A stretch of 64,000 nucleotides of DNA from contig NZ_VBSN01000049.1 of the NCBI RefSeq assembly GCF_006149045.1, positions 62,001 through 126,000 of the forward strand, given 5' to 3'. Shown piece by piece: positions 1-64,000 of this stretch. The first letter of the stretch is position 1, and each line of letters begins with the position of its first letter. The notes below the pieces were generated by a model that was not told where the DNA came from, did no database searches, and saw nothing but the letters and a program-made list of their open reading frames with translations. This DNA is from Dyadobacter flavalbus (GTDB lineage: Bacteria; Bacteroidota; Bacteroidia; Cytophagales; Spirosomataceae). The position numbers were made by a program, and so were the translations under genes.

Positions 1-1
1 G

Positions 2-508
2 CAAAGGTATGATGCTGTCATTATAGGCGTAAAAGCGTATAACATGGTGGAAAGACTCAAAATCATTAACCCGATCTTGCTGAAATACGTTGAAAACGGC
101 GGAAATCTGATCGTTCAGTACAATTCGGATCAGGGTTTGTTGATGAAGAATTTCGGCCCCTACCCTTTTACCGTTTCGAGCAAACGGGTTACCGTGGAAG
201 GTTCGGAAGTGCGGTTCCTGAATAAAGAATCCAAGGCACTGAATTATCCCAACAAAATCACGCAGAAAGACTTTGAAGGCTGGGTTCAGGAACGCAGTCT
301 GTACCAGCCCGAAAACTGGTCGGACCAGTACGAAACAGTCATTTCCTGCAACGATCCGGGCTGTGAAAAGCTGGACGGCGGCATACTCATCGCCAAGTAC
401 GGCAAAGGCAACTACGTATACACGACCATGAGCTGGTTCCGCCAGTTGCCCGCCGGAGTGCCAGGCGCATACCGCGTATTTTCAAACCTGATTTCATTGG
501 GAAGATAG
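2..508 (+). CDS. PIG-L family deacetylase, C-terminal part (5' end outside window)
   Basis: The reading frame is open from base 2 (reads QRYDAVIIGVKAYN before the first internal Met at 44), so this is the 3' end of a longer gene rather than a gene starting at 44. The visible part matches, from memory, the glutamine-amidotransferase-like (ThuA-like) C-terminal domain that follows the LmbE/PIG-L N-acetylglucosaminyl deacetylase domain in long Bacteroidota proteins. Typical pieces are the GVKAYN strand, NGGNLIVQYN, GPYPF, FEGWVQERSLY, LDGGILIAKYGKG and ending on LPAGVPGAYR. The deacetylase domain with its zinc ligands would lie upstream and cannot be checked here. It is likely exported and acts on amino sugars or glycoconjugates. 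The following sulfatase starts 73 bases downstream in the same direction and may be co-transcribed. Confidence 0.75.
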   Translation, partial: QRYDAVIIGVKAYNMVERLKIINPILLKYVENGGNLIVQYNSDQGLLMKNFGPYPFTVSSKRVTVEGSEVRFLNKESKALNYPNKITQKDFEGWVQERSLYQPENWSDQYETVISCNDPGCEKLDGGILIAKYGKGNYVYTTMSWFRQLPAGVPGAYRVFSNLISLGR

Positions 509-547
509 CTGGCTTTTAGCGATTAGCGGTTAGCTGCTAGCGGTCAG
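506..547. repeat. Degenerate TTAGC/GCTAGC-type intergenic repeat
   Basis: Short overlapping copies of the words TAGCTG, TTTTAGC, GATTAGC, GGTTAGC and GCTAGC fill the gap between the deacetylase and the sulfatase. The same word family recurs in several other intergenic gaps of the window (around 34461, 38066, 43448, 51489, 63286 and 63409). Confidence 0.55.
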
Positions 548-581
548 ATCAAAAAATCCTTCAACCAAACCCGTTTTATCC

Positions 582-2126
582 ATGCATTCAAACAACGTCT
601 TTGCCAGACACGCATTCCTTCTGATTTGCCTGTTTCCTTCATTATTACAAGCCCAAAGCGTCCAAAAAGACCGTCCGAATGTTATTTTTATTTATGCGGA
701 TGATCTGGGTTACGGAGATTTGAGTGCATACGGCGCAACCAAAATCAGCACGCCCAACGTAGACCGGCTGGCGCGCGAAGGAATGCTTTTTACCAACGCA
801 CATACGACGTCGGGAACCTGTACACCGTCCCGATATGCGTTGATGACTGGCCAGTATCCGTGGCGGAAACCGGGCACAAACATCCTTCCCGGCGACGCGG
901 CATTAATCGTCCCGACAGAAAATGCGACTTTGCCTTCAGTTTTCCAAAAAGCAGGCTACAAAACAGGCGCAGTCGGCAAATGGCATCTGGGATTGGGTGA
1001 AAACGGCAAGAAGATCAACTGGAACCAGCCCATAGCAAAAGGCCCGGATGCTGTCGGGTTTGATTATTCTTTTATATTTCCGGCTACCGGCGACAGGGTT
1101 CCAACTGTATTTATTGAAAATCAGGAAGTTGTCGGCTTAGAAGCTTCCGATCCGATTGAAGTGAATTACCAGCAGAAAATAGGCACTGAACCCACCGGAA
1201 AGGAAAACCCCGAACTGCTGAAACTGCATGCTTCTCCGGATCACGGCCATAACAACACGATCGTGAACGGCATCGGAAGGATCGGATTTATGACCGGCGG
1301 GAAAAAAGCGCGCTGGACCGATGAAGAAATCGCGCATGTTTTTGCGGATCGTGCAGAAAATTTTATTGAACAACACAGCAAGCAGCCTTTTTTCCTGTAT
1401 TTCTCGCTTAATGACATTCACGTGCCGCGCATGCCGAGTACGCAGTTTAAAGGTAAAAGCGGCCTCGGATTACGCGGCGACGCCATTTTGCAGCTGGACT
1501 GGACTGTCGGCAGAATCCTGAAAAAACTGGAAGCACTGGGCATTGCCAAAAACACGCTGATCCTTTTTTCAAGTGACAACGGGCCTGTTCTGGACGACGG
1601 CTATGACGACGGCGCCGTAACGCAACTGAACGGACATAATCCGCGCGGGCCGCTACGGGGCGGAAAAAGCAGTGCTTTTGAAGCGGGCACAAGGGTTCCT
1701 TTTCTTGTAAGATGGCCGGGCGTTGTCAAGCTGGGTACCAGATCGGACGCGCTGGTTTGCCAGATGGATCTTATTGCGTCGTTTGCTTCCTTTTTCAATC
1801 AGAAACTGTCGCAGGAAGATGCGCCGGACAGCCAGGATTTGTTTGCCGCTTTTACCGGAAAGTCTGCCAATGGCCGTGAAATACTTGTGGAACAAGGCGG
1901 CGGTTTTTCGCTGGTAAAAGGTTCCTGGAAATACATTGAACCATCCGAAGGGCCGAAAGTCCAGAAACTCACCGGAACCGAAACGGGCAGAGATTCGCTG
2001 CCGCAACTGTATGATCTGAAAAACGATATCGGTGAAAAAACTAACCTGGCCAAGACGCATCCCGAAATTGTAAAAGAGCTGGCCGCTGCATTGAAAAAGA
2101 TCAGGGAAGACGGCAGAAGTCGATGA
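582..2126 (+). CDS. Exported type I (S1) sulfatase, arylsulfatase A-like
   Basis: A 514-residue protein with an N-terminal signal peptide (about residues 1-25, ending LLQAQS). The sulfatase signature is clear: metal-binding DD at 40-41 in YADDLGYGDLSAYG, the formylglycine motif CTPSR at Cys80 followed by YALMTGQYPW, the GKWHLG lysine/histidine loop near 135, and the second metal site SSDNGP in the middle of the protein. After conversion of Cys80 to formylglycine it would hydrolyse sulfate esters in the periplasm or outside the cell. It is the only sulfatase left of the main cluster on the forward strand and converges on the thioredoxin-like gene. Substrate cannot be read from sequence. No sulfatase-maturing enzyme is encoded in the window. 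Confidence 0.93.
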   Translation: MHSNNVFARHAFLLICLFPSLLQAQSVQKDRPNVIFIYADDLGYGDLSAYGATKISTPNVDRLAREGMLFTNAHTTSGTCTPSRYALMTGQYPWRKPGTNILPGDAALIVPTENATLPSVFQKAGYKTGAVGKWHLGLGENGKKINWNQPIAKGPDAVGFDYSFIFPATGDRVPTVFIENQEVVGLEASDPIEVNYQQKIGTEPTGKENPELLKLHASPDHGHNNTIVNGIGRIGFMTGGKKARWTDEEIAHVFADRAENFIEQHSKQPFFLYFSLNDIHVPRMPSTQFKGKSGLGLRGDAILQLDWTVGRILKKLEALGIAKNTLILFSSDNGPVLDDGYDDGAVTQLNGHNPRGPLRGGKSSAFEAGTRVPFLVRWPGVVKLGTRSDALVCQMDLIASFASFFNQKLSQEDAPDSQDLFAAFTGKSANGREILVEQGGGFSLVKGSWKYIEPSEGPKVQKLTGTETGRDSLPQLYDLKNDIGEKTNLAKTHPEIVKELAAALKKIREDGRSR

Positions 2127-2131
2127 TTACG

Positions 2132-2168
2132 CAAAAAATTCCCCGATCTGAATTACAGGCCGGGGAAT
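2132..2168 (-). terminator. Terminator for the rhodanese/thioredoxin gene
   Basis: An 8-bp stem (ATTCCCCG at 2138-2145 with CGGGGAAT at 2161-2168). On the reverse strand it is followed by a run of six T, as expected for an intrinsic terminator of the gene ending at 2192. On the forward strand no T tract follows. Confidence 0.65.
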
Positions 2169-2191
2169 GAAAAAGACTGTTTCTGCCTTCA

Positions 2192-2914
2192 TTACAATGC
2201 CTGTTCTTTCAGGATCTTCTCAATTTCTGCTTTGCTGGCACCGCCTTTTTTCTCCCAGATGGCCTGATTGTTCCGGTAAAGGATCAGCGTCGGAAGGCCC
2301 ACTACGCCCAGTTCTTTCACCAGCGATTTGTTCTCGTATGCTTCGATTTTGATGACTTTTACATTTGCCGCCTGTTCCGTTTTAATCGAATCAATCGTTG
2401 GGTCCAGACGCTTGCAGCCCGGGCAGTAACGCGATCCGAAATCGACCAGAACCAGTTTGTCGCTTTTTAAGGTGGCCGTGTATTCATCCAGCGAAAGCCC
2501 TTTTCCTACGGTGGAAATAACCGGCCGGCCCAGACCGATCCATTTGCTGAGGCCGCCGGGAATTTCAGTAACGTCTTTAAAACCTGCTTTTCTCAGATCC
2601 TCAGCCAGTATGCCGCTGCGCCCGTTGCCAATGGAATAGATAAAAACCGGCTTGTCTTTATTCAGTCCGGCACTTTTCTTTTCAAAATCCGCCTGATCGG
2701 CAATGTTGAAACTGACGGCACCTTCAAGATGATTCTGTACATACTCTTCCGGCAGGCGTGCATCCAAAATTTGTGCATCCTTGCCGGCCGCTTTCAGCTT
2801 GGCTTCAAATGCTTCAAAGGACAGCAATTCTCTTTTTGGTGCTTTTTGTGCAAATCCGGTTGTACTCAGAAACAAGGCAAAAAACAGTACGGATAACAAG
2901 GTCAGATTTTTCAT
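2192..2914 (-). CDS. Exported rhodanese-like / thioredoxin-like fusion protein
   Basis: A 240-residue protein with a signal peptide (1-22, ending TTGFAQ). Residues about 30-130 form a rhodanese-like domain (LDARLPEEYVQNHLEGAV, then the active-site loop SIGNGRS). In active rhodaneses the first loop residue is the sulfur-carrying cysteine; here it is Ser94, so sulfurtransferase activity is unlikely. Residues about 140-240 form a thioredoxin fold with a CPGC redox motif at 164-167 (SRYCPGCKRLDP) and the cis-Pro loop VVGLPTLILY. It probably acts as a periplasmic thiol oxidoreductase. It lies between sulfatase genes and ends toward a convergent forward sulfatase; a functional link with sulfatases is only positional. 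Confidence 0.85.
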   Translation of the reverse strand: MKNLTLLSVLFFALFLSTTGFAQKAPKRELLSFEAFEAKLKAAGKDAQILDARLPEEYVQNHLEGAVSFNIADQADFEKKSAGLNKDKPVFIYSIGNGRSGILAEDLRKAGFKDVTEIPGGLSKWIGLGRPVISTVGKGLSLDEYTATLKSDKLVLVDFGSRYCPGCKRLDPTIDSIKTEQAANVKVIKIEAYENKSLVKELGVVGLPTLILYRNNQAIWEKKGGASKAEIEKILKEQAL

Positions 2915-2989
2915 TCGCTATGGATTAAAATGTTGGAAAATTATTTTTGGAACATACCTAAACCAATAAACTCACTGGCATATACGTAA

Positions 2990-4636
2990 TCAAAGACCCA
3001 GCGCCGCCTGCCGGTTGGGACGCTGGACAGGCGCTCCGATCGGAGTTGCAGGTTTGATCTTTTCATAATCCACAACGCCTGTCTTTTCAGCCCAGCGGAA
3101 ATAATCGGCTGACAATTCGTTTACAATATCCGTCCTGCCTGCAGCCAGGTTGCTCGTTTCACCCCTGTCGTTTTCCAGATCGTACAATTCCCACGCATAA
3201 GAAGGATAACTGGACACGATTTTCCATTTTCCTTTTCTCACTGCCCTGTTTCCCGCACGTTCCCAGAATAACGGCTCGGCCCGTTCCACCTGCTCCGTTT
3301 TGCCCGTAAGTACCGGCACAAGGCTTTTTCCCGGAAGCGGGTTCGTGTTCACGCCGGCATTTGTTGCAGGATAGGCAGCTCTCGCCAGCTCATAAAACGT
3401 AGGTGCAAGATCGATCAGATGTCCCGTGCCTTTCACAATGCTGTTTGCTTTGATCTGTTTCGGAAACCATGCGATAAATGGTGCACTGATGCCGCCTTCA
3501 TGCATGTTGTTTTTATAGCTGGAATGCGGCGTATTGGAAACATATGCCCACGGCTGATCCTGATACACATACGAACCGGCTGTTCCGGCAGGACCAGAAT
3601 TGCGCTGCGGCTTGCGTGGCGAAGCACCCGAATAGCCTCCCTGCGCACCATTGTCAGAAATAAAGACGATCAATGTATTCTGGTCTTTTTGCAGGGCTTT
3701 CAGTTTATCACGCAGCTTTCCGATGTTCTGATCCACGCGGTCGACCATAGCAGCATAGATTTCCATTTTGGTTTGCCAAAGCTGTTTTTCGTCATAAGGC
3801 ACATTTTCCCACGGCACAACTTCGGAATCCCTGCCGGCGACCGACTGTTTCGGATCGGCAATGCCGAGTTCGATTTGCCGCCTGATGCGTTCTTTTCGCA
3901 GCGAGTCCCAGCCGATGTTGTAGCGGCCTTTGTATTTGGCAATATCGGCTTCATGCGCCTGCAACGGCCAGTGCGGTGCGTTGAATGCAAGGTACAGAAA
4001 GAAAGGCTTTGAAGTTTTGCTTTGCTCGTCCAGGAAAGTAATGGCATGATCCGCAATTTCGTCCGTCAGGTATTTGTCAGGCGGCAAATGGATGCGTTTG
4101 TTGTTCTCGACAAGTTCAACCGGAGGTGCCTGGCCGTATTTCCCGATATCAAAATAATTGCTGGCTCCGTTGATAAAACCGTAAAACCGGTCAAATCCCC
4201 GCTGGTTTGGCCAGGCCAGACTGTCATTTCCGACGTGCCATTTTCCGCTCAGAAGCGTACTGTAACCCGCATTCCGCAAAACCTCCCCGAAAGTAAGCGA
4301 CTCTTTATTCAGATATCCCTGATATGCAGGCAGGCCGAGGTTTACATTGAAATAACCCACTCCGGCCTTGTGCGGATACTGGCCGGTAATCAGCGAGGCA
4401 CGCGTTGGCGCACAAATGGAATTGTTGTAAAATTCACGGAAACGGATGCCCTCAGCCGCCAGCTGATCCAGATTCGGCGTTTTGATCTCGGAACCGTAAG
4501 CGCCGATATCCGAGTAACCCAGATCGTCCACCATAATCAGGATGATATTCGGCCGGGAATCATTTGCCTGTTTTTTCTGTGCATGAGCCTCAGAAAAACC
4601 CATTAAAGCAAGGAAAGCAGATACATATATTTTCAT
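2990..4636 (-). CDS. Exported type I (S1) sulfatase, arylsulfatase A-like
   Basis: A 548-residue protein with a signal peptide (1-20, ending SEAHAQ). Metal ligands DD at 37-38 (MVDDLGYSDIGAYG), formylglycine motif CAPTR at Cys75 (Thr in place of the usual Ser, a common variant), GKWHVG loop, and the second metal site SDNGAQGG. The C-terminal part has the usual substrate-side elements (ERAGNRAVRKGKWKI, ELYDLENDRGE). It resembles the next reverse-strand sulfatase (5056-6630) in architecture and in many segments, suggesting an old duplication. It is preceded by a 255-base leader and by one copy of the cluster's promoter/inverted-repeat element at 4891-4916, so it is probably its own transcription unit. 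Confidence 0.93.
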   Translation of the reverse strand: MKIYVSAFLALMGFSEAHAQKKQANDSRPNIILIMVDDLGYSDIGAYGSEIKTPNLDQLAAEGIRFREFYNNSICAPTRASLITGQYPHKAGVGYFNVNLGLPAYQGYLNKESLTFGEVLRNAGYSTLLSGKWHVGNDSLAWPNQRGFDRFYGFINGASNYFDIGKYGQAPPVELVENNKRIHLPPDKYLTDEIADHAITFLDEQSKTSKPFFLYLAFNAPHWPLQAHEADIAKYKGRYNIGWDSLRKERIRRQIELGIADPKQSVAGRDSEVVPWENVPYDEKQLWQTKMEIYAAMVDRVDQNIGKLRDKLKALQKDQNTLIVFISDNGAQGGYSGASPRKPQRNSGPAGTAGSYVYQDQPWAYVSNTPHSSYKNNMHEGGISAPFIAWFPKQIKANSIVKGTGHLIDLAPTFYELARAAYPATNAGVNTNPLPGKSLVPVLTGKTEQVERAEPLFWERAGNRAVRKGKWKIVSSYPSYAWELYDLENDRGETSNLAAGRTDIVNELSADYFRWAEKTGVVDYEKIKPATPIGAPVQRPNRQAALGL

Positions 4637-5055
4637 AGGAAGATTAAGAAAGTTAAAGCCGTAAACAGTCCGGAAGACTGCATGTAGAATGCAGCTGAAA
4701 ACAGGAAATATGCTGAACGCGGAGCGGCAAAAAGTGCCTTACCGGATCAACAACAGCTATTTTGAGCGAATGGAATAATTGCAGAAGAAGCCACCATAAA
4801 ATCAGCTGAAGTTATCTTTTCAGAATTGGAATTCATAACCGGAAAAATTTAAAATACCTGAGCATAATCCGCCGGTGGCTGACAGATTACTCTATTAAAT
4901 TGATAGACAAAGTAAAGACATAGTCGTCATATAAAAAAGGGAATACCGATAATTTTTAAGGCTTTGTTTTATGAATACTTTCTCTCCGTTGACGCTGAGG
5001 TTTTCTTACTTGCTGGAACTTCTCTTTTCAGTTAAAAAAAAGTCATGAAAGCGCC
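4637..5055. other. Intergenic region with promoter element and long leader
   Basis: A 419-base gap. The only structure recognised is the promoter/inverted-repeat element at 4891-4916, which reads leftward. The stretch 4637-4890 would be a long untranslated leader of the sulfatase gene; no hairpin with a T tract and no credible small gene were seen in it. Confidence 0.5.
4891..4916 (-). promoter_or_regulatory. Promoter -7 box plus 17-bp inverted repeat, copy 1
   Basis: Read on the reverse strand: TTTACTTTG (4916-4908), which resembles the Bacteroidota -7 element, runs directly into TCTATCAATTTAATAGA (4907-4891). The 17-mer is an inverted repeat with 7 of 8 matching half-site positions. Two sister copies lie at 12686-12711 and 13121-13146. 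The position just after the -7 box fits an operator where a bound repressor would block the start of transcription. The regulator is not identified. Confidence 0.7.
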
Positions 5056-6630
5056 TTACTTGATTGAATCCCAATCCGCCACGCCTACTTTCTGCGCCCA
5101 CATAAGAAATTCCTTTTCCAGTTCTTTTACACGTTCCGGATGCTTTTTTGCAAGGTCCTGCGTTTCGGTCCGGTCGGTTTCAAGGTTGTACAATTCCCAT
5201 GGCTGATGAATTTCCGAAACCAGCTTCCATTTTCCTTTCCGGACGGCGCGACTGCCTTCATGTTCCCAGAATAAAGTTCTTTCAGCGGATTGGCCCGGGT
5301 TCCTGAATGTTTCCAGCAGACTTTTTCCTTCATTCGGAATCAGCGTTTTTCCATGAAAATTCAACGGATAAGTCACTTTTGCAAGGTCCAGGAAAGTAGG
5401 CAGAATATCAATCAAATGGCTCGTCTGATCGCTGTATGTTCCGCCTTTGATCAATTTGGGAAACCATGCGATAAACGGCGAAGCAATTCCGCCTTCATGC
5501 GTGTTCTTTTTGAAAAGGCGAAAGGGCGTGTTGCTTACATTTCCCCATTCCGGATAATAGCTGTCGATGGAAGCAACCGAGCCCGGCGTTCCGTTTTTCT
5601 GCGTCACATAATCCCAATCTTTCACCGTATCCGCACTGCCGCCATTGTCCGAAACAAAAAGGATGAGCGTGTTTTTATCCTTTTTCAATGCTTTCAGTCT
5701 GGCAAGCACTTCGCCGATTCCGCGGTCCATCCGGTCGATCATGGCTGCATATATCGCCATCCGTAAATCCCAGCTTTCCTTTTCGGCAGCTGAAAGTGAT
5801 TCCCATTGGTCTGCCGGTGAATAGGGTTCGGACAGTTTCCAGTCATTTCTGATAACACCGAGCTTTTTCTGTTTTTCAAAACGCTGCTTCCTGATTTCCT
5901 TCCAGCCTTTCAGGTACTTTCCTTTATATCTCGCAATATCCTCGGGCAAAGCCTGGATCGGCCAGTGCGGCGCGGTATAAGCCAGATACAAAAAGAACGG
6001 ATCGGAACTGGTTTTCAGCTCATCGAGCGACTTGATGGCAAAATCCGTGATCGCCTGCGTAAGATAAACCGAAGTATCCTGCCGCTGGATTTCTGTTCCG
6101 TTCAGCATGAAAGTTACCTTCCGGCCGTCATTGTAAATCGGCTCCGAGTTGAAATAACTGCTGCCGTTGTTCTGCATGGTAAAAGATTGGTCAAAACCCC
6201 GGTTATTCGCAAATGCCGACGGCACAAGCCCGACGTGCCATTTCCCCGATACAATCGTCCGGTACCCTTTTGTTTTCAGAAGCTGTGCAATCGTGACGCT
6301 GTTTTCGCTCAGGAAACCCTGATATGCCGGCAGGCCTTTGTCCTGCACCATATCGCCGATCCCGGCCTGATGCGGATACAATCCGGTCAGTAAGGCAGCG
6401 CGTGACGGACAGCATCGGCCGCTGTTATAGAACGACGTCAGCCTCAATCCTTCTTTTGCAAGCCGGTCCAGATTGGGCGTACTGATCTCCGAACCAAAAC
6501 AGCCCAGATCGGAAAAGCCCAGATCATCGGCAAGGATGAGGATGATGTTGGGGCTTTCGTCAGAACTTTGTGCATGAATCTGTCCTGAAAGCAGGAACAG
6601 AAACAATGCGTAAAAAGCAGCTTTTCTCAT
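5056..6630 (-). CDS. Exported type I (S1) sulfatase, arylsulfatase A-like
   Basis: A 524-residue protein with a signal peptide (1-21, LLSGQIHAQ). DD metal ligands at 35-36, formylglycine motif CCPSR at Cys73, GKWHVG loop, and second metal site SDNGGS. Residues near the C terminus (EHEGSRAVRKGKWKL, ELYNLETDRTE) follow the family pattern. The start ATG overlaps the stop of the upstream sulfatase in an ATGA at 6627-6630, so the two are translationally coupled. It is the last gene of the six-gene reverse operon. It is closest within the window to the sulfatase at 2990-4636. Confidence 0.93.
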   Translation of the reverse strand: MRKAAFYALFLFLLSGQIHAQSSDESPNIILILADDLGFSDLGCFGSEISTPNLDRLAKEGLRLTSFYNSGRCCPSRAALLTGLYPHQAGIGDMVQDKGLPAYQGFLSENSVTIAQLLKTKGYRTIVSGKWHVGLVPSAFANNRGFDQSFTMQNNGSSYFNSEPIYNDGRKVTFMLNGTEIQRQDTSVYLTQAITDFAIKSLDELKTSSDPFFLYLAYTAPHWPIQALPEDIARYKGKYLKGWKEIRKQRFEKQKKLGVIRNDWKLSEPYSPADQWESLSAAEKESWDLRMAIYAAMIDRMDRGIGEVLARLKALKKDKNTLILFVSDNGGSADTVKDWDYVTQKNGTPGSVASIDSYYPEWGNVSNTPFRLFKKNTHEGGIASPFIAWFPKLIKGGTYSDQTSHLIDILPTFLDLAKVTYPLNFHGKTLIPNEGKSLLETFRNPGQSAERTLFWEHEGSRAVRKGKWKLVSEIHQPWELYNLETDRTETQDLAKKHPERVKELEKEFLMWAQKVGVADWDSIK

Positions 6631-8018
6631 TGTCCGGCCTTTTTTGCCCTTGCGGCACGTTTTGTAATGTGACTGTTGTCGGCAGGCATGCGCTGCACGA
6701 GTGCAGTCGGTGTTTCGCCTATGTTCTTTTCATACGCTTTCCATGCAGCAAGCAGTTCTTTTATTTTTTCAGGATTGGTTTTTACGAGATTGTTCTTTTC
6801 GCCTGCATCCGTTCTGAGGTTAAAAAGAAGCGTGTCCGTTGCCGGAACCAGTACAACATCGTTTTGCCTGATATCGGCCTGCGGCAAACGCAGCTTCCAG
6901 TCGCCTTTTCGGAATGCTTCGATGATGCCGTTGGAATAATATGCAAACTCCGTTCCTTTCCGCTTTCCCGTCCCGAACAAAACCGGGCTGATATCCTCTC
7001 CGTCCAGCTGTTTCTGTGTTTGTGTTTTCTGGCTGCCCGTCAGGCTGATGATCGTCGGATATAAATCAAGCTGTGTCGCCAGATCGTCGTAAACGCTTCC
7101 CGCTTTGATCTTTCCCGGCCAGTACGCCAAAGTCGGGACGCGCTGCCCGCCTTCGAACGTAGTGCCTTTTCCCTGACGCAACGGACCCGCCGAACCGCCT
7201 TCCACATCAAAGATCAGCCAAGGGCCGTTGTCGCTGGTGAAAATGACCAGCGTATTTTCTTCCAGTCCGTTTGCCTTGATGGATTTTACAATTTCACCCA
7301 CGCTCCAGTCCAGTTCCTCAATGACATCGCCATACAGTCCTCTTTTCGATTTTCCCTCGAATTCCGGTGAAGCGTACAGCGGCACGTGCGGCATATTATG
7401 CGTTACATACAGGAAAAAGGGCTGATTTTTATTCTGTGCAATAAACCGCGTTGCTTCTTTCGTGTACGTTCTGGTTATGTATTTCTGATTGACTTTCATG
7501 CTGTCCACCTCGTTTCCGCGCAGATAAACCACGCCCTGCATATCGTTGCTGTACGGGATTCCGTAATATTCGTCGAAGCCATTTTGTAATGGTAAAAACT
7601 GCCTGTGATGCCCCAGATGCCATTTTCCGAAAATGGCCGTTTTATAGCCATTGCCTTTCAATGCTTCCGCAATCGTTACTTCGTCGGACGGGATTCCGGT
7701 AAAGCTTTCAGGAAAAAACACGTGTTCAATGCCCATTCTTTTGGGGTAACGCCCGGTAATCAGCGCAGCCCGCGTGGGGCTGCATACCGGAGACGCTGAG
7801 TAAAAGGAAGTAAGTTTCAGACCTTTGGCTGCGAGGTTGTCAATATTCGGCGTGCGGATATCCGTTGCGCCGAATGCGCCTATATCGCCGTAGCCAAGGT
7901 CGTCGGCCAGGATTACGACAATATTCGGCTTGCTCTTTTGCTGGCCGGATTGGGCAAAGATTATACCTGCCGTCAGCACCAGCAGGAATGTATTAAAGAT
8001 AGTAAATATTCTTTTCAT
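6627..8018 (-). CDS. Exported type I (S1) sulfatase
   Basis: A 463-residue protein with a signal peptide (1-23, AGIIFAQS). DD metal ligands at 39-40 (LADDLGYGDIGAFG), formylglycine motif CSPTR at Cys79, FGKWHLG loop, and second metal site TSDNGPW. The C-terminal segment reads AFRKGDWKLRLPQ and LFNLRTDAGEKNN as in typical arylsulfatases. It lies 12 bases downstream of the enolase-superfamily gene and overlaps the next sulfatase by four bases, so it is internal to the reverse operon. Desulfation of sugar sulfates outside the cytoplasm is expected; the substrate is unknown. Confidence 0.93.
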   Translation of the reverse strand: MKRIFTIFNTFLLVLTAGIIFAQSGQQKSKPNIVVILADDLGYGDIGAFGATDIRTPNIDNLAAKGLKLTSFYSASPVCSPTRAALITGRYPKRMGIEHVFFPESFTGIPSDEVTIAEALKGNGYKTAIFGKWHLGHHRQFLPLQNGFDEYYGIPYSNDMQGVVYLRGNEVDSMKVNQKYITRTYTKEATRFIAQNKNQPFFLYVTHNMPHVPLYASPEFEGKSKRGLYGDVIEELDWSVGEIVKSIKANGLEENTLVIFTSDNGPWLIFDVEGGSAGPLRQGKGTTFEGGQRVPTLAYWPGKIKAGSVYDDLATQLDLYPTIISLTGSQKTQTQKQLDGEDISPVLFGTGKRKGTEFAYYSNGIIEAFRKGDWKLRLPQADIRQNDVVLVPATDTLLFNLRTDAGEKNNLVKTNPEKIKELLAAWKAYEKNIGETPTALVQRMPADNSHITKRAARAKKAGQ

Positions 8019-8030
8019 GTTTTCAGTTGG

Positions 8031-9278
8031 TTAAACAGCGTATTTTCTGATCAGCTCGTAATTCAGTTCATGGCCGAGGCCGGGAGTTTCGGGTACATGA
8101 ATGTATCCGTCCTTGAAATTCTCAACCGGGTTCAGCAGTTCTGCGCGCCACGGCACTTCACCGTATGCATATTCCAGGATGGAAAAATTGGGAATGGCAG
8201 CACAAACCTGCACACTCGCTGCCGTCGAAACCGGCCCGCTCGGATTGTGGGGCGCCACGGTGATGTTACCCGCTGTTTCGGCCTGCGCAGCAATAAAACG
8301 CAGTTCCTGTATGCCGCCGCAATGCTTTACATCCGGCATAATCATGTCCAGCGCTCTTGTATTGATCAGTTTTTCAAAGCCTTGCCGTCCAAAAATAGAT
8401 TCTCCGCCTGCCGAAGCCTGCATGATTGCATCGGTGATTTCTTTGGTGTCGCCCGGATACTTTTCCGGATCAACGGCCTCTTCAAACCAGTAAAGATTAG
8501 ATGGTTGCAGACGTTTTGCCGTGGCAATCGCAAGTTTTTTATCCAAATGGCTATGCACATCAATCAGCAGGTCCGTTTCCGTCCCGATCGTTTTCCTTAC
8601 GGCCTCAATGCAGTTCACAGCATAATCCAGGTCGGATGCAATCTGTTTTTCATCAGCGGTTTGTAATGGCTTCATTTCGTCGAAAGGTGCCAGCTTCACG
8701 GCTTTAAATCCGTTTTTCATGGCACTTTCCGCATTGGACTGAAATGACGAAACGAGCCTTCTGCCATTTGCATCGCGTTCGTTAGTGGCGCGATTTATAT
8801 TGGCATATACTTTCAGTTTTTCCCTCAGTTTTCCGCCCAGTAGATTATAAACCGGAACGCCGAGCGCTTTGCCGTTCAGGTCCCACAATGCCTGCTCGAT
8901 TGCGCTGAATGCGGTAATTGCCACTTTTCCTTTTTGCGCCGCTTTCTGCAGACCACGCTGACGGAATTGTTCTACGGCAAACGGAGATTCATTTTTTACC
9001 AGTTCAAAAAACGCTTTCAGTTCCGTTTTCAACTGATTTTTCCCGTCCGTAACCGATGCCGAAAATCCATGCGATGCTTCGCCGAGGCCGCTGATTCCTT
9101 TATTGGTTTTCAGTTCGATAAAAAACCAGTTACCGCGTGCATTTACCTTGATCTCGTGCACGTCCAGCGCAGTTACGACCAGTTTTTCATCCGATTTGCT
9201 TCTGTTTTTAGCAAAAACATCAGTCCATGCCAATGCAGGCAGCAGGCTTGCAGCGTTCAGGAAATTTCTTCTGTTCAT
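8031..9278 (-). CDS. Tat-exported enolase-superfamily (mandelate racemase-like) acid-sugar dehydratase
   Basis: From ATG 9278 the protein begins MNRRNFLNAASLLPALAW, a twin-arginine signal, so this start is preferred; ATG 9296 would add six residues. The rest is an enolase-superfamily fold: N-terminal capping domain, then a barrel with Lys in KAVKLAPF, Asp in LLIDVHSH, Glu in WFEEAVDP, Glu in GGESIFG, Asp in MPDVKHCGG and His in APHNPSGPVS. This is the ligand and base set of the mandelate racemase subgroup, whose members often dehydrate aldonic or uronic acids. Export by Tat is unusual, as such dehydratases are normally cytoplasmic. It is embedded between sulfatases, 12 and about 36 bases from its neighbours, which suggests a role on the same glycan. 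Confidence 0.85.
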   Translation of the reverse strand: MNRRNFLNAASLLPALAWTDVFAKNRSKSDEKLVVTALDVHEIKVNARGNWFFIELKTNKGISGLGEASHGFSASVTDGKNQLKTELKAFFELVKNESPFAVEQFRQRGLQKAAQKGKVAITAFSAIEQALWDLNGKALGVPVYNLLGGKLREKLKVYANINRATNERDANGRRLVSSFQSNAESAMKNGFKAVKLAPFDEMKPLQTADEKQIASDLDYAVNCIEAVRKTIGTETDLLIDVHSHLDKKLAIATAKRLQPSNLYWFEEAVDPEKYPGDTKEITDAIMQASAGGESIFGRQGFEKLINTRALDMIMPDVKHCGGIQELRFIAAQAETAGNITVAPHNPSGPVSTAASVQVCAAIPNFSILEYAYGEVPWRAELLNPVENFKDGYIHVPETPGLGHELNYELIRKYAV

Positions 9279-9314
9279 CGTTTTGTTTTCGATCATCAGG
9301 ATAATTTGAAAAGA

Positions 9315-10748
9315 TCAGGGGGCAACGGCTTTCGGTTCAATGGGCAAGGGCAGATAATCGCGGTTCAGGATCATCCATTCCTGCAGAAGTGTTTTCAGCC
9401 GGTGTTCCGTTTCACGGATTTCAGGCTTTCCGGCCAGATTGTCGGTTTCATCCGGATCTTTTTCTTCATCATAAATCTCGAACATCGGACGGCGCTCTGC
9501 AAAAAGCAGTCTGTCGTATTTTTCTTCCAGTTTGCCTTCGGTGTGTTTCTGTTTCAGGTCAAGCCAGAAAGGCTGTGCGGCAAAATCGACCGGATGATAA
9601 GGAATTTGCCAGATGGCGTTGTAAATCAGTTTGTATTTCTTGTTAAAAACCGTCCTGCCCAGATCAAAATCGGCTGAATTATAAGGAAGGTTCTGTCCAT
9701 GCGCCCCGCGAACGGCATAAATGTAGTCGTGGCCTTCAAATGCAGCGCCCTGAAAGGAAGGCACTAGGCTTTTTCCTGTTATCTCCTTTGGAATGGCAAT
9801 GCCCGCCATATGCAGTAAAGTAGGCGCAATATCGATACCCGAAACCAGCGCATCGCTTGTTTGTCCGGCTTTGATAAGCTCCGGATGGCGCATGATCAGC
9901 GGCACATTCAGGCCCAGATTATAGAGCGTTCCTTTTCCTCTCAGCAATGCACCGCCGTTATCCCCAATAAAGACGACCAGTGTATTTTCAGTCAGCCCGC
10001 GCTTCTGCAGATCATCCAGCACACGCCCGACATCTCCGTCCAGCCGCTGGATTTCACCGAGATAGGAAGCAAAATCTTCCCGAAGCTGCCTGGTGTCCGG
10101 CCAGTGTTTCGGCAAGGAAATTTCGTTCGGGTTGGGCTCAAATTCCTTTGCATTGAAAACCCGGTGCGGATCGCTGTAACCGACCTGCACAAAAAACGGC
10201 TTTCCTTTCGGCGCCTGATCCAGAAATTCCGAGTATTGCTGATAAATGCTGTCGCGGTTTCCTGTTGTTTTCAGGTAATCAACCCGGTTTTTAAAGGTTT
10301 CCAGATCGTATTTTTCAAGAATATCCACCGTCTCGGGTACACGGCGGTTGCCGTCCAGATGAAAGTTGCGGCCCAGAATTCCCGTATGATACCCGGCTTT
10401 CCGGAGCAGCTCCGGATATGCCATAACGGATTTATCAAGCGGTGCCGAAAAGCGTGTCATCTGAATGTCCAGTGTATTGCGGCCGGTCATGATCGCTGCA
10501 CGGGACAGCACGCATTGCGGCGCGGTCGTGTAGGCACGGCGGTACAGAATGCCTTCTTTTGCCAGCTTGTCGATATTCGGCGTTTTGATTTCGGGGTAAC
10601 CATAACTGCCCAGAAAAGGCGCACTATGGTCGTCGGACACAATCAGGACAATGTTCGGAGGCTGCGGCTTTTTCTTCTGCGCCTGAACGGCCGGCGCAAA
10701 AACGGCCAGCAGCGATAAAGCCGTAACGGTACTTTTAAAGATGTTCAT
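9315..10748 (-). CDS. Exported type I (S1) sulfatase with atypical CVLSR active-site motif
   Basis: A 477-residue protein with a signal peptide (1-24, FAPAVQAQ). DD metal ligands at 39-40 (VSDDHSAPFLGSYG) and second metal site IGDNGGALLRGKG. The formylglycine region reads APQCVLSRAAIMTGRN, with Cys79 followed by Val-Leu-Ser-Arg. The usual motif is C-x-P-S/T-R, so the proline (codon CCG) is replaced by leucine (CTG), one base away. The GRNFHLDG segment replaces the more common GKWHLG. It may still be matured or may be inactive. It lies third in the reverse operon, between another sulfatase and the enolase-superfamily gene. Confidence 0.9.
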   Translation of the reverse strand: MNIFKSTVTALSLLAVFAPAVQAQKKKPQPPNIVLIVSDDHSAPFLGSYGYPEIKTPNIDKLAKEGILYRRAYTTAPQCVLSRAAIMTGRNTLDIQMTRFSAPLDKSVMAYPELLRKAGYHTGILGRNFHLDGNRRVPETVDILEKYDLETFKNRVDYLKTTGNRDSIYQQYSEFLDQAPKGKPFFVQVGYSDPHRVFNAKEFEPNPNEISLPKHWPDTRQLREDFASYLGEIQRLDGDVGRVLDDLQKRGLTENTLVVFIGDNGGALLRGKGTLYNLGLNVPLIMRHPELIKAGQTSDALVSGIDIAPTLLHMAGIAIPKEITGKSLVPSFQGAAFEGHDYIYAVRGAHGQNLPYNSADFDLGRTVFNKKYKLIYNAIWQIPYHPVDFAAQPFWLDLKQKHTEGKLEEKYDRLLFAERRPMFEIYDEEKDPDETDNLAGKPEIRETEHRLKTLLQEWMILNRDYLPLPIEPKAVAP

Positions 10749-10787
10749 TTTTGTAGAATGGTAAATTGGACACTGGATTTGAAGTCT

Positions 10788-12215
10788 TTATTTCGACTCT
10801 TGTTTTTTGGCATACACTTTGTCAATGGCTGCGCCTTCATCACCTTGCTGCTTCATCCATGCTTCCAGTTCTTTTCTGAATTTCGTGATCATTTGCCTGT
10901 ATGCAGGATCACCGGCAAGATTGTCCAGCTCAAAAGGATCTTTTTGTATATCGTAAAATTCCTCGGGCGGACGGTTGACAAAGCGGTTTGTCAGCTTTCC
11001 GGAAGTTGAATCCGTTTCGGCTTTTTCAGTCCAGGAAAACCATACCGTATTGCGGTCCGGCTTTTCACGGTTCATCATAAAGCGATTATAATACGCAGCG
11101 CCCGGCGACAGGTTAAGGATCAGTTTGTAGCGGTTGTCACGAATGCTCCTGATCGGGTACGGATCGCCTTCGGGAATGTTGTTATGGATGCCGAAAGCAT
11201 AGTTTCTGGCCACTTTGCTTTTTCCCGAGAGTACAGGCAAAAAGCTTTTTCCATCCAGCCCTGGCATTGCTTTGCCGCCTGCCATTTCGATCAGCGTCGG
11301 TGTAATGTCTTCATACTGAACCATAACGCTTGTTTCCGAAGAGGCTTTTACTTTTCCCGGCCATTTCACGATCATCGAACTTTTTTGTCCCGAATCCCAA
11401 AGGTTCCATTTCGCACCGGGAAACTGGGCGCCTTGTTCGCCCAGAAAAATAACAATTGTGTTCTTGTCCTGACCCGTTTCGCGCAGCAGACCGGTTATTT
11501 CACCCACCTGGTTATCCAGCCGCCGGACTTCCGCAAGGTACTTGACGTACTGACTTCTTGTAACGGGCGTATCCACCCAGTCGGCGGGCAATTGCAGCTT
11601 GTTCTTGTCAAGCTCGGTCGTATCGCCAGATGTCCACGGCGTATGCGGGTTAATGCTCATAACAAAAAGGCAATAAGGTTTTTCACTAGCCGTCATGTAC
11701 TTTTTCACATCGTCCAGCCGGTAATCGTCCGTCGGCGATACGCAGTTTGGCTCGAACCCTTCGATGATGTCAAACGGAAAAACGCTTTTGGGCTTTGTAA
11801 CATGATCTTTTCCCGTCAAACCGACGCGGTAACCCAGATCAGCCAGATAATGGCCGACGCTTTTCAGATGGTCATAAACGGGTTTGTGGTTTTGAAAAGA
11901 ACCGTGGCGCACCGGATAAAGCCCGGTGAAAAGCGACGCACGCGTCGGTACGCACATGGCTTCCGAAGCATACATATTGCTGAATTTCAAACCTTGTGCT
12001 GCAAGATTATCAATGTGCGTCGTTTTGAGATTTTGTCCGCCATAGCAGCTCAGTTGCCTGCTGTCGAGGTCATCGGCCATGATGATGACCATGTTTGGCT
12101 TTGCGGGATTTTGCTGTATTTCAGCCACCGGCTTTTGAGAAATACGGAACGCAAGCAAAGCAAAAGCCGGCAAAAGAACGGGTAACGACTTTCTGGCAAT
12201 CGGAAGAAAATGCAT
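10788..12215 (-). CDS. Exported type I (S1) sulfatase, N-sulfatase/heparan-sulfatase-like branch
   Basis: A 475-residue protein with a hydrophobic N terminus (about 10-30, ALLAFRISQ). DD metal ligands at 48-49 (MADDLDSRQLSCYGG), formylglycine motif CVPTR at Cys88, and GKDHVTKP in the region where other members have GKWHLG. The usual second metal site (D-N/H-G) reads GEQGAQFPGAKW; Glu-Gln in place of Asp-Asn is, from memory, characteristic of one branch of the family rather than a loss. The end is rich in Lys/Glu. It lies only 7 bases after the unknown 129-aa gene and 39 before the next sulfatase gene in the operon. Confidence 0.9.
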   Translation of the reverse strand: MHFLPIARKSLPVLLPAFALLAFRISQKPVAEIQQNPAKPNMVIIMADDLDSRQLSCYGGQNLKTTHIDNLAAQGLKFSNMYASEAMCVPTRASLFTGLYPVRHGSFQNHKPVYDHLKSVGHYLADLGYRVGLTGKDHVTKPKSVFPFDIIEGFEPNCVSPTDDYRLDDVKKYMTASEKPYCLFVMSINPHTPWTSGDTTELDKNKLQLPADWVDTPVTRSQYVKYLAEVRRLDNQVGEITGLLRETGQDKNTIVIFLGEQGAQFPGAKWNLWDSGQKSSMIVKWPGKVKASSETSVMVQYEDITPTLIEMAGGKAMPGLDGKSFLPVLSGKSKVARNYAFGIHNNIPEGDPYPIRSIRDNRYKLILNLSPGAAYYNRFMMNREKPDRNTVWFSWTEKAETDSTSGKLTNRFVNRPPEEFYDIQKDPFELDNLAGDPAYRQMITKFRKELEAWMKQQGDEGAAIDKVYAKKQESK

Positions 12216-12222
12216 ATCGGAT

Positions 12223-12612
12223 TTAAGCTACTTGTGATATTCGCCGGCTCAATGCGGTTGTACGCATTCCTTTCAGGTATTTTGTCTTCTCTTCAATCGG
12301 GATTTTGAAAGATACATCTACATCCGCTCCTACCTGCACTTTGAATGCTGAAATGGCTTCCCTGAGTTGCTTGCGGGAAATTCCGCTGTATTCGAGCTGT
12401 AATAACCGGGACCTTCCGGAATCGGATTTTTTAAGTTTCCAGTACTTCGGATGATTTTCGCCGATCGGCTGCCGGAAATCCGTATCGTTTTTTTCTTTGA
12501 TCAGAAACTCAAAATCCAGCGCTACTTCATTTCGGCTCCTGGTAAACCTTCCCCGGACAATAATTTTGGCGACTCTGCCCCCGCCCACGTAAAATGCTTT
12601 TTCTAAAACCAT
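12223..12612 (-). CDS. Unknown 129-residue protein, first gene of the sulfatase operon
   Basis: A 129-residue basic protein beginning MVLEKAFYVGGGRVAKII. It is not recognised as any family. It has no signal peptide or membrane segment, an alternating beta-rich middle (VALDFEFLIKE, SRLLQLEY, DVDVSFKIP) and a basic C terminus. It is the first gene after the promoter/inverted-repeat element at 12686-12711, with a leader of roughly 80 bases, and is followed 7 bases later by a sulfatase gene, so it is expressed with the sulfatases. Its cytoplasmic nature contrasts with the exported products downstream. Confidence 0.7.
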   Translation of the reverse strand: MVLEKAFYVGGGRVAKIIVRGRFTRSRNEVALDFEFLIKEKNDTDFRQPIGENHPKYWKLKKSDSGRSRLLQLEYSGISRKQLREAISAFKVQVGADVDVSFKIPIEEKTKYLKGMRTTALSRRISQVA

Positions 12613-12685
12613 AGGACTCCTGCTAATGGAATATCATGTTTAAAACGGCATTCCGGCAAATGGGTGGTTCAATGCGGAACATTAA

Positions 12686-12711
12686 TCTATTAAACTTATA
12701 GACAAAATAAA
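12686..12711 (-). promoter_or_regulatory. Promoter -7 box plus 17-bp inverted repeat, copy 2
   Basis: On the reverse strand TTTATTTTG (12711-12703) is followed directly by TCTATAAGTTTAATAGA (12702-12686). Half sites match at 6 of 8 positions. It drives the six-gene reverse operon starting at 12612. Spacing between the -7-like box and the inverted repeat is identical to the other two copies. Confidence 0.7.
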
Positions 12712-12771
12712 TTTAAAGAGTTTGAAATTGCAAAAGGAAAGTGGGAATGCAGTGGAATTATGTTTTTGGGG

Positions 12772-12973
12772 ATTGTCATGAATTGTTATTTATAGTCATG
12801 AATTGTCATGAATTGTCATGAATTGTCATGGGTAGTTATGTATTGTCATTTTTTGTTGGGATTGTTATTTGTGGTGGAGGATTGTCATGAATGTCATGAA
12901 TTGTATTTATAGTCATGAATTGTCATGGGTAGTTATGTATTGTCGTTTTTTGTTGGGATTGTTATTTGTGGTG
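12772..12973. repeat. TGTCATGAAT-rich repeat block with two 62-base copies
   Basis: The block is built of the word AATTGTCATG in tandem (12801-12830) and larger units. Bases 12815-12876 and 12912-12973 are 62-base direct repeats, offset 97, differing at one base (GTCATT versus GTCGTT). The composition (T and G rich on one strand) differs from the flanking sequence. No reading frame runs through it. A degenerate relative lies at 34233-34330. Confidence 0.85.
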
Positions 12974-13096
12974 AAGGGCTTTTTCTGATGGATGGGTTTT
13001 GATTTTGGGTTATTTTCAATAGCTGCAAACAATAAGCTGAATATCAGTTTTTTATATCAAAACATATTGAAATCCGGATAAACAGTTATTTACAGA

Positions 13097-13146
13097 TTTG
13101 GATTGTTTGCGTGAAATCTCTTTACTTTGTCTATATAATTAATAGA
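13097..13146 (+). promoter_or_regulatory. SusC operon promoter with 17-bp inverted repeat, copy 3
   Basis: A TTTG at 13097-13100 is spaced about 21 bases from the -7-like box TTTACTTTG (13121-13129), consistent with Bacteroidota promoters. Directly after it lies TCTATATAATTAATAGA (13130-13146), an inverted repeat with 6 of 8 matching half-site positions. The element shares its layout with copies at 4891 and 12686, and drives the SusC-SusD-sulfatase operon with a leader of about 65 bases. Confidence 0.7.
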
Positions 13147-13200
13147 GTTAATAGTTTATATCACCACAATCATTCATGTATTCAACCCTGTTATAAAACC

Positions 13201-16200
13201 ATGTTGAAAATAACTTTACGACGATTTGACGGAACTGGTTTTCGATGGTCCTTACTTCTATCTGTAATCGTTTCCCTTTATGGCTACGGACAATCCGTAA
13301 CTGTTACCGGTCTGGTAAAATCCCAAAATGAACAGGCAGCGATTCCCGGGATTAACATTCTGGTAAAAAACACGTTAACCGGAACTGCAACGGATGCGCA
13401 GGGAAAGTTTACGATCAATGTATCGCCGGACGCTGTGCTTGTCTTTTCAGGAATCGGTTTTCTTTCGCAGGAAGTGCCGGTAAATAACCGGAGCACTATT
13501 GATGTGACTTTGCAGGAAGACACCAAACAGCTTAACGAACTGGTTGTCATTGGCTACGGCGTGCAGAAAAAAAGTGACCTGACCGGCTCCGTATCTTCCA
13601 TCTCGGAAGCGCAGTTCAAGAAAACGCCGGTTGCTTCGCTGGATAACGGCTTGCGCGGACGGGCTGCGGGCGTGCAGGTTACAAGTACTTCCAATCAGCC
13701 CGGCGGCGCTACGAGCATCCGCATACGCGGCAGCAATTCGGTCAATACCGGCAGCGAACCGTTGTATGTGATCGACGGGTTTCCGGTTTTTAATGACAAC
13801 AGCGCCACAGCGGGCGGCGCCACGGTCGGCCCGAAGCTGAATGCACTTTCGCTCATCAACCCGAATGATATCGTATCGATTGAAGTTCTGAAAGACGCTT
13901 CTGCTGCCGCCATTTACGGTGCACGCGGTGCAAACGGCGTGGTGCTGATCACCACTAAAAAAGGTCAGGAAGGTAAAATGAAAATCGACCTGAATGCATA
14001 TTACGGCGTCCAGAAAGTTTCCAAAACGCTGCCGCTCCTGAATGCAACTGAATACGCGCAACTGGTGAATGATGCCAACGGAAAAGTTATTTACACGCCG
14101 GAGCAAATCGCTTCTTTCGGCGAAGGCACCAACTGGCAGGATGAAATTTTCAGGTCTGCGCCGATGCAGAATTACCAAGTTACGGCTTCGGGCGGCGATG
14201 CAAAAACAAAGTATTCGCTATCGCTCAACTATTTTGACCAGGCCGGGATCATCATCAACTCCAATTTTAAGCGTTACTCGGCCCGCTTCAATTTTGAAAA
14301 GCAGGCTAATACCAAATTGACGCTCGGCTCCAATCTGAGTATCGCCAATACCAATGCCAATCAGGCGCTGAGCAGCACGGGCGGTGGCGAAGGAACGCAG
14401 GGCGTGATCGTTTCTGCTCTGGATTTTAACCCGATCCTGAAAGTACGGAATCCGGACGGTACGTATGTCTTGGAAAATGACCGCGGCATACCCATCGGAA
14501 ATCCGGTTGCAACGGCGCTGGAACTCACCAACAAATCGGTCAGCACGCGTTTTCTTGGAAATGTTTTTGCCAACTACAAAATTCTGGACGGTCTGGAATT
14601 CAGGACGAGCGTCGGTGCGGATATTACCAATACGGGAGAAAAATACTATGCGCCGCGCACGATTCTTGCGGGTGCAAGTGCGCAGGGCATCGGTCGTGCC
14701 TCGACGGCAAGCGGCACTTCCTGGCTGAACGAAAACACGCTTACGTACAACAAGTCATTCGACAAACATGCCCTTACGGTTCTTGCCGGTTTTTCGGCGC
14801 AGAAGTACACGCGCAATCTGCTGACTTCCGCTGCGTCGGGTTTTGTCAATGATTTGCTGGGCGCAGACAATCTGGGTTCGGGTGCGATCATCAGCTCACC
14901 CGTAACCAACGTGCTGGACTGGAGCCTGATTTCCTACATCGGCCGCATCAATTACGGTTTTAATGACAAGTATTTGCTGACCTTAACCGGCCGCGCAGAC
15001 GGTTCTTCCAAATTCGGGAACAACAACAAATACGGATTTTTCCCTTCCGGTTCCGTTGCATGGAAATTGTCCGAGGAGGAATTTATCAAAAACATCAGCG
15101 CCATTGACGAACTGAAACTGCGTCTGAGCTATGGAAAAATCGGTAATCAGGAAATTAACAGTTATCAGTCACTCGCCGGCCTGGCGGGTGCGAGTTACAT
15201 CATCGGCGACAAGGTTATGAAAGGGTTTCTGCCGGGCAACATTTCCAATCCGAACCTGAAATGGGAAACGACGGCACAAACGGACCTGGGTCTGGACCTT
15301 GGCCTTTTCCGGAACCGTCTGAACCTGACTTTTGATGCCTATTACAAAAAAACAACCGACATGCTCCTGAACATCAATGTTCCGTGGTCAACCGGATTTT
15401 CGACGGCACTGCAGAATATCGGAAGCATTGAAAACAAAGGAATCGAGTTAGGCATTCAGGCCAATGTGCTGACCAAAGACCTGAAATGGAACATCAACTT
15501 CAACATTGCGGCCAATAAAAACAAAGTGCTGGACCTTGGCCCAGTTTCGCAGATCCTGACGGGTGAAATCAACGGTTATCTGAAAATCAATGATCCCGTA
15601 GTGATTGTGCCGGGCAGGCCGCTCAACTCGTTTTACGGTTATGTAAGCGACGGCATTTTCCAGAATGGTGAAAACATTGCAGCCAGTGCACAGAAAACAG
15701 CCGTTCCCGGCGACAGGAAATACAAAGACCTGAACGGCGACGGCGTGCTCGATGCAAAAGACCGCACGTTTATCGGCAATGCACAGCCCAAATTCTTCGG
15801 CGGCTTCACCAACGATTTCAGTTACAAAGGTTTTGATCTGAGCGCATCGTTTAATTATGTTTACGGAAATAAAATCCTGAACAGCACGCGTGCAGACCTC
15901 GATTTGCCAACGGGACAAAAGAACAGTTCGGCACGCGTAAAAGACCGCTGGACGCCGACAAACCCGAGTAACACAATCCCGAGAGCGACATTGAACCGCG
16001 CATTTCTGTTCTCCGACGCACAGATTGAAGACGGTTCGTTCCTGAGATTAGGCTCGCTTTCGCTCGGATATAATTTCCCGTCTTCATGGCTGTCAAAAAC
16101 CGGCATAAGCAATGCAAAACTGTATGTTTCAGGTCAAAACCTGTTTATAATCACCCATTATACCGGCTTTGATCCGGAAACAAACCAGTCGGGGCAAAAC

Positions 16201-16278
16201 AACATCCTGCGCGGGATTGATTCTGATTCCTATCCCAATTCAAGATCCTTTCTGGTGGGTGTAAACCTCAGCTTTTAA
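13201..16278 (+). CDS. SusC-like TonB-dependent outer-membrane transporter
   Basis: The frame is open further upstream (GTG at 13111), but that would place coding sequence over the promoter element, so ATG 13201 is chosen: 1025 residues with a signal peptide ending YGYGQS. Domains in order: carboxypeptidase-regulatory-like domain (about 32-105, VTGLVKSQ to TIDVTLQED), a TonB-box-like stretch (ELVVIGYGVQKKSDLTG), plug domain (with IRIRGSNSV and PLYVIDGFPVF), and a beta-barrel to the final aromatic LVGVNLSF. There is no STN domain, so it is a pure transporter rather than a sigma-signalling one. With the following SusD it imports an oligosaccharide, presumably the sulfatase-treated glycan. Confidence 0.95.
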   Translation: MLKITLRRFDGTGFRWSLLLSVIVSLYGYGQSVTVTGLVKSQNEQAAIPGINILVKNTLTGTATDAQGKFTINVSPDAVLVFSGIGFLSQEVPVNNRSTIDVTLQEDTKQLNELVVIGYGVQKKSDLTGSVSSISEAQFKKTPVASLDNGLRGRAAGVQVTSTSNQPGGATSIRIRGSNSVNTGSEPLYVIDGFPVFNDNSATAGGATVGPKLNALSLINPNDIVSIEVLKDASAAAIYGARGANGVVLITTKKGQEGKMKIDLNAYYGVQKVSKTLPLLNATEYAQLVNDANGKVIYTPEQIASFGEGTNWQDEIFRSAPMQNYQVTASGGDAKTKYSLSLNYFDQAGIIINSNFKRYSARFNFEKQANTKLTLGSNLSIANTNANQALSSTGGGEGTQGVIVSALDFNPILKVRNPDGTYVLENDRGIPIGNPVATALELTNKSVSTRFLGNVFANYKILDGLEFRTSVGADITNTGEKYYAPRTILAGASAQGIGRASTASGTSWLNENTLTYNKSFDKHALTVLAGFSAQKYTRNLLTSAASGFVNDLLGADNLGSGAIISSPVTNVLDWSLISYIGRINYGFNDKYLLTLTGRADGSSKFGNNNKYGFFPSGSVAWKLSEEEFIKNISAIDELKLRLSYGKIGNQEINSYQSLAGLAGASYIIGDKVMKGFLPGNISNPNLKWETTAQTDLGLDLGLFRNRLNLTFDAYYKKTTDMLLNINVPWSTGFSTALQNIGSIENKGIELGIQANVLTKDLKWNINFNIAANKNKVLDLGPVSQILTGEINGYLKINDPVVIVPGRPLNSFYGYVSDGIFQNGENIAASAQKTAVPGDRKYKDLNGDGVLDAKDRTFIGNAQPKFFGGFTNDFSYKGFDLSASFNYVYGNKILNSTRADLDLPTGQKNSSARVKDRWTPTNPSNTIPRATLNRAFLFSDAQIEDGSFLRLGSLSLGYNFPSSWLSKTGISNAKLYVSGQNLFIITHYTGFDPETNQSGQNNILRGIDSDSYPNSRSFLVGVNLSF

Positions 16279-16311
16279 GTAAAGCACATCATTATTCTAT
16301 CCATTTATCCG

Positions 16312-17772
16312 ATGAAAAAAATCATATATCTTCTCATTTCACTGCTGGCTACAACATCCTGCAAAGACTTCCTTCAGGAAGACCCTGCTTCGCTGATGGT
16401 GGACAACAGCTTTTACAAAACAGAAGCCGACGCTGATGCCGCAATTGTAGCCGTTTACGACGGTCTGAACGATCAGTCAAGCATATTTTACCGGGGCATT
16501 TACCTCCTGGCCGAACTGCCGACCGACAATGCGGAATGCGGACAGGGCGTTGCCAATGCTAATATTTTTGCACTTAAAAACTATACATACGGACCCGTAA
16601 ACGACCGTATTTACGTGCTGTATACCGCGGTTTACAAAACCATAGCCAGCGCCAATGTCGCCATCGACAAAATTCCGTCCATACCTTTTGCCGATGCCAA
16701 GAAAAACAGGCTGGTCGCGGAAGCAAGGTTTGTACGCGCATTGTTGTATTTCAATATGGTGCGGTTATTCGGCGATGTTCCGCTGGTTCTGAATCAGGTT
16801 ACGTCACTGGATGAAGTGAATACGCCGAGAACGCCTGCTGCAAAAGTTTACGAACAGATCATCGCCGATCTTGAATTTGCTGAACAGAACCTGGATGCAA
16901 CCAATGCAACGGGAAATCAGGGAAGGGCTACCAAAGCAGCTGCATCGGGCTTACTTGCCAAAGTTTATCTGACGTTGAAAGATTATCCGAAAGCTCGGGA
17001 CAAAGCGAAACTGGTCCTTGATGACGCCCAGTTCGGACTGCTGGAAAGCTATTTTGACATTTTTACACCGCAGAACCGGTTTAACAAAGAGCTGATTTTC
17101 GCCATTCAGAACAAGGGAAATACGGGAACATCCAACGGTTTTGCGATGGCATTGTTCCTGCCGAGATCGACCATTCCGCTTGCAGGCGGCGGAACCGTTG
17201 CGGGTAACAGCGCGGACGTTCCTACGGAAGAATTTTACAACAGTTTTAAAGCGGGTGATTTAAGAAAAGACCGTACTTTTTTCACGGAATACGATGCAGG
17301 CGGCGGAAAAGTGACTTTCAGGCCGCATTGGTACAAGTTCTTTGATCCATCGTCTATCGCCAACCTTTCCGAAGGAACGCTGAACTTCCCGATTCTCCGC
17401 TATTCCGACATGCTGCTGACTTACGCCGAAGCATTGAACGAAATAGACGGGCCTTCCGCTGAATCGCTGGAAGCTGTCAACAAGGTGCGCCGCAGAGCGT
17501 ACGGTAAACCGTTGGCTACTGCCAATGCGGCTGTTGATTTGAAAGGTTTGACCAAAAAAGCCTTGCAGGACGCCATTCTCGAAGAACGCCGATGGGAATT
17601 CGGCTTTGAAAATCACCGCTGGTTTGATCTGGTACGGACCGAAAAATTGCTGAACATATTAAAGGAAAAAGGCTACACGGCCATCAAGGATTACAATATT
17701 CTGTACCCGCTGCCGCAGCGTGAACTGGATGTGAATAAAAACCTTGTGCAGAATCAGGGTTATACCAATTAG
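16312..17772 (+). CDS. SusD-like nutrient-binding lipoprotein
   Basis: A 486-residue lipoprotein with lipobox ending at Cys17 (LLATTSC), then KDFLQEDPASLM typical of mature SusD proteins. TPR-like N-terminal half (ARFVRALLYFNMVRLFGDVPL), C-terminal half with RYSDMLLTYAEALNE and ILEERRWEFGFENHRWFDLVR. It sits on the outer leaflet of the outer membrane, caps the SusC barrel and binds glycan. The gene starts 33 bases after the SusC gene. A hairpin follows before the sulfatase gene. Confidence 0.95.
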   Translation: MKKIIYLLISLLATTSCKDFLQEDPASLMVDNSFYKTEADADAAIVAVYDGLNDQSSIFYRGIYLLAELPTDNAECGQGVANANIFALKNYTYGPVNDRIYVLYTAVYKTIASANVAIDKIPSIPFADAKKNRLVAEARFVRALLYFNMVRLFGDVPLVLNQVTSLDEVNTPRTPAAKVYEQIIADLEFAEQNLDATNATGNQGRATKAAASGLLAKVYLTLKDYPKARDKAKLVLDDAQFGLLESYFDIFTPQNRFNKELIFAIQNKGNTGTSNGFAMALFLPRSTIPLAGGGTVAGNSADVPTEEFYNSFKAGDLRKDRTFFTEYDAGGGKVTFRPHWYKFFDPSSIANLSEGTLNFPILRYSDMLLTYAEALNEIDGPSAESLEAVNKVRRRAYGKPLATANAAVDLKGLTKKALQDAILEERRWEFGFENHRWFDLVRTEKLLNILKEKGYTAIKDYNILYPLPQRELDVNKNLVQNQGYTN

Positions 17773-17782
17773 TATTTTTTGG

Positions 17783-17819
17783 AGCAATGCGTTTCTGAGT
17801 TTATTCAGAACGCATTGCT
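17783..17819 (+). terminator. Hairpin between susD-like and sulfatase genes (attenuator or terminator)
   Basis: AGCAATGCGTT (17783 on) pairs with AACGCATTGCT (ending 17819), and inner TCTGA pairs with TCAGA with one base bulged. The following sequence is only weakly T-rich, so it may attenuate rather than stop transcription into the sulfatase gene 27 bases later. Confidence 0.6.
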
Positions 17820-17846
17820 TATTATCTGAAATCCATTTTTTTATCC

Positions 17847-19382
17847 ATGAAAAAACTGACCTTCATCGCGTTCTGTTTGCTGAGCCTGTCTTCCGGCATT
17901 TTCGCGCAGACCAAGGAACGTCCCAACATCATTTTCATTTTCTCGGACGATCATGCTTATCAGGCAATCGGCGCTTACGGAAACAAACTTGCAAAAACGC
18001 CGAACATTGACCGCATTGCCAGAGAAGGCGCTTTGCTGACGAACAATCTCGTTACAAATTCCATATGCGGGCCCAGCCGCGCCACGTTGCTGACCGGAAA
18101 ATACAGCCATATCAACGGGTACAGAAATAACGACCGAACCAAATTTGACATCACGCAGCTACTGTTTCCTGACCTGCTGCAAAAAGGCGGTTATCAAACC
18201 GCGTGGATCGGAAAACTGCATCTGAACAGCCTTCCTACGGGTTTTGATTACTGGAATATTCTGCCCGGACAAGGAATTTATTACAATCCCGAATTCATCA
18301 CTGCCCCGAACGATACCGTCAGAAAACAGGGCTATGTAGCGGATATTATCACGGAATCTTCATTGGACTGGATCAACAAACGCGATCAGAAAAAGCCGTT
18401 TTTTCTGGTGGTCGGCCAGAAATCGGTTCACCGCGAGTGGCACCCGGATTTGCAGGATCTCGGCGCATACGACGACATTGACTTTCCGCTTCCTGAAACG
18501 TTTTACGATAATTACGCCGGCCGGTCAGCAGCAAAAGATCAGGATATGAGCATTGAAAAAACGATGCGCCTGAAAGAAGACCTGAAAGTGCATCTGGATT
18601 ATGAAAAAGTGCCGGGTTACAAGTTTTTCTCCGATGAAAAAAAGAAAATCTTCAAAGATTATTACGACAAGATCACCAAAGAATTTGACGATAAAAAACT
18701 GACCGGCAAAGCCTTGACCGAATGGAAATACCAGCGTTACATCAAGGATTATCTCGCGACGGCAAACGGTCTGGACCGGAACATCGGCAAAATCCTGGAT
18801 TATCTGGATAAAACCGGTTTGTCTAAAAACACAGTTGTCATTTACGCTTCCGATCAGGGTTTTTACATGGGCGAACACGGCTGGTTTGACAAGCGTTTTA
18901 TTTATGAGGAATCGCTCAAAACGCCTTTTGTAATCCGTTATCCGGGCGTTATCAAGCCGGGCACGAAAGTGGATCAGCTCGTTTCAAACATCGACTGGGC
19001 GCCGACGGTTCTTGATCTGGCCGGAGCCAAAATTCCGGCCGAGATTCAGGGAAAATCGTTCCTGCCTTTGCTGGATAAAAATGCCAAACCAAATACGCCG
19101 TGGCGGGAAGCTGCTTATTATCATTATTACGAATTTCCTTTCCCGCACCACGTTTACCCGCATTTCGGCGTAAGGACGAAGCGCTACAAACTGGTGAGAT
19201 TTTACGGCGGAAACGATTCATGGGAATTGTTTGATCTGGAAAAAGATCCGCGCGAGCTCAAAAATGTTTATGCCGACAAGTCCAGTGAAGCCATTGTAAA
19301 AACGCTTAAACAACAGCTAAAATCGCTGATCATAGAGTACAAAGACGATGAAGCGCTGAAACTTTTCGACAGCCCGATTTGA
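17847..19382 (+). CDS. Exported type I (S1) sulfatase with DUF4976-like C terminus
   Basis: A 511-residue protein with a signal peptide (1-21, SSGIFAQT). DD metal ligands at 34-35 (FSDDHAYQAIGAYG), formylglycine motif CGPSR at Cys74, GKLHL loop, second metal site ASDQGFYMGEHGWFDKR, and a C-terminal DUF4976-like part (YHYYEFPFPHHVYPHFGVRT). This pattern is that of sulfatases acting on glycosaminoglycan- or choline-sulfate-like substrates, but the substrate is not assigned. It is in one operon with the SusC/SusD pair, separated by a hairpin. It is more divergent from the reverse-strand sulfatases than these are from one another. Confidence 0.93.
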   Translation: MKKLTFIAFCLLSLSSGIFAQTKERPNIIFIFSDDHAYQAIGAYGNKLAKTPNIDRIAREGALLTNNLVTNSICGPSRATLLTGKYSHINGYRNNDRTKFDITQLLFPDLLQKGGYQTAWIGKLHLNSLPTGFDYWNILPGQGIYYNPEFITAPNDTVRKQGYVADIITESSLDWINKRDQKKPFFLVVGQKSVHREWHPDLQDLGAYDDIDFPLPETFYDNYAGRSAAKDQDMSIEKTMRLKEDLKVHLDYEKVPGYKFFSDEKKKIFKDYYDKITKEFDDKKLTGKALTEWKYQRYIKDYLATANGLDRNIGKILDYLDKTGLSKNTVVIYASDQGFYMGEHGWFDKRFIYEESLKTPFVIRYPGVIKPGTKVDQLVSNIDWAPTVLDLAGAKIPAEIQGKSFLPLLDKNAKPNTPWREAAYYHYYEFPFPHHVYPHFGVRTKRYKLVRFYGGNDSWELFDLEKDPRELKNVYADKSSEAIVKTLKQQLKSLIIEYKDDEALKLFDSPI

Positions 19383-19453
19383 AGCTGCCGAATTGCTGCC
19401 AGCTTGCGGCAATCAATCGGCAATAAATGCCCGCCTGATTAAGCCCATCAAAC

Positions 19454-19513
19454 AGAAAGCTTTTTATACAAACCGAAGTCCGCTTCCATTGTATCGAAAG
19501 CTTTTCTTTTTTA
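19454..19513 (+). terminator. Terminator after the SusC-SusD-sulfatase operon
   Basis: AAAGCTTT plus ATACAA (from 19456) pairs with TTGTAT and AAAGCTTT (to about 19504), followed by a T-rich run (CTTTTCTTTTTT). Position fits the end of the forward operon. Confidence 0.55.
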
Positions 19514-19665
19514 ATCTATCTTACCTTTCACTTCTTACAAATCTCATTTTACATACTAAATCCTGACCTGAATTATTTCTAATTTGATCATTATATAGTT
19601 CGGCACGCTGTCTTTTGCTGATGTAAGGATAATTATTTCATTCAATAATCCTAAAAACCGCCACA

Positions 19666-20244
19666 ATGCACTTGTACAGCACTTATTCCGAAGAAGCTTT
19701 GATGAAGCTGATTTGTCAATGCGACGAAGAACTTGCTTTTCGTGAGCTGTACCGGCGTAACGTGCGGTTACTTGTACATACCGCCATCCGCAAAACGGGC
19801 CTGAAATCAACGGCGGAAGACCTTGTGCAGGAAACTTTTGTGAAGTTCTGGCTGGGCCGGCATAAGTTCGACATTCAGAAAAATATTCAGGCTTACCTGA
19901 ACGGCATGCTGAAAAACAATATCATCAATTATTTCCATCAGGAACAAAAGAAAAAAACCATCGCTTTTCACGACGATGAAGAAGTGCTCGACAATGAAAC
20001 CAGTGAATATCTGGAATTCAATAACCTGCACGAATTCTATGAACAGTCGCTGCTCAAACTTCCCCAGAAATGCCGCGAGGTTTTCATCCTGAGCCGCAAA
20101 GGTTACTCGCTGAAGGAAATCTCGGCTTCCATGCAGATTTCCGAAAAAACCGTGGAAGCGCACATCAGCAAAGCGTTGAAAATACTCCGTGTGGAAATGA
20201 AGGATTACATTGCATTTGCCGTGCTGTTTCTTCCTGCGATTTGA
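19666..20244 (+). CDS. ECF RNA polymerase sigma factor (FecI/RpoE type)
   Basis: A 192-residue protein with sigma region 2 (LAFRELYRRNVRLL, then AEDLVQETFVKFW, about 25-65) and region 4 helix-turn-helix (LPQKCREVFILSRKGYSLKE and EKTVEAHISKALKILR, about 130-185). It directs RNA polymerase to a small regulon, normally including the downstream SusC/SusD pair. The anti-sigma gene follows after 104 bases and the STN-type SusC after that, so this is a classical three-part cell-surface signalling set. Confidence 0.95.
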   Translation: MHLYSTYSEEALMKLICQCDEELAFRELYRRNVRLLVHTAIRKTGLKSTAEDLVQETFVKFWLGRHKFDIQKNIQAYLNGMLKNNIINYFHQEQKKKTIAFHDDEEVLDNETSEYLEFNNLHEFYEQSLLKLPQKCREVFILSRKGYSLKEISASMQISEKTVEAHISKALKILRVEMKDYIAFAVLFLPAI

Positions 20245-20348
20245 GTTATACAATTTTTTAAAAAAATATTCACATTAGACTAAGGGTTCGGAAGCAATTT
20301 TGCAGACTGTATTGTTGAAACTGATTATAAGTGTAAAACCTACACCTA

Positions 20349-21332
20349 ATGAAGCACCCGATACCGTCACCCGAAACGCTGCATAGATACCTTTCCGGTA
20401 CATGCACCGAAACCGAGCGTCAGCTTGTCAATGAATGGTACCGGCAACTGGAATCCGAACATGCAGCGGAGGCGGATACGGACGAGGAAGATTTGTACGG
20501 CCGTATCCAGAATCGTATTGCTGAACAGGAAAGCGGAGAAAGCAGAGTCGAGCTGTTTGTCGTATTCCGTAACTATGCACTCCGAGTCGCAGCGGCACTT
20601 TTCATCGGATTGGGAATCCTTTATTTTTTCTATTACAAGCCTTCTGAAAATCTTTCTTACATTCAAAATACAGTTCCAAACCAGGTTAGCTTTCACAATC
20701 AGGACAAAAAAATCATACGCTATATTTTGCCGGACAGCACGCTGGTCTGGCTCAATCCCGGTGCAAGGATTTCTTATCAAAAATCCTTTTCCGTACGTAA
20801 TGTGCAGTTTTCCGGAGAAGCTTTTTTTGACGTGAAGCCCGACAAATCCCGGCCGTTTACGATTTATTCCGGCGAGCTGAAAACGCGTGTGCTGGGCACC
20901 AGCTTCCATGTCCGTGCCAATGCCAATGATAAAACATGCAGTGTTACCGTAGCCACGGGCATGGTCGAAGTGGGCACTGTGAAAAAAGGCAAACCGGTTA
21001 TTCTGCGCCCCCGACAGCAAGCGGTTTTTGCAAAAAAAGACCAGAAAATGACCGTTCAGACGCTTCCTGAAAAGCCGTTTTACAATGAAAGCTGGGAAGC
21101 GGTATCGCTTGTTTTTGACGAAATACTCATGTCGGAAGTGGCGGAAAAGCTCAACCGCATTTTCCAAGTAAACATTGAATTTGAAGATCCCGCTATAAAA
21201 AAGTGCCGCCTGAAAGTGGATTTTAATAACCAGCGGTTGCCGGAAATCCTGGAAATGATCGATGCCTTGCTGGGGACAACTTATCAGATGGAAGGCGGAA
21301 AAATTACGCTTCGTGGTGAAGGCTGCCACTAG
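20349..21332 (+). CDS. FecR-type anti-sigma factor
   Basis: A 327-residue protein: N-terminal cytoplasmic anti-sigma segment (TLHRYLSGTCTETERQLVNEW), one membrane span (about 79-94, AAALFIGLGILYFF), periplasmic FecR domain (DSTLVWLNPGARISYQKSF to AVFAKK, about 125-230) and C-terminal DUF4974-like domain (DEILMSEVAEKLNRIFQVNI and later RLPEILEMIDALLG). It holds the ECF sigma factor and releases it when the STN domain of the downstream SusC signals ligand occupancy. The order sigma, anti-sigma, transporter supports the partnership. Confidence 0.95.
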   Translation: MKHPIPSPETLHRYLSGTCTETERQLVNEWYRQLESEHAAEADTDEEDLYGRIQNRIAEQESGESRVELFVVFRNYALRVAAALFIGLGILYFFYYKPSENLSYIQNTVPNQVSFHNQDKKIIRYILPDSTLVWLNPGARISYQKSFSVRNVQFSGEAFFDVKPDKSRPFTIYSGELKTRVLGTSFHVRANANDKTCSVTVATGMVEVGTVKKGKPVILRPRQQAVFAKKDQKMTVQTLPEKPFYNESWEAVSLVFDEILMSEVAEKLNRIFQVNIEFEDPAIKKCRLKVDFNNQRLPEILEMIDALLGTTYQMEGGKITLRGEGCH

Positions 21333-21569
21333 ATCCGGCCTTGCTGTAACAATACAAAACCTGTTATTTACACCTAATTCCTAGCTCCGATGGTTACCTG
21401 AAACGCCGATTAGAAGACTTTTTTAATCAAAAATAAAATCAGGAGCGGGCAAACACTCCTGACGTAAACGGATTAAAAAATATCCCGGAACATGCAGTTC
21501 ATTAACTCGCTGGCAGGCAGTTAAGCAGGATCGCTATTGCTAACATTTTAACCAATTCACTGTAAACTT

Positions 21570-24500
21570 ATGAAAAAACATTATCATCCACGGCATGGAT
21601 TGCTACCCAAAATCATGCGTCTGACATTTTACCAGCTAATGTGCATAGGTCTGTTCTCGGCAATGGCTTTTGCACGCAATTCGCCGGCACAGGAGCTTCT
21701 GAACAAAGATGTTACGATGGAGCTGAAAAATGTAACCCTGAACAGGGCATTACAGAAAATCGAACAGGAAGCGAAGGTGAAATTTGCTTACAGCAGCAAC
21801 TTGCTGAGCCTTAAACAAACCGTAAGCATTGAAGCGCGTCAGGAAAAACTTGAAAAAGTGCTCAACAAACTGCTTACGCCGCTTGAAATCGGTTACAGCG
21901 TCCGGAATAACCAGATTCTTTTATCCAAAACTTCCAGAAAAACCAGCGCGCAGGAAACACCCTCGGAACCCGCCGCAACGCAGGCTCATGCCGAGCTGAC
22001 CATCAAAGGAACCGTGACAACGCCGGAAACCAGCGAACCGCTGCCGGGCGTAAGCATCATCCTGAAAGGAACACAGCGCGGAACCACAACGGACGTATCG
22101 GGCAATTTCCAGCTCGATGTTCCGGATGGCAGCGCCGTGCTGATCTTTTCGTTTGTGGGTTATTTGTCTCAGGAAATTACAGTCGGCAACCGTACTTCGC
22201 TGAATGTGGCGCTGCAGCTGGATACAAAAGCTTTGGACGAAGTCGTGGTGGTTGGCTACGGAACGCAGAAAAAATCCACGCTGACCGGCTCGATTGCTTC
22301 GGTAAAAGGAAGTGAAATCGCAGAAAATCCGGTTCCCAATATTTCCAATTCTATTGCAGGCCGCGTGGCTGGCGTAAGCATGCGTCCAAACGGAGGCCAG
22401 CCCGGAAGCGACTCGCCGCAGATCTACATCCGCGGCATCGGCACCACGGGAAACAACAAGCCGCTCGTGGTTGTGGACGGCATTATCCGCGACAATATCG
22501 GCCAGATCGACCCGGGTTCGATTGAGACGGTGACGGTACTGAAAGATGCAGCCGCAGTGGCGCCTTACGGTCTGGGCGGCGCAAACGGCGTGCTTCTGAT
22601 TACCACCAAAAAAGGCGCAGCAGGCGCTCCTACCCTGTCTTTCAGCAACTATTACGGCACGCAGACGCCCACTTATTATCCCAAGCTGCTGAGTGCGCAG
22701 GATTACATGCGGCTGAAAAACGAAGCTTATCTGAACGAAAACCCGGCGGGCACGGAACTTCCTTTTGCACCGGATATGGTCGAAAATTACATCAACCTCA
22801 ACCGCGAAGATCCCGACCGGTACCCGATCAGCAATACGAAGGAACTGGTGAACATGAAAGCGCCCATGCAGAATTACACGCTGCAGCTGAGCGGCGGAAG
22901 CGAACGCATCCGGTATCAGGCCGGACTGGGTTTTCTGAAACAGAACGGTATGTTTGATCCGGTGAAATATGCGCGTTACAGCTACAATATGAACATCACG
23001 GCGGAAGCAACCAAAACGACCTCTGTTTCCCTTTCGCTGATCGGATCAGTGGAACGTGTTTCTTCGGTGGATACCGCGGTTTCCGCAGGCAATCTTTTCA
23101 GGAACGGCTTCAAGTATATTCCGATCCGAAGTTTGTATTACAGCAACGGGCTATGGGGAGAATTTGCAGGCAATTCGCCGGTGGGCATCCTCAATGCGGG
23201 TTACACGCGCAATACGAGCAACACGCTGCTCACGACTATCGCCATTGAACAAAAGCTGCCGTTTATCAAAGGACTTAGTATAAAAGGAACATTCAGCTAC
23301 GACCCCAACCAGCGCACAAAGAAGGGTTATCACAAACCTTTTTACTACTACACGCAGGACCTGAACACAACGCCTTACACGTACAAACGGGAAATTTCCA
23401 CTTCCGAAGGCGGTGCGGCGGCATTTTCCTGGCTTGCGCAGCAGTTTATCAAAACTCAGACGTTTACATATCAGGGTTACCTTAATTACCATAACACATT
23501 CGGCAAACATGACGTTACCGGCTTGCTGGTTGCCGAGGCGCGGAACAATACGTACGAGCTGTTTACGGCACGCCGCAACAACTTTGCCGTGGATGTGGAC
23601 GAGCTGAACATGGGCAGTTCCAACAAAAACGATTTTGACAACGGCGGAACCTCTTCCACCGGCAGCCAGATCGGATATGTGTACCGCATCGGCTATGCGT
23701 ATGCAGGCAAGTACTTGCTGGAAGCATCGGGCCGGTACGATGGCCATTACTACTTTGCGCCGGGCAAAAGATGGGGTTATTTCCCGGCATTCTCGGCAGG
23801 CTGGGTTTTATCGGAAGAAGGTTTTATCAAACAGATCAACTGGATCGACAACCTGAAAATGCGAGGCTCATGGGGAAAATCCGGGAACCTTGCCGGAACC
23901 GCTTTTCAGTATCTGACTGGTTACAACCTCAACGGAAATGCCTATGCTTTCGGCACGGGTTCCATGGTGCAGGGCGCCGTTGTCCCGAACGAACCCAATA
24001 CCAATATCACCTGGGAAATCGCCACAAAAACAGACATCGGTATGGAAGCATCTTTCTGGCGCGGACTGCTGACGCTCGAAGCCGATTACTTTCATGAAAA
24101 ACGGACGGACATGCTGCTGCCTCCGGCCGTGAGCGTGCCGGTGGAATACGGACTGGCGCTTGCAGATGAAAATGGCGGGATTATGGAAAACAACGGTTTT
24201 GAAGTCAGTGCGGGTACTAACTACAATTTCCAGAACAATCTGCGGCTCGGGATTACGGCAAATGTGAGTTTTGCCAAAAACAAAATGATCAAGGTATATG
24301 AAACAGCCGCGACCCGCAACAACCCGAACAGGAGCCGCACGGGACGTCCGCTCGGAACACAGTTTGGTTATAAAACGCTCGGGATTTTCAGTACTGAAGA
24401 TGACACCAATGACGACGGCATCATCAATTCCGCCGACGGTTACAACATCACGCAGTTCGGAACGCTGCATCCCGGCGATATCCGCTATGCCGACATCAGC

Positions 24501-25049
24501 GGGCCGGCCGGCGTTCCCGACGGCAAAATTGATTCCAATGATGAAACCGTGATCGGAAATCCGGTTTATCCGTTCCTCAGCTACGGACTGAATGCCAATG
24601 CAGGCTGGAAGGGATTTGACCTGAACCTGTTTTTTCAGGGATCGTCCATGGCCGATCTGGATATCCGCCAGTTCCAGACGATTCCGTTCAACAACAACAA
24701 CAGCAATTCCAGCTACGAATATTACGACAACCGCTGGACGCCGGCTACACAGGATGCGCGTTACCCGCGTGCTACGCAGGCACCTTATGCGAACAACACG
24801 CAGCTTTCCGATTTCTGGATGCAGAACATGAATCATATCCGGCTTAAAACGGCCATTATCGGCTACACGCTTCCGTCCCGTCTGACCAAATCGATCAAAA
24901 TCCAGAACGTGCGGGTTTATGCTTCGGGACAAAACCTTTTTACGCTCAGCAAAATGAAGTTTATGGACCCGGAAGTGGGTTATACCGATCGTGAAACCGC
25001 TTATCCAAACCAGAAAATCTATGTTTTCGGGCTTAACGTGACATTCTGA
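21570..25049 (+). CDS. SusC-like TonB-dependent transducer/transporter with STN domain
   Basis: A 1159-residue protein. After a signal region (about 20-40, MCIGLFSAMAFARNSPAQ) comes an STN (secretin/TonB N-terminal) domain (about 50-115, LQKIEQEAKVKFAYSSN to QILLS), then a carboxypeptidase-regulatory-like domain (about 145-225, IKGTVTTPETSEPLPGVSI), TonB-box-like VVVVGYGTQKKSTLTGSIAS, plug (GVSMRPNGGQPG, PLVVVDGII) and barrel ending YVFGLNVTF. The STN domain passes the ligand signal to the FecR protein encoded upstream. No glycan-active enzyme is attached to this pair, unlike the sulfatase-linked pair at 13201. Confidence 0.95.
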   Translation: MKKHYHPRHGLLPKIMRLTFYQLMCIGLFSAMAFARNSPAQELLNKDVTMELKNVTLNRALQKIEQEAKVKFAYSSNLLSLKQTVSIEARQEKLEKVLNKLLTPLEIGYSVRNNQILLSKTSRKTSAQETPSEPAATQAHAELTIKGTVTTPETSEPLPGVSIILKGTQRGTTTDVSGNFQLDVPDGSAVLIFSFVGYLSQEITVGNRTSLNVALQLDTKALDEVVVVGYGTQKKSTLTGSIASVKGSEIAENPVPNISNSIAGRVAGVSMRPNGGQPGSDSPQIYIRGIGTTGNNKPLVVVDGIIRDNIGQIDPGSIETVTVLKDAAAVAPYGLGGANGVLLITTKKGAAGAPTLSFSNYYGTQTPTYYPKLLSAQDYMRLKNEAYLNENPAGTELPFAPDMVENYINLNREDPDRYPISNTKELVNMKAPMQNYTLQLSGGSERIRYQAGLGFLKQNGMFDPVKYARYSYNMNITAEATKTTSVSLSLIGSVERVSSVDTAVSAGNLFRNGFKYIPIRSLYYSNGLWGEFAGNSPVGILNAGYTRNTSNTLLTTIAIEQKLPFIKGLSIKGTFSYDPNQRTKKGYHKPFYYYTQDLNTTPYTYKREISTSEGGAAAFSWLAQQFIKTQTFTYQGYLNYHNTFGKHDVTGLLVAEARNNTYELFTARRNNFAVDVDELNMGSSNKNDFDNGGTSSTGSQIGYVYRIGYAYAGKYLLEASGRYDGHYYFAPGKRWGYFPAFSAGWVLSEEGFIKQINWIDNLKMRGSWGKSGNLAGTAFQYLTGYNLNGNAYAFGTGSMVQGAVVPNEPNTNITWEIATKTDIGMEASFWRGLLTLEADYFHEKRTDMLLPPAVSVPVEYGLALADENGGIMENNGFEVSAGTNYNFQNNLRLGITANVSFAKNKMIKVYETAATRNNPNRSRTGRPLGTQFGYKTLGIFSTEDDTNDDGIINSADGYNITQFGTLHPGDIRYADISGPAGVPDGKIDSNDETVIGNPVYPFLSYGLNANAGWKGFDLNLFFQGSSMADLDIRQFQTIPFNNNNSNSSYEYYDNRWTPATQDARYPRATQAPYANNTQLSDFWMQNMNHIRLKTAIIGYTLPSRLTKSIKIQNVRVYASGQNLFTLSKMKFMDPEVGYTDRETAYPNQKIYVFGLNVTF

Positions 25050-25073
25050 TTTATCAAAAGCATTGAACAAACT

Positions 25074-26858
25074 ATGAAAAATATCAAACAGCTCATTTTT
25101 GCCACGGCACTGGGAATCTGCTTTTTTACCACTTCCTGCAAAGAGGATTTCCTGGATAATCAGATCAAAAGCCGGCTGACGGATGACATTCAGTGGGCAT
25201 CGGAAGGGAATGCGGACCTTTTCCTGAACGACATTTACAGTGCGCTTTCCAATAAATGGAATTCACCCGATAATCTCGACAACTTTACCGACAATAACGA
25301 CGCAGGATTTTACTGGAAATCGTACAGCTGGCGGCAGGGAATCGTGGACCCGGCCGTAAACCTCGGCACGCCGATGGACCATGCAAACGGCAATGCTACG
25401 GATTACGCAACGTGGAGCGCAGGCTTTCTGAAAATCAGAAAATGCAACCTGTTTATCCAGAAAGTGACCGAAAACAAAGCCAATTTCTCCGAAGCCTACA
25501 TGAAAAAACGCTTTGACGAAGTCCGGTTTCTTCGCGCTTATTATTACTCCGAAATGTTCATGCATCTGGGCGGTCTGCCGATTATCACGGATGTGCTGGA
25601 CAGAAATACGATGACAGAAGATGAACTGTACCGCGAGCGGAGCACGTTTGAGGAAACTTTCAATTTTATCATCAAAGAACTGGATGAAATCGTAAACAAT
25701 AATGCACTGGCAGTAAAATACAACGCCGGCGATGCCGATGCAGGCAGGGCAACGCTCGGTGCTGCACTGGCTTTGAAAGGATGGCTGGAACTGTATACGG
25801 CGAGCCCGGCATTCAATACGGCGACACCGCCGGTAGGAAGCGATCCCAACAAACTGGTCGCATTCGGCAATTTTGATCCGAAAAGATGGGAAAATGCAGC
25901 GGCTACGAACAAAAAGTTTATGGATACGTTTGGCGGGCAGTACGGTCTGTTCCCGGACATCAATGCGCTTTGGTGGGAGAAAAATGAATACAACCCGGAA
26001 ATCATCTGGGACAGACAAATCGTTCCGGTGATTATGGGTTCCAACTATGAACAATATGGCGGCCCGGTATGGATTGACGGGGTATATTACACGTGGGGAA
26101 ATTACTGTCCGACGCAGGAACTCGTGGATCAGTTTGCCATGGCCAACGGAAAACCCATTTCAGATCCGACTTCGGGATACGATCCGCAAAACCCTTATAA
26201 AAACCGGGAAAAGCGTTTCTATGATTTTATTGTGTACGACGGCGCACCTTACAAACAGGACTGGATGGCGAAAGTGGATACCATTTATACGCGGATTGAC
26301 AAGGTGAGGCCTTCCAAAAACCAGATTGATTTCGGAACGGACGATGTCGGAAATACGGGTTATTATTTCAAGAAAAAGATCAATCCGCTGAAACCGAGAG
26401 GCGGTGCGGCGAGCGGACAGAATTATGTTTACTACCGTTATGCCGAGGTTTTACTCAATTACGCCGAAGCCCAGAATGAAGCCAAAGGCCCGGACGCAAG
26501 CGTCTATGCAGCGATCAACGCCATCCGCAAGCGCTCGAACCTGCCCGATCTGCCGGCCGGCCTGACCAAGGATACCATGCGTACCGCCATTCGTCGCGAA
26601 AGGCGTGTGGAGCTTTGCTTTGAAACCAAAAGATTTTACGACATCATCCGCTGGGCTATTGCGGAAGACGTCATGAACAAGGATTTCCACGGCATGAAAA
26701 TCACCAACAGTTCGCCGAATGACAACAAAGGCAAATGGATTTATGAAGTCGTCGGGCTGAATCACCCGCACGTTTTTACCAAGAAAATGTACATGAACCC
26801 GATCCCGCAGCCGGTTATTGACCAGAACAAGAAGATTCTGCAGAACCCGGGTTACTGA
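25074..26858 (+). CDS. SusD-like nutrient-binding lipoprotein
   Basis: A 594-residue lipoprotein, longer than the first SusD, with lipobox ending at Cys22 (CFFTTSC) and mature start KEDFLDNQ. It contains FLRAYYYSEMFMHLGGLPII, a long middle insertion, and the C-terminal RYAEVLLNYAEAQNEA and RRERRVELCFETKRFYDIIRW elements of the family. The gene starts 25 bases after the SusC stop. It binds the substrate at the cell surface; the substrate is not readable. Confidence 0.95.
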   Translation: MKNIKQLIFATALGICFFTTSCKEDFLDNQIKSRLTDDIQWASEGNADLFLNDIYSALSNKWNSPDNLDNFTDNNDAGFYWKSYSWRQGIVDPAVNLGTPMDHANGNATDYATWSAGFLKIRKCNLFIQKVTENKANFSEAYMKKRFDEVRFLRAYYYSEMFMHLGGLPIITDVLDRNTMTEDELYRERSTFEETFNFIIKELDEIVNNNALAVKYNAGDADAGRATLGAALALKGWLELYTASPAFNTATPPVGSDPNKLVAFGNFDPKRWENAAATNKKFMDTFGGQYGLFPDINALWWEKNEYNPEIIWDRQIVPVIMGSNYEQYGGPVWIDGVYYTWGNYCPTQELVDQFAMANGKPISDPTSGYDPQNPYKNREKRFYDFIVYDGAPYKQDWMAKVDTIYTRIDKVRPSKNQIDFGTDDVGNTGYYFKKKINPLKPRGGAASGQNYVYYRYAEVLLNYAEAQNEAKGPDASVYAAINAIRKRSNLPDLPAGLTKDTMRTAIRRERRVELCFETKRFYDIIRWAIAEDVMNKDFHGMKITNSSPNDNKGKWIYEVVGLNHPHVFTKKMYMNPIPQPVIDQNKKILQNPGY

Positions 26859-26880
26859 TTTCCAAAGCTTATTTTTCATT

Positions 26881-26920
26881 AAAAAAGCTTGTTGTGCTTC
26901 CGGTCATGACAAGCTTTTTT
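26881..26920 (+). terminator. Strong intrinsic terminator after second SusC/SusD operon
   Basis: AAAAAAGCTTGT (26881-26892) pairs with ACAAGCTTTTTT (to 26920), a 12-bp perfect stem ending in a T tract. It separates the transport operon from the redox genes. Confidence 0.85.
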
Positions 26921-27019
26921 ATTTTCAGTTTATAACAAACCACATTTGGCTACAGCAATCATTGATCAGACTAAAGGCAATTGTCCGGCGCTGCGCAACT
27001 TTGCATAAAAAACAGAAAA

Positions 27020-27907
27020 ATGAAAATCATAATAACAGGTTCATTGGGAAATATAAGCAGGCCGCTCACCGAAGCACTGGTGCAAAAAGGACATGCCGTT
27101 ACGGTAATCAGCAGCAAGCCCGAAAAGCAGAAAGACATTGAGGCAATGGGTGCAACAGCCGCAATCGGCTCGCTGGAAAATGAAGGGTTTCTTGCCGGTA
27201 CCTTTGCGGATGCGGATGCCGTTTATTGCATGGTTCCGCCCAATTATACCGCTCCCGATCAACTGGCCTATTACCGCCTGATCGGCAATTGCTATGCGGA
27301 AGCCATCACGCAGAGCGGCGTGAAGCGTGTCATTCATTTAAGCAGTTACGGCGCGCATCTGGAAAAAGGCAGCGGCATAATCCTTGGCTCGCATCAGGTT
27401 GAAAACATTCTGAACGCCGTTCCGGAATTGGATATCACGCATATGCGGCCCGGCTATTTTAACTATAACCTGTTCAGCTTCATTGGAATGATTAAGCATG
27501 CCGGCATGATGGCGGCCAATTACGGAGGCAACGACCGGATCATTCTGGTTTCCCCGGCTGACATTGCTACGGCCATTGCGGACGAACTGGAAACGCCGGT
27601 TACGGGCATGAAAGTACGCTATGTAGTAAGTGAAGAGCTTACGGGAAATGAAATTGCTGGAATTTTGGGCGAAGCCATTGGAAAGCCGGATTTAAAATGG
27701 GAAATTATATCCGACGAACAGATGCTCAACAACCTGCTTTCACACGGCATGCCGGAAACGCTTGCCGGAAAAATGGTGGAAATGTTTGCCAGCATCCACA
27801 GCGGCGCATTGTCGGAAGATTATTTCCGGAACAAACCGGCCGAAACGGGAAAAGTAAAGCTGAAAGATTTTGCCCGTGAATTTGCCGCAGCCTTTGAACA
27901 AAAATAA
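27020..27907 (+). CDS. NmrA-like NAD(P)-binding protein (atypical short-chain dehydrogenase)
   Basis: From ATG 27020 the protein starts MKIIITGSLGNISRPLTEAL, a Rossmann nucleotide-binding motif, so this start is chosen over ATG 26981. It has 295 residues. Typical NmrA/NAD-dependent epimerase features follow: HAVTVISSKPEKQ, GSLENEGFLAGTFADADAVY, VKRVIHLSSYGAH and MRPGYFNYNL. It could be a quinone or NADPH-sensing oxidoreductase. It lies 12 bases before the AraC regulator in the same direction and is probably co-transcribed with it. Confidence 0.88.
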   Translation: MKIIITGSLGNISRPLTEALVQKGHAVTVISSKPEKQKDIEAMGATAAIGSLENEGFLAGTFADADAVYCMVPPNYTAPDQLAYYRLIGNCYAEAITQSGVKRVIHLSSYGAHLEKGSGIILGSHQVENILNAVPELDITHMRPGYFNYNLFSFIGMIKHAGMMAANYGGNDRIILVSPADIATAIADELETPVTGMKVRYVVSEELTGNEIAGILGEAIGKPDLKWEIISDEQMLNNLLSHGMPETLAGKMVEMFASIHSGALSEDYFRNKPAETGKVKLKDFAREFAAAFEQK

Positions 27908-27919
27908 AGTGATTTTGCC

Positions 27920-28834
27920 ATGACCAACATGCAGCCGTATACGATCCGGACGATCCGTGAATTTCATCAGTTCAGAAGATTGCCGAAGCCCGAACATCCG
28001 CTGATCAGCCTGATCAATTTTGCGGACATGAAGATGCTGAAAAAGGACGAACCGAAAAGTTTTGTAAACAACTTTTACTCCATTGCGCTGAAACGGAATT
28101 TCAATGCAAAGATGAAATACGGCCAGCAGGAATATGACTTTGACGAAGGCATCATGATCTTTATTTCGCCCGGACAGGTTATTTCAATCGAGGCGGATGA
28201 AGAAATCCGGCATTCGGGTTGGCTGCTGCTCGTTCATCCCGATTTCCTCTGGAACACGCCTTTGGCCAATGCCATGCGGCGCTACGAATATTTCAGCTAC
28301 TCGGTAAGCGAAGGTCTGCATTTGTCGGAAAAAGAGGAAAACACGATTATCGGCATCATGCAGAACATCGAGCAGGAATATCATGCCAGTATCGACCAGT
28401 TCAGCCAGACGGTCATGATTGCCCAGCTTGAACTGCTGCTGACTTATTCGGAGCGGTTTTATCACCGGCAGTTTATTACCAGAAGAGTCGCCAATCATCA
28501 GATCCTGAACCGTCTGGAAACCAACCTTGCAGATTATTTCAACAACGGATCGCTGGTAAATAAAGGTTTGCCTACGGTTCAGTTCATTGCTGATGCGCTG
28601 AACGTTTCGCCCAATTACCTGAGCAGCCTGCTGAAAGTACTGACGGGCCGGAGCACGCAGCAGCATATTCACGACAAACTGATTGAGAGCGCCAAGCAAA
28701 AATTATCGACTACGAATCGGACGGTCAGTGAAATCGCCTACGAACTGGGTTTCGAACATCCGCAGTCGTTCAGCAAGTTGTTCAAGACAAAAACGAATGT
28801 ATCGCCGCTGGAATTCCGGCAGTCGTTCAATTGA
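27920..28834 (+). CDS. AraC-family transcriptional regulator
   Basis: A 304-residue protein with an N-terminal cupin-like sensing region (about 30-150, including FDEGIMIFISPGQVISIEAD) and a C-terminal AraC double helix-turn-helix (about 210-303: VQFIADALNVSPNYLSSLLK and SEIAYELGFEHPQSFSKLFK). It most likely controls the adjacent NmrA gene and perhaps the DJ-1-like gene downstream. The effector is unknown. Confidence 0.93.
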   Translation: MTNMQPYTIRTIREFHQFRRLPKPEHPLISLINFADMKMLKKDEPKSFVNNFYSIALKRNFNAKMKYGQQEYDFDEGIMIFISPGQVISIEADEEIRHSGWLLLVHPDFLWNTPLANAMRRYEYFSYSVSEGLHLSEKEENTIIGIMQNIEQEYHASIDQFSQTVMIAQLELLLTYSERFYHRQFITRRVANHQILNRLETNLADYFNNGSLVNKGLPTVQFIADALNVSPNYLSSLLKVLTGRSTQQHIHDKLIESAKQKLSTTNRTVSEIAYELGFEHPQSFSKLFKTKTNVSPLEFRQSFN

Positions 28835-28960
28835 GAAAAGGGATAAGGGAAACAGGAGAAAGGAATAAGGGAAGATTTGGAATGATGATGGGCATTTGGG
28901 CTGGAATGATATTTTTCCGCCAGCATCAGACTTTAACATGTTCATTAAAATTTCAAGGTT

Positions 28961-29662
28961 ATGAAAAATATACTGATGATTCTGACTTCGCACGAGGATA
29001 TGGAAAATACGGACAGTAAAACCGGTGTCTGGCTGGGGGAATTTACTGATCCTTATTACGAGTTCATCGATCAGGGTTACAAAATAGAGCTGGCAAGTCC
29101 GCAGGGTGGCAAGCCGCCGGTTGATCCGATGAGCCTGCTTACTGAAAATATTACGGCTTCCAACCGCAGGTTTCAGGATGACCAAGCGGCACAGCATGCA
29201 TTTAACAGCACAAAGCGGCTGGAAGAAGTGGATGCTTCGGCGTTTGATGCCATTTTTTATCCCGGCGGCCACGGCCCGATCTGGGATCTGGCGACCAATC
29301 ATACAAGCGGACGTATGATACTGAATACATTGGATGCGGGAAAGCCTGTGGCTGCTGTTTGCCACGGCCCGGCCGCACTGCTCGCTGCCGAATTGCTGAG
29401 ACCAAGTTTTCTTGCCGGCAAAAGGGTTACCGGTTTCACCAATACAGAAGAAACGTTATCGCTTCGGGCCAGCAATGTGCCTTATGAACTGGAAACCCGT
29501 TTGAAAGATAACAATGCCGATTTTCATTCTGCAACCATTCCGTTTACAGCGCACGTTGAAGTGGACGGACTTCTTGTAACCGGGCAGAATCCGTTATCCG
29601 CTGGTCCGGCAGCCAAAGCTTTGATTAAAATCCTGGAAGGCCAGCCGGTCGGAGTAAGCTGA
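28961..29662 (+). CDS. DJ-1/PfpI family protein (type 1 glutamine amidotransferase-like, Hsp31-like)
   Basis: A 233-residue protein. The nucleophilic elbow AVCHGPAALLA puts the catalytic Cys at 134, with Glu26 (VWLGEFTDPYY) and the FYPGGHGPIWDL loop near 99-110, as in the Hsp31/glyoxalase III branch of the superfamily. Likely roles are glutathione-independent methylglyoxal breakdown or protein deglycation-type stress defence in the cytoplasm. It follows an AraC regulator after a 126-base gap that contains purine-rich sequence. It ends at a clear hairpin. Confidence 0.92.
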   Translation: MKNILMILTSHEDMENTDSKTGVWLGEFTDPYYEFIDQGYKIELASPQGGKPPVDPMSLLTENITASNRRFQDDQAAQHAFNSTKRLEEVDASAFDAIFYPGGHGPIWDLATNHTSGRMILNTLDAGKPVAAVCHGPAALLAAELLRPSFLAGKRVTGFTNTEETLSLRASNVPYELETRLKDNNADFHSATIPFTAHVEVDGLLVTGQNPLSAGPAAKALIKILEGQPVGVS

Positions 29663-29690
29663 TCAAAACAAAGCATATGAAGCATTTCAG

Positions 29691-29724
29691 CAGAAAGCAG
29701 CCATCCGGCTGCTTTTCTGTTTTG
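29691..29724 (+). terminator. Intrinsic terminator after DJ-1-like gene
   Basis: AAGCAGCC (ending 29702) pairs with GGCTGCTT (from 29707) across the loop ATCC, extended by CAGA/TCTG, followed by TGTTTTGTATT. Confidence 0.7.
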
Positions 29725-29849
29725 TATTAAAATCCATCGATAAATAAAATGACGCATGACAGATTTCAGATTTTGGTACAGTAAACCGATTCTGCCAGCA
29801 TGCCGGAATGAACGGAAAAACACGTCCGAAGCAACTGCTTTTCTTTAAA

Positions 29850-29864
29850 TGCAACAATGTTGCA
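29850..29864. promoter_or_regulatory. Inverted repeat TGCAACAATGTTGCA, candidate operator
   Basis: A perfect 6-3-6 inverted repeat 84 bases upstream of the thioredoxin-reductase-like gene start, within an AT-rich promoter region. The layout resembles binding sites of dimeric regulators such as Fur-family proteins, but no regulator can be assigned. Confidence 0.55.
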
Positions 29865-29947
29865 AATAAAAAAACTTTCATTAATTTTACGGCATTACAT
29901 AAAAGCTGGCGGCCTTCTGCTGCCTGCCGGATTAAAGCAGTAAGAAA

Positions 29948-30853
29948 ATGAACAGAACAGATTTTGAAGTGATTATTGTCGGCGGAAGTTATGCCGGCCT
30001 TTCCGCTGCCATGAGCCTCGGCAGGTCACTCAGACAAGCATTGGTGATCGACAGCGGAAAACCGTGCAATGCGCAGACACCGCATTCACATAATTTCCTG
30101 ACGCATGACGGTGAAACACCGAAACAGATTGCAGCTTCCGGCAAATCGCAGGTAGAGAAATATCCGACCGTGCATTTTTATGACGGAATGGCTGTAACCG
30201 GAAACCAGACGGAAAACGGGTTTGAAATTACAACTGCCAGAGGGGACCGTTTTACTTCCAGAAAACTCATTTTCACAACCGGGCTGAAAGATCGGATGCC
30301 TGAGCTGGAAGGTTTTGCGGATTGCTGGGGAATTTCCATTCTGCATTGTCCGTATTGTCATGGTTACGAGGTTAAAAATGAAAAAACCGGCATTATCGGA
30401 AATGGTGATGCGGGGTTTGAAACAGCCAAAATGATCCTGAACTGGACCAAAGACCTGACCGTATTCACCAACGGAAAATCAACATTCACGCAGCAGCAGG
30501 CTGAAAAACTTGCCAGGCACGGAATCGGCATTGTTGAAAATGAAATAGCTGCTTTATCGCACGAAAAGGGAAAAATCCGGCGCATTGTTTTTAAGGATAA
30601 CAGCGAGTCCGCCGTTTCCGCCATCTATGCAAGGCCGCCGTTTGCACAGCATTGTGACATTCCGGAACAGCTTGGCTGCGAACTTTCTGAAAATGGCTTG
30701 CTTAAAGTAGACCTGTTCCAGCAAACCACCGTGCCCGGCGTTTATGCAGCAGGTGACAATTCCAGTTTCGGAAGAGCTGTTTCCGTATCAGTTTCGTCCG
30801 GAGCCATGGTTGGCGCTTTTGTCAATAAGGCGTTAATTGATGAGGCATTCTGA
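29948..30853 (+). CDS. Thioredoxin reductase-like FAD/NAD(P)-dependent oxidoreductase
   Basis: A 301-residue protein of the short thioredoxin-reductase family. FAD site VIIVGGSYAGLSAAMSLG at the N terminus, redox-active CPYC motif (ILHCPYCHGYEV, about 135), NAD(P) site GIIGNGDAGFETAKM, and the FAD-binding end VPGVYAAGDNSSFG. It reduces a small disulfide protein or peroxiredoxin-like partner in the cytoplasm; the partner is not encoded next to it. It is about 30 residues shorter at the C terminus than related NAD(P)/FAD oxidoreductases of the TrxB type, within the range for TrxB-like homologues of Bacteroidota. Confidence 0.92.
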   Translation: MNRTDFEVIIVGGSYAGLSAAMSLGRSLRQALVIDSGKPCNAQTPHSHNFLTHDGETPKQIAASGKSQVEKYPTVHFYDGMAVTGNQTENGFEITTARGDRFTSRKLIFTTGLKDRMPELEGFADCWGISILHCPYCHGYEVKNEKTGIIGNGDAGFETAKMILNWTKDLTVFTNGKSTFTQQQAEKLARHGIGIVENEIAALSHEKGKIRRIVFKDNSESAVSAIYARPPFAQHCDIPEQLGCELSENGLLKVDLFQQTTVPGVYAAGDNSSFGRAVSVSVSSGAMVGAFVNKALIDEAF

Positions 30854-31061
30854 GTAACGCCGCCGTAAAACATAGCAAAAAATAGCCTGTTTCAGCCATA
30901 GAGCCCAGCCTGAACGCGGACTTTGAAGTTACGGTATCCGGGTCGGGTGTGGAAATGACAAAGAATGAAATGCATTATACGCAGACGGTATTTTTTGGTT
31001 TGGGACAAAAGCATATCTTTAAAAGTTTAGTAACAGACCACCATCAAAAAACCCAAACAAC

Positions 31062-31883
31062 ATGAGCAAGATCACTGTAAAAGACGGCACCGAGATTTAT
31101 TACAAAGACTGGGGAACAGGACAGCCCATTGTTTTTCATCACGGCTGGCCATTGTCCGGAGACGACTGGGATGCACAAATGATGTTTTTCCTGAAAGAAG
31201 GATTCCGGGTTATTGCGCATGATCGCCGGGGACACGGACGGTCCGGCCAGAGCGCGGAAGGACATGAAATGGAAACCTACGCAGCAGACGTTGCCGAGCT
31301 TGCAGAAGCACTTGATCTGAAAGATGCCATTCATGTCGGACATTCCACCGGCGGTGGCGAAGTGATCCGGTATGTTGCCAAATACGGACAGGGCCGCGTT
31401 GCAAAAGCCGTGCTGGTCAGTGCAGTTACGCCTGTAATGGCACAATCCGAAAGTAATCCGGACGGCATTCCGATGTCCGTTTTTGATGAAATCCGCGAAG
31501 GTACCGCCACGCAGCGGCCCCAATATTTCCAGGATTTTACAATGGCTTTTTACGGCTATAACCGCGAGGGTGCGAAAGTTTCGGAAGGCATCAGACATAA
31601 CTGGTGGCGCCAGGGAATGATGGGCTCCATCAAAGCACATTACGATTGTGTCAAGGCTTTTTCGGAAACGGATTTCACCGAAGACCTTAAAAGCGTGGAT
31701 GTGCCGGTGCTGATTTTGCACGGCGAAGACGATCAGATCGTACCGTTTGAGCTTACGGCAGTAAAAGCGGCAAAACTGGTCAAAAACGGCAAGCTGATCT
31801 CCTACCCCGGCTTCCCGCACGGCATGCCGACCACGGAAGCGGCAACCATCAATGCGGATATTCTGGCATTTATTAAATCGTAA
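31062..31883 (+). CDS. Alpha/beta hydrolase, non-heme chloroperoxidase-like
   Basis: A 273-residue alpha/beta hydrolase. Oxyanion segment FHHGWPLSGDDWD (about 26-38), nucleophile elbow VGHSTGGGEV (Ser about 98), acid in LHGEDDQIVPF and His in YPGFPHGMPTT. This is the pattern of cofactor-free haloperoxidase/arylesterase enzymes. It acts in the cytoplasm on esters or peracids. It is followed by a strong terminator. Confidence 0.93.
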   Translation: MSKITVKDGTEIYYKDWGTGQPIVFHHGWPLSGDDWDAQMMFFLKEGFRVIAHDRRGHGRSGQSAEGHEMETYAADVAELAEALDLKDAIHVGHSTGGGEVIRYVAKYGQGRVAKAVLVSAVTPVMAQSESNPDGIPMSVFDEIREGTATQRPQYFQDFTMAFYGYNREGAKVSEGIRHNWWRQGMMGSIKAHYDCVKAFSETDFTEDLKSVDVPVLILHGEDDQIVPFELTAVKAAKLVKNGKLISYPGFPHGMPTTEAATINADILAFIKS

Positions 31884-31912
31884 CAAGAAAACATGAATTA
31901 AACCTAATAATC

Positions 31913-31946
31913 AGAAAGCTGTCATCTATATTGACAGCTTTCTTTA
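31913..31946 (+). terminator. Intrinsic terminator after alpha/beta hydrolase gene
   Basis: AGAAAGCTGTCA (31913-31924) pairs perfectly with TGACAGCTTTCT (31932-31943), followed by TTATAAATAA. The 12-bp stem with a 7-base loop rules out a coding start at 31931 for the next gene. Confidence 0.85.
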
Positions 31947-31975
31947 TAAATAAACAGTCTAATTCGGCTTTTAAC

Positions 31976-32578
31976 ATGACGTCTGATCATAAAAGGTATT
32001 CAGGAAAAAAAACGGTTCTGCAGTCCTACATGGATGAATACCTTGTGGAATGTCCGAAATGTAAACAGGCGGCATTTGTAAGGACAGACAAATCTTATCA
32101 TTATAAAGATGCGAAGCTGACCTGCTACCATTGTCATTTTGTTGAAAAACGAAGTGAAAGAATCAGGTATCAAGTAATCGTGAAAAGAAATTGTGACAAT
32201 TGCGGAAATGCCATTGAGGAACATATCCCGAATAATAATCAGAAAGTAAGTAGCATCCTTATCTCATGTCCACATTGCGGCATTGTCAGAACTTTGCAGC
32301 CGCGCAATGAGGAATATTTTATCAAATACAACAGTTGCGGCGTATCCGATCCGATTTTCGGATTACCGTTATGGCTGCAATGTGAAGTCAAGGGAAATGC
32401 TTTTTGGGCATTGAACAGAAGGCATCTGAATGAAATCCAAGATTACGTGTCATCGACATTGAGGGAACGGCTTACAACGAATTACACGACCATGGTTAAA
32501 AAGCTGCCCAACTTCATCAAAGACCGCAAAAACAGAGCAGCAATCCTGAAAGCGATCGGCAAACTTTCCGTAAAATAG
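31976..32578 (+). CDS. Protein with two zinc-ribbon motifs, function unknown
   Basis: From ATG 31976 (the open frame extends up into the preceding terminator) the protein has 200 residues and a basic character. Two CxxC pairs form a first zinc ribbon (ECPKCKQAAF then TCYHCHF), and two more form a second (RNCDNCGNAI then SCPHCGIV). After these the protein is helical with a basic end (YTTMVKKLPNFIKDRKNR). Such ribbons usually bind nucleic acid or structure a small protein. It is not recognised as a named family. No partner gene is adjacent. Confidence 0.72.
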   Translation: MTSDHKRYSGKKTVLQSYMDEYLVECPKCKQAAFVRTDKSYHYKDAKLTCYHCHFVEKRSERIRYQVIVKRNCDNCGNAIEEHIPNNNQKVSSILISCPHCGIVRTLQPRNEEYFIKYNSCGVSDPIFGLPLWLQCEVKGNAFWALNRRHLNEIQDYVSSTLRERLTTNYTTMVKKLPNFIKDRKNRAAILKAIGKLSVK

Positions 32579-32996
32579 AACGCTCGCATCCAATAACAGT
32601 TCCCGGTTTAACAATCTCGTTTTCTGAAATACATGCGCATTCAAATCCCGGCCTGAATCCGGAATTTAAACAGGATCAGATTTTCAGACTAAATTTTTCC
32701 TGCCAGAATATTTATTTCTCCTGCACATCCCGCTCTTCCCGGTTCAGGAAACTTTATACAAATGTAATTCCATGAATGCAGCCCAGCTTCACTCCGGAAA
32801 TAATCAACTAGATAACGAACAGTAAAAATAACCGAATAATCCTTTTTTTACTGTAATCCTTGTTTGCAGCCCGGTTACGCCTGCTTATGCGCACAAAGGA
32901 ATTTGACGGATAAGAAAATCAGTTTGCGCATGTAAGCAACAGTTCAGTAAACGGGCTGCCAACGATCAGTAAAATCATTACCTAAACCCAAAATGC
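32579..32996. other. Intergenic region, no gene seen
   Basis: A 418-base gap. The only structure noticed is a loose inverted repeat around 32887-32931 (ATGCGCA with TGCGCAT). It presumably contains the promoter of the SGNH protein gene. No convincing small gene was seen. Confidence 0.5.
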
Positions 32997-34232
32997 ATGA
33001 GAAAGTTACCGGCTATGTATAGCCTCGTTTTATTGTTGTTCATTACATTCCTTTGCAATCCGGCCCGGGCCCAGAACCAGCCGGCAAGTACATCCGTCGA
33101 CAAAGCCGGATTTGATTTAAAAAATGGCGACCGTGTTGTGTTTCTCGGCAATTCGCTGTTTGAAAACGACTTCCAGTTTGGTTATCTGGAACTTGCACTG
33201 ACTACGCGTTTTCCTGACCGCAATGTAACCTTTCGCAACCTTGGCTGGTCGGGAGATAATGTCTGGGGCGATGCCCGCAGCACGTTCACCAATCCGCCTA
33301 CTGCCTATCAGCATCTGATGCGGAACATTGCCGATGCCAAACCCACCGTCGTTTTTCTCGGTTACGGCGGCATTGAAGCGCAGGAAGGAGAAGCCGGCCT
33401 GGCCAATTTCAGGAACGGCCTGAACAGCCTGCTCAATAAAATAGATTCGCTGGGTGCGAAAACCATTTTGCTGTCAACAATCCCGGTATTTTCGGAAGAC
33501 ACATCCATTAATCTTTCGAAGCGCAACGCCGATCTGGAACTGTACAGCAATGCCATTTCCAAAATCGCAGCCGAACGCGGCAAGCAGTTTATTGACATTT
33601 ACAAACCTGTTCAGGAAATCAGTAAAAAGGAAAATATCATTGAAAACGGCGTTCACCTGAATGAAACCGGATATTATTATCTGGCCAATGTGCTGGAAAA
33701 AGGATTGGGCCTGAAAGCAGAGAAAGAAACAGCCGCCATCACTGTTTCCAAAAAGGAAACAGTTGCTTCCGGCAATGCCAAAATGCTTGGCTCGGGCAAT
33801 GATCTGAAATTTACGATCCATGAAAAGTTCCTTCCGCTTCCGGCTCCGGCATCAGCTGCCAAAATGCCTGATGATGCGCCGGTACTAAAAGTTACCGGTT
33901 TGAAAAAAGGCTTTTACACGCTCACTGCCAACGGCATCCAGATTGCCACAGCTTCTGCCGGTGACTGGGAAAAAGGGGTCGAAATAAAGCAGGGCCCGTC
34001 TTATACACAAGCGACTGAAATCCGGGAAATGATCAATCAGAAAAACGAGCTTCATTTTTTTCAGTACCGGCCCATTAATGAAACATACATCATCGGATTC
34101 CGTTCCTACGAGCAAGGCAAACACGTTAAAGATCTTGAAGATCAGAGTATTCTGATTAAATATCTCGAAGGGCAAATTGCTCTGAACCGCATGCCGAAGG
34201 AGACAGTTTACCAGCTTAGTGTTTTGAAGTGA
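32997..34232 (+). CDS. Exported SGNH/GDSL-fold hydrolase-like protein
   Basis: A 411-residue protein with a signal peptide (1-26, NPARAQ). SGNH blocks: block I VVFLGNSLFEND (Ser53), block II NLGWSGDNVWGD (Gly85), block III FLGYGGIEAQEG and block V IENGVHLNETGYY. In block III the oxyanion asparagine expected at 126 is Ile, and in block V the catalytic Asp position before the His is Asn, so hydrolytic activity is doubtful or altered. The second half is a beta-rich domain of unknown role. It stands 278 bases before the propeller/cytochrome gene in the same direction; SGNH proteins and such heme proteins often sit together in Bacteroidota and Planctomycetes. Confidence 0.85.
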   Translation: MRKLPAMYSLVLLLFITFLCNPARAQNQPASTSVDKAGFDLKNGDRVVFLGNSLFENDFQFGYLELALTTRFPDRNVTFRNLGWSGDNVWGDARSTFTNPPTAYQHLMRNIADAKPTVVFLGYGGIEAQEGEAGLANFRNGLNSLLNKIDSLGAKTILLSTIPVFSEDTSINLSKRNADLELYSNAISKIAAERGKQFIDIYKPVQEISKKENIIENGVHLNETGYYYLANVLEKGLGLKAEKETAAITVSKKETVASGNAKMLGSGNDLKFTIHEKFLPLPAPASAAKMPDDAPVLKVTGLKKGFYTLTANGIQIATASAGDWEKGVEIKQGPSYTQATEIREMINQKNELHFFQYRPINETYIIGFRSYEQGKHVKDLEDQSILIKYLEGQIALNRMPKETVYQLSVLK

Positions 34233-34510
34233 AAAAAGGGACATGAGATGGTCATGGATTGCCATGGTCAGGTGATAAGTGACGTGAATTGGTTATGGGT
34301 TGTGATGGCCCGTATGACTATAAGCGTGAGTGGAGTTGGATTATTGGGCAGTGTAAAGTTTGATTTTGCTTGATTTGACAGTCATTAACACACATCAGGC
34401 AAGGTTAAATTAAATTTCAAGAACAAAACGGAAAGAAAAACATCATTTAATAACAAAGCAAACTGCTAAAAGCTAAAAGCCAATAGCTAGCAGCCAACCG
34501 CAAGACAAAC
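34233..34510. repeat. Intergenic region with TCATG-rich and AGCTAAAAGC-type repeats
   Basis: Bases 34240-34330 consist of degenerate words such as GGTCATGGATTGCCATGG, related in style to the block at 12772-12973. Bases 34461-34502 belong to the GCTAAAAGC/TAGC word family seen in other gaps. Confidence 0.5.
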
Positions 34511-37500
34511 ATGAAAGCAATAAATCTATTTTACGGAACCCTGATTTTGCCGCTGATCGTGCTGATGACCTCATCGGTAAACCAGCGAAATGTATATGAA
34601 GATCCGGATCCTGCCAAGGAACTTGCTTCCTTCAAGGTGGCCGAAGGTTTTGAAGTGTCGCTTTGGGCAGCAGAGCCTTTGGTGGCAAAACCGATCCAGA
34701 TGAACTGGGACGCCGATGGCCGCCTCTGGGTGGTAAGCAGTACCGCCTATCCGCACCTTAAAACCGGTGAAGTGGCCAATGACAAAATATTTGTCATTGA
34801 AGATACGGATAACGACGGCAAGGCCGACAAGACGACCATTTTTGCAGAAGGCCTGACCACACCGACCGGCATCCTTCCGGGCGATGGCGGCGTATATGTT
34901 GCCAACTCAACCGAAATACTGCATTTTGCCGATACCGACGGTGATGGAAAAGCGGATAAAAGACGCCGTATCCTGAGCGGCTTCGGTACCGGCGATGCGC
35001 ACCATCTGATCCATACTTTCAGATGGGGGCCGGAAGGAAAGTTGTATTTCAACCAGTCCATTTACATTTTCAGCCATGTGGAAACGCCTTTCGGCATTAA
35101 AAGACTGGAAGCAGGCGGCGCCTGGCAGCTGAACCCGAAAACGCTGGAACTGGACGTGTATTCCAGAGGACTTGTGAACCCGTGGGGACTTCAGTTTGAT
35201 CAGTGGGGACAATCTTTCATGACAGATGGCGCCGGCGGAGAAGGCATCAACTATGCATTTCCGGGTGCTACATTTGTGACTGCACAGGGTGCCGAAAGGA
35301 TTATCCGCGGCCTCAATCCCGGCCAGCCGAAGCACAGCGGACTGGATGTGGTTTCGGGCAGGCATTTGCCGGATGCATGGCAGGGAAGAATGATCACCAA
35401 TGATTTCCGGGCAAACCGGGTGAACAGTTTCAAGCTGAGCGAACAGGGAAGCGGCTTTTCATCCAAACAAATGGAAGACCTGATCTGGACAGATGATGTT
35501 GCATTCAGGCCGGTTGACATTAATGTAGGCCCGGACGGTGCCATTTATATTGCCGACTGGTACAATCCGATTATCCAGCACGGAGAAGTGGACTTTTTTG
35601 ATCCGCGCCGCGATCAGGAACACGGGCGAATCTGGAAAGTAGTGGCTAAAAACCGTCCTCTCGTAAAAACGCCGAAACTGAACAAGGCTCCTGTCAGCGA
35701 GCTGCTCGAATCTTTGAAAGTACCGGAAGACCTTACACGCGCCAATGCAAGACAGGTGCTGAAAGAACGCGGCTCGAAGGAAGTAATTCCGGCATTGCAG
35801 GCCTGGGTTGGCAGTCTGGACAAAAAGGATAAAAACTATGAACACCATCTGCTGGAAGCACTTTGGGTATATCAGGCACTGGATGTTGTGAATGAGCCGC
35901 TGTTACTGAACGTGATCAACGCTGAAAGTCACAATGCGCGTGCAGCCGGCTTGCGTGCGCTGGAATTCTGGCATACCCGAATTGCCAATGTACCGGCTAT
36001 TCTTGCCAAAGCCGTGAAAGACAAACATGCGCAGGTCAGGCTGGAAGCGGTTATTGCACTTCGTAAAACCAAAACGCCGGAAGCAGCACGCGAAGCACTT
36101 TCTGTTCTTGACTCCCAAATGGACGAGTTTCTGGACTTCGCGCTTTGGCAGACTGTCCGTGAACTGGAACCGGTATGGGTATCGCGCGTGAAAACACAGC
36201 CTGATTTTCTGGGCGATGCCAGAAAGACGGTTTATGCTCTGAAATCTGTGAGTTCGCCAGATGCAGTTTCACAACTGATTAGTTTATACGGGAAAAACCA
36301 GGTTCCGGAAGAATATCAGAAAGATGTGCTCAGTTCCATTGCCAAATATGGCCAGACTGCAGACCTGAACATGCTGCTTGACCTGACGGTACAGAACAAG
36401 GACAAAAATGTGAATGCACAACTGGCAACCTTGGTGGATGCAGCCAGCCAGCGGAAAGTAAATCCGGACAAAAACCCTGAACGCATTGCTGAATTTATCG
36501 GAAACGAAGATGAAACGACGAGTTTCAGCGCCATTCGCCTGGCCGGTTTATGGAAACTGCAACAATTGAACGGCCGCCTGACCAGCCTTGTCCAGACCGG
36601 AACACCCGGCACCAAAAAAGCGGCATTGGGCGCGCTGGGCATGATCGACAGGGAAAAAGCAATAAAGCTCATAACCGAAATGACAGGCCCGAAAAACACG
36701 CCTGAAGTACGCATCATTGCAGCTTCGCAGCTAGCCGCTTACAATCCCGCCGAAGGCGCTCGCATTGCCACGGAACTGATGCGGACTTTGCCGGCGGATA
36801 CCGATATGCGTGATCTTTTCATGGCATTCATCCCAAGCAATCCGGCAGCAGCGGCATTGGCTGACGCGATTGCAGCCAATAAAATCCCGGAAGCAACCGC
36901 AAAAATCGGAAGACAGCTAGTACAGACGCGCGCGGGCTGGACACGTCAGCGAATTACGGAAATTACGGCACTCAACAAAGCACTGGAAGCTTCCGGCGGA
37001 ACGCTGCCTGTTCAGAACATGCCTCAGGAACTCAGTGACAGGGATATTGCAAGCCTGGCCGCAGTAGTGGCGGATAAAGCGGACCCTGCAAAAGGCGAAC
37101 TCATTTTCCGCAGAGCCGGCACAAGCTGTACAACATGCCACGCCATCGGCGGCGCGGGCGGACGTATCGGCCCCGATTTGAGCAGCCTCGGCACCAGTTC
37201 ACCGGCAGAAACCATTATCCGTTCCATTCTTTATCCAAACCTTTCCATCAAAGAAGGGTACGACCTGAAACGGGTAGTCAAGAAGGATGGCTCCGAATTG
37301 ATGGGTTATCTCATCAGCGACGGTAATTCGGAAATCACTATACGCGACGTTACCGGCAAGGAAGTTTCCGTTGCCAAAAGTCAGGTTCAGGTGATGGAAA
37401 AAGTTCCGGGATCGCTGATGCCTCCGGGACTGACTGCCAGCCTGAGCAAGCAGGAATTTGTGGATCTTGTCGGGTTTCTTTCCAAAATGGGAGAATCGGG

Positions 37501-37969
37501 CGACTTTCGAGTGTCAAATACACGCTTTGTAAGAAACTGGGAATATGTAAGTGCTGATAAACAAACGGCTGCCAAAATGCTGAGCACCGGATCTTTCATG
37601 ACCGGAAAGGGAGCAAAAGTAACTACGCAGCCGATTTACAGTAAAGTAGCCGGCACGTTGCCGATGGACGAAATCCCGGAAATGGTAAATGAAAACGGCA
37701 AACGTTTCAGCATGGTCCGGTTTGAAATTGAAATTTTGACCAAAGGAAATGTAAACCTCGGCTTTAACTCGACAGACGGCATTACGGCCTGGATTGACAA
37801 AAAACCGGTCAAGCTAAGCGAAAACGGCATCGTTGCTGATCTTCCGCAAGGAATTCATGTTTTTACCCTGGCCATTGACCGGCAGTTGTTCAGGCAGAAT
37901 GCGCTGAGCGTGCAACTGCAGGATGCAGAGAACGGAGGTGCGCAAACGCGTCTGGTTATGGGAAGATAA
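34511..37969 (+). CDS. Large exported PVC-type heme-binding propeller protein (membrane-bound dehydrogenase-like, HEAT repeats, cytochrome c)
   Basis: A 1152-residue protein. A hydrophobic N terminus (1-22) is followed by a six-bladed beta-propeller of the glucose/sorbosone dehydrogenase type (about 35-375: FEVSLWAAEPLVAKPIQMNW, LVNPWGLQFDQWG, VDINVGPDGAIYIADWYNP). It contains two calcium-loop-like stretches (DTDNDGKADK and DTDGDGKADK). Helical HEAT-like repeats fill about 390-840. A c-type heme site CTTCH lies near 873-877 with GPDLSSLG, and a beta-rich end follows. It is probably a periplasmic or envelope oxidoreductase that passes electrons through its heme. Substrate unknown. It is probably expressed after the SGNH gene and ends at a bidirectional terminator. 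Confidence 0.9.
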   Translation: MKAINLFYGTLILPLIVLMTSSVNQRNVYEDPDPAKELASFKVAEGFEVSLWAAEPLVAKPIQMNWDADGRLWVVSSTAYPHLKTGEVANDKIFVIEDTDNDGKADKTTIFAEGLTTPTGILPGDGGVYVANSTEILHFADTDGDGKADKRRRILSGFGTGDAHHLIHTFRWGPEGKLYFNQSIYIFSHVETPFGIKRLEAGGAWQLNPKTLELDVYSRGLVNPWGLQFDQWGQSFMTDGAGGEGINYAFPGATFVTAQGAERIIRGLNPGQPKHSGLDVVSGRHLPDAWQGRMITNDFRANRVNSFKLSEQGSGFSSKQMEDLIWTDDVAFRPVDINVGPDGAIYIADWYNPIIQHGEVDFFDPRRDQEHGRIWKVVAKNRPLVKTPKLNKAPVSELLESLKVPEDLTRANARQVLKERGSKEVIPALQAWVGSLDKKDKNYEHHLLEALWVYQALDVVNEPLLLNVINAESHNARAAGLRALEFWHTRIANVPAILAKAVKDKHAQVRLEAVIALRKTKTPEAAREALSVLDSQMDEFLDFALWQTVRELEPVWVSRVKTQPDFLGDARKTVYALKSVSSPDAVSQLISLYGKNQVPEEYQKDVLSSIAKYGQTADLNMLLDLTVQNKDKNVNAQLATLVDAASQRKVNPDKNPERIAEFIGNEDETTSFSAIRLAGLWKLQQLNGRLTSLVQTGTPGTKKAALGALGMIDREKAIKLITEMTGPKNTPEVRIIAASQLAAYNPAEGARIATELMRTLPADTDMRDLFMAFIPSNPAAAALADAIAANKIPEATAKIGRQLVQTRAGWTRQRITEITALNKALEASGGTLPVQNMPQELSDRDIASLAAVVADKADPAKGELIFRRAGTSCTTCHAIGGAGGRIGPDLSSLGTSSPAETIIRSILYPNLSIKEGYDLKRVVKKDGSELMGYLISDGNSEITIRDVTGKEVSVAKSQVQVMEKVPGSLMPPGLTASLSKQEFVDLVGFLSKMGESGDFRVSNTRFVRNWEYVSADKQTAAKMLSTGSFMTGKGAKVTTQPIYSKVAGTLPMDEIPEMVNENGKRFSMVRFEIEILTKGNVNLGFNSTDGITAWIDKKPVKLSENGIVADLPQGIHVFTLAIDRQLFRQNALSVQLQDAENGGAQTRLVMGR

Positions 37970-37999
37970 ACTGAAAACGGAAGTATTCTTTAAAAAAAC

Positions 38000-38053
38000 A
38001 GCCCTGACAAAGCAGCATGCAACCCGTTTGCTGCCATGTCAGGGCTATTTTTA
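38000..38053. terminator. Bidirectional terminator between convergent genes
   Basis: AGCCCTGACA (38000-38009) pairs with TGTCAGGGCT (38037-38046) with an inner GCAGC/GCTGC stem, followed by ATTTTTATATT on the forward strand. It lies between the convergent propeller gene and the reverse barrel gene. Confidence 0.8.
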
Positions 38054-38111
38054 TATTGTTATTTTGTAGCTGTTAAATTTAAGCTGTCAGCTGATCGCTT
38101 AAAGCTAACAG

Positions 38112-39035
38112 CTACTTCTTCCTTTTGAATTTGGGCGGCTGAATGTACAGGTCGAAAGTCATGGCGAAGCCGGAAGTGCGGAGCGGAACAGCGCCTTCAA
38201 TCAGTCTGGTACTTAAATTTTTTCTATACCCGGCCGAAACTTCCATTCCGATCAGACTGCCCAGTTTTCTGTTATAGGTTATGCCCATATCCACATCCAC
38301 CCGCCTGCACACGTCAGGAACTTCGCTTGCCCAGTGATTTGTATAATACGTTCTTGTAACGGATTCAGCTTTCAGATAAAGAATATCGTTTGCCGAAAGA
38401 TTTCTCCGCCAGGCTATTTTCTTTGGAAGCATGATTTCAAGACCGGCGTTTTCAGCATAGTTATGATTATAGATCAGAACAGGCAGAATAGTCAGTTTAT
38501 AACTTTGATTAAACAAAATACCAAAACCCAGTTCCTTGTTCAGCGACTTTTTCCGGAGATAGGAAGCGGACAACGTATAATTGACCGGAATTTGTTTCAG
38601 AGACAATTCGGCTGTATTTCCGCTTTTATTGAAGTGCGAAGTTGCAATCAGCCATGAGCTGCTGTCCAGTCTGATCACCGAATTAATGTCCACCGCGTAA
38701 GAACGCAGGTTCCAGTTACTCATCCTGCTGATCGGGTTTTCACCCGTTGTTTTCAGTTCAAACTGCTCGGTACGATAGCTTGGGCCCATCAAAACCGTCA
38801 CCTTTTCGCTGTGTACAACCGGCAGCCATACTCTTGCGAAATATTCCTCATGCGTGTACCGCCGGGAACCGGCATTCGGGAAACTGTATACTTTTCCCGG
38901 AGCATGCGTATTCCTGAAAGTCAGCCATTTGGACGGCGCCATGCCGGACAGTCCGGGTTTCAGTGCCTGGCAAAAAGCGTCAGCATGCAACAGGCAGCAG
39001 CAAACGGCGGCCGCTTTCCAGTAGCGAAACAGCAT
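38112..39035 (-). CDS. Putative outer-membrane beta-barrel protein (DUF6268-like)
   Basis: A 307-residue protein with a signal peptide (1-23, LLHADAFCQA). The body is a succession of alternating hydrophobic/polar strands (TVLMGPSYRTEQFEL, LKQIPVNYTLSASY, LIGMEVSAGYRKNLS) ending MTFDLYIQPPKFKRKK, consistent with a small barrel. It resembles the Bacteroidota DUF6268 group, but this is recognition by pattern only. Function unknown. It forms its own reverse-strand unit. Confidence 0.65.
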   Translation of the reverse strand: MLFRYWKAAAVCCCLLHADAFCQALKPGLSGMAPSKWLTFRNTHAPGKVYSFPNAGSRRYTHEEYFARVWLPVVHSEKVTVLMGPSYRTEQFELKTTGENPISRMSNWNLRSYAVDINSVIRLDSSSWLIATSHFNKSGNTAELSLKQIPVNYTLSASYLRKKSLNKELGFGILFNQSYKLTILPVLIYNHNYAENAGLEIMLPKKIAWRRNLSANDILYLKAESVTRTYYTNHWASEVPDVCRRVDVDMGITYNRKLGSLIGMEVSAGYRKNLSTRLIEGAVPLRTSGFAMTFDLYIQPPKFKRKK

Positions 39036-39309
39036 AAGGTTATGTATTGAATGGAAAATTCTTTAAAAATGTACGCGCATTTCAAAAAACCCCGAACTTT
39101 GAACGGAACCAATGAGATTATGCAGCCTGATTTTATCTGCCAATGATCTTTCCGGTATGCTGCGTGAACATTGTTTGTTTGCAATTAAGTTCCTGACAAC
39201 AAGCGTCTGAACCCAAGCAAAATTCGCAACGTTCATCCGGGTACACGGAACTGTACAAAATCCTGCATGCTGACTAACCGGCATAAACTTTTTGACAGAC
39301 CATCATTCG

Positions 39310-39663
39310 TTAATCTGCCTTTACAGGCTTTCCGATGATCAGATTGCGGTGTGCCAGTCCCCAGAAGTGCAGTTCTTCCATTACCTTTTCAAGCGACATT
39401 CCATGTTCCGTAATGGCGTACTCCACGGTAGGCGGAAAAGTATCATAAACATTTCTCGTGATCAGCTTATTGGCTTCCAGATTTTTCAGTTCTTTCGACA
39501 GCGTTTTATCGGTTATACCCGGAACCGCCTTTGAAATCTGCCCGAAGCGTTTTTTACCCGTCGATAACGCAAACAGGATCAGCAGCTTCCACCTTCCTTC
39601 CAGTACTTCCAGCGCATCTTTGATGGAAAGCGCATTTTTCGGACATCCGCCTTTGGTCAACAT
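39310..39663 (-). CDS. HxlR-family winged-helix regulator
   Basis: A 117-residue HxlR protein: N-terminal Cys7 in KGGCPKNAL, then LEVLEGRWKLLILFALSTG and the winged helix FGQISKAVPGITDKTLSKEL, wing KLITRNVYDTFPPTVEYAIT. The cysteine at the start is typical of members that sense reactive electrophiles or redox change. It is divergent from the DoxX-like gene; a perfect inverted repeat lies between them and is the likely binding site. Confidence 0.93.
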   Translation of the reverse strand: MLTKGGCPKNALSIKDALEVLEGRWKLLILFALSTGKKRFGQISKAVPGITDKTLSKELKNLEANKLITRNVYDTFPPTVEYAITEHGMSLEKVMEELHFWGLAHRNLIIGKPVKAD

Positions 39664-39694
39664 TCTTGCTTCTTGAATATAAGGTTTTTACGAT

Positions 39695-39712
39695 ACTATC
39701 CAACTGGATAGT
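39695..39712. promoter_or_regulatory. HxlR operator candidate
   Basis: ACTATCC-AACT-GGATAGT is a perfect 7-4-7 inverted repeat, followed at 39714 by a further half site CTATCC. It lies 32 bases upstream of the HxlR start and upstream of the DoxX -7 box, the usual layout for autoregulation plus control of the divergent target. Confidence 0.75.
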
Positions 39713-39756
39713 GCTATCCGGAATGGAAGTACTACCGGGCGGAAAGCAAAGATAAA

Positions 39757-39764
39757 TACGTTTG
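39757..39764 (+). promoter_or_regulatory. Bacteroidota -7 promoter element TACGTTTG for the DoxX-like gene
   Basis: Exact match to TAnnTTTG. Transcription would start around 39770, downstream of the first in-frame ATG (39766), which argues that translation starts at ATG 39787. Confidence 0.6.
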
Positions 39765-39786
39765 CATGACAAAAATTTATACTGAC

Positions 39787-40197
39787 ATGACCAAACAAAA
39801 AAAATCTTCAGGAACAATGCATTATGCGCTTTGGACAGCACAGGTATTACTTGCCGGCAGCCTGGCCTGGGGAGGCATGATGAAACTCTTTTATCCCGCT
39901 GAAAAATTATCTATCATGTGGCCGTGGACCGGCGAGGTCTCTGCCGCGCTGCTGAATTTCACCGGAGTCATTGATCTCCTGGCAGCAACCGGACTGATAC
40001 TGCCTGCGCTGATCCGTATCCAGCCGAAACTGACGCCGGTTACAGCATGCGGGGTTATTATACTGATGGTATGCGCAAGTACTTTTCATATCCTGAGAAA
40101 TGAAAGTCAGGTCATCGGGGCGAATGTTTTCTTTGCCATTACTGCCGCATTTATTGCCTGGGGAAGATTCAGGAAAGTCCCCGTTTTACCCAAATAA
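39787..40197 (+). CDS. DoxX-like small integral membrane protein
   Basis: From ATG 39787 the protein has 136 residues (ATG 39766 would add seven but lies ahead of the predicted transcript start). Four hydrophobic segments: ALWTAQVLLAGSLAWGGMMK, LLNFTGVIDLLAATGLILPA, VTACGVIILMVCAST and NVFFAITAAFIAWG. This is the DoxX/DoxD-like four-helix pattern. Such proteins in the inner membrane are linked to quinone or thiol stress. It is the probable target of the divergent HxlR regulator. Confidence 0.85.
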   Translation: MTKQKKSSGTMHYALWTAQVLLAGSLAWGGMMKLFYPAEKLSIMWPWTGEVSAALLNFTGVIDLLAATGLILPALIRIQPKLTPVTACGVIILMVCASTFHILRNESQVIGANVFFAITAAFIAWGRFRKVPVLPK

Positions 40198-40298
40198 CAG
40201 ATTGTAAATGGTGGATTGTAAAAACTGTAAAAATGGCTGTTTGGTAGAAAGCACGCCTTTATTAATTTTGGCTGATTAATTACAGCTGAAAATAGCCG

Positions 40299-42188
40299 AT
40301 GTTCACGAAATGGAATTTGTTGCTTGATAGTATCGCGGATGGCATTCTGATGCTCGACAAAGATGGCTATATCACCTACTGTAACCCGATGGTTACGCAT
40401 ATTACTGGCTATGAGCAACATCAACTGCTTAATCAATCATTTTCAAAGTTAAACGATGAAGAAGCCGACAGCATCAAAACGGAATATGTGCTGAACATGG
40501 CTTTCAAAACGGGCCGGTTCGTATCAGAAGGCTGGAAATCCCAAAAAGAGCATGGCCGTTTCTGGGGACAGGCGATTCTGGCGCCTATGTTTGACGATGC
40601 ACGGGAATTTCAGGGCTACAGTTGTGTTTTGCGTGACAACAACGAGAAGAAAAAAGAAGAAATAAGCCTGCGGCAAAGTGAAGAGCGCTACCGCCTCATG
40701 GTGGAAGGCGTAAAGGATTACTCCATATTCATGCTCGATACGGAAGGCCATATTGTTACCTGGAACGATGGAGGCAGGTACATTCAGGGCTATTCTGCCG
40801 GCGAAATCACAGGCAAGCATTTTTCGGTTTTTTATACTTCGGATGACCTTGCCAGTAAAAAGCCGGAAATGGAACTCCGGATTGCCAGAGAATCCGGTAT
40901 GTATCAGGAAGAAGGCTGGCGGGTAAAAAAGAACGGTTCTGTTTTCTGGGCAAGTATCGTACTCACTGCGCTCTATAATGAGCATAATGCACTGATCGGC
41001 TTTTCGAAAGTAACCCGCGACTTGTCCGAACGCCAGCGGAATGCCGAATCGCTGCGGGAAAGTGAAGAGCGCTATCGTTCCATTGTAGAGCAGGTCAGCG
41101 ACTATGGAATTTTTATGATGGACGAAAAAGGCAGGATCGTGAGCTGGAACGAAGGTGCAAAAAGGATCAAAGGATATGACGCGCAGGAAATTATAGGCAA
41201 GTATTTTTCTATATTTTATCAGGAAGAAGATATTCTCAACGGCAAGCCGGCTTATGAACTTACCGTGGCAAGAGCTGTTGGCAAATATGAGGAAGAAGGC
41301 TGGAGGCTGAGAAAAGACGGAGAACGTTTCTGGGCGAACATTGTCATTACGGCCATTTACAATACGGACAAAAACCTGATAGGCTTTTCAAAAGTTACAA
41401 GGGACCTGACCGAAAGAAAAAAAACGGAACAGGCACTTAAGGAAAGTTACCAGAGTTCTCGCCAGCTGGCCAGAGAGCTGACTGCCACCAACGCCGAGTT
41501 GTCGGCTGCCAATCAGGAACTCGAACAGTTTACTTCCATTGTTTCCCATGATCTTCAGGAGCCGGTCCGGACGCTGAAAAGCTTTCTGCAGCTGATGAAC
41601 ATGAAGCTGGATCAAGGAAAGTTTCAGGACCTGAAAACGTATCTTGAAAAGTCGATCAATGCTGCAAACAGGATGAAGGACCTGATTGCCAATCTGCTGG
41701 ATTATTCACAGATCAGTAAAAATGAACTGGTTAAAGAAAAAATAAGTGTAACCAATCTCATCGATCATGCGCTGCAGAACCTGAAAGGTTCCATTGATGC
41801 CTCAGATGCCAGGATTACAGTGGCAATTGATCCGGCAATCCGGGATATCGAGGCTGACCGCATCCAGCTTGTTCAGCTTCTTCAAAACCTGCTGAGCAAT
41901 GCGCTGAAGTACACCGACGACAAGGTGCCGCAGATAACAATCCGGTGCAAGGCGGAAAACGGATATGTCAAATTTGAAGTAGCCGATAACGGAATCGGGA
42001 TCGAACATCATGATCTGAGCAAAGTGTTTGATGTTTTCAGAAGGCTGCATACCGTAAAGGATTATCCGGGAACCGGAATGGGACTGGCCATTTCCAAAAA
42101 GGTAGTGGAACGTCATCAGGGGCAAATCTGGCTCGAATCGGAACCGGGACAAGGAACGACTTTCTATTTTACAATCAGGGAAAGCTAG
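40299..42188 (+). CDS. Soluble sensor histidine kinase with three PAS domains
   Basis: A 629-residue protein without membrane segments. PAS1 about 5-115 (LLDSIADGILMLDKDGYITY), PAS2 about 125-245 and PAS3 about 250-370. The last two are close duplicates (SEERYRLMVEGVKDYSIFML versus SEERYRSIVEQVSDYGIFMM) and each ends in LIGFSKVTRDL. A coiled linker (about 370-408) leads to the dimerisation domain with phospho-acceptor His near 417 (SIVSHDLQEPVRTL), and an HATPase domain (QNLLSNALKY, VADNGIGI, GTGMGLAISKKV). It senses a cytoplasmic signal, possibly light, redox or a ligand bound by a PAS fold. The response regulator gene follows 17 bases downstream. Confidence 0.95.
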   Translation: MFTKWNLLLDSIADGILMLDKDGYITYCNPMVTHITGYEQHQLLNQSFSKLNDEEADSIKTEYVLNMAFKTGRFVSEGWKSQKEHGRFWGQAILAPMFDDAREFQGYSCVLRDNNEKKKEEISLRQSEERYRLMVEGVKDYSIFMLDTEGHIVTWNDGGRYIQGYSAGEITGKHFSVFYTSDDLASKKPEMELRIARESGMYQEEGWRVKKNGSVFWASIVLTALYNEHNALIGFSKVTRDLSERQRNAESLRESEERYRSIVEQVSDYGIFMMDEKGRIVSWNEGAKRIKGYDAQEIIGKYFSIFYQEEDILNGKPAYELTVARAVGKYEEEGWRLRKDGERFWANIVITAIYNTDKNLIGFSKVTRDLTERKKTEQALKESYQSSRQLARELTATNAELSAANQELEQFTSIVSHDLQEPVRTLKSFLQLMNMKLDQGKFQDLKTYLEKSINAANRMKDLIANLLDYSQISKNELVKEKISVTNLIDHALQNLKGSIDASDARITVAIDPAIRDIEADRIQLVQLLQNLLSNALKYTDDKVPQITIRCKAENGYVKFEVADNGIGIEHHDLSKVFDVFRRLHTVKDYPGTGMGLAISKKVVERHQGQIWLESEPGQGTTFYFTIRES

Positions 42189-42205
42189 GATAAACGATTT
42201 GGAAT

Positions 42206-42616
42206 ATGCGAAAATACAGGATATTGATTGTGGAAAATGATGAGGACGAGCTGTTCTTTATGAAGGAGTCTTTTAATGAGTCCGGTTTGTTTGATATCAT
42301 CGGCGATGTAAAAAACGGAAATACATTGTTCGAATGGCTTTCGGGCAAGCCAGCCGAGGCTTTGCCCGATCTTATTTTGTCAGACCTGAACATGCCGGGC
42401 AAAAACGGCTATGATATTCTTGCCGAAATCAGGGAAAATGAACACTATGCCCATATTCCTGTTGTAATTACTTCCACTTCCTCCATAAAGTCAGTAATGG
42501 AAAAATGTCTTCAGATGGGTGCTTCGGATTACCTTGTAAAGCCGGAAAGCTTTATTGACTATTCATCCTATGCAAAAGATTTGTACTACAGGTGCAGTTT
42601 GAAGGTCCCGGACTGA
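42206..42616 (+). CDS. Single-domain response regulator (CheY-like, Rcp1 type)
   Basis: A 136-residue receiver domain: acidic pocket IVENDEDE (about 9-16), phospho-acceptor Asp in LILSDLNMPGKNG (about 59), Thr/Ser switch VVITSTSS and Lys in DYLVKPES. There is no output domain, as in phytochrome/PAS-kinase partner regulators. It is encoded just after the PAS kinase and is almost certainly its phosphorylation partner. Confidence 0.95.
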   Translation: MRKYRILIVENDEDELFFMKESFNESGLFDIIGDVKNGNTLFEWLSGKPAEALPDLILSDLNMPGKNGYDILAEIRENEHYAHIPVVITSTSSIKSVMEKCLQMGASDYLVKPESFIDYSSYAKDLYYRCSLKVPD

Positions 42617-42673
42617 CCTTTGCATTTTTGATTTAGATATTTATAACCAAACAATAGATATCAAATACGCACT

Positions 42674-43357
42674 TTAATTCAAATGGAACAGCTCTGATTT
42701 GCGGTCGATCAACGTTTCATTTTTAATCAGTCCCAGAATAACCAGTCCGACAACCACACATACAGCAATGAGCAGCATGAAAATAATGAATCCGCCGGCC
42801 GCCTGGCGATGTGCGCTCTTGACGGCTTTTCTTCCGATATCCGACTGAATGTCTGCAATGGCGTGCAGTGTGGAAACGCCATCCTGAAAAATTTTCCCGC
42901 CCTGGTTTTCAAACAGCACAATGGCCTCTTTACGCCTGCTGGTTTGTTCCAGCTGCAGAACCGAATTTTCCAGCTTTACATACGCCGTCATATCCGCCTT
43001 GAACACATCCAGTTTTTCTTCCTCTGCACCGATCAGCCGGGTCTTTTCAAAACTGCTGATCAGGCTGTCGCTTTGCGCATTGTCTTTTACAAGCTCCATT
43101 TTCAGCTCCTGAATCATTAAGGGAGACTGTCCGGTCAGAAAACTTTGCATCAGCAGCCTTTTGCGGTGAAAAAGTTCGCTCAGATGGACAAGGTCCACAG
43201 CCGGCTTCAGCCTGTCTGCATACACCGATTCTATGCTTTGCTCCATGTACTGAATAGCCTGGATCATACTCAGCGAAGCCAGCGCAACAACAACCAGAAT
43301 ACCGGTCAGCAGTGCGGCTGCTTTAACTTTCTGACGGATGAAGTAAGACCATTTCAT
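42674..43357 (-). CDS. Membrane protein with four-helix-bundle sensory domain, no output domain
   Basis: A 227-residue protein. The first membrane span is at about 12-33 (AALLTGILVVVALASLSM), then a periplasmic helical bundle of about 150 residues resembling the 4HB sensor of methyl-accepting chemotaxis proteins (VDLVHLSELFHRKRLLMQSF, ETSRRKEAI-type helices). A second span at about 188-209 (FIIFMLLIAVCVVVGLVILG) is followed by a 20-residue cytoplasmic tail. There is no HAMP, kinase or methyl-accepting part. It may modulate the neighbouring PAS kinase, which has no membrane part of its own; that link is only positional (convergent orientation). Confidence 0.72.
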   Translation of the reverse strand: MKWSYFIRQKVKAAALLTGILVVVALASLSMIQAIQYMEQSIESVYADRLKPAVDLVHLSELFHRKRLLMQSFLTGQSPLMIQELKMELVKDNAQSDSLISSFEKTRLIGAEEEKLDVFKADMTAYVKLENSVLQLEQTSRRKEAIVLFENQGGKIFQDGVSTLHAIADIQSDIGRKAVKSAHRQAAGGFIIFMLLIAVCVVVGLVILGLIKNETLIDRKSELFHLN

Positions 43358-43606
43358 AGCTTCGGTTCATTTAAAAAGAGTAATGGATTGATACTGAATC
43401 AGGTTAATAAATTTTATAACAACTTCATAAACAAGTGAACATCATATTAAAAGCTTCAAGCTGACTGCCAACAGCTGTTTGATGTTTATGCAAACGGGAA
43501 AAGATCCGAACGGTGAAAACCGGGAATAAAGTAACCGGCCCGGGCACGGATACTTTCGGCCTGCTTTCACTCTTTCTTCCATAAAGTTTGTTAATTATCT
43601 TTATAA

Positions 43607-43620
43607 TTGTAAATTTACAA
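43607..43620. promoter_or_regulatory. Perfect 14-bp palindrome TTGTAAATTTACAA, candidate operator
   Basis: Lies 25 bases upstream of the DUF932-like gene start and just after a -7-like TAAAGTTTG (43582-43590). It is a self-complementary site, so it could bind a dimeric regulator. None is identified. Confidence 0.5.
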
Positions 43621-43644
43621 CTGTAAAAATTAGAAAACAAAGGT

Positions 43645-44619
43645 ATGACCTATATAAGTGCTCAGCCGCAACTCAGTAATTCCTGGGATGACATCTGTTA
43701 TCCGGTTCATCCGGTTTGGCTTGCCGACATCCTGCCTGATTATGACATTATGGCTACGGATCGCCAGCAGCTGATTGTCGGGGAACCTCATCACGGAAGA
43801 AAAACGGTTTTTGGCATCCAGAGCGCCGATTACGCCATTATTCCCAACATACTGATCCGCGAAGTAGTTGACAAACTGTTTTCAGATTACTCCCTGCAGA
43901 TCAAACACACCACGACAGGCGAATTCAGCATCAGCATTATATTTCCTCAGGAACTTTCAATCGGCGGTGAACGCCTTCAGCGAAGCATGATCCTGACCAA
44001 CAGCTACAATGGAAAAACGCCGTTCAGCATACAGGGACAAACCATGACGACCATGCTGGACGATGACTTTGTACCTGGCAGCAGCATGTACAGGGATATT
44101 TGCAAAAACGGCTTGATGGGCTGGGCGGATATATTTGTCGAGTTGCCGGCTTACCGCCAATGGTTGCTACAGGGAAAACAGGGAAAAGCAAAAAAGCAGG
44201 CGCCGAAAAGCCGTCCGCTGATCCGGCAGGTTCAGAAAGACCCGAAGATCCGCAAGATTCATCACAGCCGCCTGACGCCTGAATTGTTTAAGGAGCAGCT
44301 ATACGACATACTTGTTGCTCAGAAGGAAACAAAGCCCACGCTTACGGCCACTGTTTATGAGCATTTTCAAAGGAAACCTGTAACAAAGGCTGATGAAAAT
44401 CTGCTGAAAGCACTGCCGATCCCGGTTCAGCTTGCCAAACAGGCACAGGAGCGCTTGCGGCTTGAAGAACGTCTGCTGGGTTCCAGCCCGTCTTACTGGC
44501 TTATGTACAATGCTGTGAATCACGCACTTTTCAATGCCCGCAGCAGTCTCACGCTCAATGACCGCTACAAGCTTGATGAACAGGTTTTTCACCAGCTGGC
44601 AGCCAGTTCTTTTGCCTGA
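43645..44619 (+). CDS. DUF932-like (phage/plasmid-type) protein
   Basis: A 324-residue protein. The middle (YAIIPNILIREVVDKLF, then MILTNSYNGKTPFSI, then MYRDICKNGLMGW) follows the order of conserved blocks in DUF932 proteins of phages and plasmids, and the end (YNAVNHALFNARSSL) fits the same. Assignment is by pattern and is tentative. Between residues 177 and 215 it is very basic (KQGKAKKQAPKSRPLIRQ), suggesting nucleic-acid contact. It is probably transcribed with the next two small genes. DUF932 proteins have no well-known function. Confidence 0.6.
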   Translation: MTYISAQPQLSNSWDDICYPVHPVWLADILPDYDIMATDRQQLIVGEPHHGRKTVFGIQSADYAIIPNILIREVVDKLFSDYSLQIKHTTTGEFSISIIFPQELSIGGERLQRSMILTNSYNGKTPFSIQGQTMTTMLDDDFVPGSSMYRDICKNGLMGWADIFVELPAYRQWLLQGKQGKAKKQAPKSRPLIRQVQKDPKIRKIHHSRLTPELFKEQLYDILVAQKETKPTLTATVYEHFQRKPVTKADENLLKALPIPVQLAKQAQERLRLEERLLGSSPSYWLMYNAVNHALFNARSSLTLNDRYKLDEQVFHQLAASSFA

Positions 44620-44682
44620 AAAGTTTTTTAACACGTGTGCACTGCAGCACCGGACATGTTTTAACTCGTAAAAAGAAATTCA

Positions 44683-45051
44683 ATGTATTCGCCTCAAATC
44701 GACCTGAAATCAGCAGCAATTGCAAGCGCCCTTTCACGGATGGAAGGTATTTTCCAAAATGAAGAAACCCCTGACATCAAACTGCATTACACCAGCGAAA
44801 AAGATTCCGAATTGTCGGTGTACGCCAATTTCATTCAGGAGAATACAATTTTATCCGGACAAATACTGAATGTTGCCCCGAAACAGGAACCAGCCAAAAA
44901 GTTGTCAGCTTTCAATGAAATGTCCAGAAAAAGGTTTTTCAACATACTAAGACGTGCAGCAAAGGCGCAGGACGGCATATCAAGACAAGAACGCCTGTTT
45001 GTTCAGCAATTCTGGTCCGGAATGACGGAAATGGATGACAGGAAGATATAA
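44683..45051 (+). CDS. Unknown 122-residue protein downstream of DUF932-like gene
   Basis: A 122-residue protein starting MYSPQIDLKSAAIASALSRM, not recognised as any family. No signal or membrane segment. The C-terminal half is basic and helical (SRKRFFNILRRAAKAQDGIS, then QQFWSGMTEMD). It starts 64 bases after the DUF932-like stop, in the same direction. Confidence 0.6.
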   Translation: MYSPQIDLKSAAIASALSRMEGIFQNEETPDIKLHYTSEKDSELSVYANFIQENTILSGQILNVAPKQEPAKKLSAFNEMSRKRFFNILRRAAKAQDGISRQERLFVQQFWSGMTEMDDRKI

Positions 45052-45121
45052 GTTGTGAAATGTGAAATGTAAAATGTGAGAAGTGAAAGACAGGTTGGAT
45101 GATTAAAAACAAGAACAGATC

Positions 45122-45247
45122 ATGAAAAGGACAGTAACAGAACATCATGAGAAGAGACCGGGTGAAGAATTACTTTCTGCAATGCTCTGCGCCTTTGCCC
45201 TGATTGTCGTGTACATTGTTTTTTGTCTGATCACATCAGCGATATAA
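45122..45247 (+). CDS. Small membrane protein, 41 residues
   Basis: A short open frame, ATG 45122 to TAA 45247. It encodes MKRTVTEHHEKRPGEEL followed by one hydrophobic segment (AMLCAFALIVVYIVFCLITS) and a two-residue end. The basic/charged N terminus followed by a single membrane helix is the pattern of a small inner-membrane protein. It follows the 122-residue protein by 70 bases. No family recognised. The gene is supported only by its hydrophobic pattern, so it remains a prediction. Confidence 0.45.
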   Translation: MKRTVTEHHEKRPGEELLSAMLCAFALIVVYIVFCLITSAI

Positions 45248-45523
45248 AATTGCCATCAAACCCTTAACCAATAAGTTCATAACCTGTTCGTAAACCCCTC
45301 CTTTATCAAACCCTTAACCACTCACTTTTCACTATTTACTTTTTACTTTTTACATTTCACTTTTCACTTTTCACTTTTTACTTTTTACTTTTCACAAACC
45401 AGAAAGCTGTTCCATACGAGAAGACAAGCGCCCGGCAGCCCGACATTCAGTTCAAGGTTCAGAATAATCTTGATTGGATCTGGAATAATTGATCAAAAGT
45501 ATGTTGTCTTTTTCAACAGTTCA
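45248..45523. repeat. Intergenic low-complexity repeats
   Basis: ATCAAACCCTTAACCA occurs twice (45255-45270 and 45305-45320). Bases 45321-45395 are a run of degenerate heptamers TTTTCAC and TTTTTAC. A related reverse-strand run (GTGAAATGTAAAATG style) precedes the small gene at 45057-45088. Confidence 0.65.
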
Positions 45524-48274
45524 TTACTGATTTTCAAAATACATCCAGTCTACATGGAACAAAGGGCCTTTTTGATTTTCATTTCTGAATACAAAAAATA
45601 AATCATGCATTCCCGTTGCAGCACGAAGTGGCAGCAGAAGCTCTTTCCAGTCCGTTTTGGGATCGGTTACTTTTCCTGCTGCCACATGTAGGCTGCCGAG
45701 CAAAGCGCCGTCTTTTGCATCCTGCCTTACTTCAATGATCCCGCCGGCACCCTGCTCCTGGACACGCAGGCGGATGGCCTTGATCCGGTTGAGATCAATG
45801 GCGTGGAAACGGGTAAATTTCCCGTCCGTAATGCTGGCGATGTACGAAATATAGCCCGTGTTCCGGGTTGCGGGCACGACACTCACATTGCCTTCATGAT
45901 AATCTTCCAGTTGTATCAAAGGATTTCGGAGCACGATATGACGGCCGGTTTTTAAAGGTTCAATACCGTTTGCGCCTTTATCGGCGTAGGAAGCCTGCAG
46001 AATGTAAGCGCCTTCATTTCCCTTTCCGATATGTTCCGTAAGCGCAATACTGCCGGCAAGCGGCGTTTTTTCCTGCTCCGTTCCCAGGGATAAAATATAG
46101 CCGGCAATTTCCCTAGCATCTTTTTCAGAAAGGTCCGCGTGCGGCGGCATCGGGTAAGAGCCCCAGTTGCCGCTGCCGCCTGTAATGATCTTCCGGCCGA
46201 GCATTGCTTCCGCACCTTCCTTGCCTGCGTACCTTTTGGCTACATCCTTCAGTGCCGGGCCAATGGATTTGGTTTCGATCGTATGGCAGGCTTTGCAATC
46301 CAGCGAAGCATACAACTTTGCTGTGCCGGCAAACCGGAGATCCGTTTCACCGCCAGCAGTAAGTGCACCCGCAAGATCTTTCCCGAAAGGCAGGTAATCA
46401 AAGCTAACTTTGATTTTTTCCGGGTCAATTTTCCCGTCTTCCTTGTCCGTCACCTTGATATTGTAGTCCAGTGTGGCATTGTCCCAGTAAAAACTGCGGT
46501 TCGCTTTGGTTTCAATAATCACGTCGGGCGGCGTATTGCCTACTTTCACCTGAGTCGTTGCCGTTCCTTTTCCGCCGTGCTGATCCGCAACCGTAAGTAC
46601 GACATTGTAAACGCCCGGCTTGGTGAAAGTATGCTTGATGTCTTTTCCGGCCACTGATCTGGTCCCGATTTTCCAGACATACGAAAGCTTGTCGCCGGCA
46701 TCATAATCCCTGGAATCTCCGGCTGAAAGTGCAACAGTCAACGGCGCTGCGCCAATCGTCTTTTCAATTTTCAGCGAAGCAACCGGGTTGCGGTTCCCTT
46801 CCGAATACTCGACCCGGATAATTCCCGAATCCGTATTTCTGGCAAACCAGTTGGTTCCGTAAGCCAAAAGGTAAACAGCACCATCGGGAGCAATTTGCAT
46901 GTCCATCGGAGCCACTACTTTAAGCTGCGGCAAAAAAGGCTCCATACTCACATAATTCCCGTCTTTATCCAGCGTGACAGCCATGATCCATTTTCGTATC
47001 CAGTCAAAAATAAACAGCTTTCCATGGTAATATCCGGGCAGTTTGTACGGGGCGTCCGGGTAAAGGTCGCTGTAATAAACCGGACCGGCCATGGCGCTGG
47101 CACCGCCTTTTCCTACTTCCGGCCATTTTCCGGAAGGTCCTTTTCCATACCAGATAAAGGCAGGCTGCGCCGGCGGCAGTTCTTTAACACCGGTATTATT
47201 GGGCGAATCGTTAATCGGACGTTTCGGATCTTTCCCCGGGCCTTCCTTCTTGGTTTCAAAATCATAATCCGGAAACACTTCATTGTCTCCCAGAAAATAG
47301 GGATATCCGAAAAAGCCCGGCTTCCGTGCCTGATTAATTTCATCGTAGCTCAGTTTTCCTTCGCTGGCTGCAATTTCGGTGTCCGGGCCTACATCTCCCC
47401 AGTATACGTATTTAGTTTTGGGGTCAACCGAAATCCTGAACGGGTTCCGCAGACCCATTGCAAAGATTTCGGGCCGGCCGACTGATCCGTCTTTTGGAAA
47501 CAGATTGCCATCCGGAATACTGTAAGTTCCGTCTGCCTCGGGGCGGATGCGCAATATTTTGCCGCGCAGGTCATTGCTGTTTGCCGTTGCAGCCTGATCA
47601 TCCGCCAGTTCCCTTCCGGGCCTTTCATCAGTCGGATTGTGGCCTTCAATTTCCTCCGCATTCGTGTTGTCACCAATTGACAGATATAAAAGACCGTCCG
47701 AATCAAAAGTAATGTAACCGGCTGAATGACAGCAGTACTGGCGCTGCGTGGGAACTTCCAGCAATACTTTTCCGGATGACTGGATTATTTTCCGGTCTTT
47801 CAGCTCAAAACGTGTCAGATGACTTACATTTTTGTCCCCCGCAACGCCGTAGTAAAAGTATATCCAGTTATTGTTTTTAAAATCAGGGTCAGCAGCTACG
47901 CCCAGCAGACCGTCCTCAATCCCGCTGAAAACATTGAACTGCGAAATGGTGGACAGCTCTTTCGTGCTGTTATCAAAGTAGCGGACGGCTCCTTTCCTTT
48001 CTGCTACAACAATGTCGTAATTGGGTAAAACAGCCATTTCCATCGGCTCGTCCAGCCCGGAAACCAGTGTACTGTATGTAAACCGGCTCGAATCCGGTCC
48101 TTTGCCCAAAGCGGCAGTATGACCTGAACCCGAATTATTCTGCTGAATTTCTGCCTGCCATCCATGATCCACAGCTCTGAACAACGGCTTTTCATACCTT
48201 GAAACAGTAGCAATGTAGCACGTGCCGATCAGCAGAAGTCCGATAAAAGATCTGATTTTTTCCACCTGATACAC
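45524..48274 (-). CDS. Multi-domain sugar dehydrogenase: sorbosone-type propeller, PKD, cytochrome c, C-terminal beta module
   Basis: A 916-residue exported protein (hydrophobic 10-25, LLLIGTCYIATV). Order of parts: a PQQ-type glucose/sorbosone dehydrogenase propeller (about 60-490, EPMEMAVLPNYDIVVAERKG to DMQIAPDGAVYLLAYG, with NPFRISVDPKTKYVYWGDVG), a PKD domain (about 505-585, SYVWKIGTRS to VVLTVADQHG), and a c-type heme site CKACH (about 656-660) in a small cytochrome domain with MPPH. The C-terminal beta-sandwich (about 780-916) resembles carbohydrate-binding module family 6. It would oxidise a sugar outside the cytoplasm and pass electrons to its heme. It stands alone on the reverse strand; an inverted repeat lies just upstream. 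Confidence 0.88.
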   Translation of the reverse strand: MYQVEKIRSFIGLLLIGTCYIATVSRYEKPLFRAVDHGWQAEIQQNNSGSGHTAALGKGPDSSRFTYSTLVSGLDEPMEMAVLPNYDIVVAERKGAVRYFDNSTKELSTISQFNVFSGIEDGLLGVAADPDFKNNNWIYFYYGVAGDKNVSHLTRFELKDRKIIQSSGKVLLEVPTQRQYCCHSAGYITFDSDGLLYLSIGDNTNAEEIEGHNPTDERPGRELADDQAATANSNDLRGKILRIRPEADGTYSIPDGNLFPKDGSVGRPEIFAMGLRNPFRISVDPKTKYVYWGDVGPDTEIAASEGKLSYDEINQARKPGFFGYPYFLGDNEVFPDYDFETKKEGPGKDPKRPINDSPNNTGVKELPPAQPAFIWYGKGPSGKWPEVGKGGASAMAGPVYYSDLYPDAPYKLPGYYHGKLFIFDWIRKWIMAVTLDKDGNYVSMEPFLPQLKVVAPMDMQIAPDGAVYLLAYGTNWFARNTDSGIIRVEYSEGNRNPVASLKIEKTIGAAPLTVALSAGDSRDYDAGDKLSYVWKIGTRSVAGKDIKHTFTKPGVYNVVLTVADQHGGKGTATTQVKVGNTPPDVIIETKANRSFYWDNATLDYNIKVTDKEDGKIDPEKIKVSFDYLPFGKDLAGALTAGGETDLRFAGTAKLYASLDCKACHTIETKSIGPALKDVAKRYAGKEGAEAMLGRKIITGGSGNWGSYPMPPHADLSEKDAREIAGYILSLGTEQEKTPLAGSIALTEHIGKGNEGAYILQASYADKGANGIEPLKTGRHIVLRNPLIQLEDYHEGNVSVVPATRNTGYISYIASITDGKFTRFHAIDLNRIKAIRLRVQEQGAGGIIEVRQDAKDGALLGSLHVAAGKVTDPKTDWKELLLPLRAATGMHDLFFVFRNENQKGPLFHVDWMYFENQ

Positions 48275-48875
48275 TTAAAAAATTGATTTTACTTTATAAA
48301 AGCATCTATTCAATAGATTTTACTAAGTAATCAAAAACAGGCTTGCAGACTCCGGAACTCGGCAAATCTGCCCTTATCCGTAATTTGGATTTTTGGCAAC
48401 GGAGTCGCCTGAACAATCGATTTCACCGTTTGCAGGATTGAAAAAACTTCATTTCTCACCTGTGAACAGCTTCCACCTCTTATTCCGGACTATCCGAATA
48501 TCATCTTTTACAATCCGGTTTTATCAAAAATTGCCGGAAACGCCGGCGTGCACAAAACAGTAGAATACAAAAACCGGATTCTTATGTTATAATCTCCAAA
48601 ACGGCCAGATTTTAGTATAAAACCCTGTTTCAACACTTTCTGCAATGTTTTACCTTACGGCCATGCATCATGAAAGTGAAACTTTACAGCAGTTTCTCCA
48701 GAGGAATGAAAAGGCATTTGCGGCACCTTTCAATCATGATCCTCCGCGGATTTATCCGAATCCGATTTCACATTGGCATTCAGGCATAAACGGCAGGCAA
48801 TGCTGCCTCAAACCGCACCGTATCAGGCAAATCCGGATTATCCTTTCTGATTTTATAATTAAAAATTGACAACTC
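48275..48875. other. Long intergenic region with an inverted repeat
   Basis: The 601-base gap between divergent genes. It contains the inverted repeat at 48304-48318. An open frame at 48645-48869 encodes 74 residues but has no recognisable features and is not called. Nothing else was recognised. Confidence 0.5.
48304..48318. promoter_or_regulatory. Inverted repeat ATCTATTCAATAGAT, candidate operator
   Basis: A perfect 7-1-7 inverted repeat 30 bases upstream of the dehydrogenase start codon. Its half site TCTATT/AATAGA resembles the half site in the sulfatase-cluster elements, but with a spacer of one base. Confidence 0.5.
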
Positions 48876-50132
48876 ATGAACAGTAATGCATTTTTGCGCA
48901 CGTTTCTTGTCCTTTTCATTTCAATCAATTTCGGTTATTCCAAAGCAGTAAAAGCCTGCACTGCCGAGCAAAACCTAAAAACGGACAGCCTTGTTGCGCC
49001 GAAGGTTTTTGTCAATACCGGCTTCGAAAATGCTTCGCCCATGAACTGGGAAATCGATTCGGCCGGAAGGATCATCGCCAGTCTGGTTTACGATCATGAA
49101 CGGTTTTCACAAAACCGCGCCAACGGCCACTGGCATTTCAAGGTAGAAGCACCGGCAGGAACAGACGTTACGATTATTCTTCAGAATTTTGACAACATCT
49201 GGAACAACACGCATGCAAGCCAGGTTTCCAAACATACGCCTTATGTAATTTCCTTCGACAATAAAACATGGGAAAGCCGTCCCGCCGAGCTGCTGCCGGG
49301 CAATCGTCTGCAGATCAGGCTGAAAATGACCGGCCCAAACGCTTACTTTGCCGGCGTGGAACCCTACCGGATCAGCGATCTGGCCAAATTTCTGACTGAT
49401 ATAAAAACTAGTAAACTCGTTGCGGTAACCCAGATCGGTAAAACTTCCGAAGGACGCTCACTGGAAATCATCAGGATCGGGAATGAGAAAGCGCCTAAAC
49501 GGATTTTTCTCAGGGCGCGGGCGCATGCGTTTGAATCCGGCGGTAACTGGACCGTCGAGGGACTGGTGCAGCGTTTGATTCAGAATGACGAGCAGTCAAA
49601 AACCTGGCTGAAAAGATATTGTGTGTACATTTTGCCTATGGCCAACAAGGATGGCGTTGCACGCGGAAAAACACGTTTCAACAGCAACGGCTACGACCTC
49701 AACCGCAAATGGGACAAAGAAGCCGACTCACTGATTGCTCCTGAAAATTATTATCTCGAAAAATGGATGCGCAGGATGATCGCTGAAAACAGGAAACCCG
49801 ATTTGGGCCTCGACCTGCATAATGACGCAGGCGGGAATCTGCATATAAGCCGTCCGGACGGCGACATTCGCGCTTATCTGGCGAACATGGAAAAGCTGGA
49901 AATGCTTTTAAGAAAACACACCTGGTTCACGGAAGGCTCCACGCGGCCCGGGTTCCGGAACCCGGGTACGCTCGGTGAAGGATTCATGGAGCGGTTCGGT
50001 ATTGAAGCTGCCGTATACGAGCTGAATTACGAATGGGTGGAAGGATTGAAAAAGGCGCCGCTTGCAGCAGACTGGATTTCCCTCGGAGGCATGCTGCCGA
50101 AAGTATTTTACGATTATTTTGAAAATCCGTAA
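48876..50132 (+). CDS. Exported M14-family zinc carboxypeptidase
   Basis: A 418-residue protein with a signal peptide (1-25, NFGYSKAVKA). An N-terminal beta-rich domain (about 45-155) precedes the M14 catalytic domain. Zinc ligands are HAFE (His about 216, Glu about 219) and His about 314 in GLDLHNDAGG; substrate residues are in YDLNRKW and the catalytic Glu in AVYELNYEW (about 381). This arrangement fits cytosolic-carboxypeptidase-like/AGBL-type M14 enzymes with an N domain. It removes C-terminal residues of peptides outside the cytoplasm. A terminator follows. Confidence 0.9.
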   Translation: MNSNAFLRTFLVLFISINFGYSKAVKACTAEQNLKTDSLVAPKVFVNTGFENASPMNWEIDSAGRIIASLVYDHERFSQNRANGHWHFKVEAPAGTDVTIILQNFDNIWNNTHASQVSKHTPYVISFDNKTWESRPAELLPGNRLQIRLKMTGPNAYFAGVEPYRISDLAKFLTDIKTSKLVAVTQIGKTSEGRSLEIIRIGNEKAPKRIFLRARAHAFESGGNWTVEGLVQRLIQNDEQSKTWLKRYCVYILPMANKDGVARGKTRFNSNGYDLNRKWDKEADSLIAPENYYLEKWMRRMIAENRKPDLGLDLHNDAGGNLHISRPDGDIRAYLANMEKLEMLLRKHTWFTEGSTRPGFRNPGTLGEGFMERFGIEAAVYELNYEWVEGLKKAPLAADWISLGGMLPKVFYDYFENP

Positions 50133-50535
50133 GCCACGATCACAGGCGAGTACATTGTTTTCATTATAAAATCGGCAGGCTGCGCGTTGCGTGCGCTTTG
50201 CCGGTTTTTTATTTATGGGGCCCTGTGAAAATCCACGACTTATTTCTTTGGCACAGTATAATTTACCGGTTTAGCCCTGCTCAACATTTTCCGTTTCTTT
50301 CAGAAAATCCACGACATCCGGCACGGTTATTTTTCACGCCAACAGCATTGAAAATGGCATTGAAATTTACAGGATACAATTCACGGACAATTATTTACCG
50401 GTTTTATAAAAAGTACGATTCATTTGCCGGATTGTAAAAGTTTATCAGCATTAAACAAAGTGTTTTATATAAAATAAGGGATCGACGTTTGGACATCCTG
50501 GACAAACAGAACGAAATCAGCAAAAGCATAAAGTT
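50133..50535. other. Intergenic region after carboxypeptidase gene
   Basis: A 403-base gap. It holds the terminator at 50168-50210 and, presumably, the promoter of the aldo/keto reductase. No gene seen. Confidence 0.5.
50168..50210 (+). terminator. Intrinsic terminator after M14 carboxypeptidase gene
   Basis: AAAATCGGCA (50168-50177) pairs with TGCCGGTTTT (50199-50208) with one G-T pair, over a GC-rich inner sequence, and ends in a T tract. Confidence 0.75.
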
Positions 50536-51486
50536 ATGGAAAAAAGAAAGTTAGGAAGCTCGGATATTGAAATTGCGCCATTGGTTTTCGGTGGAAACGT
50601 GTTTGGCTGGACGATTGATGATAACAAAACGTTTGAATTGCTGGACGCTTTTGTGGATGCAGGTTTTAATGCCATCGATACGGCCGATGTATATTCGGTG
50701 TGGGTTCCGGGCAACAAAGGCGGAGAATCGGAGACGGCAATCGGAAAATGGTTCAGAAAAAGCGGTAAAAGAGACAAAGTTGTGCTTGCTACCAAAGTAG
50801 GCGGTGAAATGGGTCCCGGCCAGAAAGGATTAAGCAGGAAATACATTATTTCCCAGGTGGAAACTTCGCTGCAAAGGCTGCAAACCGATTACATTGACCT
50901 TTACCAATCGCATTACGACGACCCTGAAACGCCGGTCGAAGAAACGATGGAAGCTTATGACCAGCTCATTCAGGAAGGTAAAGTGAGGATTATAGGGGTT
51001 TCAAACTTTGAGATTCCGCGGCTTGAAGAAGCGATCAAATTCAGTCTTAAGCACGAAATGCCAAGTTACCAGACTTTCCAGCCGGAATTCAACCTGTTCG
51101 ACAGACAGGTTTTCGAGGAAGAAATTGCTCCGTTCACCATGGGAATTAACCTCAGCGTAATCAGCTATTTTTCGTTGGCAAGCGGGTTTCTGACCGGAAA
51201 ATACCGCTCAAAAGACGATCTTCAGGGCAGCAAAAGAAGCGGCATGGTTGAAAAATACCTGAATGACAGAGGTTTCAGAATCCTGGCTGCACTCGACGAG
51301 CTTGCTGCAGAATATAATGTTACTCCGGCAACCATATCGCTGGCCTGGCTCATGGCACATCCGGCTGTTGCCGCGCCTATTGCCAGCGCCACCAGTCTTG
51401 AACAGCTTCACGAACTGATGCAGGCCGCAACGATTACACTGGAAGATGCCGCCATTGAAAAACTGGACGAAGCGAGTGCGTATTAA
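50536..51486 (+). CDS. Aldo/keto reductase
   Basis: A 316-residue AKR-fold protein. Catalytic tetrad: Asp and Tyr in AIDTADVYSVW (Asp about 53, Tyr about 58), Lys in VVLATKVGGE and His in DLYQSHYDDP. NADPH-binding loop features and ISLAWLMAHPAVAAPIAS near the end fit the AKR group that includes YajO/Tas-like proteins. It reduces aldehydes or ketones with NADPH in the cytoplasm. It begins with MEKRKLGSSDIEIAPLVFGG, the family's usual start. Confidence 0.95.
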   Translation: MEKRKLGSSDIEIAPLVFGGNVFGWTIDDNKTFELLDAFVDAGFNAIDTADVYSVWVPGNKGGESETAIGKWFRKSGKRDKVVLATKVGGEMGPGQKGLSRKYIISQVETSLQRLQTDYIDLYQSHYDDPETPVEETMEAYDQLIQEGKVRIIGVSNFEIPRLEEAIKFSLKHEMPSYQTFQPEFNLFDRQVFEEEIAPFTMGINLSVISYFSLASGFLTGKYRSKDDLQGSKRSGMVEKYLNDRGFRILAALDELAAEYNVTPATISLAWLMAHPAVAAPIASATSLEQLHELMQAATITLEDAAIEKLDEASAY

Positions 51487-51605
51487 ATGGCTGTTGGCTA
51501 TTAGCTTTTAGCTGTTGGCTTTAAAATGATAATATTTTGATAGAAAGCAGCATACAGAAAGCGACAATTTCTAATCTTTCTAATCACAAAATTTACATTT
51601 AACAA
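51487..51605. repeat. Degenerate TTTTAGC/GCTGTTGGCT-type intergenic repeat
   Basis: Bases 51489-51522 read ATGGCTGTTGGCTATTAGC then TTTTAGCTGTTGGCT, the same word family seen at 506, 34461, 38066 and elsewhere. Confidence 0.5.
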
Positions 51606-51642
51606 AAATCAGCTGATATACATGAAGTGTATCAGCTGATTT
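51606..51642. terminator. Bidirectional terminator between convergent genes
   Basis: AAATCAGCTGATA (51606-51618) pairs perfectly with TATCAGCTGATTT (51630-51642), extended inward by three further pairs. It lies between the convergent aldo/keto reductase and metallophosphoesterase genes. Confidence 0.85.
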
Positions 51643-51678
51643 CTATGGGGTGAAAACCGGAATATCGCCGTCCTTGAT

Positions 51679-52815
51679 TCAGTTTATTTCAATTTCAAAA
51701 CGGTCCCATAAAGACGAAATTCGCTCCTCTTCGTTACCGACATCAATGTGATGGGAAATGGCGTAATACGAACCGGTGAGTGTAAGTCTGTTATCCTTTT
51801 TCTCGATGCTAATTTTCAGAAAACCGTGCTGGTTATCGCAAAAGCATTCCAGTGTTACGTCTTTCAGCAAAGGATTCTCGGTATAAAAATTTTCATCGTT
51901 TATGTGAACTATTTCGTGCAAGCCATCATACCCACCTGCTCCGGCTACAACAAAAGGAATTTCTTTTCCGTCTGCGTATTTTTTGATAAACCTTTGGTAA
52001 TTATGCACATGCCCGCTGAATACAATATCCGGGCGAATTCCGGTTTCTTCAAAAACACCTTCCAGCATTTCAATCATCGGCAGGCTGGAACCGTGGTTGA
52101 TATCGGCGGAATAAGGCGCATGGTGCAGACAAATGATCAGCGCTTTTCGGGGCAATTCCTGCCGGGCGGCCTTTAATTCTTCCACCAGCCAGTTTCGCTG
52201 CTCAGCAGTAATGATGCCGTATTTAGGCACATTGCTGTGAGGTCCGATTATAGTAGCCAAAGGCGTTTCAAGTGTCCAGAATACATTGGGCTGGATCATA
52301 CTTTTCCTGCGGGAATTTCCGCTGAACGGCACGGTCCTTGGCTCGGTATCACAAAAAACGGCTTTGAATGCGCTCAGACTGTCGTATGGCTCGGAACTGT
52401 CCGGATTGACGTCACTGTCATGGTTGCCGGCAATCGCAAATATGGAAGACGGATAATTCTCAAACGGTTCGAAAAATTGCCTTGCATATTGTGTCGCCTC
52501 GCCATGATTATAAACGATATCACCCAGATGGTACAGAAATCCTGGCTTGTCTTCATCGCTTTCCGAATTTTCAAACTGCCTGACCATTTCAGCCGCAACC
52601 TCACGCAGGAAATCAGCATGATGGATGCTTCCGGTATCGCCCAGCATATGGAATACCATCTTTTTTTCCAGGTTTCCGGTTGGCTGAACATCCTGCAGGT
52701 TCAGATGAAACGGATAGGTACCGCTGGGCTCCGGTGCCATTCTGAACTTGTAATTTTCATCCGGCTGGTTCTTTTTCAGTACCGGGATATTATATTTCTG
52801 AACCTTGTCTGACAT
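51679..52815 (-). CDS. Calcineurin-like metallophosphoesterase
   Basis: A 378-residue protein. Metal motifs in order: MLGDTGS (about 56), YHLGDIVYNHG (about 96), AIAGNHDSD, ICLHHAPYS and FSGHVHNYQR. There is no signal peptide, so it is likely cytoplasmic. The C-terminal part is beta-rich (RLTLTGSYYAISHH). Substrate not assignable. It is the only gene of its reverse unit, sharing a terminator with the reductase gene. Confidence 0.92.
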   Translation of the reverse strand: MSDKVQKYNIPVLKKNQPDENYKFRMAPEPSGTYPFHLNLQDVQPTGNLEKKMVFHMLGDTGSIHHADFLREVAAEMVRQFENSESDEDKPGFLYHLGDIVYNHGEATQYARQFFEPFENYPSSIFAIAGNHDSDVNPDSSEPYDSLSAFKAVFCDTEPRTVPFSGNSRRKSMIQPNVFWTLETPLATIIGPHSNVPKYGIITAEQRNWLVEELKAARQELPRKALIICLHHAPYSADINHGSSLPMIEMLEGVFEETGIRPDIVFSGHVHNYQRFIKKYADGKEIPFVVAGAGGYDGLHEIVHINDENFYTENPLLKDVTLECFCDNQHGFLKISIEKKDNRLTLTGSYYAISHHIDVGNEEERISSLWDRFEIEIN

Positions 52816-53025
52816 ACCTGATTATCAATTTCTGTAATGTTTCGGTCAACAGCAATTCCTGCACCAATCCTGCGAAATATAGAAGAATAGGCTGCCTTTA
52901 ACAAAATTCAGGAAAATGGGAATGTAAGAAGTGAAATGTGAGAAGTGAAAATAACATGTAAGGTGCGTCTTGGGCGGGATTTGCTTTTTCCAATCCGGAA
53001 GAATCTTAATCGGCTTGCTGCTAAT

Positions 53026-53058
53026 GCAATATGGCTGCACATGTGGCAGCCATATTGC
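53026..53058 (-). terminator. Hairpin downstream of lipocalin-like gene
   Basis: GCAATATGGCTGC (53026-53038) pairs with GCAGCCATATTGC (53046-53058), a 13-bp perfect stem with a 7-base loop. No T tract follows on the reverse strand, so termination strength is uncertain. Confidence 0.5.
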
Positions 53059-53106
53059 GTCAGAAAACATACCTTACAGCGTATTTCCGGATGAATTCGG
53101 AACGGA

Positions 53107-53478
53107 TTATTTTTTCGCTTCCTTCACAGCCACAATCGGGAAATCTCCGTACTGCGTTGAAACGGAACCGCTGAGCGAATCCCCTTTTTGCGTCAGGCTG
53201 TACTTGATCAATCCGCCTTCGAAATCGGTTGCAAAAGAAACTTTTCCCTGATCAACAGTGAGTTCCTTCATTTCTTTCTTGTCGGTTTGTCCCATGTACC
53301 CCACCATTTTGTTATCTTTTTGCTCAAAGGTCATATACCCGGATTCGTATTCCGGCGGCACATTGGAAATCGTGTACTTCCAGGTACCCAACAGCTCATC
53401 GGCTATCATCACACTTTGTGCAGCAATGGAAATCATGGCCATTGCAACGATCATTGTCAACAAGTACTTTGCTTTCAT
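53107..53478 (-). CDS. Small exported beta-barrel (lipocalin-like) protein, unknown function
   Basis: The open frame starts at 53574, but the first 31 codons have no features. The signal peptide MKAKYLLTMIVAMAMISIAA starts at ATG 53478 (ATG 53481 also possible), giving 124 residues. The mature protein begins around DELLGTWKYTI and has repeated antiparallel strands (YMTFEQKDNKMVGYMGQT, KVSFATDFEGG, DSLSGSVS), as in small lipocalin-like or glycine-zipper-free envelope proteins. Function is not recognised. Its divergent neighbour is an acid phosphatase-like gene. Confidence 0.72.
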   Translation of the reverse strand: MKAKYLLTMIVAMAMISIAAQSVMIADELLGTWKYTISNVPPEYESGYMTFEQKDNKMVGYMGQTDKKEMKELTVDQGKVSFATDFEGGLIKYSLTQKGDSLSGSVSTQYGDFPIVAVKEAKK

Positions 53479-53717
53479 CATTTGGTCAAAAAGGATTAAA
53501 ATGTTACATAAATAAGGAACCGCATTCGTTTCCAAATTTATACAAATACATGAATTGTGCAATCTGTCGGACACAAATGTATTCCTTTATCCAAGAATGA
53601 ATATTAAATTACTGTTATCAGAAATCCTGACACGCTTTACATTTTCTTAACACGGATTTTGTCAGAAGCGCCTGCTATTCCTGTAACATTGTCTTTCAAA
53701 CCATTTATTCCGTCATC

Positions 53718-55112
53718 ATGCACCCCGGCATAAAGCCCTTTGCTCTTGTTCTGTTACTGATTAGTCTGGTTCCCGCAGTTGTGTCTGCACAGGTGAACAA
53801 AGCCTACCCGGCCTCGCGTTTTCCCGACCGCATTATTCTGGGATTCAAAGGGGATGCTTCCCGTACGCAGGCCGTAAACTGGCGGACGGACTCTACGGTG
53901 ACCCATGCAGTTGTGGCCGTTCATGAAGCCGATCCTTCGCCTGATTTTCAGGAAAATGCACGAATTGTAAATGCTCTGACGCAGCACGTCACGATGGATG
54001 GCAGGAAAATCAGTTACCATGAAGCTGCTTTAACCGACCTTAAACCCGCAACGCAGTATATTTACAGAGTTGGCGACGGCACGTACTGGAGTGAATGGTT
54101 TCATTTCAAAACGGCTTCGGATAAAACCGAACCCGTTTCTTTTCTTTACTTCGGTGATGCACAGAATGACATTCGCTCGCTGTGGTCAAGGACGGTACGC
54201 GGGGCATATTCCGCCCTTCCGGATGCCGATTTCATGATCCATGCCGGCGATCTGATCAACCGGGCCAATGCGGATTACGAATGGGGCGAATGGTTTGAAG
54301 CCGGCGGCTGGGTAAACGGAATGATCCCCAGCCTTGCAGTGCCCGGCAACCATGAATATTTTAAAGGTGAAAACCAGAAAGGAATTTTGTCCCGGCACTG
54401 GCGGCCGCAGTTTGCACTGCCGGAAAACGGACCGGAAGGCTTGACGGAAACGACTTATTACATGGATTACCAGGGCATAAGATTCATTTCACTGAACTCG
54501 CAGGAAGCCATATCCGATCCCGAAGTGATGGAAAAACAAGCGGCCTGGTTTGAAAAAACCGCAAGGGAAAATCCAAACCGCTGGACCATTGTTTTCCATC
54601 ATCACCCGATTTATTCCACTGCCAACGGCCGCGACAACGATCACTGGCGGGCAAAAATGGAACCGCTTTATAAACAGTATCACGTTGATCTTGTTCTTCA
54701 GGGACACGACCATACGTATGCCCGGGGTATAAATATGCCGCTGGGACAAAGCAGGAAAAAACCGGACGGCCCCATCTATGTAGTTTCGGTAAGCGGCCCA
54801 AAAATGTACGCGCTCGGCCTCGAAAACTGGATGGACCGTGCCGCTTCCAACACGCAGCTTTACCAGACCGTGCACATAGACGAAAACAAGTTATCTTTCA
54901 AGGCATTTACCGTTAACGGCGACACTTACGATGCCTTCGACCTGTTAAAAGACAAAAACGGCCGCAATACACTCGTGGAACTTTCCGGCTCACTGCAAAT
55001 GCAGGAACGCCTTGATCTTCCCAAAGAACTGCAGAAACGCTTCAAAGAAGCAGAGCTGAAAGAATACAACGAACGCTTCCAGAGATACAAACAAAGAAAA
55101 AACCTGAAATAA
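53718..55112 (+). CDS. Exported purple-acid-phosphatase-type metallophosphoesterase
   Basis: A 464-residue protein with a signal peptide (1-24, VPAVVSAQ). An N-terminal fibronectin-like domain (about 30-130) precedes the phosphoesterase domain: FLYFGDAQND, MIHAGDLINR, AVPGNHEYF, FHHHPIYS and QGHDHTYARG are the five metal motifs. The C terminus is charged and helical (ELQKRFKEAELKEYNERFQR). It hydrolyses phosphate esters outside the cytoplasm. It is the second metallophosphoesterase in this segment and is not closely similar to the other. Confidence 0.93.
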   Translation: MHPGIKPFALVLLLISLVPAVVSAQVNKAYPASRFPDRIILGFKGDASRTQAVNWRTDSTVTHAVVAVHEADPSPDFQENARIVNALTQHVTMDGRKISYHEAALTDLKPATQYIYRVGDGTYWSEWFHFKTASDKTEPVSFLYFGDAQNDIRSLWSRTVRGAYSALPDADFMIHAGDLINRANADYEWGEWFEAGGWVNGMIPSLAVPGNHEYFKGENQKGILSRHWRPQFALPENGPEGLTETTYYMDYQGIRFISLNSQEAISDPEVMEKQAAWFEKTARENPNRWTIVFHHHPIYSTANGRDNDHWRAKMEPLYKQYHVDLVLQGHDHTYARGINMPLGQSRKKPDGPIYVVSVSGPKMYALGLENWMDRAASNTQLYQTVHIDENKLSFKAFTVNGDTYDAFDLLKDKNGRNTLVELSGSLQMQERLDLPKELQKRFKEAELKEYNERFQRYKQRKNLK

Positions 55113-55169
55113 CCGCCGGAGCATTCATTCAACCCGCATCTTACAAAAACACATCTTGCATTTCACTGA

Positions 55170-56318
55170 TTACCATTCCGCTGCGCTGCCGTCATCATGT
55201 TTCCAGAGCGGGTTTTTCCAGTTATGGCCTATTTCCGCCATTCTGCGCACCTGCTCCTCATCGATTTCAATACCGAGTCCGGGGCCGGAAGGGATTTTTA
55301 CAAAACCGTCTTCATAGCTGAACACCGTCTTATCCGCAAGGTAATCCATCAGGTCACTTCCCTGATTATAGTGAATGCCCAGACTTTGTTCCTGGATAAA
55401 TGCGTTGTGACAAGTAGCGTCAACCTGTAAGCACGCGGCCAGCGCAATAGGCCCGAGCGGACAGTGCGGCGCAGCGGCCACGTCAAAAGCTTCGGCCATG
55501 GACAATATTTTTTTACATTCCGTAATACCGCCGGCATGCGAAAGATCGGGCTGGATAATATCGGCGTAACCTTTTGTCAGCAAATCCTTGAAATGCCAGC
55601 GGCTGAACATGCGCTCGCCCGTTGCAATAGGAATGCAGGTATGCTGCGCAATTTCCCTCAGCGCCTCGTTGTTTTCAGGCAAAACGGGTTCTTCAATAAA
55701 CATCGGACGGAACTGTTCCAGCTCTTTGGCCAGCACCTTGGCCATCGGCTTGTGCAGACGTCCGTGAAAATCAACGCCGATATCCAGCGCATACCCTACA
55801 ACTTCACGGATGGAAGCCACACGAAGCAGCACATGATCAATCTTTTCATAGGAATCAACATACTGCATTTCATCGGTCGCATTCATTTTAATGGCTTTGA
55901 AACCAATGTCCAGCGAAAGTTTGGCAGCATTTGCCACATCCGACGGACGGTCCCCGCCTATCCATGAATAAACCTTGATCTTGTCGCGGCATTTCCCGCC
56001 AATTAACTGATAAACAGGTGCATTGTAAAACTTGCCTTTGATATCCCAGAGCGCCTGATCAATACCCGCAATGGCACTCATTAAAATGGGTCCGCCGCGG
56101 TAAAATCCACCTCTGTACATCGTATTCCAGTGACCTTCAATGTCCATCGGATCTTTCCCGATCAGCGTATCCATCAGTTCAATGACCGCCGCCTTCACCG
56201 TTGCAGCCTTTCCTTCTATAACCGGTTCCCCCCAGCCAATCAGTCCTTCATCCGTTTCTATCTTCAAAAACAGCCATCTCGGCGGAACCTGGAACAATTC
56301 GTAACTTCTGATTTTCAT
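55170..56318 (-). CDS. dgoD: D-galactonate dehydratase
   Basis: A 382-residue enolase-superfamily enzyme matching, from memory, E. coli DgoD along its whole length, including [96 protein letters not shown] and [14 protein letters not shown] at the end. It converts D-galactonate to 2-keto-3-deoxygalactonate in the De Ley-Doudoroff galactose pathway. No kinase or aldolase of that pathway lies beside it. Unlike the enolase-superfamily protein at 8031 it has no Tat signal and is cytoplasmic. Assignment to galactonate is strong but not proven against close subfamilies. Confidence 0.9.
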
Positions 56319-56986
56319 TTTTGCTTTCAGTTAATTCCTAAAATTACTTTCTAAGCGTACAAATCCAAGTGCATGCATGCGTTCAGCGGTGTTTTTACCT
56401 TAATAAAGCCGTATTTTTCTTTTTGCCTCAGAATATTCTGCCTTGCAGACAAGTTGGCTAAAACCCTTTATTTCAGAAACATGCCGACCATTTCGGCAGC
56501 AGAAATTCATAACGGGCGCAGCTGAAAATTTCAGCCGCAATGCAGACTTTTATTGGAACCGGTATCAGTGAGACAAACACCAAAACCGGCTTTCTGCACA
56601 GACATTTTCATTAGAAAAAACCTGAAAACAGGCCGTTTCGGCATCATTGGTATGATATTATATACAGTTACCGGTATGTTTACCGTAATTCACAGCACAT
56701 TGGTTAACATTTGCCTGAAACTGGTAAAAACTGCAAAGCACATGGAATAACCTGCTGAAAATACAAGTGTCATTTTGCGGATCTGTCCGTGGAATACGAT
56801 GAAATGTTTATCTTTTAATTACACAACCAATACTGGAAACAGGAATTGAAAACAGGGTGCATTTTGTAGTGACGGAAAGCATATTTGGCGTACTTCGCTT
56901 TGATGCTTTTTATTCCCGTGAAGCGGAATAGATATATGCTTGTCAAAGTACTTGCGATTTTGCTTTATAAAAGATTATCAACAGTT
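56319..56986. other. Intergenic region, no gene called
   Basis: The 668-base gap upstream of galactonate dehydratase. An open frame at 56553-56750 encodes 65 residues with no recognisable features and is not called. Nothing else is recognised. Confidence 0.45.
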
Positions 56987-57214
56987 ATGGAAGAGGAATT
57001 TGAAGCAATGAAGGTATTCCGGAATCATGACCTGATTCTGTTCACGATGGAAGAAGGCCTGAACAGCAGAATTATTTCCAATATGAAAATTCTGGAAACA
57101 CAGCGTATGGTTGTTTTGTCATGGTCCACAAACCTGGAATCGCTGATTTACGGCCGGCTTACGAAAGAAGGACTGGACTTGCGCAATTACCTGAAACAGC
57201 ACGAATGGGAATAA
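56987..57214 (+). CDS. Unknown 75-residue protein
   Basis: From ATG 56987 (preferred over ATG 56885, because the upstream part does not look coding) the protein starts MEEEFEAMKVFRNHDLILFT and ends RNYLKQHEWE. It is not recognised. It has alternating hydrophobic/polar segments (LILFTMEEGLNSRIISNMKI) and no signal or membrane span. The gene may be real, but only a consistent frame supports it. Confidence 0.4.
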   Translation: MEEEFEAMKVFRNHDLILFTMEEGLNSRIISNMKILETQRMVVLSWSTNLESLIYGRLTKEGLDLRNYLKQHEWE

Positions 57215-57879
57215 TGCGGTTTTCAGCATTTTAAGCAACGGCTTTTTAGAAACTAAAATGCCTGAGCAGCCTTATCCTGTAAACTGCTATCCATATACGA
57301 TGAGATTATTTTCGGGCTTCGTTCATCGGGGCTGCTGACGTACTTCGTACTTGTTTTATTATACAGATTCCGGATCACCTTTTCCCCGACGATGAAACAT
57401 GCACGGCTTCGTTGATCCCGTATTTCAAGCAGCTGCCTTTGCCGGATCAGAACAGCATACTACAACAATCCGGACGAGTCCCGCCGTGAGATCATCCTCA
57501 GCCTTACGGCTCCATACCTAAAAAAGCACCGTTTTGTTATAAAAGGCCGTTTGCCGACTGAACCCATATGCCGGACAAAATGGTTGTACGTTTCAGTATA
57601 GAGCTGAAATCATTTTTGTAAGATGACAGTTTAAAACAGAAAGGACCATCTTTGGTAAACAGGATTGTAATACAGGCATGGATCTCCACTACACTGCGCG
57701 GATTTCCGAGGTGAAAAATCGGATGAGAATCGATGTTCAGGACGTAGCTGGAATTGCCTGTGACCGGGCTTTGAAAATGCCTCCTGATTTACCGAGATTA
57801 TGTAAAAAACAACCCGGACAAAATCCTTTGAAGTACAGAAAAACAGAATTGAACTAATTAAATAAATAATCAGGAACAG
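57215..57879. other. Intergenic region, possibly containing decayed coding sequence
   Basis: The 665-base gap before the oxidoreductase gene. A frame without a start (57458-57601) reads protein-like (YYNNPDESRREI and so on) but ends in a stop after 48 codons and has no recognised homologue. Nothing firm can be called. Confidence 0.35.
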
Positions 57880-58815
57880 ATGAAAGCCATTGTTACAGAA
57901 CAGCCCGGAGGCGTTGAAAATCTTCGGCTTGTAAATATTGAAAGCCCCGAAATCCAGGCAGAAGAAGTCCTTGTACAGGTAAAAGCCATCAGCATTAACC
58001 CCGTGGATGTGAAAAGCCGTGCAGGAAAAGGCATGTACGGACGCATTAAAGATCAAAGCCCGCTGATACTCGGCTGGGACATTTCCGGTGTCGTAACTGA
58101 AACAAAAAGCGATGCATTCAAAGTCGGCGACGAGGTTTTTGGTATGGTCAATTTTCCCGGCCATGGAAAGGCATATGCCGAGTTTGTGGCAGCGCCTGCA
58201 TCGCAGCTTGCCGGAAAGCCCGGCACTATTTCGCATGAAGAAGCGGCTTCCGCAACATTGGCGGCACTGACCGCATGGCAGGCGCTGGTTAAAAAGGCAA
58301 AAGTAGAGGCTGGCCAGAAAGTACTGATCCATGCGGCGGCCGGCGGCGTCGGGCATTTTGCAGTGCAGCTGGCCAAACATCTGGGCATTCACGTAACAGG
58401 AACCTCTTCGGCCGGAAACAAGGACTTTGTACTTGCACTCGGTGCAGACGAACACATTGATTATCATGGGTACGACTGGCAGAAAAGTTCGCTTGAATTT
58501 GACTTTGTTTTCGATACGGTTGGTGGCGACAACATTGACAATTCCCTTGAAGTGACCAAACCCGGCGGAACACTGATCAGCATTCCTACCGGCCTGAACG
58601 AATTGGTTACCGAAAAGGCAAAGGCAAAAGGTGTGAACGGATATTTCTTTCTGGTACAGTCGGACGGCGAGGATATGCAGCAAATTGCGGCATTAATGGA
58701 AAAAGGCATTTTAAAAGCGCATGTTTCACAAACTTTCCCGTTTGCGGACATGGCGGCAGCACACCTTCAGGTAGAAAGCGGCAGAACGGTCGGGAAGGTG
58801 ATTGTTACTTTGTAG
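57880..58815 (+). CDS. NADP-dependent quinone oxidoreductase-like protein (zinc-independent MDR)
   Basis: A 311-residue medium-chain dehydrogenase/reductase. GroES-like N part (VKAISINPVDVKSRAG), then LILGWDISGVV and the Rossmann motif HAAAGGVGHFAVQLAKHLG (about 149), then FDFVFDTVGGDNID. The zinc-binding cysteine set is absent, so it is of the quinone oxidoreductase (Qor) type. It reduces quinones or enones with NADPH. The start is ATG 57880 with MKAIVTEQPGGVENLR. Confidence 0.93.
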   Translation: MKAIVTEQPGGVENLRLVNIESPEIQAEEVLVQVKAISINPVDVKSRAGKGMYGRIKDQSPLILGWDISGVVTETKSDAFKVGDEVFGMVNFPGHGKAYAEFVAAPASQLAGKPGTISHEEAASATLAALTAWQALVKKAKVEAGQKVLIHAAAGGVGHFAVQLAKHLGIHVTGTSSAGNKDFVLALGADEHIDYHGYDWQKSSLEFDFVFDTVGGDNIDNSLEVTKPGGTLISIPTGLNELVTEKAKAKGVNGYFFLVQSDGEDMQQIAALMEKGILKAHVSQTFPFADMAAAHLQVESGRTVGKVIVTL

Positions 58816-59098
58816 CGTATTGCTGGCTTTTAGGGAGAAGGGGGAACGGAGGAAGGGAGAAGGGGGAATGGATAATAATAATAATAATAATAATAATATA
58901 AAGCCATTACTTACTTGTAAAACGGATGATTACAAGTAAGTAATGGCTTTGTGTTTGCTGCGGCAGTTATTTTTTTGATATGCTTGTTTCCAACCATTCC
59001 GTTTTCCCAAAGCCTGACACTGATTGCCAACAGGTGCGTGACCGGCTTTTACAATCGGATGTAAACGATTGCTCAGCAACACATTTTTGGAACCGTGT
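58816..59098. repeat. Intergenic purine-rich repeat and (TAA)8 microsatellite
   Basis: AGGGAGAAGGGGGAA occurs twice (58832-58846 and 58854-58868). (TAA)8 lies at 58873-58896. The remaining bases 58951-59098 are featureless. Confidence 0.7.
58900..58950. terminator. 21-bp perfect inverted repeat, likely bidirectional terminator
   Basis: AAAGCCATTACTTACTTGTAA (58900-58920) pairs perfectly with 58930-58950 over a 9-base loop. On the reverse strand it is followed by AT-rich sequence (TATATTATTATT). It lies between the convergent oxidoreductase and T9SS-protein genes. Confidence 0.75.
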
Positions 59099-60970
59099 TT
59101 ATTGCTTGGCTATTTTTCCGGTGTAAGTATTTTGTCCGTGCCTGAGCTGATAAATATAAAGCCCGGCGGGAAGTTTTTCTGCGTTGAATTCCACCTTGTA
59201 TTTCCCGGCTGCCTGCATGCCATTCACAAGTACGGCCTGCTGCTTTCCTTCAGGTGTAAAAATGGCTAGATTTACTTCTTCCGGCTGCGCCAGTTCGTAA
59301 GATATGGTTGTTTGAACCTGAAACGGATTCGGATAAGCATACAAGTTATCTTCACGGGCTGTTGACGCTGCAGATTCCTGTGCGCTTAATCTTGCTAAAG
59401 AGTTGGCTGTTACCAAATCGGCATTATCGGATACAAAGTTCAGGCTCAGAAAATCGATATTCGGGCCGCTGGTGCCTGTCGCCGTTAACCGGATTTTGTG
59501 TGTTCCTGCCTTTAAAAACACTTTTTGACCAGAATAAAAAGCCCAGTTATCCCAGCTCGCCAGAGGTAAAAAAACAGAATTGCCCGCCGGAACGCCGTCC
59601 ACAGTCAATGCCAGTGAACGCTCGTTTCTGGTATTCGCAAAGATGTAACCCACGCTGTATGTGCCGGGCAAAGCAATCTGTGCCGTCCATTCGATATAAT
59701 CGCTTCTGTTATTGATAAAATCAGCATAGCCTTTTCCGCTGAAACCCGGATGGTCACTGGCCGCAACGGCTCCCGAAAGTTTTGCATTTTCTGCTTCCAG
59801 GTTCATACTTGCCGGCAGCTCCACGGCAGCCACCAGGTAATTCATTTTTGTACCTGATGCGGGACTGGCCAGATTCGCCCCCAAAATGAATGGCCTTGGA
59901 TAAACCTGCCAGATATCAGCCTGCCTGCTGTAAATTTCCAGATACTGTGAACCCGGATCATTCGTGCCGATGATGTCACCCGTTTTGTGCCATCCTGCCA
60001 GCCAGGCCGGCAATACACCGGCCCTTGGATCATAGGCGACATAAACCACCACCTGCTTTTTCATAAAAGTTGTAAGCCAGCTTGCCTGTGTCTGGTTCTT
60101 GTCTTCCATGGCCGTCTGGACAAATGACGCACCTTTCAGATAGCCGGGCAGCGAAGTAACCTGATAATCCCGGTCGGTATAAATCCGGGAACCTGCATTT
60201 AACTTTGAAACCGTGTATGAACGGCCGTTTGGAACTGAAACCTGTGTGATCAGATTATCTTCCTCCGGCTTTTCCGGTACAGCAGGCTTTTCGGTACCGG
60301 GCTTGCATGCCCCGATCCAGTCTACGAAAAAGTCTTTACCCGCAGTCTGCGTAGAAACCTTCCAGCCAAAATGACCTAATTGTTTGTACGTCAGATCAAT
60401 TGTTTCCAGCACGGGCCATTTTGAATAACCCTGCCCTTTGTCCAGGTAAACCTGAATCAGGCCGCTTTTATAACGTGCTATCTTAAACTTGTACCATCTT
60501 GTATCTTCTAGTGCCGGATAAATGCTGAACTCGTCGAGCACACGCGGATGATAAATATTGTCGGTTGCAATGCCAAGGGTAAGGTTTCCGCCGGAATCAG
60601 GATAATAAGTCAGGACATACGCTTTTGATTCGGCGGAATTTGCCTGCCCGAATATCAGCCTGAACTCCCGCCAGTAGCTGCCGGTAAGCCCTTTGGCGGA
60701 TGTTTCGATTACATAGGACTCCGCAGCAAATTTTCCGGCAGTTACAAGCGAGCCAATATCCGATGCGTTGAAAGCGGCGCCGTTCCGTATAGACCATGAA
60801 TTGTTTATTTTCCAGTTTGCGCCGAGGACGCTCCGGTTGAAATCATCGCGAAAAGGCAGTTCAGTTTGTGCAAAAGCAGTCGTCAGACTGGCGAAAAAAA
60901 GCAGGAACATGACGAACATGCCATGCAGTAAAACTGATTTTAGTGAGGTCAACTGTACATGTTTTTTCAT
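59099..60970 (-). CDS. Secreted multi-domain carbohydrate-binding-type protein with T9SS C-terminal tail
   Basis: A 623-residue protein. Signal peptide about 1-34 (ASLTTAFAQT), a LamG-like/DUF1080-type beta-sandwich (about 36-230, FRDDFNRSVLGANWKINNSW to DWIGACKPG), and a linker rich in Pro/Glu (PAVPEKPEEDN). A middle domain (about 245-395) includes KKQVVVYVAYDPRAGVLPAW, and a CBM6/35-like domain (about 400-535) includes LEAENAKLSGAVA and YSVGYIFANTRNERSLAL. The end (about 545-623, YAYPNPFQVQTTISYELAQ to GLYIYQLRHGQNTYTGKI) is a type A Por secretion tail. It is exported by the type IX system and displayed on the surface. No catalytic domain is recognised. Confidence 0.85.
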   Translation of the reverse strand: MKKHVQLTSLKSVLLHGMFVMFLLFFASLTTAFAQTELPFRDDFNRSVLGANWKINNSWSIRNGAAFNASDIGSLVTAGKFAAESYVIETSAKGLTGSYWREFRLIFGQANSAESKAYVLTYYPDSGGNLTLGIATDNIYHPRVLDEFSIYPALEDTRWYKFKIARYKSGLIQVYLDKGQGYSKWPVLETIDLTYKQLGHFGWKVSTQTAGKDFFVDWIGACKPGTEKPAVPEKPEEDNLITQVSVPNGRSYTVSKLNAGSRIYTDRDYQVTSLPGYLKGASFVQTAMEDKNQTQASWLTTFMKKQVVVYVAYDPRAGVLPAWLAGWHKTGDIIGTNDPGSQYLEIYSRQADIWQVYPRPFILGANLASPASGTKMNYLVAAVELPASMNLEAENAKLSGAVAASDHPGFSGKGYADFINNRSDYIEWTAQIALPGTYSVGYIFANTRNERSLALTVDGVPAGNSVFLPLASWDNWAFYSGQKVFLKAGTHKIRLTATGTSGPNIDFLSLNFVSDNADLVTANSLARLSAQESAASTAREDNLYAYPNPFQVQTTISYELAQPEEVNLAIFTPEGKQQAVLVNGMQAAGKYKVEFNAEKLPAGLYIYQLRHGQNTYTGKIAKQ

Positions 60971-61122
60971 ATTAAATATTTATATATACATAATGTAAAT
61001 ATAAGAAGTATAATTTAAAGTGACATTTTAACTTTGGCATTAAAATCAGCTAATTAAAATCTGAATTCAGAGTACTGGAATCAGTTAGTAGTTGAATTGT
61101 AATCTGGAACTTGCTTACAGCA

Positions 61123-61839
61123 TCAAAAGCGTTTTCTTTCCCATTTCACTGACACTTCGGAGCCTTCTGCTAAAAAAACAGAATGCGGCTCTACTTTGTT
61201 TAAAATATTGAATTCAGGCCCGTACATGAATTCGAAATCACACTTTATTTCATAGTAATTAACCTGATTGACCATCCATCTGATGTGATTGACAGTGTAC
61301 TCTTCTGTTGCAGTATCATTGATTTTAGTGTAACCGTAATAGTGCTCCAATATAAACTCTTCAAAACTGGCTGTTGCTATTTCAGAAGTTACTGCCTCTG
61401 CTTCAACATAAATTTTGTTCCAGTCCTTCCCTGTTTTCCATTCGTATCCGATTTTTTTCACCCTGCTGTTTGTTTCCCATCGACGTTTTGTTGGCATAGA
61501 CTTGTAATGTTCTTTGTACAAGTGATTTGCAAGCCAGGCAACGATTTTGCCGGGAACTACTTCATTGATGAAGACAACGCCTCTCTTGGTTTCTTGTCCT
61601 TGCTGCCTTGTTACATAAAATCTAAGGTTAACTTCCTCAAAAGTCCCGAAGTATGGAATGGGTATGTTAAAAACCCTGGTATCGCTGAATAAAAAACCAA
61701 CCAAGCTCACGAAAGTTTTACCATTGTAAAAGTCCAGTTTTGTACCCTTGGGAATATAAGGCAAAAGCAGTTCAGGTTCAATTTCATAATTGGCCATGAT
61801 TAGGTTTTTCCAACTTGCTTCCAAGAAATTTGTCATCAT
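61123..61839 (-). CDS. DUF2071 family protein
   Basis: From ATG 61839 (the frame continues to a TTG at 61857) the protein has 238 residues. It starts MMTNFLEASWKNLIMANYEI and contains YIPKGTKLDFYNGKTFVSLV, GTFEEVNLRFYVT and KRGVVFINEVVPG, the pattern of DUF2071 (YqjF-like). Function is not known for this family. It has no export signal. The neighbouring genes do not suggest a role. Confidence 0.85.
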   Translation of the reverse strand: MMTNFLEASWKNLIMANYEIEPELLLPYIPKGTKLDFYNGKTFVSLVGFLFSDTRVFNIPIPYFGTFEEVNLRFYVTRQQGQETKRGVVFINEVVPGKIVAWLANHLYKEHYKSMPTKRRWETNSRVKKIGYEWKTGKDWNKIYVEAEAVTSEIATASFEEFILEHYYGYTKINDTATEEYTVNHIRWMVNQVNYYEIKCDFEFMYGPEFNILNKVEPHSVFLAEGSEVSVKWERKRF

Positions 61840-61857
61840 GCTTGATTTACTTAACAA

Positions 61858-62133
61858 TGGAGTGATATATATCGATTTATCCTAGACTTTCTTGCTTGTT
61901 ACCAAGTTATTTACGCACGTTTGCAAAGGTTATTATTACAAAAAGGAACTGCCAACTTATACGAAATAACGCAATTGTTATAAGCTGGCTTACCTTGCGG
62001 CAGAAGGCAGCTTTCATTTGGTATATTTAATATCGTACAGGTTCATGCTGTAACAGTAAATGGATTTGATAAAATGCTGCAGGTTGTTTTTATATGCACT
62101 TACATAAGTTTGATTATTGAATGATTGTATTAC
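61858..62133. other. Intergenic region, no gene seen
   Basis: Between the DUF2071 gene and the terminator of the Tat-exported isomerase-like gene. Nothing else was recognised. Confidence 0.4.
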
Positions 62134-62186
62134 AACCAAAAAGGAGAAACACTCCACGATTGCAAAGTGCTTCTCCTTTTTGGTTT
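62134..62186 (-). terminator. Terminator of the sugar isomerase-like gene
   Basis: AACCAAAAAGGAGAA (62134-62148) pairs with TTCTCCTTTTTGGTT (ending 62185), with inner CACT/AGTG pairing. On the reverse strand the stem ends in a T-rich run. Confidence 0.75.
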
Positions 62187-62203
62187 ATAAATCTTCAGGC
62201 TTT

Positions 62204-63181
62204 TCAGGCCATAAAGGTGAATGCTTTCCGGAGCAGTTCGAGGCTTTTGGGTACGGATACGTCCGGATTTTCCTTTCCTTCCATTTCAAGGGAAACAAAT
62301 CCTTTGTAATTCGCTTTCTGGAAAATTTTCCCGATGCGCGTATAATCCATTTCCTTGTCATAAAAAGTCCCGCCGCCATAGTAAGTCTTGGCCTGGACGA
62401 TGGTGGCATAAGGGGCCAGTTTCTCAAGACCGGCGTATGGTTCGCCTACAAAATTCCCCGTATCCACGTTCAGCCCCATCGAAGGCGAGCTTTTGAGTGC
62501 GTTGTACATGCGCAGCAGATAGTCTATATTTGAGGAAAGCCCCCAGTGATTTTCCAGTGCGAGCACAATGCCTTCTTTTTCGGCATATTTCAGGCACTCG
62601 CCCATTCCGTCGATTGTCCATTTGATGCCGTCTTCATCCGTATAACCCTCTATCGGCGGTTCAATGCCGTGTGTGTAATAATCAGTCTGTCTTTTATTCT
62701 TGATCGTTCCCCACGATCCGGTATTCATTCGCACGCACGGAATGCCCATTTGTGAAGCCATGTTGATGCATTTGTAAGTATGCTCAATGTCGGCCTTTCT
62801 TTTGGCCACGTCGGGCTGCAGAAAGTTCTGGTGAATGGAAAGCAGCGGCAGGGCCAGTCCGTTATCAAAAGCCAGCCGTTTCAGTTTATTCTGATAGCCG
62901 ACCGATTCTTCGGCCATCTGGCGGTGGAGGATTTCAACCCCGTCAAAACCGATACGCGCCGCATTTTCGATTACTTTTTCAATCGGGTACTTATCGCCTG
63001 TAAGCGGCCAGTACGAATACGAAGATACGCTGATCGGCAGCCTTCTGATTACCTGAGGTTTCGCCGCTTCGGGCTTTGCATCTGCCAGCGATCCGGTCAG
63101 TAAAGCTGATCCCAGCAAGGATGTTTTTTTAAGCCAGTTCCTTCTTGATCCCGAAGTTTCAAGGGCTGTAGAATTTTCCAT
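62204..63181 (-). CDS. Tat-exported sugar phosphate isomerase/epimerase-like TIM-barrel protein
   Basis: A 325-residue protein. The twin-arginine signal is SRRNWLKKTSLLGSALLTGS (about 11-31). The mature protein is a xylose isomerase-like TIM barrel: PISVSSYSYWPLTG, GFDGVEILHRQM, PCVRMNTGSWG, ALENHWGLSSN, MGLNVDTGNFVGE and GFVSLEMEG. Divalent-metal residues typical of the family (Glu in ALENH, Asp in VDTGN, Glu at the end) are present. Such Tat-exported members act on sugars outside the cytoplasm. It may belong to the same acid-sugar theme as the sulfatase cluster, but no gene links them directly. Confidence 0.88.
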   Translation of the reverse strand: MENSTALETSGSRRNWLKKTSLLGSALLTGSLADAKPEAAKPQVIRRLPISVSSYSYWPLTGDKYPIEKVIENAARIGFDGVEILHRQMAEESVGYQNKLKRLAFDNGLALPLLSIHQNFLQPDVAKRKADIEHTYKCINMASQMGIPCVRMNTGSWGTIKNKRQTDYYTHGIEPPIEGYTDEDGIKWTIDGMGECLKYAEKEGIVLALENHWGLSSNIDYLLRMYNALKSSPSMGLNVDTGNFVGEPYAGLEKLAPYATIVQAKTYYGGGTFYDKEMDYTRIGKIFQKANYKGFVSLEMEGKENPDVSVPKSLELLRKAFTFMA

Positions 63182-63528
63182 GATGAAAGGTGAATGGTTA
63201 GTAATAGGGCTGTTAATTTAAGTTTATAATCGGTTAAGTAAAACTATTTGCCCGTATAAAGTGGAATTCTGGCTGATTTTCGGCATTTGGCGGTTGGCGG
63301 CTGGCAGTTGGCTTAAATCTTGCAGCCCATGGTTGTTGACCATCAGCAAACCGTAAAAATCCGAAGCGCAGACAACTGAAAACTGCTTGCATTTAACTAA
63401 AAACCAATTGCATTGAGCCGCCGGCCAAAGGATGATAGCCAAAAGCCAACCGCCGGTTCCGGCAACAATTCAGATTCTTATTTGTAATGCCGGGCAAATA
63501 ATCAGAAATTGCACCCCCAATTTTTGAA
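63182..63528. repeat. Intergenic region with degenerate GGTTGGC/GCCAACC-type repeats
   Basis: Bases 63286-63316 read TTGGCGGTTGGCGGC then TGGCAGTTGGCT; bases 63409-63460 contain the complementary AGCCAAAAGCCAACCGCC. The two halves could pair. It belongs to the dispersed word family. No gene seen. Confidence 0.5.
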
Positions 63529-64000
63529 ATGATGACAACTTCTGTTTTTTGCGGTATTGATTTCGGCACTTCCAATTCCAGTCTGGCAGTTGCAGATCAA
63601 GATAATGTTTTCCTGGTTCCGGTTGAAAACGACAATATTACTATTCCAAGCGCCATGTTCTTTGCACGAAAGGACAATCAGGCATTCTTCGGCCGCGAGG
63701 CAACCGAACGCTTTCTTGCCCGGCAGCCGGGAAGACTGATGCGTAGCCTGAAACGGGTGCTGGGCACGCCCGCCATGCGACAGGGAACAATGGTGAACGG
63801 TGAACTGATGAAATTTGATCAGATCATTGCTGCATTTCTGGACCAGATGAAGCGCAAGGCAGAAGCGGACTGCGGAACAGAGCTCAGGCATGTCGTAATG
63901 GGACGGCCTGTTCATTTTGTTGATAACGATCCGGCAGCCGACCAGCGCGCAGAAAACGAGCTGAAAGCGGTGGGGATGCATCTTGGTTTCGAGCATGTAG
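63529..64000 (+). CDS. YegD-type Hsp70 family chaperone-like protein, N-terminal part (runs off the window)
   Basis: Starts at ATG 63529 (or the next codon, also ATG) and is open to the end of the window (157 codons seen). The ATPase phosphate-1 motif FCGIDFGTSNSSLAVAD stands at the start, then VPVENDNITIPSAMFFARK and HVVMGRPVHFVD, as in YegD-like actin/Hsp70 superfamily ATPases. The remaining ATPase domain is outside the window. Function of YegD-like proteins is not well established. Confidence 0.85.
   Translation, partial: MMTTSVFCGIDFGTSNSSLAVADQDNVFLVPVENDNITIPSAMFFARKDNQAFFGREATERFLARQPGRLMRSLKRVLGTPAMRQGTMVNGELMKFDQIIAAFLDQMKRKAEADCGTELRHVVMGRPVHFVDNDPAADQRAENELKAVGMHLGFEHV

What the first reader, a model, noticed from the sequence alone, without database searches (positions are those of the whole stretch)
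4891..13146. Three shared promoter/inverted-repeat elements define a local sulfatase regulon
At 4891-4916 (reverse), 12686-12711 (reverse) and 13121-13146 (forward) a -7-like box TTTAYTTTG is followed without a gap by a 17-mer TCTAT-N7-ATAGA in which the far half always reads TTAATAGA. Each copy heads one transcription unit of the sulfatase locus: the single sulfatase, the six-gene operon, and SusC-SusD-sulfatase. Identical spacing to the -7 box in all three, and none seen elsewhere in the window, argues for an operator of one dimeric repressor that coordinates the locus. No regulator gene is adjacent, so the regulator would act from elsewhere.
Basis: partly seen in the sequence, partly recalled or inferred. 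Interest (0 to 1): 0.8.

Follow-up and report, generated by a model that had tools for sequence, protein, structure and literature searches.

The report
Sulfur-scavenging regulon with likely CymR-like repressor
Three matching DNA switches in front of sulfatase genes turn out to belong to a genome-wide control set, also found in related Dyadobacter genomes, that most likely switches on sulfur scavenging when sulfur runs short, under a repressor encoded just outside the window.

Summary
The regulon is real but not local. In this Dyadobacter genome, element-headed units hold 12 of 15 genuine sulfatases; others hold a sulfatase-activating enzyme, or a cysteine desulfurase behind a SAM riboswitch. 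All 25 same-genus genomes searched have the element (178 hits, reversed control 6). In 7 relatives, 33 of 47 sites have a sulfatase within 10 kb downstream (0.5 expected), though most sulfatases there lie elsewhere. The palindrome also precedes two TSUP transporter genes (30 of 30 and 21 of 21 loci read), one heading the cys cluster. Likely regulator: a CymR-like Rrf2 protein encoded 7.6 kb left of the first element, outside the window, with the palindrome in its own promoter. In 38 relatives this Rrf2 and the element are both present in 27 and both absent in 11. Of 29 Rrf2 loci read across the class, 12 lie within 1.5 kb of sulfur-assimilation genes. Four cysteines are invariant in 110 of 110 relatives. 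Best reading: a sulfur-limitation regulon. Binding, repression and signal are untested.

The parts
4891..4916 (-). Promoter/operator 1: -7 box TTTACTTTG (4908-4916) followed without gap by palindromic operator TCTATCAATTTAATAGA (4891-4907)
   Evidence: weight-matrix score 27.3; the matrix includes this site
2990..4636 (-). S1-type sulfatase (548 aa), first gene of unit 1
   Evidence: active-site motif CAPTRASLITG
2192..2914 (-). Rhodanese-thioredoxin protein (240 aa), second gene of unit 1
12686..12711 (-). Promoter/operator 2: -7 box TTTATTTTG (12703-12711), operator TCTATAAGTTTAATAGA (12686-12702)
12223..12612 (-). 129-aa protein without a Pfam match, first gene of unit 2
10788..12215 (-). 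S1-type sulfatase, unit 2
   Evidence: active-site motif
9315..10748 (-). Sulfatase-family protein, unit 2 (PF00884, but the active-site pattern used was not found)
8031..9296 (-). Mandelate-racemase/enolase-superfamily protein, unit 2
6627..8018 (-). S1-type sulfatase, unit 2
5056..6630 (-). S1-type sulfatase, unit 2
13121..13146 (+). Promoter/operator 3: -7 box TTTACTTTG (13121-13129), operator TCTATATAATTAATAGA (13130-13146)
13201..16278 (+). SusC-type TonB-dependent receptor, unit 3 (ATG at 13201; the GTG start at 13111 listed by the ORF finder lies upstream of the promoter)
16312..17772 (+). SusD-type lipoprotein, unit 3
17847..19382 (+). S1-type sulfatase, unit 3
582..2126 (+). S1-type sulfatase, last of three same-strand genes that start near the palindrome in front of the Rrf2 gene (C39:59436-59453, left of the window); no clear -7 box in this direction, so membership is weak

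Best explanation
The elements are operators of a sulfur-limitation regulon. A dimeric Rrf2-family repressor related to CymR (own copy C39:58812-59264, left of the window; paralog at C37:3580-4029, 84% identical) binds the palindrome TCTAY-N7-RTAGA. In the sulfatase units the palindrome starts directly after the -7 box and so covers roughly -5 to +13, over the transcription start, where a bound dimer would block RNA polymerase. When the cell is short of reduced sulfur the repressor lets go, and sulfatases, SusCD uptake pumps, a sulfatase-activating enzyme, TSUP transporters, the cys cluster and a cysteine desulfurase are expressed to scavenge sulfate from sulfate esters and assimilate it. Shown by sequence: the element, its places, its conservation, its co-occurrence with the Rrf2 gene. 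Inferred: binding by Rrf2, repression, the start site, the signal. The four invariant cysteines (91, 100, 103, 109) suggest an Fe-S cluster, metal or thiol switch as the sensor.
For: Genome: of 11 distinct places with the element at up to 3 mismatches (13 rows, two of them the same places read on the other strand), 8 head units with a sulfatase, one a unit with FGE (PF03781), one a unit with SAM riboswitch and cysteine desulfurase, one a TonB receptor. 12 of 15 genuine sulfatases lie in such units; 2 more have a less clear site. Genus: 25 of 25 genomes, 178 against 6 control matches; 33 of 47 sites in 7 genomes have a sulfatase within 10 kb downstream, 0.5 expected, 4 in the mirror direction. 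SAM riboswitch starting at the end of the operator in 8 of 9 relatives' loci scanned and here. Palindrome before the cys-cluster TSUP gene in 30 of 30 loci read, and before the second TSUP gene in 21 of 21 loci read. Regulator: palindrome in its own promoter here and in D. sediminis; co-occurrence in 38 genomes, 27 both, 11 neither; in G038, of another family, Rrf2, three palindromes, a TonB-receptor-like gene and TSUP form one cluster; 12 of 29 class-level Rrf2 loci have SiR, CysH/CysD, MetY or TSUP within 1.5 kb. CymR is the best NCBIfam equivalog (below its cut-off) and the best fold match, and among the first by sequence.
Against: No binding or expression data. The palindrome lies upstream of only some Rrf2 genes: 11 of 110 at one mismatch or less, against a mean of 2.9 in shuffles (largest of 20 rounds 7), with near-identical rows among the 11; the fadB-linked copy found in most Dyadobacter loci mostly lacks it, 7 rows having a variant one base shorter. 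The cys-cluster site in this genome scores 9.5, just over the 99% value of shuffles (8.7), and 2 of the 30 loci (8.1 and 7.1) are under it. One genuine sulfatase (C50:209818) has no site in the 10 kb read, and in 7 relatives only 50 of 134 sulfatase rows lie within 10 kb of a site at up to 2 mismatches. 20 of 65 relatives' sites had neither sulfatase nor SusC by the models used. Outside the genus the reversed control also gives 4 hits (G028 1, G029 2, G031 1), so the single hits in G037 and G038 count only through their context. The Rrf2 protein fails the CymR cut-off (79.7 against 195 bits).
Confidence: 0.8

Rival explanations
1. The palindrome is the operator of a sulfur regulon, but the protein that binds it is not this Rrf2; the Rrf2 gene is only one of its targets.
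For: The palindrome in front of rrf2 would look the same if rrf2 were only a target. The fadB-linked rrf2 copy mostly lacks it.
Against: Co-occurrence of motif and Rrf2 in 38 genomes, outside the genus 3 of 3 against 0 of 11; physical linkage in G038; linkage of this Rrf2 subfamily with sulfur assimilation in 12 of 29 class-level loci; kinship with CymR. Other regulator families were not tested for the same co-occurrence.
Confidence: 0.13
2. A local sulfated-glycan utilisation locus: the operators respond to a sugar signal and serve carbon supply, as in classical polysaccharide utilisation loci.
For: SusC-SusD, several sulfatases and an enolase-superfamily enzyme lie together; 13 of 65 relatives' sites head SusC units without a sulfatase found by the models used.
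Against: The same palindrome precedes TSUP transporters, the cys cluster, an FGE unit and SAM-riboswitch units, which a glycan signal does not explain; element-headed units with different sulfatases lie on several contigs of the genome.
Confidence: 0.06
3. A general promoter feature of the organism (a -7 box and start region), not an operator.
For: A TTTG-type -7 box and TTTG near -33 are ordinary Bacteroidota promoter parts (PMC7366714, passages).
Against: Only 11 distinct places in 6.5 Mb at up to 3 mismatches, 10 of them at sulfatase, FGE or SAM-riboswitch units (and the calls on their contexts, 14, 19, 21, 25, 49, 56, 74); at the second TSUP gene the palindrome is separate from the -7 box.
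Confidence: 0.01
4. An RNA element: a hairpin at the 5' end of the mRNA.
For: In sulfatase units most of the 17-mer would be transcribed and is palindromic; in the desulfurase unit it abuts a SAM riboswitch.
Against: At the second TSUP gene the palindrome lies upstream of the -7 box (this genome; others by eye) and would not be transcribed; 3 of 21 loci have it in the opposite orientation of its asymmetric form.
Confidence: 0.02

Closest known systems
CymR of Bacillus subtilis and Staphylococcus aureus (Rrf2-family master repressor of cysteine metabolism)
   Same: Same family and fold; best NCBIfam equivalog (79.7 bits) and best Foldseek match (2y75, E 8e-10); the inferred targets are sulfur uptake and assimilation (role of CymR from passages of PMC2940859 and PMC9338935).
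   Different: Below the CymR cut-off of 195 bits; four invariant cysteines, whereas B. subtilis CymR binds no Fe-S cluster (passage); targets here include SusCD pumps and many sulfatases; a CysK partner was not tested.
IscR / NsrR / RirA (Fe-S Rrf2 regulators)
   Same: Same family; conserved cysteines C-terminal to the winged helix.
   Different: IscR profile 62.5 bits against a cut-off of 207.55. Cysteine spacing C-x8-C-x2-C-x5-C; that the classical Fe-S members have three cysteines with other spacing is partly from a listed abstract on NsrR and partly recalled.
Polysaccharide utilisation loci of Bacteroidota (SusCD with sulfatases)
   Same: SusC, SusD and sulfatase genes in one unit.
   Different: Operator shared with sulfur-assimilation genes across the genome. 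Glycan-specific regulators were not searched for.
SAM riboswitch (RF00162)
   Same: Matches over the gathering score, 46 to 50 bits, in 8 of 9 relatives' loci and here.
   Different: Here it directly follows the presumed repressor operator, which suggests two-level control.

Membership tests
Rrf2 family (PF02082) | Domain match over the curated cut-off | tested here: met
   118.4 bits against cut-off 30; TIGR00738 107.3 against 73.3
CymR equivalog (NF047409) | Profile score over cut-off 195 | tested here: not met
   79.7 bits, the best equivalog but below cut-off
CymR equivalog (NF047409) | Binds no Fe-S cluster (B. subtilis CymR, PMC9338935) | tested here: inconclusive
   Cys 91, 100, 103, 109 are invariant in 110 of 110 relatives, which suggests a ligand set, but whether anything is bound cannot be told from sequence
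CymR equivalog (NF047409) | Operators at cysteine/sulfur genes | tested here: inconclusive
   The palindrome is at such genes; that Rrf2 binds it is inferred
CymR equivalog (NF047409) | Complex with CysK senses the cysteine pool | not testable with these tools
   needs biochemistry
IscR (TIGR02010) | Profile score over cut-off 207.55 | tested here: not met
   62.5 bits
IscR (TIGR02010) | Gene next to isc/suf genes | tested here: inconclusive
   own copies: C39 copy beside TSUP, C37 copy beside fadB (names by sequence); one relative (L107) beside a cysteine desulfurase and a probable serine acetyltransferase, named by eye
Sigma-A promoter of Bacteroidota | -7 box TAnnTTTG | tested here: not met
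   2 of 75 sites fit; 58 of 75 read TAnTTTG, which with the next T fits the TAnnTTGY motif SM5 of PMC9723704 (section 15, part 1 of 2)
Sigma-A promoter of Bacteroidota | TTTG near -33 | tested here: inconclusive
   29 of 75 sites have TTTG exactly 28 bases before the -7 TTTG, 35 of 75 at 27 to 29; no other offset holds more than 4
Operator regulon (one cis element, many units) | Hits before functionally related units, few elsewhere | tested here: met
Classical PUL regulation (HTCS or ECF/anti-sigma next to SusCD) | Such a regulator beside the locus | not tested
   window genes outside the locus were not profiled for these families

The most novel reading that the evidence does not exclude
A four-cysteine Rrf2 subfamily, found in about a quarter of the class genomes sampled and often beside cys genes, is a master sulfur-limitation repressor of Bacteroidota, and in Dyadobacter it has captured SusCD-sulfatase loci, so that these pumps and enzymes, normally read as carbon-harvesting machinery, are deployed to harvest sulfur.
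Probability: 0.55. Interest if true: 0.75.

Novelty: new variant of a known kind. Interest (0 to 1): 0.63.

Why it matters
Sulfatases next to SusCD pairs in Bacteroidota are usually read as glycan degradation for carbon (general knowledge, not from a call). If these units belong to a sulfur regulon, part of the sulfatase repertoire of such bacteria is sulfur scavenging, and the operator gives a simple sequence test for which sulfatases those are. It also offers a candidate global sulfur regulator for a phylum for which the library searches here turned up none, and a sensor type (four cysteines) to characterise.

Tried and rejected
The 17-mer alone is no rarer than chance in the window, and the 18-base pattern without the -7 box at 3 mismatches is swamped by chance (109 hits against 127 for the reversed control), so mainly its 0-2 mismatch rows were used. 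Some of the weak rows lie inside ORFs and were set aside as chance (C30:56636, C50:243633). Upstream of rrf2 genes, spacings 5, 8 and 9 of the palindrome showed no clear excess (1, 1 and 4 of 110; shuffles 2.5, 3.2 and 2.75); spacing 6 showed 7 near-identical Dyadobacter rows. Rows of other Cytophagaceae with GTTTCTAATTTAGTAGA-like matches upstream of rrf2 (L116, L118, L123) overlap the stop of the preceding gene and were dropped as operators. A general promoter feature and an RNA hairpin were considered and rejected. The AlphaFold model (mean pLDDT 76.9) is poor in the cysteine loop, so nothing was concluded on ligand geometry. Literature: no held paper was found on an Rrf2 sulfur regulator of Bacteroidota or on Dyadobacter sulfatase control in the searches; open-access library only. 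Papers seen as passages: PMC9338935, PMC9723704 (and section 15 part 1 of 2), PMC7366714, PMC4618611, PMC2940859, PMC9694294; others as listings only.
Full report
OBSERVATION. The three elements are at the stated coordinates and strands. With the right spacing, TTTAYTTTGTCTATNNNNTTAATAGA, the window has exactly three matches at up to three mismatches and 100 shuffles have none. A weight matrix made from 75 sites, these three among them, finds no other place in the window above 7 bits. The 12686 and 13121 elements head the six-gene unit with four sulfatase-family genes and the SusC-SusD-sulfatase unit; the 4891 element heads a sulfatase and a rhodanese-thioredoxin gene.

GENOME. The window is C39:62001-126000 of a 6.48 Mb draft genome. 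By its Rrf2 protein the nearest named relative is Dyadobacter sediminis (98%). A slightly more general pattern, TTTGTCTAYYAAWTTARTAGA at up to 3 mismatches, gives 13 rows against 1 for the reversed control; two rows are places read again on the other strand, which leaves 11. Downstream lie: the three window units; a fatty-acid-hydroxylase-like gene (family named from its relative L206), SusC, SusD and a sulfatase (C50:273751); SusC-SusD and two sulfatases (C1:777117); two sulfatases (C70:38260); a weakly PBP-like protein and a sulfatase (C50:172539); a small protein and a sulfatase (C40:8532, where by eye the palindrome lies upstream of the -7 box); a unit with an FAD protein and FGE (C60:82824); a unit with SAM riboswitch, redoxin, cysteine desulfurase and SusCD (C28:550788); and a TonB receptor (C1:815822, 3 mismatches) (several names come from a close relative of the protein rather than the protein itself). 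The genome has 18 PF00884 matches. Three lack the sulfatase active-site pattern and look by eye like other members of the superfamily (C50:136787, C60:187038, C27:16923). Of the remaining 15, 12 lie in element-headed units, C40:6942 has the displaced site, C39:62675 lies behind the palindrome in front of rrf2 but without a clear promoter, and C50:209818 has no site at up to 3 mismatches in the 10 kb read. One of the 12 (window 9315-10748) lacks the active-site pattern I used.

GENUS. At up to 2 mismatches all 25 same-genus genomes searched have hits, 178 in all against 6 for the control (both strands counted, so some sites count twice). I fetched 60 stretches from 12 of the 28 genomes with hits and found 65 distinct sites: 32 had a sulfatase in the downstream run of genes, 13 a SusC without sulfatase, 20 neither, by home-made models and a simple ORF finder. 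The 20 include 7 with a SAM riboswitch (the desulfurase gene visible in 5 of them), 2 FGE units, 3 PBP-like genes, and sites cut off by the end of the stretch. For 7 genomes with both lists, 33 of 47 sites have a sulfatase within 10 kb downstream on the same strand; 0.5 expected; 4 in the mirror direction. Conversely only 50 of 134 sulfatase rows there lie within that distance of a site at up to 2 mismatches, so either looser sites were missed or many sulfatases are controlled otherwise. The unit with the FAD protein and FGE begins with a sulfatase in six relatives' loci (L187, L204, L207, L211, L223, L232) but not here nor in G006, nor in L196, where the operator stands before the remaining genes. 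G006 is taken to be D. sediminis, as its contig C22 has the length of the D. sediminis contig; it lacks most of the six-gene unit but keeps its operator.

SULFUR ASSIMILATION. The cys cluster (TSUP transporter, MetY-like, CysH, CysD, CysN, sulfite reductase; two genes by PF01507, the rest named by eye) has the palindrome TCTAY-N7-STATA before its TSUP gene in 30 of 30 loci read, 28 bases from the presumed start (27 in one); scores 7.1 to 14.8 against 95% and 99% values of 5.6 and 8.7 for shuffled sequence, two loci being under the latter. Of the 31 genomes that matched, one had no locus. The second TSUP gene, next to rrf2 here, has it in 21 of 21 loci read (this genome and 20 relatives), scores 9.5 to 25.4, with the spacer bases changing while the ends mostly stay. 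There it lies upstream of a normal TAnnTTTG box (for this genome, by eye for others), so it is not a hairpin of that mRNA.

REGULATOR. The genome has four Rrf2 matches over the cut-off. One, C39:58812-59264, lies 2.7 kb left of the window; its promoter region has GTCTATCAAATTAGTATA (0 mismatches), the following TSUP gene has GTCTATAAAATTTGTAGA, and a third palindrome lies at C39:57571; in G006 its counterpart precedes an 83-aa gene like the small ACT-domain-like gene of the desulfurase units. D. sediminis has the same site at its rrf2. A paralog at C37 (84% identical) corresponds to the fadB-linked copy of most Dyadobacter loci; its helix-turn-helix and wing are nearly the same. In 38 relatives (24 of the genus, 14 others of the order) this Rrf2 at E<=1e-30 and the motif at up to 2 mismatches are both present in 27 and both absent in 11; outside the genus 3 of 3 against 0 of 11 (p 0.003; other cut-offs not tried). 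Since the reversed control also gives hits in some of those genomes, context matters: in G038 the Rrf2 gene, three palindromes, a TonB-receptor-like gene and a TSUP gene form one cluster; in G037 the site precedes a peroxiredoxin that by eye is of the kind beside rrf2 in L257, L260 and L277, its own rrf2 lying on another contig. In a class-wide sample of 149 genomes, 36 have the subfamily at E<=1e-20; of 29 loci read (1.5 kb flanks or less), 12 have sulfite reductase, CysH/CysD, MetY or TSUP near rrf2. No background rate for such neighbours was computed. Self-regulation is not general: 11 of 110 upstream regions have the palindrome at one mismatch or less; shuffles gave a mean of 2.9 and at most 7 in 20 rounds.

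PROTEIN. Pfam Rrf2 118 bits. NCBIfam equivalogs: CymR 79.7, IscR 62.5, both below cut-off. Solved structures by sequence: T. potens IscR first, then a Listeria protein, then CymR; by fold, on a model of mean pLDDT 76.9: CymR first. Cysteines 91, 100, 103 and 109 are invariant in 110 of 110 (82 near, 28 far). CymR of B. subtilis binds no cluster (PMC9338935, passage).

PROMOTER. 58 of 75 sites read TA-N-TTTG; only 2 fit TAnnTTTG. With the T that begins the operator this is TAnnTTGY, the SM5 motif of Flavobacterium psychrophilum, placed at -12 to -5 (PMC9723704, section 15 part 1 of 2). On that spacing the operator covers about -5 to +12, on the sigma-A spacing -4 to +13. TTTG lies exactly 28 bases upstream of the -7 TTTG in 29 of 75 sites (window site 2 among them) and at 27 to 29 bases in 35 of 75 (window site 3 at 29); window site 1 has none.

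MECHANISM AND STANDING. The operator over the presumed start site suggests repression. The target list suggests release under sulfur limitation, as for CymR. That Rrf2 binds here is inferred from the promoter of its own gene, co-occurrence and neighbourhood. The signal is unknown. It would work like CymR, but fails the CymR profile and has a cysteine set of its own, so I do not file it as CymR.

Noticed in passing
window 12772-12977: Degenerate tandem repeat (10-base ATTGTCATGA units inside a 97-base unit, 1.9 copies at 93%) between the two divergent promoters; the corresponding intergenic region of G006 is shorter and shows no such repeat by eye.
   Followed up: partly
L031:9788-9900 and eight relatives' loci: A SAM riboswitch begins right at the end of the operator, before a cysteine desulfurase gene where that gene is seen: repressor and riboswitch appear to act on one leader.
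   Followed up: partly
L252:1505-4439 (G006): Two operators 1 kb apart with only a 129-aa gene and an 86-aa ORF between them, where the window has the six-gene unit: most of that unit is missing.
   Followed up: partly
the 75 sites: In 58 of 75 the -7 box is one base shorter than the sigma-A consensus and fits the SM5 motif (TAnnTTGY) that PMC9723704 thinks most likely under an alternative sigma factor, while the second TSUP promoter here keeps TAnnTTTG.
   Followed up: partly
L012:13517-13939; L072 and L107 near rrf2: A 140-158 aa zinc-ribbon protein, weakly like an IS1595 transposase (E 7.5e-4 for the L012 copy), recurs near the extra rrf2 copies.
   Followed up: no
L190:3709-13433 and L219: Element-headed units with SusCD, a protein without Pfam match and, in L190, a molybdopterin oxidoreductase (PF00174): possibly another organosulfur route.
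   Followed up: no
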